This document shows positions 1 to 64,000 of a stretch of 64,000 bases of DNA, piece after piece. Both the position numbers and the translations under genes were made by a program. The stretch spans positions 5,731,501 to 5,795,500 of the forward strand of contig JASSKH010000023.1 of assembly GCA_031763025.1 (NCBI GenBank), given 5' to 3'. The notes beneath the pieces were generated by a model. It did not search any database and was not told where the DNA came from. It worked only from the letters and a program-made list of their open reading frames with translations. Source of the stretch: Macrocystis pyrifera. Lineage: Eukaryota; Sar; Phaeophyceae; Laminariales; Laminariaceae. The stretch's first letter is position 1. Each line of letters starts with the position of its first letter.

Positions 1-309
1 TCTATCGAAAAGTCGATATGATACCCGAAGGACAATGCGTCTTCGATCAGATGTATCATACCCAAAATTCAATATTTCCACACGTAGATGGAAACCTGAG
101 ACACGATATCCTACACTACTAGTTAAACAACAAGTAGCACCCCTTGCATGGACACATCTGTTACGGACACATGTGCACAACTAAATGCTCCTGGCGGGCA
201 TAAGAAACGCAAAAAAAAAGGGGAAAAGAAAAATATCAAGAAAATGAAAAAAGCATAATCGCGGGAGCAGCAGCAGCGGCAGCGGTAGCGCCGGCTCGAA
301 AATGATCAC
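1..309. other. intronic sequence, left edge of window
   Basis: No exon was recognised here. It lies downstream (minus strand) of the donor site of the last visible dehydrogenase-kinase exon, so it is probably intron; the remaining kinase exons must lie left of the window. Confidence 0.5.
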
Positions 310-3300
310 CTGCGAGATCCTCACGCGCACCGGAGGCAGGGTATCGGTGAGGCCCGCGTGGGCCTGCGCCGTCGCTCTCAAAGAGTTCTTCAGCACCTCA
401 AACAGTATGTGATGGACGTGGCTCGGTATGCAGCTGGCTCTAGCCTCGACATTCCCCTCTGCCCCCCGTCACGTATCGACACGGAGAAGAAAAGGGCGGT
501 AAGCAAGGGGTTTCATACCCCAAGGGCGGTGGGTTGGTCGGAGGCGGGTCGGGGGTTATCTTGGGGGATTACATTGAGGCTTCGTGGTGGTGGTCGTTAA
601 GGGAGGTGAGTAGGGGGTTGGGGGATACAGGGGTCGGTGGTCTCGTACCGGCGGGGGCGGTCAGTGGAGGCGGGTTAGCAGCGGGCGGGGGGGAGGGGAG
701 GAGGAAGGGGGGGGGGGGGGGGCGTACTCATTTTTTTTATTCGCCTTAGTCGTTTGGACCATTGACCACGCATCATTTTCGAAACGGACCCAGGAGCGTT
801 GGGTGAAAAAAAAAAAAACAAAAAAAAAACACACACACACACCCTTGGAAATATTTCGTTCGAGAGATTTCCAGTAGAAGTGAGTCATCGCTCGGCGTTC
901 GCAAAATCTTTTCCGAGATCGGCTTCAAAAGCTCGTCTGAGGGTGGTGCCTTATTTTCTAGTACGGAGGACCATACAGTAGTAAATAGGACCAAATATTG
1001 TTAATAAAAAAATAGGTAAATATATAGCTTTTAGTGTGTGCCGTAGGTCCTACTTACTATGGTCCCCCGTAACAGCGTGATCTGCGGTATATATATATAT
1101 ATATATATATATGCGCAAAAAAAAAAAAAATCAGAAAAAAAACCGTACGTGTCCGACACGTACGGTTCCAACCCTCATCACAGCAAGTGGTGCGTGTTCT
1201 CGTATCAGGACTAGGCGCACCAAAAGCAACATATTGTAGGGTGTCGCGGTTTCGAGCCGCGGCCAGCAAACGCCCCGGCTGCTTATTCCAACCACGCTGA
1301 GTGTGTTTTCGAATCATCTCGCAATGTATTTATTGCTCAATAATTTTATCGCACCACACACATACTGGTATATACACATATATATATATATCATCGCGAG
1401 TTTTCTAGCCTATCCTTTTCTCTATCTTAACCGTAGTCGTCATTCTGTTGTTTGTCTTTTTTCCGGCTTGACGTGGGGCTGCTGTTGTACCGCGGCTGCC
1501 CAGACGTAGAGTATTCCTGGTATTGCAACATTTTTGTTGTTGTTAATAGCTGTTCTCCCAAGCCCCCCTCTCTCTCGTGTAACGTGTCAGAGCTCACCGA
1601 TGACGACGTCGGGAGAGTCGACGAGGTGGTGCTCGGTTATCAGCTGCGTCTCTCCTGCGGCGGCCGTCGTCGTGCACCGGAACGTAACGGCAGGCGGAAC
1701 CATAAAAGGAAAACGTAAACCAAACACGCAGCAGTATCGGATATCGATATCGGAAATCAATCTCCATACGATACAGATAAACACACAAGGTGATCGATAC
1801 GGTACCGATAAACGCACAAGCTAATCGATACGATACCAATGAACACAAAAGCTATAACCGATACGATATCGTTAAAACACAGAAACAAATTGATACGATA
1901 CCAATAAACAAACAACTTAATCGATACATCTTTTTTCATCATCAGTTTTACTTTTCAGCTTAATTCGTAGGAGGTTTCACCCTCAGCGATTTTCTGGACG
2001 AGCCGTGGTCACACGTGTCGTCCCTTCTCCCCCTGGTACCTACCTTCGCTTCGATCGCGCATAGGGTTCAGCGTTCCCACTGCTCGTCGATTTTCATCGA
2101 ACGTTGCAAACACACGCTCTCGCACTTTCCGCCATTTTTTGTGCAAGAAAAAGTCCCTCGGAGACTTATATCGAAGTCCCATGTAATCGAATCTGAAGGT
2201 TATTGGTGCGATATTAAACACTACGTGACTGCTCTTTCTCTCTCTCTCTCTCTCTCTCTTACCGACGGCGTCGGCGATGACGTCATGAAGGAGGCATCTC
2301 TCCGCCACGATCCCCGTCCTCTCGTCAGAGTTCTCGAGGTCACTGGGCTTCAAGGACTGAAGGAACTGCCTGCACAGCAACTGGAAGCTGATGTGCATCT
2401 GGGTGAGGTGACGTTTGTCAAACCGTTTATTCCGTTCGTCAGCAAGAACAGGCATAACCCAGGGAGGAGCAGGAGCAGGCAGGGAGGGAGGAAGGGGGGG
2501 GGGGGGAAGAAGAAGGGGGGAGGGATTGAAGAGTAGGGAGGTAAAAAAATATGGCACACTCTTCATAAAAAACAGCTAAAAGAGTGTGGTTCCTTGATTT
2601 TTTTCCTTGATCTCGGCCATGCCGTGCGCCGCGCCTTTCACTCCGCTCAGCCAGGCAGCCACATCGCAGTTTCGAAATTCGCGTGCTTGTGTGTATGTCC
2701 GTAGTTTACGTATGTGTGTGTATTGTTCGTGACTGTGTTTAACGCACAACCGTCGACACGCCCCAGTATCTCACATCGCGGAATGAGCATCCCATAAGGA
2801 GAACATCTCTCTACCGCAAACGCCACCCGGACCGACACTCCTTCGCCGTTGCCGCTGTGGCTGTTGGTACATACCGACCCTCCTCCCCCCCCACCCCCAA
2901 CTTTACCTGGAGAAACTCGTCCAGGTAGACCTGCGACATTTCTTTTTCGTGTCCTCGCTTCACCGGGCTGTGCCGGTTCACTTCCAGGAAAGCCTCCATT
3001 AAAGTTTCCTGAGACCCACACGAGAAATGGCGAGAAAGCGTTGAGACAAGGCAAGGTGTCGAACGAGACAAGACAAGACAACATAAGGGCCCATCTCATC
3101 GAGGACTTTTGGTTCTTTCAATCTGATTTGATTTTTTTTTCTAGTTCAATTTGCATTTGATTGGCCGAAGAGTGAATGACCAGGCAGGAGTCGAAGGAGC
3201 AAATTAGAAAAAAACAATTCGAGTGAAAAGTCTTTTGGGAATTTTTTTCGTGTGATTTTTCCAATTTCAATTTCGAATTTGGGATTTGACCAGCCTTGAT

Positions 3301-5864
3301 GTAGCATATTCATGGTGGGTCAACACACCCCCGCTGGAGTCTGGGGTGATTCTTGGTCGCTTCGGTGACCACGGTCGAGGCGATAAAACCCGAACCTCAA
3401 CGACAGGCGACCGGAGCAAATAGCCGCGCCCACGGCCACAGACCATAGCAGCACATCGTACCCCGGCGGTGGCGCCTCAAAAGAAATCACGGCGGCCGCA
3501 GGCCCAATTTTTCGGCCTGCTCGATCGGCCAACCATCACGAAACCGAGCAAACGAGCGAAAAAAAAAAAAACAGAGGATGCGCTCGAGACCTCGATAGCT
3601 GCATCACCGTTGCTGTTCCACACGTGGCGCTTGAGGGCTCCTCCGCCCACCCAAGACACCCTGAGAGTGATAGCTTCCTATCCTGCGCCACCAAGAAGAA
3701 AAAAATGCTGGCGGCGGCGCGCACGCGACAACGAAAACCTTCGCTCTCGTCTACGCTCGTCGCTGTTTATCGGCTGGGCGTTGTGTGACGCGGTGCGTTA
3801 TTCCAGGTTGTTTCGAATTCCTCTTTGTTTGACAATGAATGCGCCGTTTCCCGACAGGATACAAACACGTTTTTTTTCCGAAATCAAATTGAAATTCATT
3901 GAAATTGAAATCTTATTTCCAAATAACGAAAGTTAGCGTTCCCCGTTAATATGGCCCCTAGGAGAAGACGAAGACAACGTAAGACAAGGCAAGACAAGAC
4001 CAGACAAGACAAGACAAGACAAGACAAGACAAGACAAGATAAGGCAAGAAAAAACAAGGCCAGACAAGACATGACAAAACAAGACAGTACAAGGTCTTAC
4101 CACGTTGGAGGCGTGTCGGTTGTTGACGGCATCGACGCAGCGCCGGAAGTCGTCCAGAGGGTCGCACCGCTGGTGCTGAAGCGAGTCCTCCCTTGTATCG
4201 TGCACCATACGGTCGATGATGTGTTGCGCATCGTAAAGCTCCTGCCAAGTTCCCCGTCGGCCCAAAGCAGCAGAGGTACGAAAATAAAATAAGCAAAGAT
4301 CGAACACCATGTACATGAACGCAAGCAAATAGATGAAGAGAAAGAGAAAAGATAACACGAAAAGAAAGAAGAACAAACATCAAATACCCTATATATATTC
4401 TAGGAAAGAAAAAAAAAAACGAGAAAAAAAGAGAGGAAGAGAAAGGAAAACGGAAAACGGAAAAAATTAAAAACGACCAAAAAACAGGACAAACAAGGGA
4501 AAAAAAAACGCAAAAAAGGAAAACCAAAATAAAATTAAAACAATACCAGGTAGATAAATCGTACCTGTATACGACAAGAAAAAGTAAAAGCCATAAAAAC
4601 CAACATGAAAGAAATGAGGCTGCGATGCGGGGTGGGTGAAACCATGCAGAAGGAAGGAGTCAGAGGTGGTAGGACCACAAGTAAAACAAAACAAAAGCAA
4701 GCAAGGCGTGTAAAACAAAAGCAAGCAAGGCGCGCCAACCGCGGGTCGGGCCAGGAAGATTGTGAAATCTTACGGGTCAGCTGGGTCGGGTCGGGTCGGG
4801 TCGGGTCGGGTCGGGTCGGGCCGGGCCGGGTCGGGCCAGGACGTTTTTGAAATCTCACGGGTCGAGCTGGGTCGGCCCAGGTCGGGTCGGGTCGGGTCGG
4901 GTCGGGCCAGGAAGTTTTTGAAATCTCAGGTTAGGATCTGCAGATGACCTATCTGATCTATCTGATCTATCTGTACGGCATGTGGGAGGTTGAAACGCGC
5001 TCTGCTCTGTTCTGTATCTCCACCCCCCCCCCCTTCTAACCCTGGTATTTTCCGGCCACTCGACTCTTCAAAAAGGGCCTGCTCGTAAGATGGTCTATGA
5101 AGAAAGGCCTGCAGGAGGCAAACGCCTTAATATCTACAAAGCTCAACAAAAAAAGGCCTTAAATGGCCTTTGAACGACTTATTTTGAAACTAGCAGTAAT
5201 CAAAAACAAGTCAGCTGCTAACTCGACCGATCGAGGGGTTGATACTCAACTTTGGAAGCTGCGTGATACGTATATAACATATACAGATCGTATATAACAT
5301 ATACAGATGGCGCGTGTTCTATTTACTTCACGTGAGCATTATGGTGCCAGAAAATGTTCAACAAGCACGCGGCGGTCATGTTACGCGTCGTGAATAACGG
5401 GGGCGCTTACGGGGGGGGGCAGTAATCAGAAACAAGTGAGGCGTGTCATCATAGGGGGATACCTGGTTATTGGGTCCAGCGTAGGTTCTGATTATTACGT
5501 CCCCCCCCCCCCGAAATAGCAATAACGCCTCACACTCGAAGTGATCGGTCAACTCCTCGCCAAAAGAGTGCGCGTGCGCCAACACCAACACCAACACCAA
5601 CGCCAACACTATTACGGGGGTCTATAGTTAACAGGACCTATGGTATACATAAAAACCTATCTATTTACCTATTTTTACTAACAAAATTTGGTCCCGTTTA
5701 ACTATGGACTCACGCAGTAACACCAAAGCTAATCCTAACCCTGACCCCACCTGAAAGGTATCGGTGTGCACCCTCAAGAGACGGTCGATGTGCAAGGCAT
5801 TTGCGCCGGGGGGGCGCGGGAAGAGCTCCAGCCTTTGCATCTGATGGGACAGCCTCAAGCACAG
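310..5864 (-). CDS. mitochondrial dehydrogenase kinase (PDK/BCKDK-like), partial, at least 6 exons
   Basis: Family members phosphorylate and inactivate the E1 subunit of the pyruvate or branched-chain 2-oxoacid dehydrogenase complex in the mitochondrial matrix. Exons seen on the minus strand, 5' to 3': 5751-5864, 4101-4241, 2907-3008, 2263-2398, 1598-1654, 310-433. All have AG/GT borders and compatible phases except the last junction. The exons give in order the family landmarks: RLSHQMQRLELFP (RLAHRI-like), VHTDTFQELYDAQ, FRRCVDAVNNRHASNV (the ..RH..VV motif), YLDEFLQMHISFQLL (FLDRFYxxRIxxRxL), GIVAERC, SPDVVI, then CIPSHVHHILFEVLKNSLRA, the start of the GHKL ATPase with N-box Glu and Asn. 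About 10-15 residues expected between SPDVVI and IPSH are missing and the phase does not fit, so a small exon between 433 and 1598 was probably missed. The mitochondrial presequence exon and the C-terminal ATPase exons are not visible. Introns hold a MITE, a retrotransposon tail, a SINE, a (GA)n run and an AAGAC satellite. Pyruvate versus branched-chain specificity cannot be told. Confidence 0.82.
690..793 (-). mobile_element. solitary poly(C) retrotransposon 3' tail
   Basis: The G run at about 709-721 followed by cgtactcat and the complement of the ggatgcgtggtcaatggtc block matches the last ~75 bp of the retrotransposon at 29111-32092. Diverged. It lies in a kinase intron. Confidence 0.7.
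961..1072 (+). mobile_element. TA-MITE copy 1
   Basis: Inverted ends ggaccat..agtaaataggacc and ggtcctacttactatggtcc around an AT-rich core. The 5' end is degraded. Confidence 0.85.
1945..2180 (-). mobile_element. tRNA-headed SINE, diverged copy
   Basis: The SINE body is recognisable (aggaggtttcaccctc, gtggtcacacgtgtcgtccc, cgcatagggttcagcg, cgtcgattttcatcgaac). The tRNA-like head is too eroded to show a B box. Confidence 0.75.
3360..3790 (-). repeat. dispersed repeat, partner at 48925-49345
   Basis: The reverse complement aligns with the later copy through blocks such as caccgccggggtac, gccgtgggcgcgg, gatcgagc and ttgggtgggcgga. No coding capacity is common to both copies. Nature unknown. 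Confidence 0.7.
3965..4090. repeat. AAGAC pentanucleotide satellite
   Basis: More than 15 near-perfect aagac units, ending about 10 bp from the donor of the kinase exon at 4101. Confidence 0.95.
4780..4920. repeat. GGGTC pentanucleotide satellite
   Basis: Two blocks of gggtcgggtcggg separated by a short segment containing gaaatctcacgggtc. Confidence 0.95.
5195..5275. repeat. dispersed ~80-bp repeat (second copy at 60515-60600)
   Basis: Shares gttgatactcaacttt and flanking gcgt.atacg blocks with 60515-60600. Too short to classify. Confidence 0.6.
5612..5720 (-). mobile_element. TA-MITE copy 2
   Basis: ttacgggggtctatagttaa at the left end and ttaactatgg at the right; the right end is mutated (gactcacgcagtaa). 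Confidence 0.9.
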
Positions 5865-5914
5865 CTGCATACGGTGTGCGGCACCGTCCACGGTACAGCA
5901 GCGCAGCGGGCGGG

Positions 5915-5957
5915 GGGGGGGGGGGGGGGGGGCATGGTCAGCGGGCGGGGGAAAGGA

Positions 5958-6018
<61 letters not shown>

Positions 6019-6155
6019 GTCAGGGGGAAGGGGGGGGGGATGCTGTCAAGAAGAGGAGAAAAGGCGAGATAATGGGCCTGTCAACGGAAGATCAGGGGGG
6101 GGATGATAAGGGAAGAGGGGACGAGGAATCGGGGGGGGGGGGGGGGGGGGGGGGT
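5915..6155. repeat. poly(G) tracts
   Basis: Long G runs, especially 5961-6016 and 6130-6154. Run lengths of this size are unreliable in assemblies. They may be tails of poly(C) retroposons on the minus strand, but no flanking tail motif is clear. Confidence 0.85.
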
Positions 6156-6178
6156 GGGTACTCGTGCCTTGGTCTACT

Positions 6179-6283
6179 GTACGGGGGACCATAGTAAATA
6201 GGACCTACGGCACACACGAAATCCTGCATACTTACGTATTTTTACTAACAATATTTGGTCCTATTTACTATAGTCCCCCGTAA
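6179..6283 (-). mobile_element. TA-MITE copy 3
   Basis: tacgggggaccatagtaaat and its complement close a 105-bp palindromic element. Confidence 0.93.
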
Positions 6284-6447
6284 TAGGATGCCTTGTGGTG
6301 TTGAGCGTTCGCTCTTGTGCAAAAAAGCCTTTGAATAGGTCGGCGTTGGTAACGGGAGGGGACGGGGGAACAGGGAGAAAGGGGCGGGGAAGGATAGGGG
6401 GGGAGTGAAGAGGAGGGTGAGGGGTGGAATGGGTGGGGAGAGGAGGG

Positions 6448-6517
<70 letters not shown>
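6448..6517. repeat. poly(G) tract
   Basis: About 70 consecutive G. It makes spurious poly-Pro and poly-Gly reading frames. Confidence 0.95.
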
Positions 6518-7212
6518 CGCGAAAGGATGGATTGGATGAATGAGACAAGGGCTGAAAAAAACAGCAGCGTAAGGACGTGTTGGGCCGACGCGGAGAGACG
6601 CGTTTCTTCAAAAATGATTATCGCAAAACGCACCTGGCACCCCTGTACCACACTCTACGCGAACCCAGGGTGAATGGTAACTAGGCGACGCCACCCGCTA
6701 GAAAACTCATTCGATAAGGCACCACGGTCACGGTACTGCTCGCGTGGTAGGTATATATACGAGGCAAGGAACAGGCGATTCCTTGAGCAAACGCGCAGCA
6801 CAAGGGAGATATTCCTGGGGGGCGCACGCAGGCGTGTGGCGCGCGCTACACGCCCGCAGGGAGCTACAGCAGTGCAACAGCAGAGCACGAGGGTATGCAC
6901 AATTCGCAAAGGGTGGTCACAGGCAGCGTCTCGCCAGTACCTCGCCAGTACCCCGCTGCGACACATGCCCTCCGCAGTAGCCAATACCCCCAGAGCACAT
7001 ACACCCCAGCGCCATATTTTTACAGCAAGTGAGTACTCGTAGTACGCAACGTCAAAAGTAATGCACTAGTAATACTGCTGCACTGGCACTGTTCTACAGT
7101 GCGTACTGACTGGTTCTGTACCGTATTATCGCGCAACATCCCGCACCGGCAATAGGTACGAGTGCTGTAATACGGTATTTTATATTTTACACCGTATACA
7201 CCTGGCATAATA

Positions 7213-7319
7213 TTACGGGGGACCGTAGTAAATAGGACCAAATATTGTTAGCAAAATAGCTAAATATATAGGTTTTTGTGTATACCGTAGGTCCTATTTA
7301 ATATGGTCGGTCCCCGTAA
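7213..7319 (+). mobile_element. TA-MITE copy 4
   Basis: Canonical ends and core; the right arm carries a 4-bp ggtc duplication (tatggtcggtccccgtaa). Confidence 0.93.
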
Positions 7320-8209
7320 TATTAGAGTGTCCGAATCGCGAGCCACGATAGGGGTATGAGTAAGTAGTACCTGATTTTTCTGGGACTTTTCCGGGATTTT
7401 TCTGGGGCTCTTCACTTGAGGAGAGCTCCATACCCCACCCGAAAAACTGACGTTTTAGAAGAAAAAAAAAAAAAGTTGGCTTGACCCGATGAACAATCGC
7501 AACAAAAAGGCATGCCTCCTTATTGGGCACCAGTTAGTTCCTCAGTGCCCTTAAGGAGCTCCGCCAGTCAAAAATATTCCCTTATAAGGCAAAAAAAGTG
7601 CTATACACCCCTATCGTGTAGCAAGCACGCCACCTCCCGAAGCAGCATGATACTCGTATATACAAGACGCAAAAAGGGGGGGGGTACCGGTAGGTAGGTG
7701 GGTGGGTGGGTTAGCGAGCCGATTCGCCAGCGGTGCCGAACGCTCTACTTGCCTACAGCAGTTACGCGACGGCACGCACACATTTTTAATCATACCAGGT
7801 ATTATTTTTCGCTCGAAGTTTTGAATGAAACCTTTACGTAATGCATATGAAAAACAATTTTTTTCTGTGACGATGAATTTAATGTAGGTCACACTTCCCC
7901 TTAACACGAAAATATGAGCCTAGATCAATACCAGAGTTTGCTTCAGTGTCTTTCGGGGGGGGGGCATATAAATCACAACCAACGATGGACTCACAAAACG
8001 ATGGAATCCCCCAAGTTCACACACCATATTGGGTTCTAATTAATATGATCGCCCGAAAAAAAAAAAAGCGCAAATCAGGGACTCGCAGATTTAATACCCG
8101 AAATCTGGGCGCCCCATGAGTGGCTTCCATGAGCTGTTTTTGCCCTATATCCTGTTTTTTTTACCCTATCCTGTTTTTTTACCCTTGGTCCTGCTTAAAA
8201 AAAAGTACC

Positions 8210-8660
8210 ATGTACTGCTGCTGCTGCTGCTGCTGTGCTGCTGTGTGTGGTTTCAAGGCGGGCTGGTCTCGTCGTGTTCTGTTTGCTGTACGGTCCTGTT
8301 CTGTGCTGCAGCTGTCGTGTACTGTTGATGTGTACTGCTGTTGGTCCTTGACCTTTGTGCTTTGCTGCTGCCGTCCCGAGCTGCAGTCCAGGTGGCTGCT
8401 GTGCGCGGTCGCATGCGGCGTCCTATCGCGTCTTTTGCCACTCTACGGTCGTGGTAGTGGTTTCGCTTGCTGAAACCGCTTTGCTGCACTGGCTGTACGA
8501 ACTGGCTGTGCTCTACGTACTGCCTGTGCTGGTGCTGCTGCACTGGTCAGTGTTCGCTGCGTCGCACTGGTCTGTGCGCACTGGCTGACGAGCCGTCCCG
8601 CACTGACTTGGCTGTGGTACGCTGCACCACCGCTGTGCACTGGCTGCATGGTCTTCCCTG
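8210..8660. repeat. CTG/GCTG-rich degenerate repeat
   Basis: Repeated ctgctg, gtgctgc, cactggctg and tactg words over about 450 bp, with open frames on both strands that look compositional. No splice-bounded exon found. Confidence 0.6.
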
Positions 8661-8825
8661 TGCTGAACAGCCCCGCCGTGATGCTGTCCGTTCTGTGACT
8701 GATATACACACAATTGAACCATGTCCTACTACAACTACCGTAAGTAATGGGCTCCGTAAAATGTCATGTCCTTTACTACACTCTGTCCCGCATTTTCCTT
8801 CACCAGGCACTCTGTGCTGTCACTA

Positions 8826-8931
8826 TTACGGGGGACCGTAGTAAATAGGACCAAATATTGTTGGTAAAAAATACGTAAATGTATTGATTTTTGTGTGTAC
8901 CGTAGGTCCTGTTTACTATGGTCCCCCGCAA
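8826..8931 (+). mobile_element. TA-MITE copy 5
   Basis: Complete element, ttacgggggaccgtagtaaa to the complementary right end (cccccgcaa). Confidence 0.93.
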
Positions 8932-8959
8932 TACGTATTGCCGCGAAGTATAGCACAAC

Positions 8960-9165
8960 TCGGACAGATCATGATCTATCTATCTACAGATCATCTAGAT
9001 GATGTAGTTCCTCTCATGCCGTTGTGAGAGGCTGTGCAGGATCTGCATAGTACAGATCCAACCCAGGAAAAATGTGCTACTACTGTAGATCATACAGACT
9101 ATACGGGTCCCACCCGGCAACATGAGCTAGATCACGATCTGTCCAAGATGTGCACTATGATACCG
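8960..9165. repeat. GATCT-rich dispersed element
   Basis: Contains cagatcatgatctatc, cccaggaaaaatgtgctac, cccacccggcaacatgagc and tagatcacgatctgtcc, which recur at 10590, 32380, 35380, 38255, 57708 and 59375. Confidence 0.7.
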
Positions 9166-9587
9166 GTGCTGGTTTGCTTCGGAGGAAAGACCAGGTCACC
9201 GCGGATGAAAACATGAAAATCGAAGCAATCGAGAACCTTCATCGCTGAGCCAATCGAGAAAACGGCTGCATAGGGACTGAGCTATGATACCTGGTACTGC
9301 TGTTGCTTCGGTCTGTAATTTATATGTACACTTGTGTGTACGCACCACATATTGCGTTTGTCGTTTTGTATTTTACACCTGGTATTTTATTTTACACGTG
9401 TATAGAGTACTGGGAGTTGGTAATTATAGTATATCTCGATTATTTTGGAGACGATTTCAAGTATTAAAAAAAAGAACCATGGAAAAAAAAATCCAAGATA
9501 CTCGTAAGTGAGAGAAGACCGTCTCAGTCGGGGCGTAAGACCAACAACGTTAGCGTCCACACAGCGTGCACACAAATGACAACGCTA

Positions 9588-9785
9588 TTACGGGGGGGGG
9601 GTATAGTAAATAGGACCTATGGTACCCACAATAACCGTATATTTACATATTTTTACTAACAGTTTTTGGTCCTATTTACTATGGTCCCCCCCATAGTAAA
9701 TAGGACCAAATGTTGATGGTAAAAATATGTAAGTATATAGGTTTTTATGTATACCATAGGTCCTATTAACTATGGACCCCCGCAA
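9588..9785. mobile_element. TA-MITE dimer (copy 6), two units in inverted orientation
   Basis: Two complete cores, the first reversed (acctatggtacc...ttttggtcc) and the second forward (aggaccaaatg...accataggtcc), joined through a single merged inner end (ctatggtcccccccatag). 198 bp instead of about 105. Confidence 0.93.
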
Positions 9786-9994
9786 TAGAAAAACAAAACG
9801 AAAAGGGTCTCGTGGAAGAAAAAACAAACAAGTGTGCACAAGAAAAGAGAACACGAGCACCGCAGCAACAAAAGAGAAGGAGAAAGGGAAACAGTGCTAA
9901 CGAGCAGCTGTGGTATGCAGGGCACGATGCTCACGAAAAAAAAACGGGCATGATTAGAGCCCATCTTTAACGGGGAACACTAAATTTCGTTCAA

Positions 9995-10145
9995 TCAGAT
10001 GTAAATTAAACTAAAAAAAAAGAAAAAATCTAGTCAAATTGAAAGAACCGAAAGTCCTCGAAAAAGATGGGCCCATAAATTAAATTAGAAAAAAAAAAAT
10101 AATCAAGTCAAATTGAAAGAGCCGAACGTCCCCGTCAAGATGGGC
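9995..10145. repeat. two ~80-bp tandem units ending in agatgggccc
   Basis: Units share caaattgaaaga.ccgaa.gtcc and gatgggcccat/ctta. A related reversed copy lies at 3085-3180 (agggcccatctcatcgagg). Confidence 0.65.
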
Positions 10146-10589
10146 CCTTAGGCGGAGGTGAACAGAAAAAAACAAAAAACAAAAAAAAAACAAACCGGGA
10201 GCCGTTGTACTGAAGGTAATGTACAACACACACTGTTAGGAGATGCACCACAACCACAGCAGCTAGCAGTCAGCAGCGCTGACTCGCTGTAACGCTGACT
10301 GCCGTAAGCATCCATGTTAAGGGACTACAGACTACAGACACGCCGTATACAGACCAACCTCAGAGTCATACACCGGTAGCAGTCAGTTGCTGACTACTAC
10401 AATAGCTCAGTGGGTAATGGGGCATCTCTGACGCACAACTTGTCCCAAATAATAGCGCCAGCCTGGGCCAGCATTCCAGATCCTGCTGTGATACCTGGTA
10501 CTACAAGTATGTATTTTTACGTAATGAACACGATGGCAGATTTTCGACAGAAACTCTTTCCTCGCACAGGTCATCGATTCCTACAGTTC

Positions 10590-10935
10590 ATGATCTAGAT
10601 ATTTCAGGGCAGATGATCTGTACGATCTGTATGATCTGTCTGATCTAGCTCATGCTGTCGGGTGGGAGTCGTATGTTCTGCATGATATATTCAAAACCAG
10701 GTAGGACACGTTTCCTGGGTTGGATTTGTATCATACAGACCCTGCATAGCGATCTCGTAGCGGCAGGATAAGGTTCTAGATTATCTAGATCATGTATCTG
10801 GTCTATCTGTAGATGATCTATCTTATTTTTCCTACCAGGTACGTGTTAACGGTTCCCTTGGGAAACTTCTTCTGATTATAGATGATCTAGATCGTGATCT
10901 GTCCGACGTGTGAAAGGTTCCTTTGGGCACTTCCA
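10590..10935. repeat. GATCT-rich dispersed element
   Basis: gatctgtacgatctgtatga, gtttcctgggttggatttgt, tagatcgtgatctgtccgac: same word set as the other GATCT elements, in the opposite overall order to 8960. Confidence 0.7.
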
Positions 10936-11019
10936 TTTCAGAGGGAAAAAGAGACGATAAGAAATGGCGATTTCCAGCATAATAAGGCCACACGAAGCAG
11001 CCGGACCTGCTGCGTTAAC

Positions 11020-11115
11020 CCTCTCAGGGCCGCAGTCCCATTTGGGGACCAATCAGTCAATTTTTCTAAGTAGTTTGTCCCCCAAAACGGGACTACAGTC
11101 CTGACAGAGTTAAGG
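11020..11115. mobile_element. small inverted-repeat element (cccgttttggg family)
   Basis: Left arm ccgcagtcccatttgggga and right arm tccccc.aaaacgggactac are complementary and flank a short AT core. Related copies at 13575, 32748 and 54186. Confidence 0.7.
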
Positions 11116-11327
11116 GACGCAGTGTCCGAACTGCAGGTAAACGATGCGAGGAGTTGTGCATCAAGCGCGCGGCGTGCTTTTGGTGGGTAGTACTCGTGCT
11201 GCTTGCTGGACACTGGACGCTCTGTAATTTTCGTGCGAGTAGACGGTTTACAATGGTCGCATTGCTCGTTGCCTTGGTCGCTGTATATCCGTCGGTTCTA
11301 GACTCAAAGCCCGGCTTGCTTTCTATT

Positions 11328-11412
11328 GTAATCAGGACCAAATATGATAAGTAAAAATAGTGGAATGTACAGGTTTTAATGTGTGTGATGGGTCCTGATT
11401 AGTATGCCCCCC
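11328..11412 (+). mobile_element. TA-MITE, diverged subfamily
   Basis: taatcaggaccaaatatgat ... gtgatgggtcctgattagta: same core plan with altered ends. Closest relative in the window is at 15261. Confidence 0.65.
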
Positions 11413-11595
11413 CATGAGAATGTATGCTACGACATACTAGTACGACCTATCGATACGACACACTACTTCGGCCTACGAGGCCTTCGTTCCGTTTCGTACG
11501 TGCAGATAGTAGTGCGTGTTTTCTTCGCATATACTCTGCATAACACCCGGGTGATAAAAAGACAACACCCCCCCCCCCCCCCCTCTCCCTTGGGA

Positions 11596-11912
11596 TTTTT
11601 TTTTTCCACTTTTACTTTCCAGCCCACTCGTAGGAGGTTTTTACCCTCGACGATCTTCTGGACAAGCCGTGGTCACAGGTGTCGTCCCTTCTCCCCCCGG
11701 TACGTGCCTTTAGTTTTTATCGCGCATAGGGTTCACCATTCCCACTGCTCGTCGATTTTCATCGAATGTACAGCTAACTCACGCTCTCGCGCTTTCCGCT
11801 AATCAATTTTATGCAAGAAAAAGTCCCTATGAGCATGCACTCGGTGAGACTCGAACTCACGAAATTGATCTTGATAGGCTCGCGGACCACCTACCAAGCC
11901 ACCGGGGACGCC
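11596..11912 (-). mobile_element. tRNA-headed SINE
   Basis: Read on the minus strand: a tRNA-like head with A-box-like tggcttggtaggtgg and B box gagttcgagtctc, a ~200-bp body, and a terminal A run (T run at 11596-11605). A gtgatgat motif precedes the tail in other copies. Confidence 0.88.
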
Positions 11913-12289
11913 GGCATGGGATGGTTTGTTTAGAGTCGATTTTATCCATAACCAGGGGAGCGCTGCGCACCCAACAAACGTGGCGGCTCTCGGGGAAGAC
12001 CTCATCGGGATCTGCTCGTAATAGACGCGTCGCTCTCCGCATTTTCACTTTTCTCGTCGTGGAGAAAATTATGCTGACCGCAACTGGGGCTTCGCCGCGG
12101 CGGGCTGACGCCCGCCTACGGCTTCGCGCATGCCGTCATGGCGAAGAGAGGTATGATCGTAGGTGAACCGTAAGCCCGCACAAAAGCAATCGTGCTTGCT
12201 GCCAAGGGGAGTGCAGTGAAGTACGTGCATTCGAAAGAAAAAAAATATTGTCGGTAAGTACCAGGTGCTGCTGTGTAAAGAACACCCGG

Positions 12290-12400
12290 ATGGCATCGCC
12301 AGGTACAATATCGCGAAAATGGCTCCAAAGTTTGCGTCTATAAAAAAAGCTGAGGCTCGCTCACGGCGAGGCACCAACAAATGTCGTCCCTGTATTTATT
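12290..12400 (-). pseudogene. partial duplicate of the exon start at 12908
   Basis: The minus strand carries gacgcaaactttggagcc and cgatattgtacctggcg, clearly related to the first ~60 bp of the exon beginning at 12908, but without its reading frame. It looks like a decayed 5' exon fragment about 530 bp downstream of the intact exon. Confidence 0.45.
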
Positions 12401-12737
12401 GAACAACATCGGGTGGCAGGTGGCAGGTGGCAGGTGTACCATGACGAACAGCAGCAGCAGCAGCAGGAGCAGCCACAACAACAGAATATACGCACACACA
12501 TCACCAGAATACATACCTGGTATACACCTTCACGGCACGAGCGCACGTGAGGCCCTGCCCGGTGCGAAGCAGGCCGGCCGGCACATTGGCGCATGAATCG
12601 ACCGAAAATGCTCACTGCGTCGCGAGAGAAAAAGTCACGACATGATCATTTGTAGGTCGCAAGGCCCGAGGAGATCATTCTTCCCGAACAGGACCGTCTA
12701 CAGATATGCATCACGAGCCTGTGATCACATGAAACCC

Positions 12738-13940
12738 TCAAGAAAAGACACGCCCGTCAGACACAGCCAGAGCGAGGCCGAGGTCGCCCTTGACAGAGTG
12801 GGAAGAGTAGGGGTCGGCGAGCACGATGAGGAAGTTACGCGCCGCCAGGTAGGTGCCCCTCGTCGCGAGGTATCTCGAAAACGGCTCAAGTTTACGTCTT
12901 AAGAAATGCTGAGAAGTGCTCAGAACGAAGCACCAACAATTCCACACATGTATTTGTAGTAGGCTATCGTATCACTAATCTCAAGTGACATTCGTCCGAT
13001 GACGTGTGTGCTTGCGTGTTACCAGGTACCTACCATTCTGACCGGTAATATAAGATACGTTGGGTGGTAATATCATTATTAAAACGGGGCTTACATTTGC
13101 GGTCAGAGTGGCACTGGTGTACTGTTTGCGTACCAGGTATACTGAAACTTTCGTGGACTCTGTACTATTACGGGGGACCATAGTAAATAGGACCAAATTT
13201 TGTTAGTAAAATAGGTAAATATATAGGTTTTTGTGTGTACTGTAGGTCCTATTTACTATGGTCCCCGTAATACGATTGTTGATAGACTACAACCCGGTGA
13301 CTTGGTAGATGGTCCGCGTGCCTACCAATATCAATTTCGTGGGTTCGAGTCTCGCCGAGTGCATACTCGTAGTGACTTTTCCTTGCATAAAAATGGATCA
13401 GCGGAAAGCGCGAGAGCGTGAGTCAGCAATATTCGATGAAAAAAAAACGACGAGCAGAGGGATTGCCGAACCCTATGCGCAATAAAAAAGAAGGCACGTA
13501 CCGGGGGGGGGAAGGAACGGCACCTGTGACCACGGGTTTTTCCAGAAGAGTGCTGAGGATAAAACCTCTCTTTTAGGACTGCAGTCTCTCGTGGGGGAAA
13601 AAACCGCTCTAATTCTAAGTAGTTTGGTCCCAAAACGGGACTGCGGTCCTAAACGGGTGAACTGGAAAGTAAAAGTGATGATGAAAAAGGAAAAAGAAAA
13701 AAAACAGTGCTATTAATAGTACCAGTAGACGATACCTGATCTCGGAGGTTGTTGGCGACGAACTTGCTTCTGGAATGGCGGCCGTGGTGCACGAGTCCCT
13801 TGAGTGTGGCCCGAACCGGCTCTCTCGCGGCGTGGTCTTGGACGAGCTGCAGAATGCGCCGCCCGCTCGACCCGAGATTTCGCTCCAGCAGCGCCATGCT
13901 GACTTGTGTGACACCGAAGTTCAGAGTGTGGCGAGTCTTT
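12738..13940 (-). CDS. unrecognised gene, two 3' exons
   Basis: Exon 13736-13940 has acceptor catcacatacag, 68 full codons, and donor cag|gtatcg. It joins in phase 0 to the terminal exon 12738-12908 (acceptor cacttctcag, TGA stop). The combined C-terminal 124 residues include MALLERNLGSSGRRILQLV, HHGRHSRSKFVANNLRDQ, and the hydrophobic segment AARNFLIVLADPY. No family is recognised; ADPYSSHSVKGD recalls a C2-like loop but this is weak. The antisense strand is also open over the larger exon, so strand choice rests on the splice signals and on phase agreement between the two exons. 5' exons would fall in or beyond the N gap, uncomfortably close to the plus-strand gene starting at 14299, so one of the two models may be incomplete. 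Confidence 0.45.
13168..13270 (+). mobile_element. TA-MITE copy
   Basis: Near-consensus 103-bp element, immediately upstream of the SINE at 13283. Confidence 0.95.
13283..13704 (+). mobile_element. tRNA-headed SINE carrying an inserted cccgttttggg element
   Basis: Head gacttggtagatggtccgcg and B box gggttcgagtctcgcc, then the body and an A-rich tail. Compared with the copy at 49637, about 85 bp with ggactgcag at one end and ctgcggtcc at the other has been inserted at 13575-13660. Confidence 0.88.
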
Positions 13941-14198
13941 CTGTATGTGATGTGGTGGTGTGGTGGGTGGTGGGTAGGGGTACTTAACAGGTTGTGATCT
14001 GCTGCTGGTCATGAATTGCCGAACACCGACAACAACCACAGCAGCAGCATTATAACTATGATACTGGTACACCAACCACAATCAGAGTAGTTGCAGTGCA
14101 ATCACAGCAGCAGTGCACCCTGTGCGGCTGTGGTGGAAATGTACCAGGTACAGATATTGATATTAATATCAGTACAACTGGAATAACAGAGGTCGGCG

Positions 14199-14298
14199 NN
14201 NNNNNNNNNNNNNNNNNNNNNNNNNNNNNNNNNNNNNNNNNNNNNNNNNNNNNNNNNNNNNNNNNNNNNNNNNNNNNNNNNNNNNNNNNNNNNNNNNN
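14199..14298. other. assembly gap (100 N)
   Basis: Exactly 100 N, probably an arbitrary gap size. It hides the 5' part of the plus-strand gene that follows. Confidence 1.
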
Positions 14299-16274
14299 GG
14301 GCGGGGGCGGAGGGGGAGGCAGTGCAGGCGGCGGCGAGAGGGTTATGTTCGAGCACGAGGAGATTGTCACCTTCGAGCCGTGGATGGCGGACCCTGAAAT
14401 CGCGGCTGTTGGACGCTTGGAAGGCATTACGATTGAGGCAAGAATGGAGGGGGGGGGGGGGGGGTGAGGGGGGGGGGGGAGGGCGTACTCATTTGTTGCT
14501 TGCCTTAGTCTTTCGACCATTGACCACGCATCCCTTTCGAGACGGAGCACCGTTCGTACTACTATTGGAGACACCTCTAATATTTGGGCGCTCACTTGTG
14601 TGTCGGGGGTAGGGGGGGGGTGTCATACCCCGAGACGATTGGCCGGGTTTTTGGGACGAGCTGGAGTTGGTTTCATTGTGGCAGCGAGGTATGACGTGAG
14701 AGAGGTCGCGCACAGTGAGCTTATGTGCGTGCATACGTGTATACGTGCGCCCCGACGGACGAGCGGGGATAAATGGTAGTTAGTTCGAATGTTTTGCGGT
14801 GTGTCGGAGCTACGGCGGTACCCGACTATCTCTGGTGACGAACGCAGGCGCGCTGCTGGTTCTTGCTGTTGTTCTTGTTTTCGTTCATGCTCTTGCGCTT
14901 CGGCTTGTTTTCGTGTGCCTGTTGTTGTCCTCGTGCTTTTTGCTGCTCTTGCGTGCTTGTGCTTGTTCTTGGGGTTGTTCCTGTTGTTTGTTGCTGTCGT
15001 GCTTGTTTGCTTGCGCTTGTGCTTGTTCTTGTTTCTCAGTGCAGCTCTTGTTCTTGTTTCTTGTCGTTTATCTTGTTCTTGTTCTGGCTTTTGTTCTTGT
15101 TCTCGTTCTTGTTTTCGTTCTTGTTCTCGTTCTTATCATTCCTCTTGTTCTTGTTCTTGTTCTGGCCTCTGTTCTTCTTCTTCTTCTTATTGTTGAATTT
15201 GTTCTTTTCCCTGTTCTTGTTCTCGTAAATGTCATTTTTCTTGTTCTTGTTCTTGCTCGATTGCGGGGAAACATAGCAACCAGGACCAATATATTCTCAG
15301 TGAAACTACTGGAATGTACAGTTTTTTGTAGCTACGATGGGTCCTGGTTGCTGTGGGCACCCGTTAGTATTATTGTTGTTTTGCTTGCGCTTACGCTTGA
15401 TGCTTGACGCATACACTCCCCCAATACTCTTACGCTAACGCTCCTTCTTCCTGCTCTTGTGCTCGCCCCCTTTTCCCTTGTTCGTTTTTTTCGGCGTCAG
15501 GTTACTGGGGCGACGAAGAAGGAGGAAGCCGCGGCCGACGCTGGACGCGGAGGCGCGAGAGGTGCCGCGGCGGCGGCCGGGGCGGCGGGGGGAGCGGGGG
15601 GGGGGTGGCACCGCGCCTGTTCGGCTCGGAGCTGCTCTATGAGCACCCCGAGATGCTTCTCGCCGTGGTGTGTACCACTAACTCATTACCTCTCTTGCCT
15701 GAAAGAACCTTTTGTAATCCCATAGGGGCCGTTTTTTTTAGAGCTGTACAAGGAGCAATCTACAGTAGTAAGAGATATATCAGGTACCTGATACCAGGTA
15801 TGATTTGTGAAGTCTGCCCGGTGTTTCTTTGTCTCGTTGAGTATCTCAATAACCTTATATATGTAATGCTGTGCTGTATCATACCTTTGTAAAAAAAGAT
15901 TCCGGTCCGCGCGCTGCCCTGCGCCGCCCCCGAGCCCCATGAAGTCACACAGCGCCTTGCTCCGCCCTGGCAGCGCTTGACGTCGCGCGCGCAGCAGCAA
16001 GGAAAACGAACGATGCAGAGAGTGCGCCCGTATTTGTAGTCGTTGGCCGCTGCTTTGCCACCTTAGCCGCGGCTGCGGTCCTTGCCTGGTCTCGTTAAGA
16101 GCCGCTACCCTTCCCGTTCCCTTTCCCTTTCCCTTATCCTATCCCACTCTTTATCCCCATCGCCTCTCCCTCAACTAACGTGTAGCCCCTCCTTCTTCCC
16201 CTCCCCTCCCCTCCGTCTCGAAAGGGATGCGTGGTCAATGGTCAAATGACTAAGGCAAGCAACAAATGAGTACG

Positions 16275-16308
<34 letters not shown>

Positions 16309-16491
16309 CCGTGCCTGGTCGGTGAAAACCCGACGTACTCCGTCCCCGGCATGGTAGGGATGCGAGGGTCTATGGTCATACGACTACGGCCATGCGTGAT
16401 AATGAGTACACCCCCCCCTCCCTTCCCCCTCCTCCCCTTCCCCCCCTCCTCCCCCCCTCGTCCTCCCCCATCGGCCCTCCCTTCCCTCCTC

Positions 16492-16522
<31 letters not shown>

Positions 16523-16524
16523 CT

Positions 16525-16555
<31 letters not shown>

Positions 16556-16665
16556 CCCCGCCCTCCCCCCCTCCCCCCCTCCCCTCCTCCCCCCCCCCTT
16601 CCTTCCCCCCTCCCTCCCTTCCCCCCCCCCCCCCCCCCCCCCCCCTTCCCCCTACGCTGCCCCCT

Positions 16666-16698
<33 letters not shown>

Positions 16699-16701
16699 AC
16701 C

Positions 16702-16733
<32 letters not shown>

Positions 16734-18741
16734 AGGGCAGGCTGATGCGCCGGAGGATCCCACCCTTAAGCCACCACCCTCGCCGAAACCCAGCAAGACA
16801 CCGGCGGCACCCGTAGTGCTGTCCGCTGCGCCCAAGAAGAGACAGCAGCAGCTTAGCCGCCCCGGGCGGGGAGTTGGACAAGTAAGCGGGGGGTTTTATT
16901 GTGTTCTGAAACCCGGGAGAGGGGTGGGGAGGTATCCGTGGGGGATGCCGTGTAGCGGACCGCGGTCGGTGCGGAGCAGCAATTACGATGCGGTTACGGT
17001 ACGGCATGTTGCGACTCGGCACGGTGCGGTACGGTGCGACATTGGACGATGCGGTACGGGGACAGTTTGGTTACGGTACGGTACTTTGCGGCGTAGTTCG
17101 GCACGGTGCAGCATATGGTACTGGTAGAGTGCGGTCATGATGCTGTCACGTTACGGGATGTTGTGTCAGGACACGGCCCGGTACGGTTCGGTATGGGGCG
17201 ATAGGGTGCGGTTGGGGGATGTTGCGGGATGGTTAGGTACGACATGATACGAGTGTGGTCCGGTCACGGCACTGTCACGGTACGGTATTTTGTGGGGCGC
17301 GACCCGACACGTTGCGGTGCGGTGCGGTATGAGAAGCTACGGTGCAGCTGTTCTGGTATGGATACGGCACTGTGCGTTGTGGCATCACACGGCACGGTGC
17401 GAAAAAATGGAACAGTTTGACACGGTACGGTACGGTGCACTACATTCCGGTACAGTGTGGCTCGGTATGGTGCAAGACACTGCACGGTATCGATACGGTA
17501 CGATACGGTGCGATGCGGTATGGTACGGTACGGCACGGTGCGGTACGGTACGGTACGGTACGATGCGTTACAGTACAGTGCGGTGTGGTGCTGTACGGTA
17601 TATGGTACGGTTACGGTACGATCACGGTACGGTACGGTGCGTTTCAGCACAGTGCGGTGTGGTGCTGTACAGTATATGGTACGGTTATGGTACGATCACG
17701 GTACGGTCACGGTACGGTGCGACACAGCCCGGTACACACCGCAGCCCACACATACAGTAAACACACCCTGATGTGGTGTCTATTCCATGTGCAAAATCCA
17801 TCCACCTCCCCCTCTCTTCCCTCCTCCCCCTCCGCGGCTCGATGCGTGTAATGTGCGGGGGCCCTCTCCTTCAACCTAAACGATTACTCTGCAAAACAAA
17901 TGCGGCTCTTTTTTTTCCTCACCAGGCGGCGGCTCTGCGAGCATCTGGGAAACCTTCAATGGCGGCAGCGGCAACGGCGGCATCGGCAGCAGCAGCACCC
18001 ATGGCAACAGCAGCGGAAGCAGCGGCGGCGGCGGTGGCGGCAGCAGCTGCGGCGGTAGCGGCGGCCCCGCCTGCCGCCGCCGCCGCCGCCGCTGCCGCCG
18101 TGTCGGGCGCGGCAGGGTCGGCGTCCGGTCTTGACGCAGATGTTGCTTCAGCCGTGATGGACGACATGAACGATGCAGAAGATGTGGTACGTATACGTGA
18201 TACATACGCGTGTGTGTATGTATGTTTGTGTATGCATCGCGCACCGTGCGTCCTCGTGTTCGTGTTTTGTTTTTGGTGGTGATGGTGGTGGTAGTGATGA
18301 TGTTGTTGTTGTTGTTGTTGTTGTTGTTGATGTGTTGCTGTTGTAGCTGTTGTTGTAGCTGTTGTTGATGCTGTTGTTGTCTCCAATTTTTGTTGTTTTC
18401 TCTTTCTTTTACTTGAAACTGGCAGAATAAGCCTGAATATTTGCTTAAATAGAAACCGTGAACGATAACAATGCGGAGAGCGCTCATACTACTGATGTCT
18501 GGTATCAGCTCCAAAGGTATATATTGTCGCCCCTCCCTCGCCCCACCCTTCCTACCCCCCTCGAGGACGCTTGTGTTCTCCAAAAATCGAAATATCAACA
18601 TCTCACCTTTGCCCTCCCCCTCAACCCTCCTTCTCCCATGCTGTAATCATTTTTGGCTGGGGCACGGCCCGTTTGTGTTTTGGTCGTCGTCGTCATAATC
18701 GTCGTCATCATCATCACCATCACCATCATCATCGTCATCAC

Positions 18742-18818
<77 letters not shown>

Positions 18819-18845
18819 CCGTCATCATCATCATCATCATCACCG

Positions 18846-18878
<33 letters not shown>

Positions 18879-19101
18879 CCATCATCATCATCACCACCGC
18901 CATCATTATCATCATCACACCGCCAACACCACCCCTACCACCATTATTACTGCCGTGACCACCACCATTTTCACTACCACCACCACCACCACCACCACGT
19001 CATCATCGCCACCGGTACAGCTTGGGATGGAAGACATTTTCTCAGGCTTATCGGGAGATCTGGCGGATGGCAGCTCTGCGTGGCCGCCTGATGACGTTTA
19101 G
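14299..19101 (+). CDS. unrecognised gene with Ala-rich segment, 5 exons, 5' end in gap
   Basis: Exons: 14299-14437 (from the gap; donor gag|gcaaga, a GC-type donor), 15501-15667, 16741-16881, 17926-18186, 19021-19101 (TAG stop). Every junction is phase 0, which supports the chain. Landmarks in order: FEHEEIVTFEPWMADPEIAA; KKEEAAADAGRGG then LFGSELLYEHPEMLLAV; a Pro/Lys segment KPPPSPKPSKTPAAP with KKRQQQ; about 60 residues rich in Ala; an acidic end LDADVASAVMDDMNDAEDV; C-terminus GMEDIFSGLSGDLADGSSAW. The second exon needs one extra G in the 10-G run at 15596-15605 to keep frame, probably a run-length error. Family unknown; composition suggests a disordered, possibly nuclear protein (inference). 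Introns contain a retrotransposon tail next to the first donor, a MITE variant, poly(C) retroposon tails, a GTACG satellite and an ATC satellite. Confidence 0.55.
14440..14590 (-). mobile_element. solitary poly(C) retrotransposon 3' tail
   Basis: G runs at 14450-14480, then gcgtactcatttgttgcttg and ttgaccacgcatccctttcg on the plus strand, the exact complement of the retrotransposon tail. It begins about 12 bp after a predicted donor. Confidence 0.9.
14860..15250. repeat. ttgttcttgttctcg minisatellite
   Basis: Degenerate 6/12-bp repeats of cttgtt over about 390 bp, intronic. Confidence 0.9.
15261..15366 (+). mobile_element. TA-MITE, diverged subfamily
   Basis: ttgcggggaaacatagcaac ... ggttgctgtgggcacccgtta: complementary ends of the same layout as the MITE but different bases at many paired sites. 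With 11328 it forms a second subfamily. Confidence 0.75.
16214..16307 (+). mobile_element. solitary poly(C) retrotransposon 3' tail
   Basis: ccgtctcgaaagggatgcgt ... caagcaacaaatgagtacg then a run of C. Retains the TGA that would stop the retrotransposon ORF. Confidence 0.93.
16308..16420 (+). mobile_element. 3' fragment of the ~560-bp poly(C) family
   Basis: Starts immediately after the C run of the preceding tail; contains tcggtgaaaacccgacgt, ggatgcgagggtctatgg and gagtacacccccc. Followed by about 310 bp of C-rich low-complexity DNA (16411-16732) that supplies the pyrimidine tract of the next exon. Confidence 0.9.
16421..16733. repeat. C-rich low-complexity tract
   Basis: Almost only C and T, several pure C runs. 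Probably expanded from the retroposon C tail. Confidence 0.9.
16985..17735. repeat. GTACG/GTGCG degenerate pentanucleotide satellite
   Basis: About 750 bp of tacggtacggtgcggtacgg-type sequence in an intron of the 14299-19101 gene. Contains a longer-period internal duplication around 17580-17720 (tatatggtacggttacggta twice). Confidence 0.93.
18695..18915. repeat. (ATC)n microsatellite
   Basis: More than 60 cat/atc units with sparse interruptions, intronic; makes spurious poly-His, poly-Ile and poly-Met frames. Confidence 0.97.
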
Positions 19102-19924
19102 CAGTGCAGCGGACGTCGTGTAGAGGAGAGGACAGGGGAGGACAGGAGAGGACAGGAGAGGACAGGAGAGGAGAGAAGGGAAGAGAGGGACAAGAGAGAA
19201 GAAAGGGAGAGGGACCCGTGATTTTTTATTCCGTTTTGGCCCACATTTCTGTCCGGAAAATTTGGTGTACATAGAGGCCGTAACCCTCTCAGGACTTCAA
19301 AGAGGGGAAAAAATGGACGATACAAAAGTGACTCTTGTATCACAACAATCGCCGCTACTCACCGCGTGACTTGGAGGCATTGTATAATTAATTATTGGTC
19401 GGTGTTCCCGAGATACAATGGTTGATGCAAGTCGTACGGCACGGGCGCAACATGATCTTATTATCTTATACCCCCGTACTGCTTGCTGGGCGCAGCGCTC
19501 ACGCTGGCTGGTCGTAGACGGTCGACAACACCAAAAGTTATCAACCATTTTGTTTCGGTCGCTATCGCTACACACCCAGAGAGAGGGGTTGGTTATAACC
19601 TTTTTGCAGAACGGGGTGCAGCTGTGCGAGCCATACTGTCTCCCCTGTCGGTCGTGGTTTGCCGTCGTCGTCGTCGTCGTCGTCGTCGTCGCAGCGCAGA
19701 CCGAAAACACGAGAGCTGCAGTGTTCTTCTTCTTGTACGATCCCTTCCACAAAACAAACCGCAAGCAAACATGTTGTCTCATCGAGTGTCCGAAAAGAGC
19801 AAACTGAAAAAAAAAACTCGAGGGAACCCATCAGAACAATTCTATATATATGTGCCAAAAAAAAAAGAGGAAGGCTTGTGAGGAGACTCTGGAACAGATC
19901 GAGAAACAATCCACACCTCGGATA

Positions 19925-21830
19925 ACGTAACACTCGGATAACACTTATCTACGTTATGGGGCCTAACACAGGAACGTGGTAACGTACTAACATAGTGTTA
20001 GCACCAGAGGAGCGATCGCGGTAACGCAGTAACACAGTGTTAACTGGAAACCCACGAACGTGCACGAGCCTTAACGTTATGTTGCTGCTCGGTCTCGTCC
20101 AGCTCTGGTACAGTAACATTATGTTATGCCGTGATCAGTCCTTGAACTAACACCGTAACACAGTGTTAGGCTTTGACCAAACACGTACGTTATTACTAAC
20201 ATTCCCAGATCGATATCCGCATGTTTACTAACACGATAACATCATGTTATTGTCGACGCAGCGTTAGAAGCAACACAATAACGTTATGTTTAGGAGGAGT
20301 GTTATACATAACACCCTAACATAACGTTACCATGTTCGCCAGCACCACTAACACATAACATTGTGTTACAGATAACACACTAACGGGACATAACGCAATG
20401 GCCAGCACTACTAACACTACGTTGTCTGGACCCCCCATCTGATTGCCTTAGGGTAGGATAACGTAACACTCTTCACTCGTACGTTAGATACGTTACAGTC
20501 TTGGCCGGCCCATGCGTAACATTATGTTAGGATGTTATAGCCTAAATGCGGAAGTCCCTGTAACATGTTAGGGTGTTACCGTCAGTGAAGATCTGATGGT
20601 AACATTCCGTTACCGTGTTACCATAAAAACCAATCCGGGTCTGACTCCATGTTACTGAGTTACCATTGGGGCCGAAGTCGTTCTAACTCAATGATACTAC
20701 GTTACCCTTTGGATCTTCCCGAGATATAACATGTGTTGCCTTTGTTAGTGGTAAAGCGGGCGTGTGGGAGTAACATAGCGTAGCCGTGTCATCCAATTTC
20801 GCCGACATCCCAGTAGGGGATACCTACAAAAATTTCCCCGGGGGGGAGGATATCATGGCATCCCCGATAAAAAAAAAACGCCTCCATATTTTAAAACCCC
20901 AAACAGGGGATATTTAGGATGGATCCCCGCAAAAAAAAAACGCCTCATTTGTTTTTGTGGAAACCCCGCCAGTACGTTATCCATCTATAACACATTACGT
21001 TATCCATCTATAACGTAATCTGCACACTCGCACGTACGAGTTAACACGGCAGTAACATATTGTTGAGTTTAGATTGGGGGTGTACGTTATCTACTAACTT
21101 GTGTCACTACATACATTGCATACGAGTTAACAAGATTAACATAATGCTATTGATAGTGTTTTATCGATCATACTAGTATACGTTTTCCGTTTGACGTATG
21201 CATGTTATGTTGTTATGGCAGCAAGACTTCCGTAATACCCTCACATAACGTCGCTCGAAACGGACTGCTGCTGCGGGCTGATACAGTAACGTAATGTTAA
21301 CGTTGTATTGACCATACACGCCATCCCTCTAACGTGTGTTACGATATAGCCCCTAGTAATAGGAGTTTCACTAACACACTAACATAGTGTTATGTACGCG
21401 TTTATTTGGCCGTGTACGTTATCCGTCGAAAGGGTGTTACGGTAGCACGAAGAATCCCGCTGACACACTAACATAACGTTACTCGCTACGGGCTGATGCC
21501 GCTAACACGGTAAAATAATGTTGACGTTTAAGTGACCGTGTACGTTATCCCTTTAACGTGTGTTGCGGTAACCACCAGGAATTCCGCTAACACGTTAACA
21601 TAGTGTCACTCGCTATGGGATGCATACCCTAACACCGTAACACATATACTGCGGTCGGTACGAGATCAAGGTAACACTCTTAACATAATGTTACGCGATC
21701 GCCCGCCAAGATCATAACACACTAACACTATGTTATCACAAAATCCAGAAAGTAACGTAAAATGTTACGTTTTTTTTTTTCACTGACTCCTAACATGAAC
21801 ATAAAACGTTAACTGTTACGCTATCCGAGG
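19925..21830. repeat. 42-bp phased array of short palindromes (TAAC-N5-GTTA)
   Basis: A 13-bp imperfect palindrome, consensus TAACATANTGTTA, recurs every 41-43 bp while the sequence between copies is not conserved. Exact TAAC-N5-GTTA matches start at 19988, 20030, 20114, 20156, 20237, 20317, 20356, 20517, 20600, 21287, 21380, 21469, 21681 and 21723; degenerate copies fill the intermediate positions (20072, 20197, 20279, 21330, 21511, 21554, 21596, 21638). Most are preceded about 8 bp upstream by an extra half-site TAACRC. The two arms change together (TAACAC..GTGTTA versus TAACAT..ATGTTA). The segment at about 20810-20965 is a different ~70-bp duplication rich in gggg and aaaa. No substantial open frame. 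The nearest analogy is a protein-binding satellite; function unknown. Confidence 0.9.
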
Positions 21831-22024
21831 TGTGAAACAATCCGTGTTTTGTTGTGAACGGGAGAATTGCGAATTTAGAGGTTGAAACATTCTATGATTG
21901 TGATGAGCGAAAAAAATACAACACATACTTTATGTATATCCCTGAGGAGGTCAGGGACTAGCCGAAACGAAACTAAGCATGAGCAGGTTAAAAGCGGACG
22001 TCAAAAAATTACGATGTAATTAGT

Positions 22025-22213
22025 ATGAGTCCGAGATTTAAATACCTGGTAAACAAAGAAGAGAGCTCGCGCACACGAGATCATTCTCACACAGTTCGAC
22101 AAGCACAGCAATCTCAAACGGGAAGGGCGAGACCTCAGCTGACCAGTGAACTACGTGATCAAGAGCAAAACCTTCCTGGAAAATTGAAGATCAATCTACC
22201 AGAATTTCCGTAG
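22025..22213 (+). CDS. short open frame between two arrays, doubtful
   Basis: 62 codons from ATG to TAG, charged and Gln-rich, ending in LKINLPEFP. It is the only ATG frame in the 2 kb around the palindrome arrays. No homologue is recognised and there is no supporting splice or promoter evidence; it may be chance or a decayed transposon fragment. Confidence 0.15.
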   Translation: MSPRFKYLVNKEESSRTRDHSHTVRQAQQSQTGRARPQLTSELRDQEQNLPGKLKINLPEFP

Positions 22214-22392
22214 TTTCTCCCGCCCACCCACCCCTTTTCTTTCGAAGGTGGGAGGAAAGGAGTTGGTACGAAGTAACAACATTCATTCTGTTAATCTAAA
22301 TACTGTCAGGAGTTTGAATGGTCGAAGACCATTTGGGGTACTCGGTCGTCCGAGACCTCACAGTAGGCCCCAGTCGAGGGGGGCCAAGGGAG

Positions 22393-22522
22393 GGAGTAAT
22401 AGGACTATTACATGGAGTAATAGAGAGGACTATTACATGGAGTAATAGAGAGGACTATTGCATGGAGTAATAGAGAGGGCTATTACATGGAGTAATAGAG
22501 GCTGTTACACGGAGTAACAGGG
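22393..22522. repeat. 25-bp palindrome array (TATTAC-N5-GTAATA)
   Basis: Four units of tattacatggagtaatagag (one arm base differs in unit 3) plus a final unit gttacacggagtaac, in which both arms changed together so that base pairing is kept. Confidence 0.92.
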
Positions 22523-22655
22523 TGTCGGTATGAACATGGAAAACCGTCAGTGACGTCGGTTTCGTGCCGAACAATGGAAAACTACCTCCCCCACGTCTCG
22601 GAGAAAAAGAATAACAACAACCCAATTCGAAAGATAAAACAACAAATGGTTGTTT

Positions 22656-22940
22656 TCTTTCTAGGACCCTTCAGAACAACCCGCAACTTGAACACGTGTG
22701 CCTCACTCGAGAACCCTCCAGAACAAGCCCCAAACAACCTCGCGTGAAAATCATTCGAGAACCCTCCGGAAGAAGCTGCAAACAACCATGTTTCATTCGA
22801 GGACCGTTCTCCAGAACGGCCTGAAAACGAACACGTTTCTTTCGAGGACCCTTCTTCAGAACAAACCACAAACAAACCTGTTCTCTTCTATATTGTTCTA
22901 TTCGAGGACCCTTCTTCAGAACAAACCGCAAAAAAAAAAA
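22656..22940. repeat. ~58-bp tandem array
   Basis: Five to six units with core ttcgaggacccttcttcaga followed by acaaaccacaaacaaacc; the last two are most alike. Open on both strands without conserved frame. Confidence 0.85.
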
Positions 22941-23161
22941 AAATACAAAACGCGTTTCGTTCTGCCGAAAGGAAGACGACTATGTACACAGCAGCAGCAG
23001 CAGCAGCAGTAGAATATCCTACAACAGACGGTGCGTGGGCTCGGCTTCACACGGGATTCCTAAGAGCGCGTTTGGCGGAATGAGCTACAGAGACGGCCGC
23101 GAAAGAAAAGATACAACAGCACAGCAGTAGAAAGGGTACTACTGCTACTATACTACTACTA

Positions 23162-23266
23162 TTACGGGGGTCCATGGTTAATAGGACTTATGGTATACAT
23201 AAAAGTCTATACACTTACCTACTTTTACTAACAATATTTGGTCCTATTTACTATGGTCCCCCGTAA
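23162..23266 (-). mobile_element. TA-MITE copy
   Basis: Complete 105-bp element with ttacgggggtccatggttaa and matching right end, flanked by TA on both sides. Confidence 0.95.
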
Positions 23267-23620
23267 TACTGCTGCTGTATACCCGGTACATACAGCAGCA
23301 GTAGTATTCGAAAAGCCCATTCCCCGCGTCAAAAAAAAGCCAAGGTTGTAAGCATTATTATTATCATCGTCACACACACGTCGTACGTACTGGTATATAC
23401 ATACTCGTAAGTTTCTAGCCCTTTCTCGATCTTGGTACCCCTTCCTTCGTACCTGGTCTGGTACTCGTGGTCTCCCGTGATTACATCCAATGTTCTAATA
23501 GAAGTGATGGTATTAGTAGACATGAATGACCCCCGTAGTGCGTACTGCACCCACCCGCGTTTTTCGAGACAGATAACTCAAAAGTACGCAGTGGGCATCT
23601 CGTAACAGAAAATATTGAGC

Positions 23621-24117
23621 CTAAGAGTAAGTGGCGTCGTCGCACTTTTGTTTTCGACTCTTTCTTTTGTTGCCGTTGAATCCCCATATAGGGGCTTTAA
23701 TAGCGTGATTGAGTTGGGAGCATGGCGGGTGGACTATAGTAGTTACTGTACCATCATGCTCCGCTGAGCGCATTTTTTTTACGTATTTTCCTGTCGCTCG
23801 TGCAAGTCCTTGCACTGTAGTCCAGACAAAGAAAAATGTTTTTCGTCCGCTGCACAGGTAGCCGGGACCCAATCAACGTAGACGTAAAAGAAAATTAGTC
23901 GAGACATTGAACAGTGTAAGCACATCATCAGGCGTACCGGATCGGGAGATTGTCGGCACCTTGCAGCAGCGTTCAGTGTCTCCACAACGAGTTTTTTACC
24001 CCCACGCTGTGTGCCAGCCAGGGGGGGCGGGTCCCGGCCACCTGCCTGTGTGAGCCAGTCCCTAAACGGCTCCGACAGCTGCTGCTTCGTGGGTGGTAGA
24101 CGATATGCTGCGCGCAA
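23621..24117 (-). other. unexplained minus-strand open stretch
   Basis: Two overlapping minus-strand frames (about 110 and 80 codons) with protein-like composition, for example DPPPLAGTQRGGKKLVVETL and AIKAPIWGFNGNKRKSRKQK. They could be one frameshifted gene or a decayed transposase. No catalytic motif is recognised. Confidence 0.2.
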
Positions 24118-24279
24118 TCGTCATTCATTTAGGCTACATCAGCACGTTTCCTCTCCGAAGCAAAAAGTCCCAAATAGCGGGTTAACGGTAGTAACAAAAC
24201 ACTCCAAAACACACAGCAATCAACCGTGTGAGCCGTGTCGGCTTATTACAAACATTGGCCCGGTCTCGATGAAACGGTT

Positions 24280-24735
24280 GAAATGTGCTCCGTTTGACTC
24301 TTAAAACCCTAAAACCCGTTGGGCCTCTGGTAAAGGGTTATCCGATCGCCCCCTGGAACGGACCGGATGTACGGGTCGACGTGCCACCAACACGCGGTTC
24401 CAATTTTTGGGGGAACCAGAATAATTTTTTTTTTTTTTTTTTTCAGATTCTTGACATGAGGAAATCCACTTTTCTTTAAGAAGCGATTTCGTGGTGGACG
24501 CGAGATTCGAACTGAAGACCAACGACCCACGTCCTGCCGTCGTCGCCATATGTTAAAGGTCTTAGTCCGTTGGACTGTTGGTGAAAGGTTAACCGATCGC
24601 CTACGCAGTCTCAAACACTATCTCAACGGCCCATGTACTGCCGACGACGCCATATGTCAATATATTTGTCCGTTGGGCTACTGGCAAAAGCTTAACCGAT
24701 CGCCTACCCAATCTAAGCGTTATAACACTAGTCCC
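24280..24735 (-). mobile_element. tRNA-like SINE remnant with tandem ~90-bp units
   Basis: On the minus strand tccaacggactaag (A-box-like) is followed by agttcgaatctcgcgtccac (B box GTTCGAATC). On the plus strand the block ccgttgg.ct..tgg.aaag..taaccgatcgcct recurs at about 24315, 24567 and 24675. Confidence 0.5.
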
Positions 24736-25194
24736 AGAAACCCGCCTTACCCCCGCTCGCCCCGGGGGGAAAAAATTTCCCCGAGCTAACGACCGAAACA
24801 AAGACAACTTTGGAGCATTACCTTCTATATAGGGGGGGGGGGGGGGTGGTGCCTTGTTGTCTGAGCTGCTCATACTCACATGGGGAGCTCGAAAAAAATC
24901 TCGCCCGAAACGTGATCTCGAACAAAATGCGTTCGCTCGACCCGAGCAAAGACCCTATGACCCCTATCGCGCGGGGAAGTGGGTGACTCCGAGATGACGA
25001 CCAAAACCATAGTTGGTAACTTTGGTGATATCAACCAATTGAACCATCTACGAACGAGGCGGTGTGAGCACCCAGAGGTATACGGATAGGACAGTGTTTT
25101 TGCGCCCGCGCGTCTTGCGATGATTCCTCCTTGCACTCCAACAAACTTACAACTCGGACAGCAATCTCCATCACCCCCTCCCCCCCCCCCCCCT

Positions 25195-25781
25195 GCATTA
25201 TATACCTCTGGTATATATATATATATACGTTGGGTTGGCGTCGGTTGGCGACGACGCTGTAGAACACGCTTCTCACTGCGTGAGCTAGACAACCAGGGTG
25301 CCGCTCATGTTTTTTTTTTTTTTTTTTTTTTTACCGCGGCTGGCGGTCGACTTTGATCATTTTTGTGCGGGGAGAACCTCTACTCCGCATAAGGGAGATG
25401 GTCGTATCACGTACGAAGTGTGTATATGGTAAGACGCCCACGAGGCAGTTACATAGTAAAAATAAAACCCATTGCTGCCTCTGGAAGTGGCCACACCAGA
25501 AATTAAATCAATCCATTTGATGCTGTCATCCATACGCAAGAAAATCCGCCTCTGAAGCGGTTCATAGTAGGGGTAAGCTCACCCTTTATGCGACTCGCCG
25601 GACACCTCACGGCGCTTCGCGCTTGATGCAAGCAATGTCTGCCTCGTCGGTGAAAACTCGACATGCCCCGTCCCGGCATTGTAGGGATGCGAGGGTCTAT
25701 GGTCATACGACTACGGCCATGCGTGAGATCGAGTACATCTCTCCTATCGAGTACACCCCCCCCCCCCCCCCCCCCCCCCCC
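25195..25781 (+). mobile_element. full-length ~560-bp poly(C) non-autonomous element
   Basis: Begins after a C run with tgcattatata and (ta)n, then ttgggttggcgtcggttggc, an internal T run (25311-25332), the block tctggaagtggccacacc, and ends ggtcatacgactacggccat ... gagtacac followed by about 26 C. Alignable end to end with 33660-34204 and 38539-39112. No coding capacity common to all three. Confidence 0.9.
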
Positions 25782-25789
25782 GTGCCGAA

Positions 25790-28700
25790 CAAGGAAGTAA
25801 GCGCGACCTAGACATAGTGGGGATTCAAGAGTCGTGGGAGCAAGAGGGGGGGGAGATGGGGTGCAAGGTTGGAGAGTATGCATGGATAGGGAAAAAGAGG
25901 AAGGGACAGAATATCAAGAATAGGGGGGCGGGGGGCGTGGGGTTCCTAGTCAAAGAATACCGTTAAAGTTCCTTGAGCACAACGAGACGAAGGCGTTGAA
26001 CGACAGAGTAGGAAAGGCAGGACCAGAATGGACTAGACAGCGCATAAAAAAAGGGAGAAAGCTCTATCCTTGACTTTATAGTTGTAGAAAATGAAAGTGG
26101 TAAGGACACAGAACTACATGTATGCGCAGCGGACGTAGGAACTACGGATCGCTGTCTAATATAGACAGTCAGCAGACAAGACTCATCTAACATAGAAGAG
26201 GTAGGAAATTGCACAGATGGAGAATAGATAAACTAGACGTAAAAGAGAAACGGGAAGAGTTCCAAGAAGAGACGGCCCAAAACGCAGAGCGTTTTTCCGA
26301 GCTATTGGAAATAATAGGTACAACAAGGAATGATATAGAGAGGGAAGATGGAGGAGCTATTACGGGGGTACATAGTTAGTAGGACCTATGGTATGCATAA
26401 AAATATATATATTTACCTATTTTTACTAACAAAATTTGGTCCCGTTAACTATGGACCCCCGTAATAGGATAATACAAGAATGGAAGCAGTTGGTCAAGAC
26501 CACAGCAGGTAAAGCAATAGGGGAGAAGTTGACAGTATGCAACAGAGCAGTAAAACGGTGGGATGAGGAGTGAAAGAGGCTATAAGAGTAAGGAGAAAGG
26601 CACACGCAAGGTATACATCGAGTAAAACTACGACAGGATGGGAGGAATATGCTATAGCTAGAAAGAAAGTAAAAGAGATGGTAGAGAAAAAGAAGAAAGG
26701 CATATGGAAAGACGTAGTAAATAAAACGAATGAAGACTTTGAGGGCGGGATGAAGCAGATGCGGGTAGGGATAAAAGAGATGCTCGGCAGACAAGCAGGA
26801 GAGGCAGACACGGGAATAGCTACCTTAGGAGCACAGAACGGTAAAATGGATAGCAGTTCGAAGGGCAAAAGAGAAGTGCTACAGTAGTAGAGCACTACCG
26901 TAAGCTAGGAACACCCACAGCGAACGAAGCTTTCGACGCAGAATTCGAGAAGGAAATCAACCCGTGGGCAGAGGCGAACGTAGATGCATCAGAAAAGGAA
27001 GACAGTGGTTCGAAAGGTTACAGAGAGAGTTCACAAGGGAAGAAGTAAGGAAGTGTGTAGCTAAACTTAAAAATAGAAAGGCAGCAGGGGCAGACCAAAT
27101 AGTGAATGAATTTAAGAAGTACGGGGGAGAAGGAATGCTTACCATGATGGTTATGTTGTATAACTGGATATGGAAAAACGAGTACGCACTTCGGAAGTGG
27201 AGAGAAGGAGTTATTCAAGAAAGGAGACAAGGCTGATCCGGGGAACTATAGAGGGACAACGCTATACCATGCACAGTAGGCAAAACATTTTGTATGATTT
27301 TGAACGATAGAATGGGAACGATGATGGAGAAGGAAGCCAAAATAAGCGAAGGGCAAGCAGGGTTTAGGCCAAACCGTAGGTGCGTAGACCATGTGTACAC
27401 CTTAGGCAAGATAATCCAAGGTAGGAAGGACGCGGGACTAACAACGTGCTGTTTCTTTCTAGATGTGCAGAAAGCCTACGACACAGTATGGAGAAATGGA
27501 CTGTGGAAAAAAACTGTGGGAAATAGGAATCAGAGGAAAGATGTGGAGAATGATGAAAAAGATGACGGAATGTGCGAGAAGTGCTGCGATGCTGGACGGG
27601 GAAATATCGAAGTATATTGATATTTTTCAAGGAGTTGCACAGGGATGTACGTTGTCACCTAACCTATTCAAGATATATATATTCACGACCTGATAGTAGC
27701 AGTCGAAGCTGCATGGCAGGGAGTCACGGTAGGGGAAGATACGGTGTCGGGATTGATGTTTGCGGATGGCTTCGTGGAGATATCAGAAACACCCGAAGGA
27801 TTGCAGAAACAAATAGAGAAGGCGCTAGAATACACTGGGAATGGAGGGCGACGGCGAACGTCAAGAAATGCGCAGTAGTTGTTTGTAACGAAGATAAGGT
27901 GAACCCGGTAATTTTCAGTTGGAAGTGTGAGAAGATGAATTGCCGATGGTAGACCAGTATACGCACCTTGGCGTAGAGATCTCAAAAGACTGCTCTTGGG
28001 ATACACATATAGCAAAAGTAGTAGAAAAGGGAAAAACACACGTAGGCAAGATGGGTGCGATCCTAACAGACTCGCACCTTGACACTAGGATTAAGAGATG
28101 TATCCTGATGAATGTGATAGTATCAAAGCTAGAATATGCAGAAGTATGGGAAGGGAACGCGAAACTCGTAAAACATCGGAAACAGTGCAGATGACAGCAG
28201 CTAAAAAAATCCTGAAATGCTCACGTACGACTAGTAATACAGAGCAGAACTGGGAATGCACCCACTCAAGACAAAATAGAGATATGCGAAAGTTGAAACG
28301 GCAATATAAAGTAAGGAACGTGCCAAAAAAGAGGTTGCCAGCCACAGTTGATAGAGCTGTATGGGAGAAAGTAACAAAAGGGCGAGCTGGAGAAAGGTGG
28401 GATGGCTTAGCTGAGAAAGTATGTAAGGATATAGGAGGAAACCAAGAGGTGATGTCCGCCGGGAAGTTTGGGATGTGCAAGGCAGAAGTAGAAGAAAGGA
28501 TAGAAACAAGGGAAACGCTAGCGTTAAGAAACAAGGTGGAATCGGAAGAACACTTAGAGCTTACGGGGGGTTGAGGGAAGGAATAGGAATGAAAACGTAT
28601 TTACACGGACTTCGCGAAAACGCTGAAACTGCGATTTCGTGTAGGTGACCTGGACCTGCCAGAAAGAAGAAAGAGGTACACCAGTAGCCGGGAGGAGGAG

Positions 28701-29078
28701 GAAGTAGATGCACAAATGTGCCCGTGTGGCAAACCAAGAGTAGAACTCACTTACTGTAGTAGGAGAATGTGAAATGTACAAGGAGGAACGGGATGTGCTA
28801 GAAGAAAAGACGAGGGAATTTGACGAATGTGACATGGAGGAGTTTGATACAATGAATAGCAGCGAGAAAACGATCGCTATCCTAGGAGATAGATGGTGGC
28901 CACAGGAGGCCAAGCAGGAAGGGGATAAGATTAGCAAAAAGTATCTATGTAATATATGGAAACAACGTAATGAGCGCCCAAACGTTGGAGGTGTCTCTAT
29001 TAGGAGTAGGAACGGTGCTCCGTCTCGAAAGGGATGCGTGGTCAATGGTCAAATGACGAAGGCAAGCTACAAACGAGT

Positions 29079-29110
<32 letters not shown>
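25790..29110 (+). mobile_element. non-LTR retrotransposon copy A, degenerate
   Basis: Starts in an APE endonuclease (DLDIVGIQESWE, then GGVGFLVKEY near 25930), with much of the endonuclease core deleted before LDFIVVEN (about 26070). A long basic linker follows, then reverse transcriptase (FLDVQKAYDTVW near 27455, LMFADGF near 27758 where the other copy has MFADDF), a CPCG..  knuckle (28718) and the GCVVNG tail into poly(C) (29080-29110). Multiple frameshifts, a MITE insertion at 26360, and a G-for-D change in the catalytic FADD box show it is dead. Family: APE-type LINE with C-terminal CCHC motif. Confidence 0.93.
26360..26464 (-). mobile_element. TA-MITE nested in retrotransposon copy A
   Basis: Retrotransposon copy B has the uninterrupted site gcaggagctaggataat; copy A has gagcta-MITE-taggataat. 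Target duplication is therefore exactly TA and the ends are TTACGGGGG..CCCCCGTAA. Confidence 0.97.
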
Positions 29111-29111
<1 letters not shown>

Positions 29112-32092
29112 TATGCATACAAAAGGGAGAAAGCTCTAACCTTGACTTTATAGTAGTAGAAAATGGAAGTGGTAAGGAAACGGAACTGCATGTATGCGCA
29201 GCGGACATAGGAACTACGGATCACTGTCTAATATGGACAGACAGTCAACAGACGAGAGTTATCAACATAGAAGAGGTAGGAAATTGCACAGATAGATAAA
29301 TTAAAAGAGAAACGGGAAGAGCTCCAAGAAGAGATGGCCAAAAATGCAGAGAAATTTTCCGAGCTGTTGGAAAGAATAGGTACAACAAGGAACGATATAG
29401 AAAGGGATGATGCAGGAGCTAGGATAATAGAAGGATGGGAGCAGTTGGTCAAGACCACAGCAAGTAAAGTAATAGGGAAGAAGTTGATAGTATGCAACAG
29501 AGCGGTAAAATGGTGGGATGAAGAAGTGAAAGAGGCTATAAGAGCAAGGAGAAAGGCACACGCAAGGCATACATCGAGTAAAACTTCGACAGGGTGGGAG
29601 GAGTATGCTATAGCTAGAAAGAAAGTAAAAGAGATGGTAGAGAAGAAGAAGAAAGGGATATGGAAAGACGTAGTAAATAAAACAAATGAAGACTTTGAGG
29701 GCGGGATGAAGCAGATGTGGGTAGGGATAAAAGGGATACTTGGCAGACAAGCAGGAGAGGCAGACACGGATATAGCTACTCTAAGAGCACAGAACGGTAA
29801 AATGGTTAGTAGTTCGAAGGGGAAAAGGGAGGTACTAGTAGAGCATTACCGAAAGCTAGGAACACCCACAGCCAACGAAACGTTCGATGCAGAATTCGAG
29901 AAGGAAATCAACGCGTGGGCAGAGGCGAACGTAGATACCTCAGAAAGGGAAGACAGTGGTTCGGGAGGGTTACAAAGAGAGTTCACAAGGGAAGAGGTAA
30001 AGAAGTGTGTAGCTAAACTTAAGAATAGAAAGGCAGCAGGGGCAGACCAAATAGTGAATGAATTTATGAAGTACGGGGGAGAAGGAATGCGCACCATGAT
30101 GGTTATGTTGTATAACTGGATACGGAAAAAAAACGAGTACGCACCTAGGAGGTGGAGAGAAGGAGTAGTAGTAAATTTATTCAAGAAAGGAGATAAGGCT
30201 GACCCGGGGAACTATAGAGGGATAACGCTACTAAGCACAGTAGGCAAAACATTTTGTAAGATTTTGAACGATAGAATGGGAACGATGATGGAGAAGGAAG
30301 ACAAAATAAGCGAAGGACAAGCAGGGTTTAGGCTAAACCGTAGCTGCGTAGACCATGTGTACACCTTAGGTAAGATTATTCAAGGTAGGAAGGACGCGGG
30401 ACTAACAACGTACTGTTTCTTTCTAGATGTGCAGAAAGCCTACGACACAGTATGGAGAAATGGATTGTGGAAAAAACTGTGGGAAATAGGAATCAGAGGA
30501 AAGATGTGGAGAATGATGAAAAAGATGACGGAATGTGCGAGAAGTGCTGTGATGCTGGACGGGCAAATATCGAAGTATGGTGATATTTTACAAGGTGTTG
30601 CACAGGGATGTACGTTGTCACCTGACTTATTCAAGATATGTATTAACGACCTAATAGTAGCAGTCGAGGCAGCAAGGCAGGGAGGGAGTCACGGTAGGGG
30701 AAGATACGGTATCGGGATTGATGTTTGCGGATGACTTCGTGGGGATATCAGAAACACCCGAAGGATTGCAGAAACAAATAGAGAAGGCGCTAGAATACAC
30801 CAGGAAATGGAGGGTGACGGCGAACGTCAAGAAATGCGCAGTAGTTGTTTGCAACGAATATAAGGTAAACCCGGTAAATTTCAGTTGGAAGTGGGGAGAA
30901 GATGAATTGCCGATCGTAGACCAGTATACATACCTTGGCGTAGAGATCTCGAAAGACTGCTCTTGGGATACACATATTGCAAAAGTAATAGGAAAGGGTA
31001 AGGCACAAGTAGGCAAGATGGATGCGATCCTAACAGACCCGAACCTTGACACTAGGATTAAGAGATGTATCTTGATGAATGTGATAGTACCAAAGCTAGA
31101 ATATGCAGGAGAAGTATGGGAAGGGAACGCGAAACTCGTAAAACAGTTGGAAACAGTACAAATGACAGCAGCTAAAAAAAATCCTAAGATGCTCAAGTAC
31201 GACTAGTAATACAGTATTAAGAGCAGAACTGGGAATGCGCCCACTCAAGACAAATAGAGACATGAGAAAGTTGAACTGGCAGTATAAAGTAAGGAACATG
31301 CCAAAAAAGAGGTCGCCAGCCATAGTTGATAGAGCTGTATCGGAGAAAGTATCAAAAGGACGAGCTGGAATAAGGTGGGATGGCGTAGTTGAGAAAGTAT
31401 GGAAGGATCTAGGGGGAAACCAAGTAGAGATGATGTCCGCCGGGAAGTTTGGGAGGTACAAGGCAGAAGTAGAAGAAAGGATAGAAACAAGGGAAAGGCT
31501 AGCGCTAAGAAACAAGGTGGAATCGGAAAAACACTTAGAGATATACGGGGGATTGAGGGAAGGAATAGGAATGAAAACGTATTTGCATGGCCCAATGGAC
31601 TTCGCGAAAACGCTGAAACTGTGCTTTCGTGTAGGGGACCTGGACCTGCCAGAAAGAAGAAAGAGGTACACCAGTAGCCGGGAAGAGGAGGAAGTAGACG
31701 CACAAATGTGCCCGTGTGGCAAAGCAATAGAGAGTAGAACTCACATAGTAGGAGAATGTGAAATATACAAGGAGGAACGGGATGTGTTAGAAGAGGAGAT
31801 GAGGAAAATAGACGAATGTGACATGGAGGAGTTTGATACAATGAATAGCAGCGAGAAAACGATCGCTATCCTAGGAGATAGATGGTGGCCACAGGAGGCC
31901 AAACAGGAAGGGGATAAGATTAGCAAAAAGTTTCTATGTAATATATGGAAACAACGTAATGAGCGCCCAATTGTTGGAGGTGTCTCTATTAGGAGTAGGA
32001 ACGGTGCTCCGTCTCGAAAGGGATGCGTGGTCAATGGCCAAACGACTAAGGCAAGCAACAAACGAGTACCCCCCCCCCCCCCCCCCCCCCCC
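29111..32092 (+). mobile_element. non-LTR retrotransposon copy B, 5'-truncated, head-to-tail with copy A
   Basis: Begins directly after the C run of copy A, near the end of the endonuclease domain (ELHVCAADIGTTDHCLIW), and ends in its own C run (32070-32092). Close to copy A throughout but with fewer lesions; see the reading frame entry. Confidence 0.95.
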
Positions 32093-32167
32093 ACGCGTCC
32101 CCCAATCCTATATTCCAAAACCTCATCCACAGGAAATTCTTCCGCGTACAGTACACACAAGACATAA
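29334..32167 (+). pseudogene. LINE ORF2-like reverse transcriptase, broken by two frameshifts
   Basis: Open from 29334 to 30734, 30718 to 31206 and 31235 to 32167. Order: coiled basic linker (KKVKEMVEKKKKGIWKDVVN), RT fingers and palm (VVVNLFKKGDKADPGNYRGI near 30165, FLDVQKAYDTVW near 30420, GVAQGCTLSPDLF near 30595), MFADDF at 30721-30738 with both catalytic Asp, thumb region with VDQYTYLGVEI, C-terminal CCHC knuckle CPCGKAIESRTHIVGEC at 31709-31759. The first break is a 4-bp duplication (ggga, near 30680) and the second an eighth A in the run at 31174-31181; copy A lacks both. The frame has no stop before the tail: CGA stands where solitary tails have TGA, so translation would run into poly(C) as poly-Pro. 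Confidence 0.93.
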
Positions 32168-32419
32168 GAAGGGAGGAAAAACAAAACAAAACAAAACATG
32201 ACGCATAAAAAATAAAAAATAACGATATCATACGCGTACCTTCGTGCGGTACTCCTCGTGAAATACCAGGTAGCATTTTTAGAGTATCATGCTTACCAGG
32301 TGCATGGAATAACAGCAGTACACGGACACCGACTCACTAAAAAGTTGAGAAAAAAAAAACAACACCAAAGAACAAGAATGCACACATATCGGACAGATCA
32401 TCTACAGATAGATCATCTA

Positions 32420-32533
32420 TTACGGGGGTCCATAGTAAATAGGACCTACGGTACACACAAAACCTATACCAGGTATATTTTAATAGTTGTACTAACAAAA
32501 TTTGGTCCTATTTACTATTATGGTCCTCCGTAA
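32420..32533 (-). mobile_element. TA-MITE copy nested in a GATCT element
   Basis: Complete element. Its core carries a TACCAGGTA 9-mer (32467) not present in other copies. Confidence 0.93.
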
Positions 32534-32747
32534 TAGATCATCCACATAGAATATTCATGGTACACAGATTTCCTGACTTTTAATCATCTCTATATATTGC
32601 TCATGTCGCCGCATGGGAGCTAGACAAGACCTGCATGATCTGTACCAGAGGTGGAACGTATTTCCTGGGTTGGATCTGTACTGCCACAGGTCCTGCACAC
32701 GTATCACGATGGCAGGTCACTATGTAGCACTAACCACTTTAGTGCCG

Positions 32748-32825
32748 CACTTTACAGACGTACCAAGTTCACTCTAATTTCAAGTAAGTTGTGCCCAAAA
32801 CGGGAGTGCAGTCAAAAAGGGGTCA
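32748..32825. mobile_element. small cccgttttggg-family element, eroded
   Basis: Right half gtgcccaaaacgggagtgca with a poorly matching left arm. Confidence 0.45.
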
Positions 32826-33659
32826 ACAGATGATACAGATCGTGATCGGTCCGACCTGCCCAAGCATGCTAAGCAGCAGCCCAGCCTGAATTTCTTATTT
32901 GTGGAAAGGGAGCGCTGTCCTGAACTTGGAAAAAAAAAAAACAAGTAACAGTACAAACTCCCGGACTTATTCTTTTCCTGACGAAATCTCTCTTCGCATG
33001 TCTTCTTTTCTTGGCGAAACATCCGGACATTTTCTTGTTCGACCGACACAATCTTGACATTTCTTTTTATTATTTTCCTGACAAAATCTCGGGGAGACAC
33101 TTATTATTTTTCCTGATAAATATCTCAGACCTCCTGCCTTTTCTTGGTTCGTACAAGTGGTCGTTTTCTCAGGGAAAAAAAGGTGTCCTATATGCACCTC
33201 TCCGTCCGGAAGCACAAAGACCGCCTGAGCACTGATATTAACAGCCGAACGGCTCACATTCCCTGCCGGGGGTGGCGCTGTATTACTTCGTAGTGACACT
33301 CGCGTAAAAGTAGAAGCTATACAAATAAACCCACAAAAAAAAACTACTTTCCAAGAAGGGAAAGGTATTCTCCGCTGGCCACCACTCGAGGGACAGTCGG
33401 ATAAGCACTCCCCAGCTCTGATCTAGCCTGCGGTGGCGGTTGCAGGGAGGGGGGGGGGGACGGGACGACGGAGGGGGGAGACGGGGAGGGGGGGGGGGGG
33501 GGGGAGGGGAGTCACAAATTTGCCTCCGTCGATTCGAACCGACAAGAAAAAACAAAGGGCTGTGCTAGGCTGGGCTCTTCCTCTGGGATAAGGCGGGGCC
33601 GAATGGGTGCTTCCGAAGTCCCTTCCTTTCTGCCCCCCTCCTTACGTCCGCCCCCCCCC

Positions 33660-34204
33660 ATTATATATATATATATATTATATGGCTTGGGTTGGCGTCG
33701 GTTGGCAACGACACTGTAAAACATGCCGCTCACTACGTGAGCTAGACATCCAGGGTACCGTTTTTTTTTTTTTTTTTTTTTTTTTTGCGGTCGCCCACAG
33801 CTGGTCGTCGAGTTAGATCATTTGTGCGAGGGAAAGAACCTTTACTCAGCACAAGGGAATTGATCGTATCACGTCGTGTTCAAGGTAAGGCACCCAAGAG
33901 GCAGTTACATAGTAAACCCATTGCTGTCTCTGGAAGTGGCTACACCGGAAATTAAACTAACTCATTGAAGCTGTCATCCATATGCAAGTCCGCCTCACAA
34001 GCGGTTCTTAGTAGGATGCAGCTCACCCTTCATGCGACTCGCCGGACACCTCACGGCGCTTCGCGCTTGGTGCAAGCAATGTCTGCCTGGTCGGTGAAAA
34101 CCCGACATGATCCGTCCCGGCATTGTAGGGATGCGAGGGTCTATGGTCATACGACTACGGCCATGCATGAGATCGAGTACATCTCTCCTATCGAGTACAC
34201 CCCC
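33660..34204 (+). mobile_element. full-length ~560-bp poly(C) non-autonomous element
   Basis: Starts after a C run with attatata(ta)n, then gggttggcgtcggttggc, a T run (33761-33786), the gcgcttggtgcaagcaatgt block and gagtacaccccct. The terminal motif is duplicated (gagtacatctctcctatcgagtacac), as in the copy at 25195. Confidence 0.9.
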
Positions 34205-34245
34205 TCCTTACGTCCCCTCCTCCCTCGCTCCCTTCTCCCCCCCCC

Positions 34246-34376
34246 TCGCGCAATGAGCGCCCGGCTATGGGAGGTGTCTCTAATAGGAGTAGGAACGGTA
34301 CTCCGTCTCGAAAGGGATGTGTGGTCAATGGTCAAATGACTGGGGCAACCAACAAATGAGTACGCCCCCCCCCAAA
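34246..34376 (+). mobile_element. solitary poly(C) retrotransposon 3' tail
   Basis: Longer than most: begins at caatgagcgcccgg, includes ggtgtctctaataggagtag and the terminal caaatgagtacgcccc. It follows the previous element by about 40 bp. Confidence 0.92.
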
Positions 34377-34522
<146 letters not shown>

Positions 34523-35379
34523 CCCCCCCCCCCCCCGCTCTCTCTCCCAATCCATCTAAAAAAACAATCCATAAATCAAAGGAGGTTTGTGTGGCCTTAC
34601 CTCTGCCTCTAGCGCGAGAAGCGCCGCCTCTACCCTTCGCGTGATGTCCACGTACAGCCGCCTATCCGCCAAAGAAGAGCACCCCCACACATTTCCTGAA
34701 CGTCAGTCGTACGTAAGAGTCGACGTACGTCAATGTCGCGCGCGCCCCCCAACGTAAAAATATTGGACACGGACATTTTACACAAAATCAAGGATACATG
34801 CACACGAATCATGAGCGCACACAAAAAATCATGCAACACACACATCTAACAAAGAATGAAAACACACAAAATCATGGACACACCCCCGCACCAATGTGAA
34901 AACACACACAAGTCAAGGACACGCGCAAGCCATGGACATGCACACAATCATGGACATGCACATAGACCCAAACAAATACCAAAAACACCTCCGAATCATG
35001 GACGCCCACAATCGAGGACACATTCAAATCATGGAACCAAACACGAAACTATGAACATACATAAAAGTCATTGGACACACACAAACCCACACGCAAATCA
35101 TCGTCAAACACACAAATCATCGACACACGCAAACCATGAAAACACATATACCAGGTAGTATATACGCCGTGAACACACACAAAAAACATGGCAATAACAT
35201 ACGCAAATCACGGACACACACACGAAGCACGGACACAAAACACCAACGAACGCGCACGTTGCGACGGCCTAAAGCAAAACAAAACACGCAAAGGAAGGAA
35301 GGTAGGTAGCTAGGTAGGAAGGAAGGAAGGAAGGAAGGGACGGGCCGCGGGTGCCGTATAATCCGCACCACCTATTGAT

Positions 35380-35765
35380 ATCACATATTTCCTGGGTTGG
35401 ATCTGTACTGCATAGATCCTATACAACATCTCCAGATGATCTATCTGGTCTATGCGCAGATCGTCATCCGTCTGATGGGTGAAACACTTCCACACCTCGG
35501 ACAGATCATGTACAGATCATCTACAGTTCATGATCTACAGATAGATCTTTCAGGGCAGATATATGTATTCTCGATTTTGTATGATCTAGCTCATGTTGCC
35601 GAATGGGACCCGTATAATCTGTGCCATGGTATGATCCAATACATGTTTTCTGGGTTGGGCCTGTATTGTGCAGATCCTGCTACTAACCTCCCGCAGCGGC
35701 GGGTGATGAACTAGATGATCTAAATCATGATCCGTCCGATGTGAGAAAACGTTGTACCTCTGCGC
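35380..35765. repeat. GATCT-rich dispersed element
   Basis: tttcctgggttggatctgta, cagatcatgtacagatcat, atgatctagctcatgttgcc and ctaaatcatgatccgtccga in the common order. Confidence 0.75.
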
Positions 35766-35879
35766 GCTCCCACTAGATGGATGGTGGGGCCAGACTTCCC
35801 ATTTCGTTTGGGTCGCCACCTCTGGGTCCTACCATTCCCCAACTCCGATGAAAATTCATCGCCACCACCCCCAACCCCA

Positions 35880-36255
35880 CCCACGCCACCGAAACAAAAA
35901 CTTTCGCGTCCCATCCAATCCCACCCCATCGCATTCGATCCCAGCCCATCTTCCATCGCCCATCTCCATCTCCCATCTCCCATCCCCTCCCACCCCACCG
36001 GATCCCATTTCCCATCCCATCCCACCCCACAGAATCTATCCCATCCCATCTCCCATCTCATCCTGTCCCATCCCACCCAATCCCCATCTCATCTCCCATT
36101 CCATCTGTCCATTCCATCCCATCCCATCACATCCTGTCCATCCCATCCCATCCCATCCTGTCCCATCCCATCTCCCATCCCATCCTGTCCCATTCCATCC
36201 CACCACATCTCCCATCCTATCCTGTCCCATCCCATCCCATCCCATCCCATCCAAA
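35880..36255. repeat. CCCAT pentanucleotide satellite
   Basis: About 375 bp of cccatcccatctcccatcc; creates long spurious open frames. Confidence 0.96.
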
Positions 36256-36605
36256 GCTATTCACATATTGGACAGATCACGGTCTACTGTAGATCACCTG
36301 GACTATATATATACTTTCCGATACACACATCCCATCCCCTCCCATCCCCTCCCATCCCGACCCACCCAACCCCCACCCCCGCCCCATCCAAAACCGTTCA
36401 CACATCGATCCTCTGCGTGCCGTTAGAGCACTTGATAGCAGTATCACACAGATCCCCTACATACCCGGAAAAAAATGCAAGAGCTGTGGCACACAAAAAC
36501 CACCATCCACCCCGCCAAAGATGTCCGGAGACACGTCAAGCAAGGCAAAAAACGTGCGCCGTCAAGAGTTTAGGGCCGATCGTTCCATGCCAAAACCTAC
36601 TGGTA

Positions 36606-36711
36606 TTACGGGGGACCACAGTAAACAGGACCAAATATTGTTGGTAAAAATAGGTAAATATATAGGTTTTTGTGCATACCGTAGGTCCTGTCAAACTATG
36701 GACCCCCGTAA
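36606..36711 (+). mobile_element. TA-MITE copy
   Basis: Complete, with a small change in the right arm (cctgtcaaactatgg). It lies 130 bp downstream of the tafazzin C-terminal exon. Confidence 0.95.
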
Positions 36712-36841
36712 TAGTAGTTTTGGTGTAGGTCAAGCCATGTCAAGGCAAAAGTTGCTGTCTGCAAAGGGGTGAAAGCGGTGTCTCCAGAAACCTTTGCACG
36801 CCCCACTCCACCTCAGCAACTGGCCTTGGGGCCTGCTTTAC

Positions 36842-39758
36842 CTCGTCGTCAGCGCCTCCCCTAGCTGCGGACGCCGAGTACTTCCACAGCGGCCCGTGTT
36901 CGTCCTCGTGCTTGGCGAGAAGGTCCGCAACTTCTACCGGATCGCCCACCCTAATGGTGATGTCGTTATAAGGCTGGGGCTGCCCCTGGGAACATCATGG
37001 CATCGAGGACATGGAAGGTCGAGGATTGGAGGGGGGATGAAGGCTTGGGGGGCGTATGGGGGATAGGTGGGGGGGGGGGGGGGGGGGGATCATCGTCATG
37101 CATGGCTGTAGTCGTATGACGGGGGCTGGTCGAGAAATAGAGGAGAGCGAGGGGGGGGGGGGGGGGGGGGTGCATCAGGCTCAATTCAAGAACGCCTCTC
37201 CCAAACAAAATTAGCGGAAACCAAAATACGGGGTCTCTGTCGTGCAATGAGTACCACGCGGTGAGAGAGCGTGCTCCTATTTTTGGTCTTCTTGGAAACG
37301 TAAAAGGTTCACAACCGTTATGTGTTTTAGCTCGTCAACGAGCAACTGACCGATCAACAAGCCAAGCATTCAACCGAACCAACCAACTCAACCCAACCCA
37401 ACCCAACCAACCAACTCAAACCAATGAACTCGACCCGACCAAACCACCAAACCAACCAACCAAAACAACCAATCATGCCAACCCACCAAACCGACTAATC
37501 AAATCAACCAAACCAACCAATCGAACCACACAACTCAATCCAACCAACCAACCAACCAACCAACCAACCAACCAACCAACTCAACCCAACCAACCAATCA
37601 GAAGACCAATCATACCAACCAAACCAACCATTAAAACAACCAACCAACCAAACCAACCAAACCAACCAAACCAACCAAACCAACCAAACCACACCACTCA
37701 ATCCAACCAAGTAACCAAAAAAAAAAACTCCACCCAACTCACCGGCAGCACGTCCTTGGTAGCGGGGGTCCTCGGCCACCAGATTCTGCATCCCCGTGTG
37801 GAAAAAAGGAACCACCCGCGGGGTGCGCGGCGCGTGCGCGATCATCTTACCGACGCCCCACTTGAGCAGCCCCAGCTCCGCCGACGTCGGAGGCGCCCTG
37901 CCCCCGATCGTTCCCGTCTACTAAACACGCATCCAATCAAAAAAGAGAACGAGACGCGGCGAGTTGTGTGTGCGTCGCAACAAAAAGTGAGGTGGGGAAA
38001 AAAGTGCGGCGGGATGCGTGCGGCGGGTCAAGGGTAAAATGCGCTGCGGCAGGCGACGACTCGGGTTAGGTGCGGCGGTTTTGTAGGCGCCCTTTTGCTC
38101 GCCCCCGATCGTCCCCGTCTAATAGACATGCATCCAATCAAAAACGGAGAACGAGATGTGGCGGGTAAGATAAGGGCTACCATAAACTTAAAAAGTGCAT
38201 AAAAAATAAGCCGTGCTACGGAAGGGGTTTGCACTTCTGAGGCGTGAACAATTCCACACGGCGGACAGATAGATGACGATCTATCTGTAGATCATCTGCC
38301 GTCATGAGATGCCCTGCGCTACATATATATATATGTCTATTAAACTCTGCTGTAGTACAGATTCAACCCAGGATCGACATGTCCCTAAATCATGCAGGCT
38401 ATACGGTTCCCTCCCACCCGAAAACATGAGCTAGATCATACAGACTATACAGATCAGGGATATACCTTCCCTGAAAGATCTAGATCGTGATCTGTAGATG
38501 ATCTATCTGTAGATGATTTGTCCGAGGTGTGAACTAATTATCACTGGCGGGGGGGGGGGGAGGGGTGTACTCATTGTCATGCATGGCCGTAGTCGTATGA
38601 CCATAGACCCTCGCATCCCTACAATGCCGGGACTTAGCGCGTCGGGTTTTCACCGACCAGGCAGACGTTGCTTGCACCAAGCGCGAAGCGCCGTGAGGTG
38701 TCCGGCGAGCCGCATGAAGGGTTCGCTACATCCTACTAAGAACCGCTTTAGAGGCGGATTTTCTTGCATATGGATGACACCATCAATGAATTGGTTTAAT
38801 TTCTGGTGTGGCCACTTCCAGAGACAGCAATGGGCTTACTATGTAACTGCCTCGTGGGTGCCTCACCATATACACACTACGTGATACGATCACCCCCCTT
38901 GTGCGGAGTGAAGGTTGGTGCTCCCCGCACAAAAATGATCTAACTTGACCGCCGGCCGTGGTAACCGCCGAAAAAAAAAAAAAAAAAAAAACGGTACCCT
39001 GGCTGTCTAGCTCGCGCAATGAGAGGCGTGTTTGACAGCGTCGTCGCCAACCGACGCCAACCCAACCTATATATATATATATGCCAGGTATATAATATAG
39101 GGTGGGGGGGGGGGCTTCTGACGTGAGGTGGTACCCGAAACGTTCGGATCCGCTACGTCTTCTATACTACTATAAATAGATTAATAGTGTCCGTCTGACA
39201 TCCTACACGAAGAGCAAAAAAAAAACGAACCTGTATTAAGTGTAAGTACCGTCATGTGCGCAATCGCAAAAAAAAAAACTCTACACCGTATCATATACTA
39301 TTACGGGAGACCATAGTAAATAGGACCAAATGTTGCTAGCAAAAATAGGAAAATACATAGGTTTTTGTGTGTACCGTAGGTCCTATTTACTATGGTCCAC
39401 CGTAATAATATATTTATACCTGCACTGTCTTTCCCTCCGGAAATATGTGACACCACTCCCCCGCCGCCAGCTTCCTTGAGAAGTCTAGCAGCAACTTCTG
39501 ATCCACCCCGGCGCCCCTCTCGATGGGAAGCACCTGAGCGTGCCACGCCAACAAACAAGTCGGGAAGAGGAAGGGGGGGGTTCGGGGAGTTGGGGGGTGG
39601 AAGGGCGGGTAGAGGGGGGGGGAGGGGATGGACGTGGGAGGGGGGAGGGGCGGTAGAGGGGGGGGGGGGGGGATACTCAGTTGTTGCTTGCCTTTGTCAG
39701 TCAACCATTGATTGACCACGCACCCCTTTCAAGACGGAGCAGGACGTGGGGGATGTGG

Positions 39759-39799
<41 letters not shown>

Positions 39800-40805
39800 G
39801 CGCGAGGACGAGTTATGTTGTCGGTGTCGATTGCGGGAGCGTCATCGGCCGTTTCCGTAGGCGTGACTTCCAAGCTACCTCACTCTACCCTCTACCCTAC
39901 CATGCCCTACCTTACCCTCACCTACCTTATCTACCTCTTGCCTCACATTTCCTTACCTTACCCTGCCTACCGTACCTCACCTCACCTCCTCCCTACCCTA
40001 TGCCCTACCCTACCTTGCCCTACATTTCTCTACCCTACCCTACCCTACCTGGTACATCTTACCTCAGCTTGGCCTACCCTACCCTATCCTATACATTACC
40101 TTGCCCGATCCGAAAAAGGCGGAGATGGCCGGCGTCTCGAAGCAGATCTCGTGGGCGCATATGGACCACCTCAAGAGGCTCGGTCTCAGGATGATGTCCC
40201 ACGGCAGCATGGCGGCGACGATGGCGGGGTCATCAAGGGTGGAGGCGTGGTTGGCGACTGTCAACAGGGGCTCGCCCTCAGGTCTGTCGCCGAGGAATGA
40301 GGAGAGGGGGAGGGAGGGGGGGGCAGGGGGGGTTCACGGGTCAGGCAGAGAGATATTGAGGAGAGATATCATAATAATTTGTTGTGAAAACTACAGCGGG
40401 CATGCCGCAGTATGCCGCAGGTAAATGTATATTACGGGGGACCATAGTAAATAGGACCTACGGTGAACACAAAAACCTATATATTTCCCTAATTTTACTG
40501 ACAAAGTTTGGTCCTATTTACTATGGTCCCCCGTAATAGATACCCTGATAGGTTGACTATATAAATACCGAATACATCATTACAGTAGATAGATGGGTGG
40601 ATGGGTAGATAGATGCATGGATAGTCTACAGTAGGTCGATAAATAAAATTGAACAGGTGGATGGGGATGTATGGGTGGATGGCTGGATGGATGGCTACCG
40701 ACATACCTTCAGAGACACACACAACCAGACAACGAGACTGGTACTCGTAGGAACAGACAGCGAGACAGATTGAACAAATAGGCATGCAGACAGGCAGACA
40801 AGAAA

Positions 40806-40836
<31 letters not shown>

Positions 40837-42254
40837 GACAGGCAGACAGACAGATAGATACACAGAACAAAAGAAAGGCAGACCAGCGGACAGAAATACA
40901 GACACAGGCACATGCACACACAAACACAGCGAGGAGTAACCGACGTCTTGCACCCCCCACAAAAAAAGAGCAACAACACAACACAACACAACACAACACA
41001 AAATGCAACACACAAGAAAAACAAATATGTTATTTCTATTCACAAAAAAACAAGAGGAGACTTCTTGTCGTTTCAAGGAAAGACGCAAAGGCATGAGTGA
41101 GGCGTGTGCGCTCGAGGAGTAGTGTCATGGTCTTGCCACGGAAGGTCAGTAAATCCCTAGGAATCAGATACGGGAACGGGGTGTTCATTATTACGTGGGA
41201 GGCGTATCTCGAGGCGGGAAAACAGGGGACCAGGGGAGAGGAGGGGCACGTAACACTACTTGTCCTCAGACTACCATCGTTGCCTGTTTGGGAATAAAGC
41301 TGCTCTTCTTCCATCTCGAAGCAACCGACACACACGTCAGCAACAACGAGGACCTGCTCAATAGGCAAACATGACAAGGCACAAAACACTGCTGTACGAG
41401 TCCCCATCGCAGCCACCTAGCAAAGTGCTGCACTACATCGTGCCGGGCCGAGTCGATTACGGTCGCGACTCCGAACGCTCCGCGGCGGCTACACGACAGC
41501 CCCCCCCCTTCCATCTCGTCCATCTCCATTCGCCATACGACAGAGCTCCTTATACCACAGCTCGAATAAAGACGTTCCCCCCTCCCCCCACCCCCCCTCC
41601 AACTCAACCAGGCCCTCCTCCCTTCTATCAAGAGCAAGAACAGTGCTCCGTCTCGAAAGGCATAAAGGCATGCGTGGGAAATGGTCAAATTACCAAGGCA
41701 AGCAACAAATGAGTACGCCCCCCCCCCCTCCTACCCGCCCCTCCCCCCCCCAAGAAAAAACAAGGTAACACACGGGAACTTTAAGCAGATGCCGCCCCCC
41801 CCCCCTCCGTCTCGAAAGGGATGCGTGGTCATTGGTCAAAAGACTAAGGCAAGCAACAAATCAGTACCCCCCCCCCCCCACCCCTCCCCTCCCTGCTATG
41901 GGAGTGGGTTTCACAATCTGTGAGCTCGGATATTTGGGGGTGTTTTTGGCTTTAAAAATGCGTGGCGCGGTCTGCACTTCGGAATCTTCGTCCGCAATTG
42001 AGAAATTTCCTGGTTCGATGCAACCGCGGCGCACCGCTTTTATGGCCAGTATTGGCCCGTTTTGGCTGCGGTTTGCGGTCAGAGTCAGGGTTAGGGGTTG
42101 GGTTGGATCTTCACCCGAACCTTGATCCCAACAGGAACCATAATACCTGAACAGCCGACCAACCTGAAGATCCGAGCTCACAGATTGTAATAGTTCCTCT
42201 GCTATGGTCATACGACTACGGCCATGCATGGCATGACATGAGTACACCCGCCCT

Positions 42255-42293
<39 letters not shown>

Positions 42294-42451
42294 CGCCCCT
42301 CCCCCCCATTAAAAACGCCTTTTCACCTGTCGCGGACGAGCTCGACCAGCCTGGCGTAGCGCTCGTCGTCCACCAGGCGCGTGGTGTTGAAACCCAACAG
42401 CAGCACCTTACTGAGGATGGAGATTGCCGTCATTGTCGTCGCCCTAGCCCC
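36842..42451 (-). CDS. TAZ: tafazzin (cardiolipin-remodelling acyltransferase), 5 exons seen, 5' end missing
   Basis: Tafazzin is a mitochondrial-membrane phospholipid-lysophospholipid transacylase that remodels cardiolipin. Exons on the minus strand: 42327-42451, 40100-40283, 39420-39533, 37743-37897 (start uncertain), 36842-36985. The first three join in phase. Landmarks: SILSKVLLLGFNTTRLVDDE; PLLTVANHASTLDDP with the HX4D catalytic pair; RWSICAHEICF; VLPIERGAGVDQ; GEWCHIFPEGK; LLKWGVGKMIA and VVPFFHTGMQNL; NDITIRVGDPVEVADLLAKH. This is the order and content of the family. The start of the 37743 exon and its junction with the last exon do not fit in phase, so a small exon or a different acceptor is needed. 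The last exon either ends at gag|gtaaag or reads on to a stop at 36740. Introns contain two MITEs, poly(C) elements, (AACC)n, (TACCC)n and duplicated exon-flanking DNA. Confidence 0.88.
37068..37120 (-). mobile_element. 3' fragment of poly(C) element
   Basis: G run then tcatcgtcatgcatggctgt and agtcgtatgac, the complement of the shared tail. Tafazzin intron. Confidence 0.65.
37372..37715. repeat. AACC tetranucleotide satellite
   Basis: aaccaaccaacc with aaaccaacc variants, ending 26 bp before the donor of the tafazzin exon at 37743. Confidence 0.96.
38080..38165. repeat. duplicate of the intron-exon border at about 37885-37965
   Basis: aggcgccctt..gctcgccccc, atcgtccccgtcta and catgcatccaatcaaaaa match the acceptor region of the tafazzin exon about 193 bp away. 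Confidence 0.7.
38255..38530. repeat. GATCT-rich dispersed element
   Basis: gatctatctgtagatcatct, cccaggatcgacatgtccc and aaagatctagatcgtgatct; reverse order relative to 35380. Confidence 0.75.
38539..39112 (-). mobile_element. full-length ~560-bp poly(C) non-autonomous element
   Basis: G run at 38548-38560 then the complement of the shared tail, gcttgcaccaagcgcgaagc, ggccacttccagagacagca, an A run (38972-38991) and gccaacccaacc(ta)n, ending in a second G run at 39102-39111. Confidence 0.9.
39301..39405 (+). mobile_element. TA-MITE copy beside a tafazzin donor
   Basis: Complete element; its right end lies 14 bp from the last base of the tafazzin exon at 39420. Confidence 0.95.
39655..39745 (-). 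mobile_element. solitary poly(C) retrotransposon 3' tail
   Basis: G run, gatactcagttgttgcttgc and ttgaccacgcacccctttca. A second G run at 39762-39799 follows. Confidence 0.85.
39880..40090. repeat. TACCC/ACCT degenerate satellite
   Basis: ctaccctaccttaccctcac-type sequence up to 10 bp from the donor of the tafazzin exon at 40100. Confidence 0.93.
40432..40536 (-). mobile_element. TA-MITE copy
   Basis: Complete consensus-like element in a tafazzin intron. Confidence 0.95.
40700..40920. repeat. GACA/CAGA degenerate microsatellite
   Basis: agacagacagacagacagac core at 40807-40840 with degenerate flanks. Confidence 0.9.
41630..41735 (+). mobile_element. solitary poly(C) retrotransposon 3' tail
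   Basis: gtgctccgtctcgaaaggca, an 8-bp internal duplication, then caagcaacaaatgagtacg and C run. Confidence 0.9.
41805..41882 (+). mobile_element. solitary poly(C) retrotransposon 3' tail
   Basis: ctccgtctcgaaagggatgc ... caacaaatcagtac then C run; TGA changed to TCA. Confidence 0.9.
42201..42300 (+). mobile_element. 3' fragment of poly(C) element
   Basis: gctatggtcatacgactacg, a small duplication (catggcatgacatgag) and acacccgcccttg then about 40 C, ending 27 bp from the tafazzin donor at 42326. Confidence 0.85.
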
Positions 42452-43606
42452 CTGCAGGATGACAGGTTCTGCCTTCGTAGCATCATCGGCCAAGTTCTGT
42501 CCTCGATCCAAGGCAAGGCAAGGCAAGACACATCACAAGGCGAGGCAATACGGGACGGGACGCGACAAAACGAGACGAGACGAGACGAGACGAGACGAGA
42601 CGAAGCCAAGCAAAGCCAAGCCAAGCCAGGCCAAGCCAAGCCAAGCGGTCGGTTTGTTAAGGTCGCGAGAAGGCGGTTGGGGAGAAGGGGGGGGGGGGGG
42701 GGGTGAGTTGAAATGCGGCATGTGGATAGGTTGTTTGGTTGGATGATTGAATAATTAATTGATTGATTGAATGATTTGGTGCTTTTTGGGTTGGTTCGTT
42801 GGTTGATTCGATCCAGTATCGGTGGGTCGATTAATATGTTTGGTTGATCGCCTATTAAACCGGATGGTCAGTCGACTAATTGGTTGGTTGATAGAAAAGG
42901 TTGGTCTCCGTGGCATCATCGGCCAGGGCCCTCTCTCGAGTCAAGTTAAGTCAAGTCAAGCCAAGCCAAGCCAAGCCAAGCCAGGTCAGGCCAAGCCAGG
43001 CTTGTACTGCTGTAGATAGATTCCGTGGCCCGCGCTTTTGCCCTCTGGGAGCGCGTGGGGGAGAGGGGAGGGGGTCCTTCCGTCGGTGTAAGGCTGAACT
43101 CGCGCTCATGGAGTGATACGTTCTTGTCACCGACCCTGCCTTTCGACTGCGGGCTGGGTTCGTGGTAGAGTTGGGGTCCATGGTGGTGAGCCAGACACAA
43201 CGCCTTCCCAAATCGAGGAAACCGTACCGTATATCGCGCAAGAAATCGACACATCCTCGGACGAATTTCTAAGTTGATTTTCCCGACAACGGAGAGGGTA
43301 CAACCAACGCCGAGCGATTCCTCTACCAAAAGTGATCACAATGAGTTTTTTTTTTCGAAGCCACTCTTTTCGCCTGTGTGTGCCCCCCCCCCCCCCCCCC
43401 CTGGTTTTGAAAAAAGCAGCAGCTCATAATTTCATCCTGTCCTATGCAGAGGATGTGCTACCTTGAGCGTTGCCTGGCATACGGTAATGCGGAGAGGGCT
43501 TCAAGCGCTGTAGCACTCCGGGGCGGGGACAGGCATGGACTTCGCAGCAGTAGAGCACACAGCAGCAGCACAATGTCGAAGTTCGAACCTGCTGCTGCTT
43601 CTTCTG

Positions 43607-43646
<40 letters not shown>

Positions 43647-43824
43647 GCTGCTATTAAGAGCTGCCGGTGCTGCTAACCGCGCTCTCGCTTGCTATTTATT
43701 GCGACTGCGGCGACGGCACTGCTGTGTACTCTGCCGTTGCCGCCGCCGTCTGTTCGCCGGTACAATCAATACCTGAAGTGCTACGTGTGTGCATTTTGTA
43801 CGTATAAAATATCTTCGGCGCGGC

Positions 43825-44115
43825 CTCGATACCGGTACCCGAAACTTCGGCAAGGTTCGGTACGAAATCGATACCTGTACCCGATATTTTGGTAAGTTCG
43901 TACGCCCACTCAAACTCAAATATACCCCGGGTGCCAGTACGCCCTTCACCAAAATACCGGGGGTGCCTGCATTTGTTCAACACGGCCTCAATACCTTTTA
44001 CCGAACCGAACACTCCGGTAAGGTTCGGTACGAACTCACTAACGGTACCCGATACTTCGGCAAGCTCGGCACAACCTCAATACCGGTACCCGACACTTCG
44101 GTAGGTGCGGCACAC
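43825..44115. repeat. cggtacccgatacttcgg minisatellite
   Basis: Five or more degenerate units combining cggtacccga.acttcgg and aaggttcggtacgaa.tc. Confidence 0.85.
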
Positions 44116-44334
44116 AAAGTGTACCTGCAATACCATTGATCCCGCCGTATCGCACCAAGACAGGGACAACCGAAAACAATAACAAGTGAAGTACGCGGAG
44201 ACAGCAAAAACAACAGCAACAACAGCCAGCAGCAGCAGCAGCAGCAAGAACAGCAATGGCAGAGCTGACGACCTGGGGTATAGCCCGTAATACCCCCCTG
44301 CATGCGATCATTCATGTTACCGCTCCACATCAAG

Positions 44335-44460
44335 ATACGTACGGGACACAGGGCACAGGACACAGGACACGGGACACAAGACACACGACACAAGTCACAG
44401 GTATAGATGGCAGGTGACAGGTGACAGGAGGACACAGGTCGCAGGACACAGGCCAGCACA
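44335..44460. repeat. ggacaca satellite
   Basis: gggacacagggcacaggaca-type units. Confidence 0.9.
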
Positions 44461-45065
44461 CAGCATGCAAGGTGGCCTCAGCCTTGGCTATGGACCTTTA
44501 CCTCTGATCACGGGTACAATCAGTACGTACCTGGATATACCAATATGTCCGAAAATATAATAAATATTTTGAAAATAATATTAATAATAAATCGGTCCTT
44601 AAATTTTCGTACATAGTGCACAGTAATATCGTATCGTACAAACCCGAGAGTACCGGTGCGTACGGATCATATTATTATACCTCTCTGCTTGATCGGGGCA
44701 TGGGGGGGAAAGAGCAAAGAGCGAAGCAAAACATCGCCTTTGTTTCCCACGATCAGTACCGGGTACCAGGTGATTGACGTCGCGTCACACCAGTACTCGT
44801 ACTACACAGGTACTACTGCTGTGCAGCGCAACAGAGGATTGTTGGTCGTGGGGTACTGCTGCGAGGAACGTGCATAGCCCACTCTGCTGTACAACAGCAG
44901 TATTGTTGGGCATGATGTACTGGTGTGAGGGACGTTCCTACCCGCAGTACCAGTACGCAGTCAGTGCCAGTGAGCAGGTACAGCAGGGTTCACCAGGGCG
45001 TATCATCTCCAGTACCAGAGAACATCGTAGATCTCATCTCTCACGTAGGCGAAGCGAGAACAATA

Positions 45066-45400
45066 TCACACTCGTGGTGATTCTTCAGGTTCTCTCTTGG
45101 TTGGAGCAAACACAGCCAGGCCTCGCTGCAAGTTCCTTGATGTTCTCAACTGCTCCACTCCCCATAAACAACGCGAGCCTTGCATTGCCCAGAGGAAACG
45201 CTGAGATCGATTGCGGCAACCGCACAAGGCCGGATGCTTGCTCTAGCTCCAATTCTTACCTTGGACGACTTGATTCGTCGACTCAGATCCGAGTGGCTCT
45301 CTAGAACCTCGCCGCTTGGGTCGGGCCTGTAGAAGTACGCAGCTCCGGCGAAGGAGCACGATGCAGCACCAATTCCTGCTATGCCTCGTCGCCAAGCCAT
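45066..45400 (-). CDS. small 91-residue protein, two exons, complete
   Basis: Exon 1 is 45260-45400 (ATG at 45398-45400, donor aag|gtaagaatt) and exon 2 is 45066-45200 (acceptor gatctcag, TGA stop), joined in phase 0 across a 59-bp intron. The N-terminus MAWRRGIAGIGAASCSFAGA has two Arg followed by a small-residue hydrophobic stretch to about residue 24, which could be a signal anchor or a mitochondrial targeting segment. The rest is basic and mixed, with RPDPSGEVLESHSDLSRRI and RNLQRGLAVFAPTKREPEE. No family recognised. The complete frame, a near-consensus donor and the divergent arrangement with the SPX gene support a real gene; a single-exon read-through would end after a few residues more than exon 1. 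Confidence 0.6.
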
Positions 45401-46106
45401 CACCACGTCTCGCGTCTGAGCCTCTCTCCAGCAGCTTCGCTGAGTGCGTGCGTGTGATGGGATAGGTACCCACAACGAAAAATGGTTGGATATCTACAGC
45501 CAATAGCCCAATGGGCGCCTATAATTGGCCAGCTCCGTGAAAACATGTCCCCTGCCCCCTCCCGCAACAGCCACTTTCTCGAATTGAAGGTTCAATGTTC
45601 ATTCAACTGCTGTCTCACAATCCATCTCTCACGAGACTGAAAGAGAGAGCAGATACCAGCGCAAGCCAGAGAGGGCTTCACGACCGTCCAGCACCCGACG
45701 TCTAGCGAAGGTACATGCTCGTGCTGGACCCATCAGGATAAAGCGGACGACATTGCTTTCGGAACAGCTGTGTTGCGGACCTCGCTTGCAAAAAGGTGGG
45801 AGCAGAATTTGGGACGACCCACAAAGTTCCTACGAGTCATCCTTTTTTGGACGGATAGGGAGGAGCTTCGCTTTCGGACGGAGCAATCGACTTAGGCAGA
45901 GCACCTGCTCAAGGCATCTCGGGCACGTGCTACAGCGGAAGCCCGCGGATATTTTCCAGCGCCCGTGCCTCCTCTTCCTGCCCTTCTTCTTCTCGAGTAT
46001 CGCAGGCCAAGGCGTGGGTTCTTTTGTCTCTCCTATAAATAGCAGCACCAGTATCACTGCCTGAGGCTGTGGGGCTCTTTTTTTTCGGTTTGGTGAGGGC
46101 TCAGTG
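45401..46106. promoter_or_regulatory. shared divergent promoter region
   Basis: 706 bp between the start codons of the 91-residue gene (minus) and the SPX gene (plus). Contains ccaatagcccaatggg (two CCAAT on the plus strand, near 45500) and a nearby ataattggcc (CCAAT on the minus strand). It holds no recognisable mobile element, unlike almost any other 700 bp here. Confidence 0.5.
46034..46041 (+). promoter_or_regulatory. TATA box of the SPX gene
   Basis: TATAAATA 66 bp upstream of the SPX start codon; a start site near 46065 would give a ~40-base leader. Confidence 0.6.
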
Positions 46107-49100
46107 ATGAAGTTCGGGAAGAACATCGGGAGGGTCGTCGAACTGTCAGACCCGGAGTGGTCCCCCTTCTGGGTCAACTATAAGTTCCTCAAGAAGAAGA
46201 CCAAGGTGCGTGTGTCGACCTTCCTCCTCTGTACAATAGGTCGGAATTGTTATCCCTGGTTGCTCCTTCTCTGCTTTTCGTCGTGCGTTTGTTCTCTTCA
46301 TCATCATAGGAAGATAAAAAAAGGCGGCCAAAAGGCTACGTTGGCTGTTTTTTCGCTTGTTGTTATGATATTTCTGTACTGGTGTGGCTGTATGTATCAT
46401 GCATGCACGCAGCAAGTAGAGCAGGATATACACGCAACATGTACTACAGCAGTACATGCATGCATATAGTGGCTATGCCATGTAATTCGCAATTTAACGC
46501 CCCAAGCTGAATCATTGGCTTTAGTACCGTAGACATCTCAGTGAATCTTCGAAACCGGGCTATGCCAGTAGCAACAGCAGTACTGCTGTAGTTGCAATGC
46601 ACCCATAGATATTTTCGGCGATCTTTCGAATTGTCAACCAGCAGCATGCGCGAAGCTTGCAATTATTTTCGTGCGAGCCGAATACAGCCCAACAAACATC
46701 CAGGCGTCGACAGACGACTGCAGATGGACGACCACCCAGGCGGCGAGCTATATACGTAGCACGCCCCGACTCCCAGGCGTGCCCTAGGAATAGACTATAA
46801 GTAGAGGGCAGCACAGACTTCGAAGATCCTTGATATACCCACCCCGCCCGCAAAGCTTCACCAGGTACAGCAGCACGTATGGAGTCGTTGTATGTACAAC
46901 GAGGTACTCGTACCAGGCTCGGGCTTACTTCCTGTCCAGGGCCCCAGCAGCTTTTGCCTCTAGACTCAGTCGCCCCTACGAGTATTCCACCGATATTGTA
47001 CGTACTCCTGGCGGGCGTCTCCTCACGTCTCTGCTATTTTTTTTCATCTGCGAGTCAAATGGCCTGGGTGTCATCTTTGGTGCTACGTGCTGCTGCTGCT
47101 CTACTCCTGCTGCAACTTCTGCTTCTAGTCGTACTGCTGCTTGTGTTGATGTATTGTTATGCGTGTACGTACATCCGGTATCACGTGAACCTCAATGGAC
47201 CTGCTGTGGCGCCGACGCACGCTCTCGCCGTAGCAACGAAATATATAGACGATCTCGCGGAGCAACAGCCTGCGTACGTACTGATAATACCTACTGCCAT
47301 TCCTACTGGGACACCTACTGCTGTACCGACTGATGGACGTCTATTGGTTTGACCACTGATACACCTACTGCTCTTCCTCGCAGAGCGTTGAAAACGGTGA
47401 AGTCGTACAGTCAGTAGATTGTCGATACGTGTGATGACGGGACCGCGGTGTTGCAACACTGACCAGGAATACTGTCTCGGATGTTTCCCTGTCTTAGCTT
47501 GCTACAGAATTGCCAGGTACCCTGGTACTGTAATAGTAGTAGGTACCAGTATGTACTTTTCTGAGTAGTACAAGCTGTCGCTAGGACAACAAGATATTTG
47601 TAAAACTGCCATCAATTCGTGTGCGTGAGTTGGTGAACGGTGTCTTTGGATTTTTCACCGAGTTGGGTTGTAAATTGCGGTCGACGCAATCTGGAAAGGG
47701 ATCCCTCTTTTTCTATTTTTTGGCCCCGGTCAAAATAAGAAACTCGCATTCGCTCCTATTAATAGCATAGTTCGACTTGGCATTATCAGAAGCAGTAGTA
47801 CCTATTGCGGGGGGCCATAGTTAATAGGACCTACGGTACATACAAAAACCTATATATTTACCTATTTTTACTAACAATATTTCGTCCTATTTACTATGGT
47901 CCCGCGTAATAGTCACCAGCTGGTATTACTATTAATACCTGGTGTTGTTCAATATTGCGAGGGACCATACGTAGTAAATATTGTTATTAATAGTAAAAAT
48001 AGGGAAATGTATAGGTTTTTGTGCGTACCGTTGGTCCTGTTTCCTATGGTCCCTGGTAATAGCAAATCTTCTTGAGGTAGCCGAAATGCGGAGTCTGATT
48101 GGCTAAGGGGTATATCATGGCGGCTCAATCAACCCACAAGTATTACATTAACAGAATGTTTTCAAGCCACAGCATTCCGAGCGGGCAGAATCAACCTCCA
48201 CCAGTACTCGTAGAGTCTTTCCAAGCTCAGCATCCGAGCTGGCCGAATCTTGCCAATCACACCATCCTACTGCTGTAGCACTGATCACTGGCTTAGGGTT
48301 GGGGTGGTTAGGGTTCGGGTCGGAAGGTCGTCTTTAGGCGCCAAGCACGAAACCTCCGCGAAGATTCAACATCAAGGAGTGACCTCGCCTCGATATCATA
48401 TACCTGGTATAAGGTTCCCCTTCGGGATGTATATCTATACCAGGTACGTATACAGAAGTAAACCACTCCGGACTCTGGACGGAAAATTCTTGGACCGCTG
48501 CTTGCAGGGTGTAAATATATACCGTGATACCTGGTACATAAAGAGCGTTGACTTGGCAGAGGCACCATGTGGGTGCGATCGTTGTTCAGCGCTCGTTTTC
48601 TCGACAACGGCAACACATGAACAAGGAAGGCTGCTACATAAATACCGGGTATAGTCGAGATAGTAGTTTTTTTCGGAAGGCTCTTTCTCGACCGAATCTT
48701 CCCGAAAACACCTTGTTCGGTAGTATTTGATATTAATAGCAACCTACAGCAGGTGAAGCGCCCGTTTTAACGAAGGAGGCTTTTGGATCGAATGGATTTC
48801 AAATCGACGTTTTTTTTTGTAGCAAGTATTCTAATCGATTTCTTCAAGTCGTTTTGTTGGTAAAACTTGTGCTGTGGTTCCTATCGGGAAATACCAGCGT
48901 ATCCTTGTCGAAAGTTTTATGCGTGAGATCGGAATAACGCAGCATGTCAGACAACACTCGGCGGACAAGCACCGAGGAGAGCAGATGAGAGCGACGGCGT
49001 GCCGTCGTCGCGCGCGCGCGCCGCCACCGGCCTCTGTGTTTTTTTCGGTGGCGCAGCCTAGAAAGTTATCACGCTCAGCTTCTCTTGGATGGGCGGAGAG

Positions 49101-49956
49101 AGCCCTTATATGCCACGCGCAGGGCGGCGACGGCGATGTAGCTCGTATGTTTGAGTCGATCGCTCGGTTCTCGTGGCCCTTGGCCGATCGAGCTGGTGGA
49201 AAAATTGGGCTTACGATCGCCATGGTTTTTTTTTAGGAACCACCGCCGGGGTACACTGTGCGTTGAAGGTCTGTAGCCGTGGGCGCGGTTGTTGCCCCGG
49301 TTGCCCCTCGTGAGGTTCACGATGTGTCGCCTCGGTGATTGTCGTCTGAAATGCTAAAACAGCGATGGATTGCCTAGGGGGCGCGGGCCATTGGGAACAT
49401 GCCATGCAAGTTGGATGAACTCCTCACTTTTATATTCGATTCCAATCGATTCGAATATTCAATATTCGAAGCGATTTGCACCAACACATTCATGCACTCT
49501 AGGGACTTGTTCTTCAATTCGATCGGATCGACTTTGCCCTCGCCCCCCAATCACAAATGCTTCCTTGATGATTCATTTTTTTACGAATCAGATGAAACTT
49601 GACTGTTCAAGTCGATTACTATTACCGGGGTCCATAGCTACCGGCGTCCCCGGTGGCTTGGTAGGTGGTCCGCGAGCCTATCAAGATCAATTTCGTGAGT
49701 TCGAGTCTCACCGAGTGCATGCTCATAGGGACTTTTTCTTGCATAAAATTGATTATTAGCGGAAAGCGCGAGAGCGTGAGTTAGCTGTACATTCGATGAA
49801 AATCGACGAGCAGTGGGAATGCTGAACCCTATGCGCGATAAAAAAAACAAAGGCACGTACCGGGGGGGATAAGGGACGACACCTGTGACCACGGCTTGTC
49901 CAGAAGATCGTCGAGGGTAAAACCTCCTACGAGTGGGCTGGAAAGTAAAAGTGATG

Positions 49957-49991
<35 letters not shown>

Positions 49992-50448
49992 GTTAACGGG
50001 ACCAAATTTTGTTAGTAAAAATAGGTAAATATATAGGTTTTTATGTATACCATAGGTCCTATTAACTATGGACCCCCGTAATAATTACTATAGAAAGTGG
50101 ATTTGAAATCGATTCGGTTGGAAACATTTCTTCGTTAAAACAGGAAGGTCAGGCCAATTCTTATGCCGTCGGCGCGTCAGAAAGGCCGGTTTCCGATCGG
50201 GGGTTCAAAATCGGGCGTTTTCACACTGTTGAAAAAGAGCCTTTTCGATCCCATCTTTTTCGGTCAAGCAATCCGATCCACGCATCCCGTCGAAAAACTC
50301 GAGTATTTCGACGGTATGGAGTTTTTCGACGGTATGCGTGGATCGGATTTCTCGGTCGAAAAGGTTTTTGGAGCCCACCGCCTCTCTCTCTCATCCTCTA
50401 AACGCACGGTCACACCACACATCAGCAGTCTGCACAGTTCTCCGATGC

Positions 50449-50488
<40 letters not shown>

Positions 50489-53400
50489 ACAGCGCAACAC
50501 CTCCTACAACCCACGAGCAGGAGACGGAAGCAGTTTCCAGAATACTTTTGCCTGCAATCCTATACTCCAAAAACGATCCGGCTGACGAGGGAAGGCATCC
50601 AGACTCCGTCGAAATTATACCGGGATCGGAAGCCGACGTTTTCGATACGTACCAGAGAGCGGAGGGTGTATACCTGGCACATGATACCGGCAACGGACGG
50701 CTAATAGCATATGAGGTAGCTGCTGCTTTTGTGACGTAATGCGGGCGTCTTTTTGTCGTGTGCTCGTACGTACGAAACGGCGCACCTGGCAGGTTCTATT
50801 TGCACCAGTACTCCTTATGTAATTATGTACATAGCTGGTGTTAATACCTACATACGAAGTATCTCAGATCTTGTACCACATAAGCGTGCGTTTTCATTCT
50901 GCGGACCTTTCTTGCTGAACCGTGACACTCTTTGCGCTTTTTCGTTTCAGTACAGTACATGATTCGTTCTTTAGATTCACCCCCCCCCCTCTTGTATATC
51001 ATGTCGTGCTGCTGCTGTGCTGCTGTTGTACGCGCAAATATATTCCCATCTGCTGTTTGTTGCAAACCATCACTGGTGATAGCACTTCGTGTTATACAGC
51101 AACAACTGCTGCGTTCGTAGCGCACACAAAAAAAAAAAAAGAAGCACCACCGTTCGTGACTTTTTGCCGTAAGAAAGGACCACGATCCGTGACATTTCAA
51201 GCCTAGCGAAGCAAGCTGGGAAATCACGTTTTACGTCACGCTGTGAGATATCTTCAAAATGGTCAAAGATATTTTATTTAAAATCCAACGGTCTTTGCGG
51301 GTGGGGCCGACTCTCGCAGGCGGATCACGGCTACAGGCCGAGCAGGGCCGATCTCGCCCGGCCCTAAAAGTGATATATTCAAATCACGGGCCGAAGCCTG
51401 ATCCGGCCTGCGAGATTCGAATCTCACCCCCCGTCGGCTAGGCCCGGTCCGCGATATTTCAATTCTCACAGATCGTCTGCCCGGCCCGGCCCGGCCCGTG
51501 CGATTCTCGGATTTTTTTCGCTTTTGCTTCTAGCTGTGGCTCCTCCTCCTAGAATTTTCGAGGCCGTAACGTGCTTGTTGGCCCGCGCCCCCAGCGGTGC
51601 CTTTGGGCAGCCGCCTGTTGTCCACAATCGGCATACGAAGCAAAATCTGCCATGTCCTAATACCGGCCTTCGCATACCGTTGGTGCGTGTGGGTTACGTA
51701 GTTCCTTGATCAGGCGTATTTCGAGCCAGGGTAAAAACGCACGAATCTTGATTTGTTTTTTTTTTATGTAGGGAAAAGCTACAAACAGAAGCGCAATGAA
51801 TCGTGAGTTTTTTTTTTGTCGTGAATCGTGACTATCGAAATCACGCTTCATGACGAAAACCTCACGAATCGTGTTTTTTTGTTTTTAAACTTCGTTCGGG
51901 ATGGCCCTAACTCCTTGCGCCTGCCTGCTCGTGGCCGCTGGCTACGTAGTGTTAATACGTAGCATTCATAGCTGCAACTGTTTGTAGTGACCTATGTTTT
52001 ACGACGTACGTAATAATCACCAGTACAAAATCAAGACACAACGTAGTACGTGAATATCAGTGTTACTTTTTTGTGCTGGTATTTTGCCATTTTTCGGCAC
52101 ATTTTTAAGTATACTTCGAGTACCTATGAATGCATGAACGGTGATAACAAATATATTTATATACGAATTCTCCTAACATCCCACAACTCCGTCTGGAAAG
52201 GGGTGCCTGTTCAGTGGTCAAATGAAAAAATCTCCGTCTCGAAAAAAATCTCCTAACATCCCACAACTCCGTCTGGAAAGGGGTGCCTGTTCAGTGGTCA
52301 AATGAAAAAATCTCCGTCTCGAAAAAAATCTCCGTCTCGAAAGGGATGCGTGACCAAGGGTGAAATGATTTCGGCATGCAACAATTGAGTACGCCCCGTC
52401 CCGGTCCCCCCCCCCCCCCCCCGTCCTCCCCAACGCCCTCGTGCCGACATTTGAACGGCTTCGAAGGCTCTCGAAGTACCCTCGGAGAGGCTTAGGGCGG
52501 CATCACCCGATCAGCGGAGCAATCCGAAGAGATCGCGCAGTCGGCGGGGGAGGTGGAGTTTTACAGACGTGAGTGGCGTGATGCCACTTTTGTTGATTGG
52601 TCTAGTGCTGCATGTGCTGCTGCTTTTCTTTTTTTTTATTATGGAACTATCAATAGAAATGCTATATTATCTGAAAATTGTCCTATGTGATATTTTTGCT
52701 GTCGTTTTTTTTTTTTTTTTTCGACTCTTATGTAGGAGTAAATACCAGGTGTATATATATTTCTCCGCTGAAATTTGTCAACTGGTCTTGTGATTGGTTT
52801 TGTTATCCGGCTCTATTTGCTCCGCTGAAATTGTACTACTGCTGCGGTGATTGGTTTTGTCATCCGACTCAAGTGGCTCTGCTCAACAGCAGTAGTCCAA
52901 TGCAATTCTCGTTGTAGTGGTAACGAGTAACAGACCACGTCTTGAGCGAGTTTCGCTGCTACTGCTGTATGTGTCACCGTCTTTTATTTTGCCTTTCATT
53001 CTCGCGGCCCGGTCCTGTCCCAACCGTGTATATGTATGTCCATGATTTCTGCCTGTGTGTGTTTCGTCTGTGTCTGCTGTGTAAATGTCCAGGATTTGCG
53101 TGTCTCGTGTCTGTTGGTGCATGTCTATTCGTGCGTTCAAGATGTTTCTGTTTATGTCTGTCTTGTTTCAATGTGTATCACTCTGTCCCTGAATGTAGCG
53201 ATCGTTTTTATTTTAATTTTCTATAAAAGCGCTCCTTATGTTTTGGGACAGATTGAGATGGTGTTATACCAGCTGTATGTACGAACCAGGTATATATGTA
53301 CCCCTGGTAAATGTCTGCGTATATGCGTGTATGCCTCTGTCCATGATATATGCGTGTGTTGTGTGGGTTCGGGGTGCCCTCTTTCCGTGCCGGCCGCATG

Positions 53401-56400
53401 AAGGCAACGATCGTCCGACTGCTGCCGTTGCTGAGACCTCTGTGGTGACGCAACTTTCTTCTCTCGTGCTCTTATGTAGCACCGGTATTTGTTGCTGTGT
53501 AGACATACGTAGCTCCGTCTGGAAAGGGGTGCATGTTCCATGGTCACATGACTAAGGCAAACAACAGAAAACAACAAATGAGTACGCCTCCCCCTCGGCC
53601 TCCGACCTACCAGGCATTTACGATATTGTGGAGTCTCACGCGTGTCTCCAAGGCAAGGCAGCTGTATTTATATATATCCCACCCCTCCCTCCCTCCGCCC
53701 GCTCCTATCCCCCCGGTGTTTTGGATTGTGTTGTCAAACATTTGGCATGATGTTTTCGTGACATGGATGTCTAGTGCTGCGACAGGAGCTGAGGAAGTGC
53801 GCCGAGTTTTTCACCGGGGTAGAAGCGCAGGTGTGTTTTCAGCCGCAGTAGCAGTAGCAGTAGCATTAGCAGGGCTACTGGTAGGGCTACAGTAGAGTAC
53901 TGCTTGTACATACTGTATGTATGTCCAGTATCAGTAGTCTACGAATAGTACAGTACTCTGGTAGGGCTACAGTAGAGTATTGCTTGTACGTATGCATGTA
54001 CAGTACTCTGCCGGATCAGTATTAATAGTGTACGAAAGTACAGCACAAGTCCGTAGTGTAGTACGTGTATACCAGCACAGCAGCAGCAGTATAGGCAGTA
54101 TGGATGTAGTTTTTTTTTTTTTTTTTTCATGTGTAGTAGTACTACAGCAGTAAAACTGTTTTTGTATCGCTTTTTGAACATTTGACCCTTATTAACCCCT
54201 TCAAGACTGTAGTTCCGTTTTGGAGACAACCCACTCAAATTTTTGAGTAGTTTGTCCCCGAAACGGGACTTTTAGGTAGTTTGTCCCCGAAACGGGGCGT
54301 TAAGTAGTTTGTCCCCGAAACGGGACTGCGGTCCTAAACTGGGCTAAGCACTTGACGTTTGAGAGTTGATGCTTACTATTCGACATGCGACGTTTGATAC
54401 CAGGTGGTTCACATTTGACGCTTCATATGTGACGCTCGGCACTTGACGTTTGACATTCGACAGTCGACGTTCGTATGAGAACAACGACAACCTCAACACC
54501 AACAGCTTGGTACCCAACCACCGCACCCAACCACCGTACCCACGACCCCCCCCCCCCCCCCCCCGGCCGGCGCCCCCCTCCAATAGCTGATGGTGAGACA
54601 GGCGCGGGTTAACGAAGGGTGGCGCCAGCTGCTCCTCCCCAACATCGTCGTTGAGGGCAACCCGAACAAGCGGCTCATGGCGGCTTGCGTAAAGCTGTAC
54701 AAGGACCTCCTGCTGCTGGAGAACTTCGCCATCATGAACTACTGTGGGTTCAGCAAAATCCTCAAGAAGCACGACAAACTCACGGGGTGAGTGAGGATTT
54801 TTTCGAAGCCTTTCCCCTCCCCTCTCCCTCCCCTTCCCTTCCTCCCCCCCTTCTGCCCTCCCCTCCCCTCCCCTCATCCTGGCTTCGCCGTCAACGTCTC
54901 CGCTTCTGCTACCACGTTTTTTTGTTCTCTGTATATATCATGCTTGTCAGTTTGACTTGACGCTGTTTTTTTTGTCTACCTCGTATCGTCGTGCTTTTCC
55001 GCCCCCACCCCCCTCCCATCCCCTCGCGCTTGGTGCAAGCACTGTCTTGCTGGTGGGTGAAAACCCGACGTGCTCCGTCCCAGCCTTGTAGACATGCGAG
55101 GGTCTCTGGTCATACGACTACAATCATGCATGATATCGAGTACACCCCCCCCCCCACCCCCCCTCCCCTCCACCTCCCCCCCCCCCCCCCCCCTATTAAA
55201 TAAACTTTTTAACTCGTGAGAGCTTCATGAAGAAAGTGGTCAATCAGGCCCCGTTCCCCCTCCCCTCCACCTCCCCCGCCCCCTCATAAACTAAGGTTTT
55301 TAACTCGTGAGAGCTTCATGAAGAACGTGGTCAATCAGGCCCCCTTCGTCCAGTACCCCCCCGAGTGATCAAGATGCTCTCGGCTGTCGAGGTGCTGTTC
55401 AATAACATCGAGAGCCTCCCCTCGGCTAGCGCGGAGGCCGGCACGAGGGTTCCGGTAAGAGCTACCTGGTATCATAGAACTACTTACAGACATCTCGCTC
55501 TCTGAACGTGCTCGGTTGGTACATCCCTGGCCTCTCAGAGCTCCCGCTTGGACATCGCTTCCTTTGATTACTTGCCGGACCTTTTCAACGGCTCTTTTTG
55601 TTTGTTTTCTCCATTTCTCTCTGCACTTTCGGTTCTTTTTTTTCCCCTTTTTTTCTTCTTTCGTTTCATGTGCATGCGTGTACTCCGAGTACGGCACCGC
55701 GGGCGAGCGCGGCTCCGCCGCGGGTGTCAGCGGGGTGGTGGCGGATAGAGGGGGGGTTGCAAGGAGCGCGGTCGCCGTTTTCGTGACTAGGCGTCGCGTG
55801 TGCCTCGAGACACGAGGGAAGCATGAATGGGCTCTGTTTGGCCTCCATTTGTAGAATAAGATTGAGTATGCAAGAGTCTATAAGGGTCGTTCGGGATTGC
55901 GAAAAACATTCAAGCGGTGCTTATTTTTGCGACCAAGCTGAAGTTCACAGAGAGAGCTACGCAGTCTGAGCACCAACATTGTCGAGCTGGCGAACGAAGT
56001 CCACGGTGAGCACCGGGCTTCACGCGAGGCGGGCGACGGGGCTCACTGTGGCAGAGAGGGAGGAAAGCTTTACCCGGACCGGATCGGTGGCGCGATGGTC
56101 GCGAGAGGGGCGGGCGGCGTACGAGGCTGAGAGAGAAGCTCTGCTATTCGTTTTTTTTTTTCATTTTGACAGGTGTAAGGTGTTCCAATCCGGCAGAAAA
56201 TCATTACACGAGAGGGGACGGGGATTTTTTCTTCTTTCCGAAAGTTTCGGTTTCATTTTGTTTCATGGTTTTTGCGGTGCTGCTGTGCCGTGCTGTGCGT
56301 TCTCTTTCGTACATACGAGTACACAGACATACAGCATATCAAAAGAAGAAAATAAGTACCCCACCTGGGGTATGTAGGTACGCACGACATGTGAGCGAGC

Positions 56401-57195
56401 GTAGCGGACGGAACCGCCTGCGACGCGAAGCATATGTGACGTCCGAGCTGTTTTCTCCTGAAGCATGGCGGCGGGACTCTTGACCTTATCAAGTCGCCAG
56501 TTTGCAACTGCAATGATAAAGAAAACTACATTCAATCGTGGACTTCTGTCCGCTTTGCATAATTTGGTGTACTTTTCCTTCCTGAACGAGCGTAGCGGGC
56601 GGGCGGCGTAGGCCGCCCGCGGAGCGAAGCGCCTTGTATGTACGTATGTACGTACGACGTATCTGGTGCGTGGTGTGTGTATTACCTGACGTACGTACGT
56701 TCGTATAAGGAGAAGGCCCGTAAAAACTGAACGTCATGAAACGAAAAGACAGATCTCCACTCTGAAAATGGATGAAAACGGAAGAAAAAAATCTACGTAT
56801 ATTCGCCGAGAATGTTCGCCAGCAAGTAAAGAGAAGAAGACATGGCTCAAGCGGGAGCTCTGAGAGGCCAGCGAGGTGCGGTGCCATCGGAGCCCGCTGA
56901 GTATAAAAGGCAAACAACTAAGAAAGGCTGTAGTCTATATATTACGGAGGGCCATAGTAAATAGGACCAAGTATAGTTAGTCAAAAAAGCGAAACATATA
57001 GGTTTTGTGTATACCGCAAGTCCTATTAACTATGGACCCCCGTAATAGTAGATGCATTTACCGATTTATTTTCGCTGATCGTTCCGCCTTTCGTTTTTAG
57101 GGCTGTACCGCTCTGACCGCGAATATAGGTATCGTTTGGACATCAATAGGAAGACCAAGCGGTCCTTCTATTTTCGCCCTGATTTCAACGACTTG
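46107..57195 (+). CDS. SPX-domain protein, exons of the SPX domain and beyond, 3' end not found
   Basis: SPX domains bind inositol pyrophosphates and control phosphate uptake, storage or signalling. Exons: 46107-46205 (MKFGKNIGRVVE, PEWSPFWVNYKFLKK), 53775-53830 (LRQELRKCAEFFTGVEAQ), 54587-54786 (RLMAACVKLYKDLLLLENFA, NYCGFSKILKKHDKLTG), 55296-55454 (FLTRESFMKNVVNQAPFVQY, VIKMLSAVEVLFNN). These are the successive SPX helices, with the N-terminal KFGK and the KILKKHDK ligand-binding segment. An exon between 46205 and 53775 is required by phase (length 1 mod 3) and was not found. The 55296 exon needs one more C in the C run at 55354-55362. Probable further exons in phase are 55951-56005 (LRSLSTNIVELANEV) and 57101-57195 (LYRSDREYRYRLDINRKTKR); no VTC, EXS or transporter domain is recognised in them. 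The gene must end before the convergent TIM23 gene at 62192. The first two exons are 7.6 kb apart. Confidence 0.82.
47805..47909 (-). mobile_element. TA-MITE copy
   Basis: ttgcggggggccatagttaa to the complementary right end; SPX intron. Confidence 0.93.
47955..48059 (+). mobile_element. TA-MITE copy, diverged
   Basis: Opposite orientation to the previous copy, 45 bp away; left arm lacks part of aggacc. Confidence 0.88.
48925..49345 (+). repeat. dispersed repeat, partner of 3360-3790
   Basis: See 3360-3790. A (cg)n-rich segment gcgcgcgcgccgcc differs between copies. Confidence 0.7.
49622..50081 (+). mobile_element. TA-MITE interrupted by a SINE
   Basis: Left end ttaccggggtccatag (49622-49637), right part agttaacgggacc...cccccgtaa (about 49990-50081). 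The MITE sequence resumes exactly where the SINE A tail ends. Confidence 0.93.
49637..49990 (+). mobile_element. tRNA-headed SINE inserted in a MITE
   Basis: Head ggtggcttggtaggtggtcc, B box gagttcgagtctcaccg, body with cgacacctgtgaccacgg, gtaaaagtgatgat and a ~31-base A tail. Flanked by atagct and atagtt, a likely target duplication with one change. The most complete copy here. Confidence 0.93.
52171..52425 (+). mobile_element. poly(C) retrotransposon 3' tail with an 80-bp tandem duplication
   Basis: tcctaacatcccacaactcc starts an exact 80-bp unit at 52171 and again at 52251; then ccgtctcgaaagggatgcgt and attgagtacg, C-rich end. Confidence 0.85.
53508..53600 (+). mobile_element. solitary poly(C) retrotransposon 3' tail
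   Basis: ctccgtctggaaaggggtgc, small internal duplication of aacaaca, caaatgagtacgcctcccc. 175 bp upstream of an SPX exon. Confidence 0.88.
54186..54345. mobile_element. cccgttttggg-family element with triplicated arm
   Basis: One left arm (agttccgttttggagacaa) and three tandem right arms (agtagtttgtccccgaaacg each). SPX intron. Confidence 0.75.
55022..55165 (+). mobile_element. 3' fragment of poly(C) element
   Basis: cgcttggtgcaagcactgtc, ggtgaaaacccgacgtgctc, gatatcgagtacacccc. SPX intron, 130 bp before an exon. Confidence 0.92.
55165..55260 (+). pseudogene. duplicated 5' end of the SPX exon at 55296
   Basis: actcgtgagagcttcatgaa and gtggtcaatcaggccccgtt repeat the first ~50 bp of the exon 91 bp downstream, including the C-rich tract before it, but without the AG acceptor and with loss of the exon's remainder. 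Confidence 0.85.
56942..57045 (+). mobile_element. TA-MITE copy
   Basis: Complete; right end 55 bp upstream of the exon at 57101. Confidence 0.93.
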
Positions 57196-57607
57196 GTACC
57201 AGGCCTTTTTTCGTTTTTTTGTTCAGCTGCACTAAACGCCACGGGATTTTACCTTGCGCCACCCCCCACCCCCCCCCCCCCACCCCTCACGTCCGAATAA
57301 TGCCTCCGAAGGAGGGAACCTTTGTGTTTGTATGTTTGTACTCGTTTACGCGTATACTTCGTATTTTGTTTCCATCATCTCTTTTTTACTTTCGAGCTCG
57401 ACCTGTACACACGAGTACCGAGCACGTACTCAGCATAGTTGGAAGTTTACAAACGAATTATCGTATGTCTATATGGATCTGGTTTAGGTCTGGTGTAGCT
57501 CTTGTACAAGGGTAGCTTAGAGGACTGGTGTGGGTATAGCAGCACTCTGGGCTTGCGCCGATTGAGGGAGGGGAGGGAAGAGGAGGAGGAGGAGGAGAGA
57601 AGAAGGG

Positions 57608-57707
57608 NNNNNNNNNNNNNNNNNNNNNNNNNNNNNNNNNNNNNNNNNNNNNNNNNNNNNNNNNNNNNNNNNNNNNNNNNNNNNNNNNNNNNNNNNNNNN
57701 NNNNNNN
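57608..57707. other. assembly gap (100 N)
   Basis: Exactly 100 N, arbitrary size likely. May hide SPX exon sequence. Confidence 1.
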
Positions 57708-57895
57708 GGCAGGTCCAACCCCCAGGAAACATATGCTGCTGCAAAGTAGTCGATCATGCAGTATATATAGGGCGTAAGATGAGCTAGATCACACAGATCA
57801 GGAAAAGATGATCGATCTTCCCTGAAAGATCTAGATCACGTTCTGCAGCTGAGACGATCTGTGCATGACATGTACATGATCTGTCTGAGGTGTGG
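57708..57895. repeat. GATCT-rich dispersed element
   Basis: cccaggaaacatatgctgc, taagatgagctagatcacac, aaagatctagatcacgttct. Confidence 0.75.
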
Positions 57896-58185
57896 GAGGG
57901 GGGGGAGGTGTTGCGGTAGCGGACTCTGCTGGAGGGAGGGCATAGATCAGTGCGGGCACTGCTTGGTTGCACGTTTCTACTGTTGCTACTGCTACTAATG
58001 CTGCTGCTGCTGCTTTGACTGGTACCACCGCTGTTTTGACACGCTGATGCGAAAAACTGGCGGAATAGTTCGAGTGTGTTTTTGTTCCCCGTCTACGGTA
58101 GACCGCGAGAGAGAGTAAGGTAAGAGACAAATGTACCTGGTGTCGCGTTCTTCGTAACGTAGTAGATGTGGTATCCCCCCCCCCT

Positions 58186-58300
58186 CTCTATAGCCTGCCC
58201 GGTGGAAACCCGACGTGCTCCGTCCCGGCATTGCGGGGATGCGAGAGTCTATGGTCATATGACCACGGCCATGCATGACATGAGAACACCCTCCCCCTGT
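58186..58300 (+). mobile_element. 3' fragment of poly(C) element
   Basis: ggtggaaacccgacgtgctc, ggtcatatgaccacggccat, then gagaacaccctcccc (gagtac mutated). Confidence 0.88.
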
Positions 58301-59374
58301 ATGTGATCGCTTTGGACTGGGGGAGGGGTGGGGGGGGAAAAGGGGGGGGGGGGGTGGAGGGGGTGCTAGTATGTTTCGTGTTTGAGGGAAGCCTGGGCAT
58401 ACCCTGCTCCAATGTGGACAACACAACACGCCCCCTGGGCCCACTCGAGGGTTGATTTATTGATTGATTGATGAATGGATGGATGGGCTGTGATTGTCTC
58501 TTCTTGATTGATTGACTGTACGTGAGTGATTTGCATTTTGCGTGTATATGATATAATGTAATGGGCTTGGCTTGTACGCGTTTTTTTTTTTTTTTTTTTT
58601 TTTGCATCCATCCGGGCCTTGTGATGTCATTGGCCTGGCCCGTTGTATGATACCTGGTACCTGGTACATGTTTTTGCACCGTTATGGTGGCACTGGCCTG
58701 GCTTGCTTGTGTCGGGCAGTGGGGCTTTTGCCACTTTTTTCGAGAGAATGGCTGGCATACACTACTACTATTAATACTACTACTGTGCGCTGTGCATGAG
58801 GCAAAGGCAATTCGTATCGCTGGCCGTTTCGGGTTGAATGGATCTGATTGGCTCAGGGTTAGACTGTCTACGTTTAATTAATCTCGTACATAGATAGGGT
58901 GTGCCTAAACATTTTGTCGAGCAAGTGGTAAAGCTACCCTTTGTATCGTACGTGCGTATATACCTGTGCACGTATGTATGTACGTACGTACGTACGTACG
59001 TGCTTTTGCAGTCATCCGAGAGATGGCGTTGTCTCGGTTTGTTACCAGTATGTATGTTTGTGCGTTAGCACTCCTATGGTCTATTGCCTTGAGTTAGCTT
59101 GGCTTGCACTATATATATTATACCTAATTTTTTTGAGTCATTCGTAAGATGTTGGCTTGGCATGAAAGCACGCGCAGTGCAATGCGCTCGTACTTCGTGT
59201 CATTCGTATGGCAAGTTTGTACCGTCTTGGCTCGTTATATTTCTGGCGTTTGTTTCGCTCTTCCCATGGGATGCATGCGTGTGATCCTACGCTCTTCCCA
59301 TGGGATGCATGCGTGTGATCCTACTGATGTTGACGCCACCAGTTCAGTGTGATAGGATTGCCACACATGGGACC

Positions 59375-59845
59375 GACAGATCATCCACAGATAGATCGTC
59401 TAGATCCTAAGCTGTCGTTATGAGATATTTTGCAGGATCTGTATTGTACAGATCCGATCTGTATACGTAGTACATACCCAGCCCAGGAAACATGTGCTAC
59501 GAGTATTCATGGAGTCGTGCAGACTAAATGGCTTCCACCCGGCAAGATGAGCTAGACCGCACATATCAGGAATAGATGATCTGTCTGCTGTGAAAGATCT
59601 AGATCATTCATTACATGTGGAGGTCGGTGATATTTTCCGATGTGTGTACCTAAGGTTTTCATGCGCTGTGCCTCAGGCTTCCACCCGGCAAGATGAGCTA
59701 GATCGTACAGATCACACAGATGAGGAACAGATGATATATCTGCCGCGAAAGATCTACCTGGTAGATCTTTTAAGAGTGGGGATCGGTGATCTTTTTTCCG
59801 ACTTGAGTACCTAAGTTTTGGCTCATGCGCTGTGGCTTACCAGGT
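59375..59845. repeat. GATCT-rich element, internally duplicated
   Basis: The block ttccacccggcaagatgagc ... gaaagatct ... ggtcggtgatatttt occurs at 59528-59650 and again at 59676-59800. Confidence 0.8.
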
Positions 59846-60370
59846 ATTGGCTACGATAGCAGTCGTAGGGGTCGACCGTGGTGGTGGTGGTTGGTGGCAA
59901 TAAATCCAATCAAGTGTGCTGGGTGCTTTGTGCGCGAGGGGGTGGGCGACAGACGCACAGGAGTAACGCTAATAACGAAGGAAGCCATGTCTCGGTTGGT
60001 TGATTGGCTTCTTTTTTTTTTTCGGCCCCCGGCTATGTCTGGTGCAATATACATGCTCCAGTCCGATTTGAACCGAATGTTCTCCAAAATACCGCAGATT
60101 AAGTCTCTCTTAATATTGTTCCGAACTACCAGCTATGAAGTATCCCACGTTACTGTTGGTTGGTTGATTGATTGAGCTTTTATTTGATCGGTTAGTGCTT
60201 GATGTGCTTGTCGCCGTGTGCCTCCTCCTCGGGAGGTGGTGTCGGGGGGGAAGGGGGGTAGGGGCGATGACACTATCTGATGATGTGAGTAATATCCAAA
60301 CCAAATCTACGCTGTTTTGTCAGAAGGCAAGCATAATAATAATAATAATAATAATAATATCCAACCACTA

Positions 60371-60474
60371 TTACGGGGGACCATAGCAAATAGGACCTAC
60401 GGTACACACAAAGACCTACATATTTACTTACTTCACTAACAATATTTGGTCCTACTTACTATCGTCCGCCGAAA
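60371..60474 (-). mobile_element. TA-MITE copy
   Basis: Complete with a decayed right end (cgtccgccgaaa). Confidence 0.92.
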
Positions 60475-60514
60475 TAGTTTGATAATGATGGAACGATCCT
60501 CAGTTTTTAAAATG

Positions 60515-60600
60515 TTTGAAATACGTCAGCTGTGAGTTCGACTGATTAAATAGTTGATACTCAACTTTGCAAGCTACTGCGTAATACGCCTCGTCTATAT
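60515..60600. repeat. dispersed ~80-bp repeat (first copy at 5195-5275)
   Basis: gttgatactcaactttgcaa and the flanking cagctg.gagttcgac block. Confidence 0.6.
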
Positions 60601-61089
60601 TCTGTAAACTGAGTATCCCACTTGGAAGGGTGGAAGCGTTTAATTTATTTGGCCGACCGCCACAGCAATAAAGACGTCTCTCGAAAGGACAAGCAAGCAT
60701 GGTTGGTGACTGCACTACTACTGTAGTCGACGTGTAGATCGGGGCCATTTTAAAAAATAATAATAATAATTTGACGTATTCCATGATTTTACAAAAATCC
60801 CGTGAGGGTATAGTTTCTCTTTCGGCCGAAAAGAAAATCGGCGAAATATTTTCTCGACCGTGTTTTTTTTTTTTTTTTTTTCAACATCGCGTTTTTTTTT
60901 TTTTGCACCGCGGCTGATAAATCCCAGCTCAAGCAAAAGCCACGGCCACGCGCTCGCGGCGTTGGCTTCACGCTGCATAGGAAGTCTCGCGGTTCTGCTG
61001 GGTGAGCTCGGAACTCCTGCCGCGAGTCTCGTTTGGTGCTGCAGCACATGTCCTTGCGATGTGAAAAAGGTACTTGACACAAACACTCG

Positions 61090-61295
61090 CATTCGATGAA
61101 AATCGACGAGCAGTGGGAATGCTGAACCCTATGCGCGATAAAAAACTAAAGGCACGTAACGGGGGGGAGAAGGGACGACACCTGTGACCTGTGACCACGG
61201 CTTGTTTGTTCAGAAGATCGCCGAGGGTAAAACCTCCTACGAGTTGGGCTGGAAAGTAAAAGTGATGATGAAAAAAAAGAAAGAAAAAAAAAGAA
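61090..61295 (+). mobile_element. SINE, 5'-truncated (tRNA head missing)
   Basis: Begins at attcgatgaaaatcgacgag inside the SINE body, has an 8-bp duplication (cctgtgacctgtgacc) and ends in an A-rich tail. Confidence 0.9.
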
Positions 61296-61631
61296 AGATA
61301 GAAAAAACAGTCATGGAAAAAAGGGCCATCCACATGTGGTGCAGCACTTGGGTTCAAATTCGAATCCCCCCCATAGGGGCTGGACACATATGTCTTGGAA
61401 GGGAGGCTTAAGGTTGTCGTTCGAAAACAAAACACTCAAAAAAGAGACAAAAACGAAAAAATTAGGAGAAAAGAAGAGGGTAAATAAACAAGGTCTCACA
61501 TGAACTGTGACTGCCTGGCCTATTGACCCAACCAAAACAAAAAACAACAAAAAACAACTACAGCCAGATAGGGCTCCGAAACCACCCCATCAAGCACCAC
61601 GCCGCTATACCCTCCGCTTCCTCAATAATCT

Positions 61632-61925
61632 TATCCATTGCTGTCTCTGGAAGTGGCCACAACAGAGAGCAAAACAATTTAATTGACGCTGTCATCCATA
61701 TGGAAGAAAACCCCCCCTCAAAAGCGGGTATTAGTAGGATGCAGCTCACCCTCCATGCGACTCGCCCAACACCTCACGGCGCTTCGCAAAGCTTGGTGCA
61801 AGCAATGTCTGCCTGGTCGGTGAAAATCCGATGTGCTCCGTCCCGGCATTGTAGGGATGCAAGGGTCTATGGTCATACGACGACGGCCACGCATGATATC
61901 GAGTACCCCCCCCCCTCTACCCGCT
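61632..61925 (+). mobile_element. 5'-truncated poly(C) element
   Basis: Starts near ccattgctgtctctggaagt, keeps gcgcttcgcaaagcttggtg and ends gatatcgagtaccccc. Confidence 0.92.
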
Positions 61926-62191
61926 ATCCCCCCCCCCCCCTCCCCCCGTTTCGTCCCCTCATACGCCAGACATAAAACATGCCTTCCACCCCGCTAGAAA
62001 AAAATGTCAGTTCCCCTGCCCAAGAAGACATATTATACCAGGTACCTGGCAAATACTAAGTACCTGGTATAACACTACAGCCAACACGCCTTCTCCCTCG
62101 CTACCATATAACACTCGAAAAAGAAATCCCCGTTCCCCCGTCGAAAGAGACGCACTGTATGAATACTACAACCAACATGCCTTCCCCATCA

Positions 62192-63384
62192 CTAGAAAAT
62201 AATTCCCCGTCCGAAAACGCTCGCCGCCGCAGTGTCTGCCGCGTAGCCAAGCCCAACCACTCCTAGCCCAGCGGCTGATGCGATCAACGCCAATCTTGGT
62301 CCCGCTTTAACAACAGAATCAATACATCACGATATCAACGAGACAAATGTGCGTGGTTACGGGGGAGGGCGGGAGGCCGGGGGGGGGGGGGCGGGGGGGG
62401 GGGGAGGGACAGGGTTAGGGAGAGGTCGTAGCTGAGCTACGGTACGATATCGCTATGACTTAAATTTGTACCTGGTACATATATATATATATATATAAAG
62501 TATATGATTTTGCGGCGGAGAGGGGCAAGTACATTGATTTGCAAGTTTGCTGGAGAGAAAGGAACATTGTCATGCCGGCATTCAAAGAAAAACACCAGAC
62601 TGACCCAAACCAACCAACAAACCGAATACCAAACAACCAAACCAATCTGACCAACCAACCAACCAACCAGTCAGCCAGCCAACCGACCGACCAACCGACC
62701 GACCAACCAACCAACCAACCAACGAACCAACCCAACTATCCAACCAACTACCAAGGCAGAAAACATACGAAATATCAGGTATGCCACCCAGAGTGTATAC
62801 TGTACGGCATTACACGCTAAATAACACGCCCCTTCGGGCGAATTTCAGAGACGATTTTCTGCGCGAAACTAAGCCTTAAGGGGGCACACACGACGAATAT
62901 ATATATATATATATATATGTGTCGAAGTTGGCAAGATCTCGTGGGGATTATCTTCCCATAGATACATCCGCTCGCTCGCTCGCTCGCTGCGCGTTTGCAC
63001 CCTTCCCATGGTCGATAAAAAAAAAAAGGGCGTGGAAGCTCGTCCTGAGGGGGTGTTGTTGTCTGGTCACACGTGTTACGGTTTTTCAACCAACTAATCA
63101 ACCAACCAACCAACCAACTGATCGACCAACCAACTGATCAACCAACCAACCAACAAAAGCAGAAAATCTACGAAATACGCTACCAGGGGTGCACATACAG
63201 TATGCGGCAGCTACGTAGATGCTAGAGTCAGCGCTTATTTTACCTGTTGACTTGTAGAGAAGGCCTGTCGAGGCCCCCGCCAGCAGCGGGTTGATGATGT
63301 CTCCCAGGCCAGCCTGCTGCACCGGGCCCAGCTGGTCCACCTCGCAGTAGTCCAACAAAGACTCCGCACAAGTGTAGTACGTGG
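62192..63384 (-). CDS. TIM23-family mitochondrial inner-membrane translocase, C-terminal exons
   Basis: Tim17/Tim22/Tim23 proteins form protein-import channels of the mitochondrial inner membrane. Two exons on the minus strand: 63244-63384 (acceptor cgcttccgcag, donor cag|gtaaaat) and 62192-62304 (acceptor gttgttaaag, TAG stop), joined in matching phase 1/2 across a 939-bp intron. They encode CEVDQLGPVQQAGLGDIINP, then LLAGASTGLLYKSTAGPRLA, the family signature AG..TG.LYKS..G.R, and a last membrane segment LIASAAGLGVVGLGYAADTA with a short tail. The DxxN..AG arrangement fits Tim23 better than Tim17 or Tim22 by eye, but paralogue assignment needs the N-terminal exons, which lie right of the window. 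(AACC)n and (ta)n repeats fill the intron. Confidence 0.85.
62600..62755. repeat. AACC satellite
   Basis: accaaccaaccaacc with cagccaaccgaccg variants, TIM23 intron; a smaller block lies at 63085-63150. Confidence 0.95.
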
Positions 63385-63478
63385 CTGCGGAAGCGCACGA
63401 AAACATCAAACGAACGGACGACCAAGAAGGCAGGCAAGGGATAAGTAGCTGTCACACGCGCACAGGGGGTGAGAGCGG

Positions 63479-63685
63479 GGGTGGGGGGGTATGGTCATGT
63501 CATGCACGGCCGTATACATAGTCGTATGACCATCGTAGACCCGCGCATCCCTTCAATGCCGGGACGGAGCGCGTTCGGGTTTTCATCGATCAGGCAGAAA
63601 TTGCTTGCTTGCACCAAAGTTTGCGAAGCGTCGTGAGGTGTTCGACGAGTCGCACAAAGGGTGAGCTGCATCCTACAAAGAACCT

Positions 63686-63690
<5 letters not shown>
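63479..63690 (-). mobile_element. poly(C) element, 5'-truncated
   Basis: tatggtcatgtcatgcacgg, gtcgtatgaccatcgtagac, gggtgagctgcatcctacaa, then about 45 G at the truncation side (63686-63732). Confidence 0.88.
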
Positions 63691-63734
<44 letters not shown>

Positions 63735-63972
63735 GAAGCGGAACGCGTAGACAAGGGTGCACCAGACGTTTTCCGAGGCTCGTTCCTCACTTGAGGAGCT
63801 CACTCTGACCGATAATATAAGATACGTTTGATATTCATATCAGACTCCACATGATGCTTGTATTACCGGTCAGAGTGATATACCTCACTCAAAAATTGAC
63901 CTCGCGAATGAGTAAAAAAAAAAATGAAAGCGGCAAAAACCTGATGAACAATCATCCCATGGCCTAATATTA

Positions 63973-64000
63973 TTACGGGGGGCCATAGTAAATAGGACCA
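63973..64000 (+). mobile_element. TA-MITE copy, cut by window end
   Basis: ttacggggggccatagtaaa then taggacca; only the first 28 bp are inside. Confidence 0.85.

Follow-up and report, generated by a model that had tools for sequence, protein, structure and literature searches.

Positions 19912–21834 of the window (the whole 64-kb stretch of DNA analysed here) hold 1923 bp of phased TAAC and GTTA half-sites, the array body of a mobile element bounded by 21-bp terminal inverted repeats (TIRs). This is very probably a member of a multi-copy family of non-autonomous, cut-and-paste DNA transposons, without a coding part and with two subterminal arrays of putative binding sites taking up nearly all of its length. 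The element has defined ends flanked by a target-site duplication (TSD), the ends are present in hundreds of places in the genome, the phased array recurs in nearly all sampled copies and there is no long reading frame. Among the readings offered in a preliminary description of this DNA, that of a transposon's binding array has held up, as the array occupies an element that lies between TIRs and a TSD and whose ends number hundreds genome-wide.

Borders and layout of the element

The two TIRs agree at 20 of 21 positions when one is compared with the reverse complement of the other, and AAACAATC lies directly outside both of them in the window copy as an 8-bp TSD (Table 1). A 10-bp duplication would fit the window copy alone, as does one of 8 bp; it was rejected as it is not seen in the other copies, which favour 8 bp. 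Inverted ends and duplication were both absent from the preliminary description. The TIR itself carries TAACGTAAC half-sites, and GGATAACGTA, taken from inside the TIR, recurs within the element in both orientations, as if one protein were to read both TIR and array. In its fullest form the repeat unit consists of three half-sites, TAAC-N4-TAAC-N5-GTTA, that occupy 21 bp of a 42-bp step and occur in both orientations.

Table 1. Features of the window copy and its borders
Feature	Position	Strand	Description
Target-site duplication, left copy	19904..19911		AAACAATC; identical to 21835-21842
Terminal inverted repeat, left	19912..19932	+	CACACCTCGGATAACGTAACA
Left array	19980..20424	+	TAAC-N4-TAAC-N5-GTTA units, forward for the most part, in ~42-bp steps
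Internal repeat of TIR-proximal sequence	20456..20471	+	16/16 identical to element bases 9-24; also in the consensus
Inverted block	20517..20747	-	Units TAAC-N5-GTTA-N4-GTTA, same 42-bp step as the left array
Central linker	20775..20975		Without TAAC or GTTA; last TAAC start 20771, next GTTA 20976
Right array	20976..21813	+	Units largely in forward orientation, plus TACGTTATCC motifs similar to the inner TIR part
Terminal inverted repeat, right	21814..21834	-	TGTTACGCTATCCGAGGTGTG
Target-site duplication, right copy	21835..21842		AAACAATC

Several other repeats were seen in the window. A sequence of ~110 bp occurs in more than ten places (e.g. 13163–13272, 26357–26467, 36604–36714, 39298–39407 and 47802–47912); some of its copies match their own reverse complement, and it is probably a short palindromic MITE. 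Region 26465–32092 holds two direct copies of a non-LTR-type element with an RVT_1 domain, 91 % identical over 2.7 kb. Reverse transcriptase was also the one match over the cut-off when 15 ORFs of the window were compared with Pfam, and for the reverse transcriptase at 29334–30734 the nearest named relatives come from Ectocarpus, among 120 of 205 matches listed, on which basis a brown alga is assumed as the host. Tracts rich in C or G, 73 to 322 bases long, are found at 16411–16732, 5908–6039 and 6445–6517.

A dispersed family with shared ends

When the window's own assembly (537 Mb, 223 contigs) was searched with the 16-bp TIR tip, 764 exact matches were obtained (389 forward and 375 reverse), compared with none in a reversed control. 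Among the 100 tip places listed of these 764 we found 27 inward-facing neighbour pairs within 11 kb, with lengths of 1590 to 10,774 bp (1590–2075 bp in 19 of the 27), and six close neighbours in other arrangements. For a copy sample, 40 stretches around listed tips were taken, from which L121 and L122, which overlap and cover the 10.8-kb pair, were set aside to leave 38; L093–L100 were not counted. Both ends were present within four mismatches in 34 of the 38 separate stretches, the remainder being L131, L132, L133 and L136. Of 16 further compact copies, 12 can be aligned with almost the full window copy as a single block, at 79.5–92.1 % identity, and L109 (1603 bp) has a shorter array with ends and TSD intact.

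Across the 34 copies the 8-bp flanks match at all eight bases in 12 and at seven in 16, i.e. at least seven in 28 of 34; in the other six the matches number 6, 5, 4, 3, 3 and 1, giving no clear duplication. As a control, flanks taken from different copies reached seven or eight matches in 74 of 1122 pairings, a figure inflated by the fact that eleven copies share one TSD. These eleven (L101, L106, L109–L113, L124, L125, L127 and L128) carry GAAGTTTG or a one-base variant. In ungapped comparison with L109 the right flank is 95–99 % identical in seven of the ten others, and five of those seven are also 75–97 % identical to L109 in the left flank; most GAAGTTTG copies would therefore represent one insertion carried by a larger duplication, and are not independent. 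Copies with closely similar flanks are those at C126:2924900-3237358 (L109–L112 and L128) together with L125, joined for the right flank by L101 and L113, and their sequences apparently reflect a single insertion multiplied inside a larger duplicated unit. Collapsing the TSDs to 19 (two of which are probably the same site, and with the window copy excluded) gave the consensus nAAnnTTn. Position 2 is A in 35 of 38 strand-readings of the 19 sites, and position 7 hence T, since each site was read on both strands.

Flanks of L114–L116, L126 and L137 are only 20–37 % identical to those of L109, and the copies are spread over many contigs, several with unrelated flanks. The 34 copies together contain 456 TAAC-N5-GTTA palindromes over 78,419 bp of element sequence; none was counted in 33,111 bp of their flanks, in the 62,077 bp of window outside the element or in 57,573 bp from 18 transposase-gene loci, so that the absence of arrays outside the element rests on ~153 kb counted. 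These figures bear on the reading of the array as a host element with phased binding sites (a centromere, origin, insulator or anchor), for which dyads at four helical turns would suit a dimeric chromatin protein and the phase is indeed highly significant. The sharp borders set by TIR and TSD, the hundreds of ends and the lack of palindromes in the ~153 kb counted outside the element all argue against such a role, which we consider very unlikely from the sequence. The centromere, origin, boundary and chromatin-anchor functions proposed at the outset thus found no support, given that copies lie on many contigs, several in unrelated surroundings, and that in the sequence counted the motif stops at the ends.

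Two further candidates were rejected. For a structured RNA, two Rfam matches were returned in 19500–22300, both far below the gathering score. An origin from a virus or prokaryote was considered because 14 bp of the tip matched 90 viral stretches and the composite motif two, but none of the 92 matched viral loci has more than two palindromes, which is the level of chance.

The half-site array within and between copies

In the 64-kb window TAAC-N5-GTTA has 14 exact matches, as had been reported for the array, all of them within 19988–21735. Over 100 shuffles of the whole window the average was 0.97 (largest count 5), or about 0.03 per 1.9 kb, in agreement with the earlier chance estimate. Half-sites are similarly enriched, with 63 TAAC and 45 GTTA in 1923 bp, where the remainder of the window predicts 3.8 and 3.5. 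The proposed phase of ~42 bp is equally clear, as 42 same-orientation half-site pairs are spaced at 41–43 bp compared with 12.1 when gaps are permuted, followed by 31 pairs at 83–85 bp (9.9 expected) and 29 at 125–127 bp (8.9 expected); for each of these three distances, none of 5000 gap permutations reached the observed count.

The finer points of the preliminary description fared less evenly. Ten of its 17 core starts are exact, and the other seven (20072, 20197, 20279, 21511, 21554, 21596 and 21638) are degenerate in the window copy; those at 20279, 21511 and 21596 are exact, by position, in the family consensus. The extra half-site placed 8 bp upstream of the core is found for many units, but in 20517–20701 it lies downstream, and the units there are thus inverted. 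The suggestion that arm bases vary together was not borne out: at the C/T–G/A position 15 of 22 consensus cores are complementary vs 13.4 expected if independent, with 9 of 14 vs 7.4 in the window copy.

A consensus built from 17 copies of 1.85–2.1 kb, the window copy included, is 1911 bp long and contains 69 TAAC, 54 GTTA and 22 perfect palindromes, with no stop-free stretch longer than 75 codons. Its GTTA positions have a peak period of 41.9 bp; those of TAAC peak at 7.0 bp and 40.6 bp, the value at 41.9 bp being only slightly lower. For 31 grid cores selected by eye, 18 of the 30 steps from one to the next measure 42 bp and five measure 43 bp. Taking the 34 copies one by one, the commonest half-site lag in the range of 20–65 bp is 42 bp in 33 and 43 bp in L102.

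Thirty consensus units were aligned on the grid. The eight arm bases are 82 % identical between units, a figure partly built in as units were picked on their own TAAC, and the middle five bases 52 %. The third TAAC, eight bases upstream, reaches 63 %, and the remaining spacer positions 30 % vs 26 % from composition alone; neither the upstream TAAC nor the spacers played a part in choosing the units. Spacers are thus for the most part unlike each other, as originally described, but this does not extend to the diverged duplications present in the array. At 21211–21640 these occur at ~131 and ~224 bp with 70–74 % identity, and shorter internal matches are found at 20299–20417 (74 %) and between 21042–21091 and 21503–21549 (78 %). 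The duplications at ~131 and ~224 bp suggest that part of the right half grew by duplication, and to that extent speak for an ordinary tandem (satellite) array with inverted ends arisen by chance. For the array as a whole we hold this origin to be highly improbable: head-to-tail units are not alike over their whole length, unit spacers being 30 % identical against a background of 26 % while arms reach 82 %; Tandem Repeats Finder reported no array in 19912–21834; and copies located elsewhere repeat the entire layout.

Whether spacers are as conserved as cores, the outcome that had been named as decisive for a plain satellite, has a different answer at each level of comparison. Within one element they are not, the spacers being near random. 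Between copies the two are about equal, with minor-base frequencies of 4.9 % in cores and 5.3 % in spacers, as expected for neutral decay of copies of one master sequence. Relative to the consensus, cores of the window copy differ more than spacers (4.9 vs 3.0 %), and among single copies cores are slightly lower in L119, L123 and L124 and equal in L139. The consensuses of two subfamilies are 6.1 % apart in cores and 6.0 % in spacers; with sites of either counted, the values are 7.2 and 5.6 %. Preferential conservation of cores between copies was therefore rejected, there being no consistent difference, and at the level of sequence, constraint on the sites is visible only in the unit-to-unit comparison within one element.

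Partner genes, related systems and proposed mechanism

In the copies read, we recognised neither an autonomous member nor a transposase linked to these ends. A Pfam scan of ten ORFs from the long copies L102, L105, L121 and L134 gave no transposase domain, the 10.8-kb pair having been examined as ORF lists of its first 9.5 kb, from which five ORFs were scanned. In the longer copies compared, length appears to derive at least partly from inserted sequence: L102–L105, L107 and L134 match the window copy piecewise around other sequence, and L101 holds at 684–4421 an open LINE frame (1245 codons) that encodes endonuclease and reverse transcriptase domains and is nested in the element copy. This open frame suggests recent LINE activity.

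Transposase genes elsewhere in the assembly were compared with the exact tips on contigs C125–C138, for which the tip list was taken as complete. All five MULE (PF10551) matches on these contigs, of 94 in the genome, lie at least 70 kb from an exact tip, and the MULE loci L141–L150 (about 3.1–3.3 kb each) contain no end pair or array. Many MULE-domain matches have identical scores and a 208-codon frame (e.g. C189:23597797 and C191:14461553), perhaps a separate young MULE family. For hAT (PF05699), the 19 matches on the same contigs, of 150 scored, are all at least 7.3 kb from an exact tip, the nearest standing beside a complete end pair and outside it. None of the hAT loci L151–L158 (3.2 kb each) has an end pair, and two with a few extra TAAC showed no array on reading. 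Searches for KDZ (PF18758) and P-type (PF21787) domains gave no matches in the genome, with the controls equally silent in both cases.

The features of the element are those of a TIR transposon, with inverted repeats at both ends, a TSD of fixed 8-bp length and a dispersed multi-copy family. As to superfamily, 8-bp duplications fit hAT, KDZ (Zisupton, Dileera) and MULE. The hAT superfamily prefers nTnnnnAn as its target, whereas the duplication here is nAAnnTTn, with A and not T at position 2. Identity between the inverted ends extends over 21 bp, whereas TIRs of >100 bp are typical, if not universal, for MULEs. CACTA/EnSpm elements are set apart by a 3-bp TSD and CACTA ends, the present element having an 8-bp TSD and CACACC ends.

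Published descriptions allow closer comparison with four systems. Maize Ac/Ds (hAT) resembles the element in its short TIR (11 bp), its 8-bp TSD, its several short subterminal sites, which in Ac are bound cooperatively by the transposase, and its hundreds of non-autonomous copies (PMC3260210). It differs in TIR and motif, with AAACGG hexamers in the terminal ~200 bp (PMC3260210), where the 1.9 kb of the present element carry dyads accompanied by a third half-site, in steps of 42 bp. In En/Spm and other CACTA elements, such as soybean Tgmt*, subterminal motifs are likewise repeated in direct and inverted orientation; they are bound by the helper TnpA in En/Spm and number 4+24 in Tgmt*, where they pair as palindromes; CACTA ends, too, start with CAC, but Tgmt* has a 3-bp and not an 8-bp duplication, CACTA in place of CACACC ends and other motifs (PMC2613891). 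Muta1, a MULE of Aedes aegypti, is similar in its TSDs of 8–9 bp (8–10 bp for MULEs in general), its short subterminal repeats (nine tandem copies of 12 bp) and its more than 300 putative non-autonomous copies with variable repeat number; its TIRs measure 145 bp and its repeats lie 3–4 bp apart, in contrast to a 21-bp TIR and a 42-bp step with near-random spacers (PMC5225508). Zisupton and Dileera of the KDZ group likewise have 8-bp TSDs, whereas in two Kyakuja families the TSDs are 7 bp long and TIRs are absent (PMC12730594); in the brown alga Ectocarpus, KDZ elements make up 1.8 % of the genome (PMC12477816).

Protein binding, action as a dimer, cooperativity, synapsis, mobilisation in trans and the cut-and-paste mode are what we infer for the element. 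As the binding of subterminal motifs is established for Ac and En/Spm, the array is read as subterminal sites with putative binding. Dyad symmetry and the 42-bp phase (4 × 10.5 bp, i.e. four helical turns) suggest a dimer on one face of the helix, and many gene-less copies with 8-bp duplications imply a transposase acting in trans. An autonomous relative elsewhere would make the protein, either the transposase or a helper like TnpA of En/Spm, which would dock as a dimer on each TAAC-N5-GTTA dyad, its contact extended by the third half-site 8 bp away. The 42-bp step would set the dyads on one helix face, where bound dimers may cooperate and draw the two ends together for cutting, and insertion would then duplicate 8 bp of target (nAAnnTTn).

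Known requirements for transposition are far smaller than this array, with three AAACGG hexamers given for Ds (PMC3260210). It is possible, if rather doubtful, that the transposon is as described and that the array acts mainly as a titration or regulatory platform, which soaks up transposase or a host repressor, or brings about silencing via a host DNA-binding protein, with a few terminal sites serving transposition. Such a platform overlaps with the reading preferred here and differs in the purpose of most sites. It would account for ~120 half-sites in the consensus, well above the Ds minimum, and for copies such as L109 that have shorter arrays and keep intact ends and TSDs; the presence of TAACGTAAC in the TIR and the recurrence of the inner motif inside the element point instead to a transposase that binds the ends. 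More speculatively, the ~30 units on a 42-bp grid could be a scaffold for a transposon-coded dimeric protein that polymerises along 1.9 kb on one helix face as a filament-like synaptic or silencing complex, with an end type unlike those of Ac, En/Spm and Muta1 and possibly a superfamily beyond those tested; we regard this proposal as improbable.

A limited literature search, which did not include Repbase, found no earlier description of the element. The pattern is not one of chance, and its basis, a non-autonomous DNA transposon, is ordinary; the array stands out by its length, its regularity and the three half-sites of its unit, known subterminal arrays with which it was compared being shorter or without so long a fixed phase. 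Identification of the element explains a striking pattern that could be mistaken for a centromere or boundary. With hundreds of natural ends and varied array lengths on a fixed 42-bp grid, the family offers a means to ask how many sites, and which helical phase, a transposase needs. Furthermore, its definition by ends, TSD and array is usable for annotating brown-algal genomes, in which many DNA transposons are unclassified, including 51 'DNA/Unknown' families in Ectocarpus (PMC12477816).
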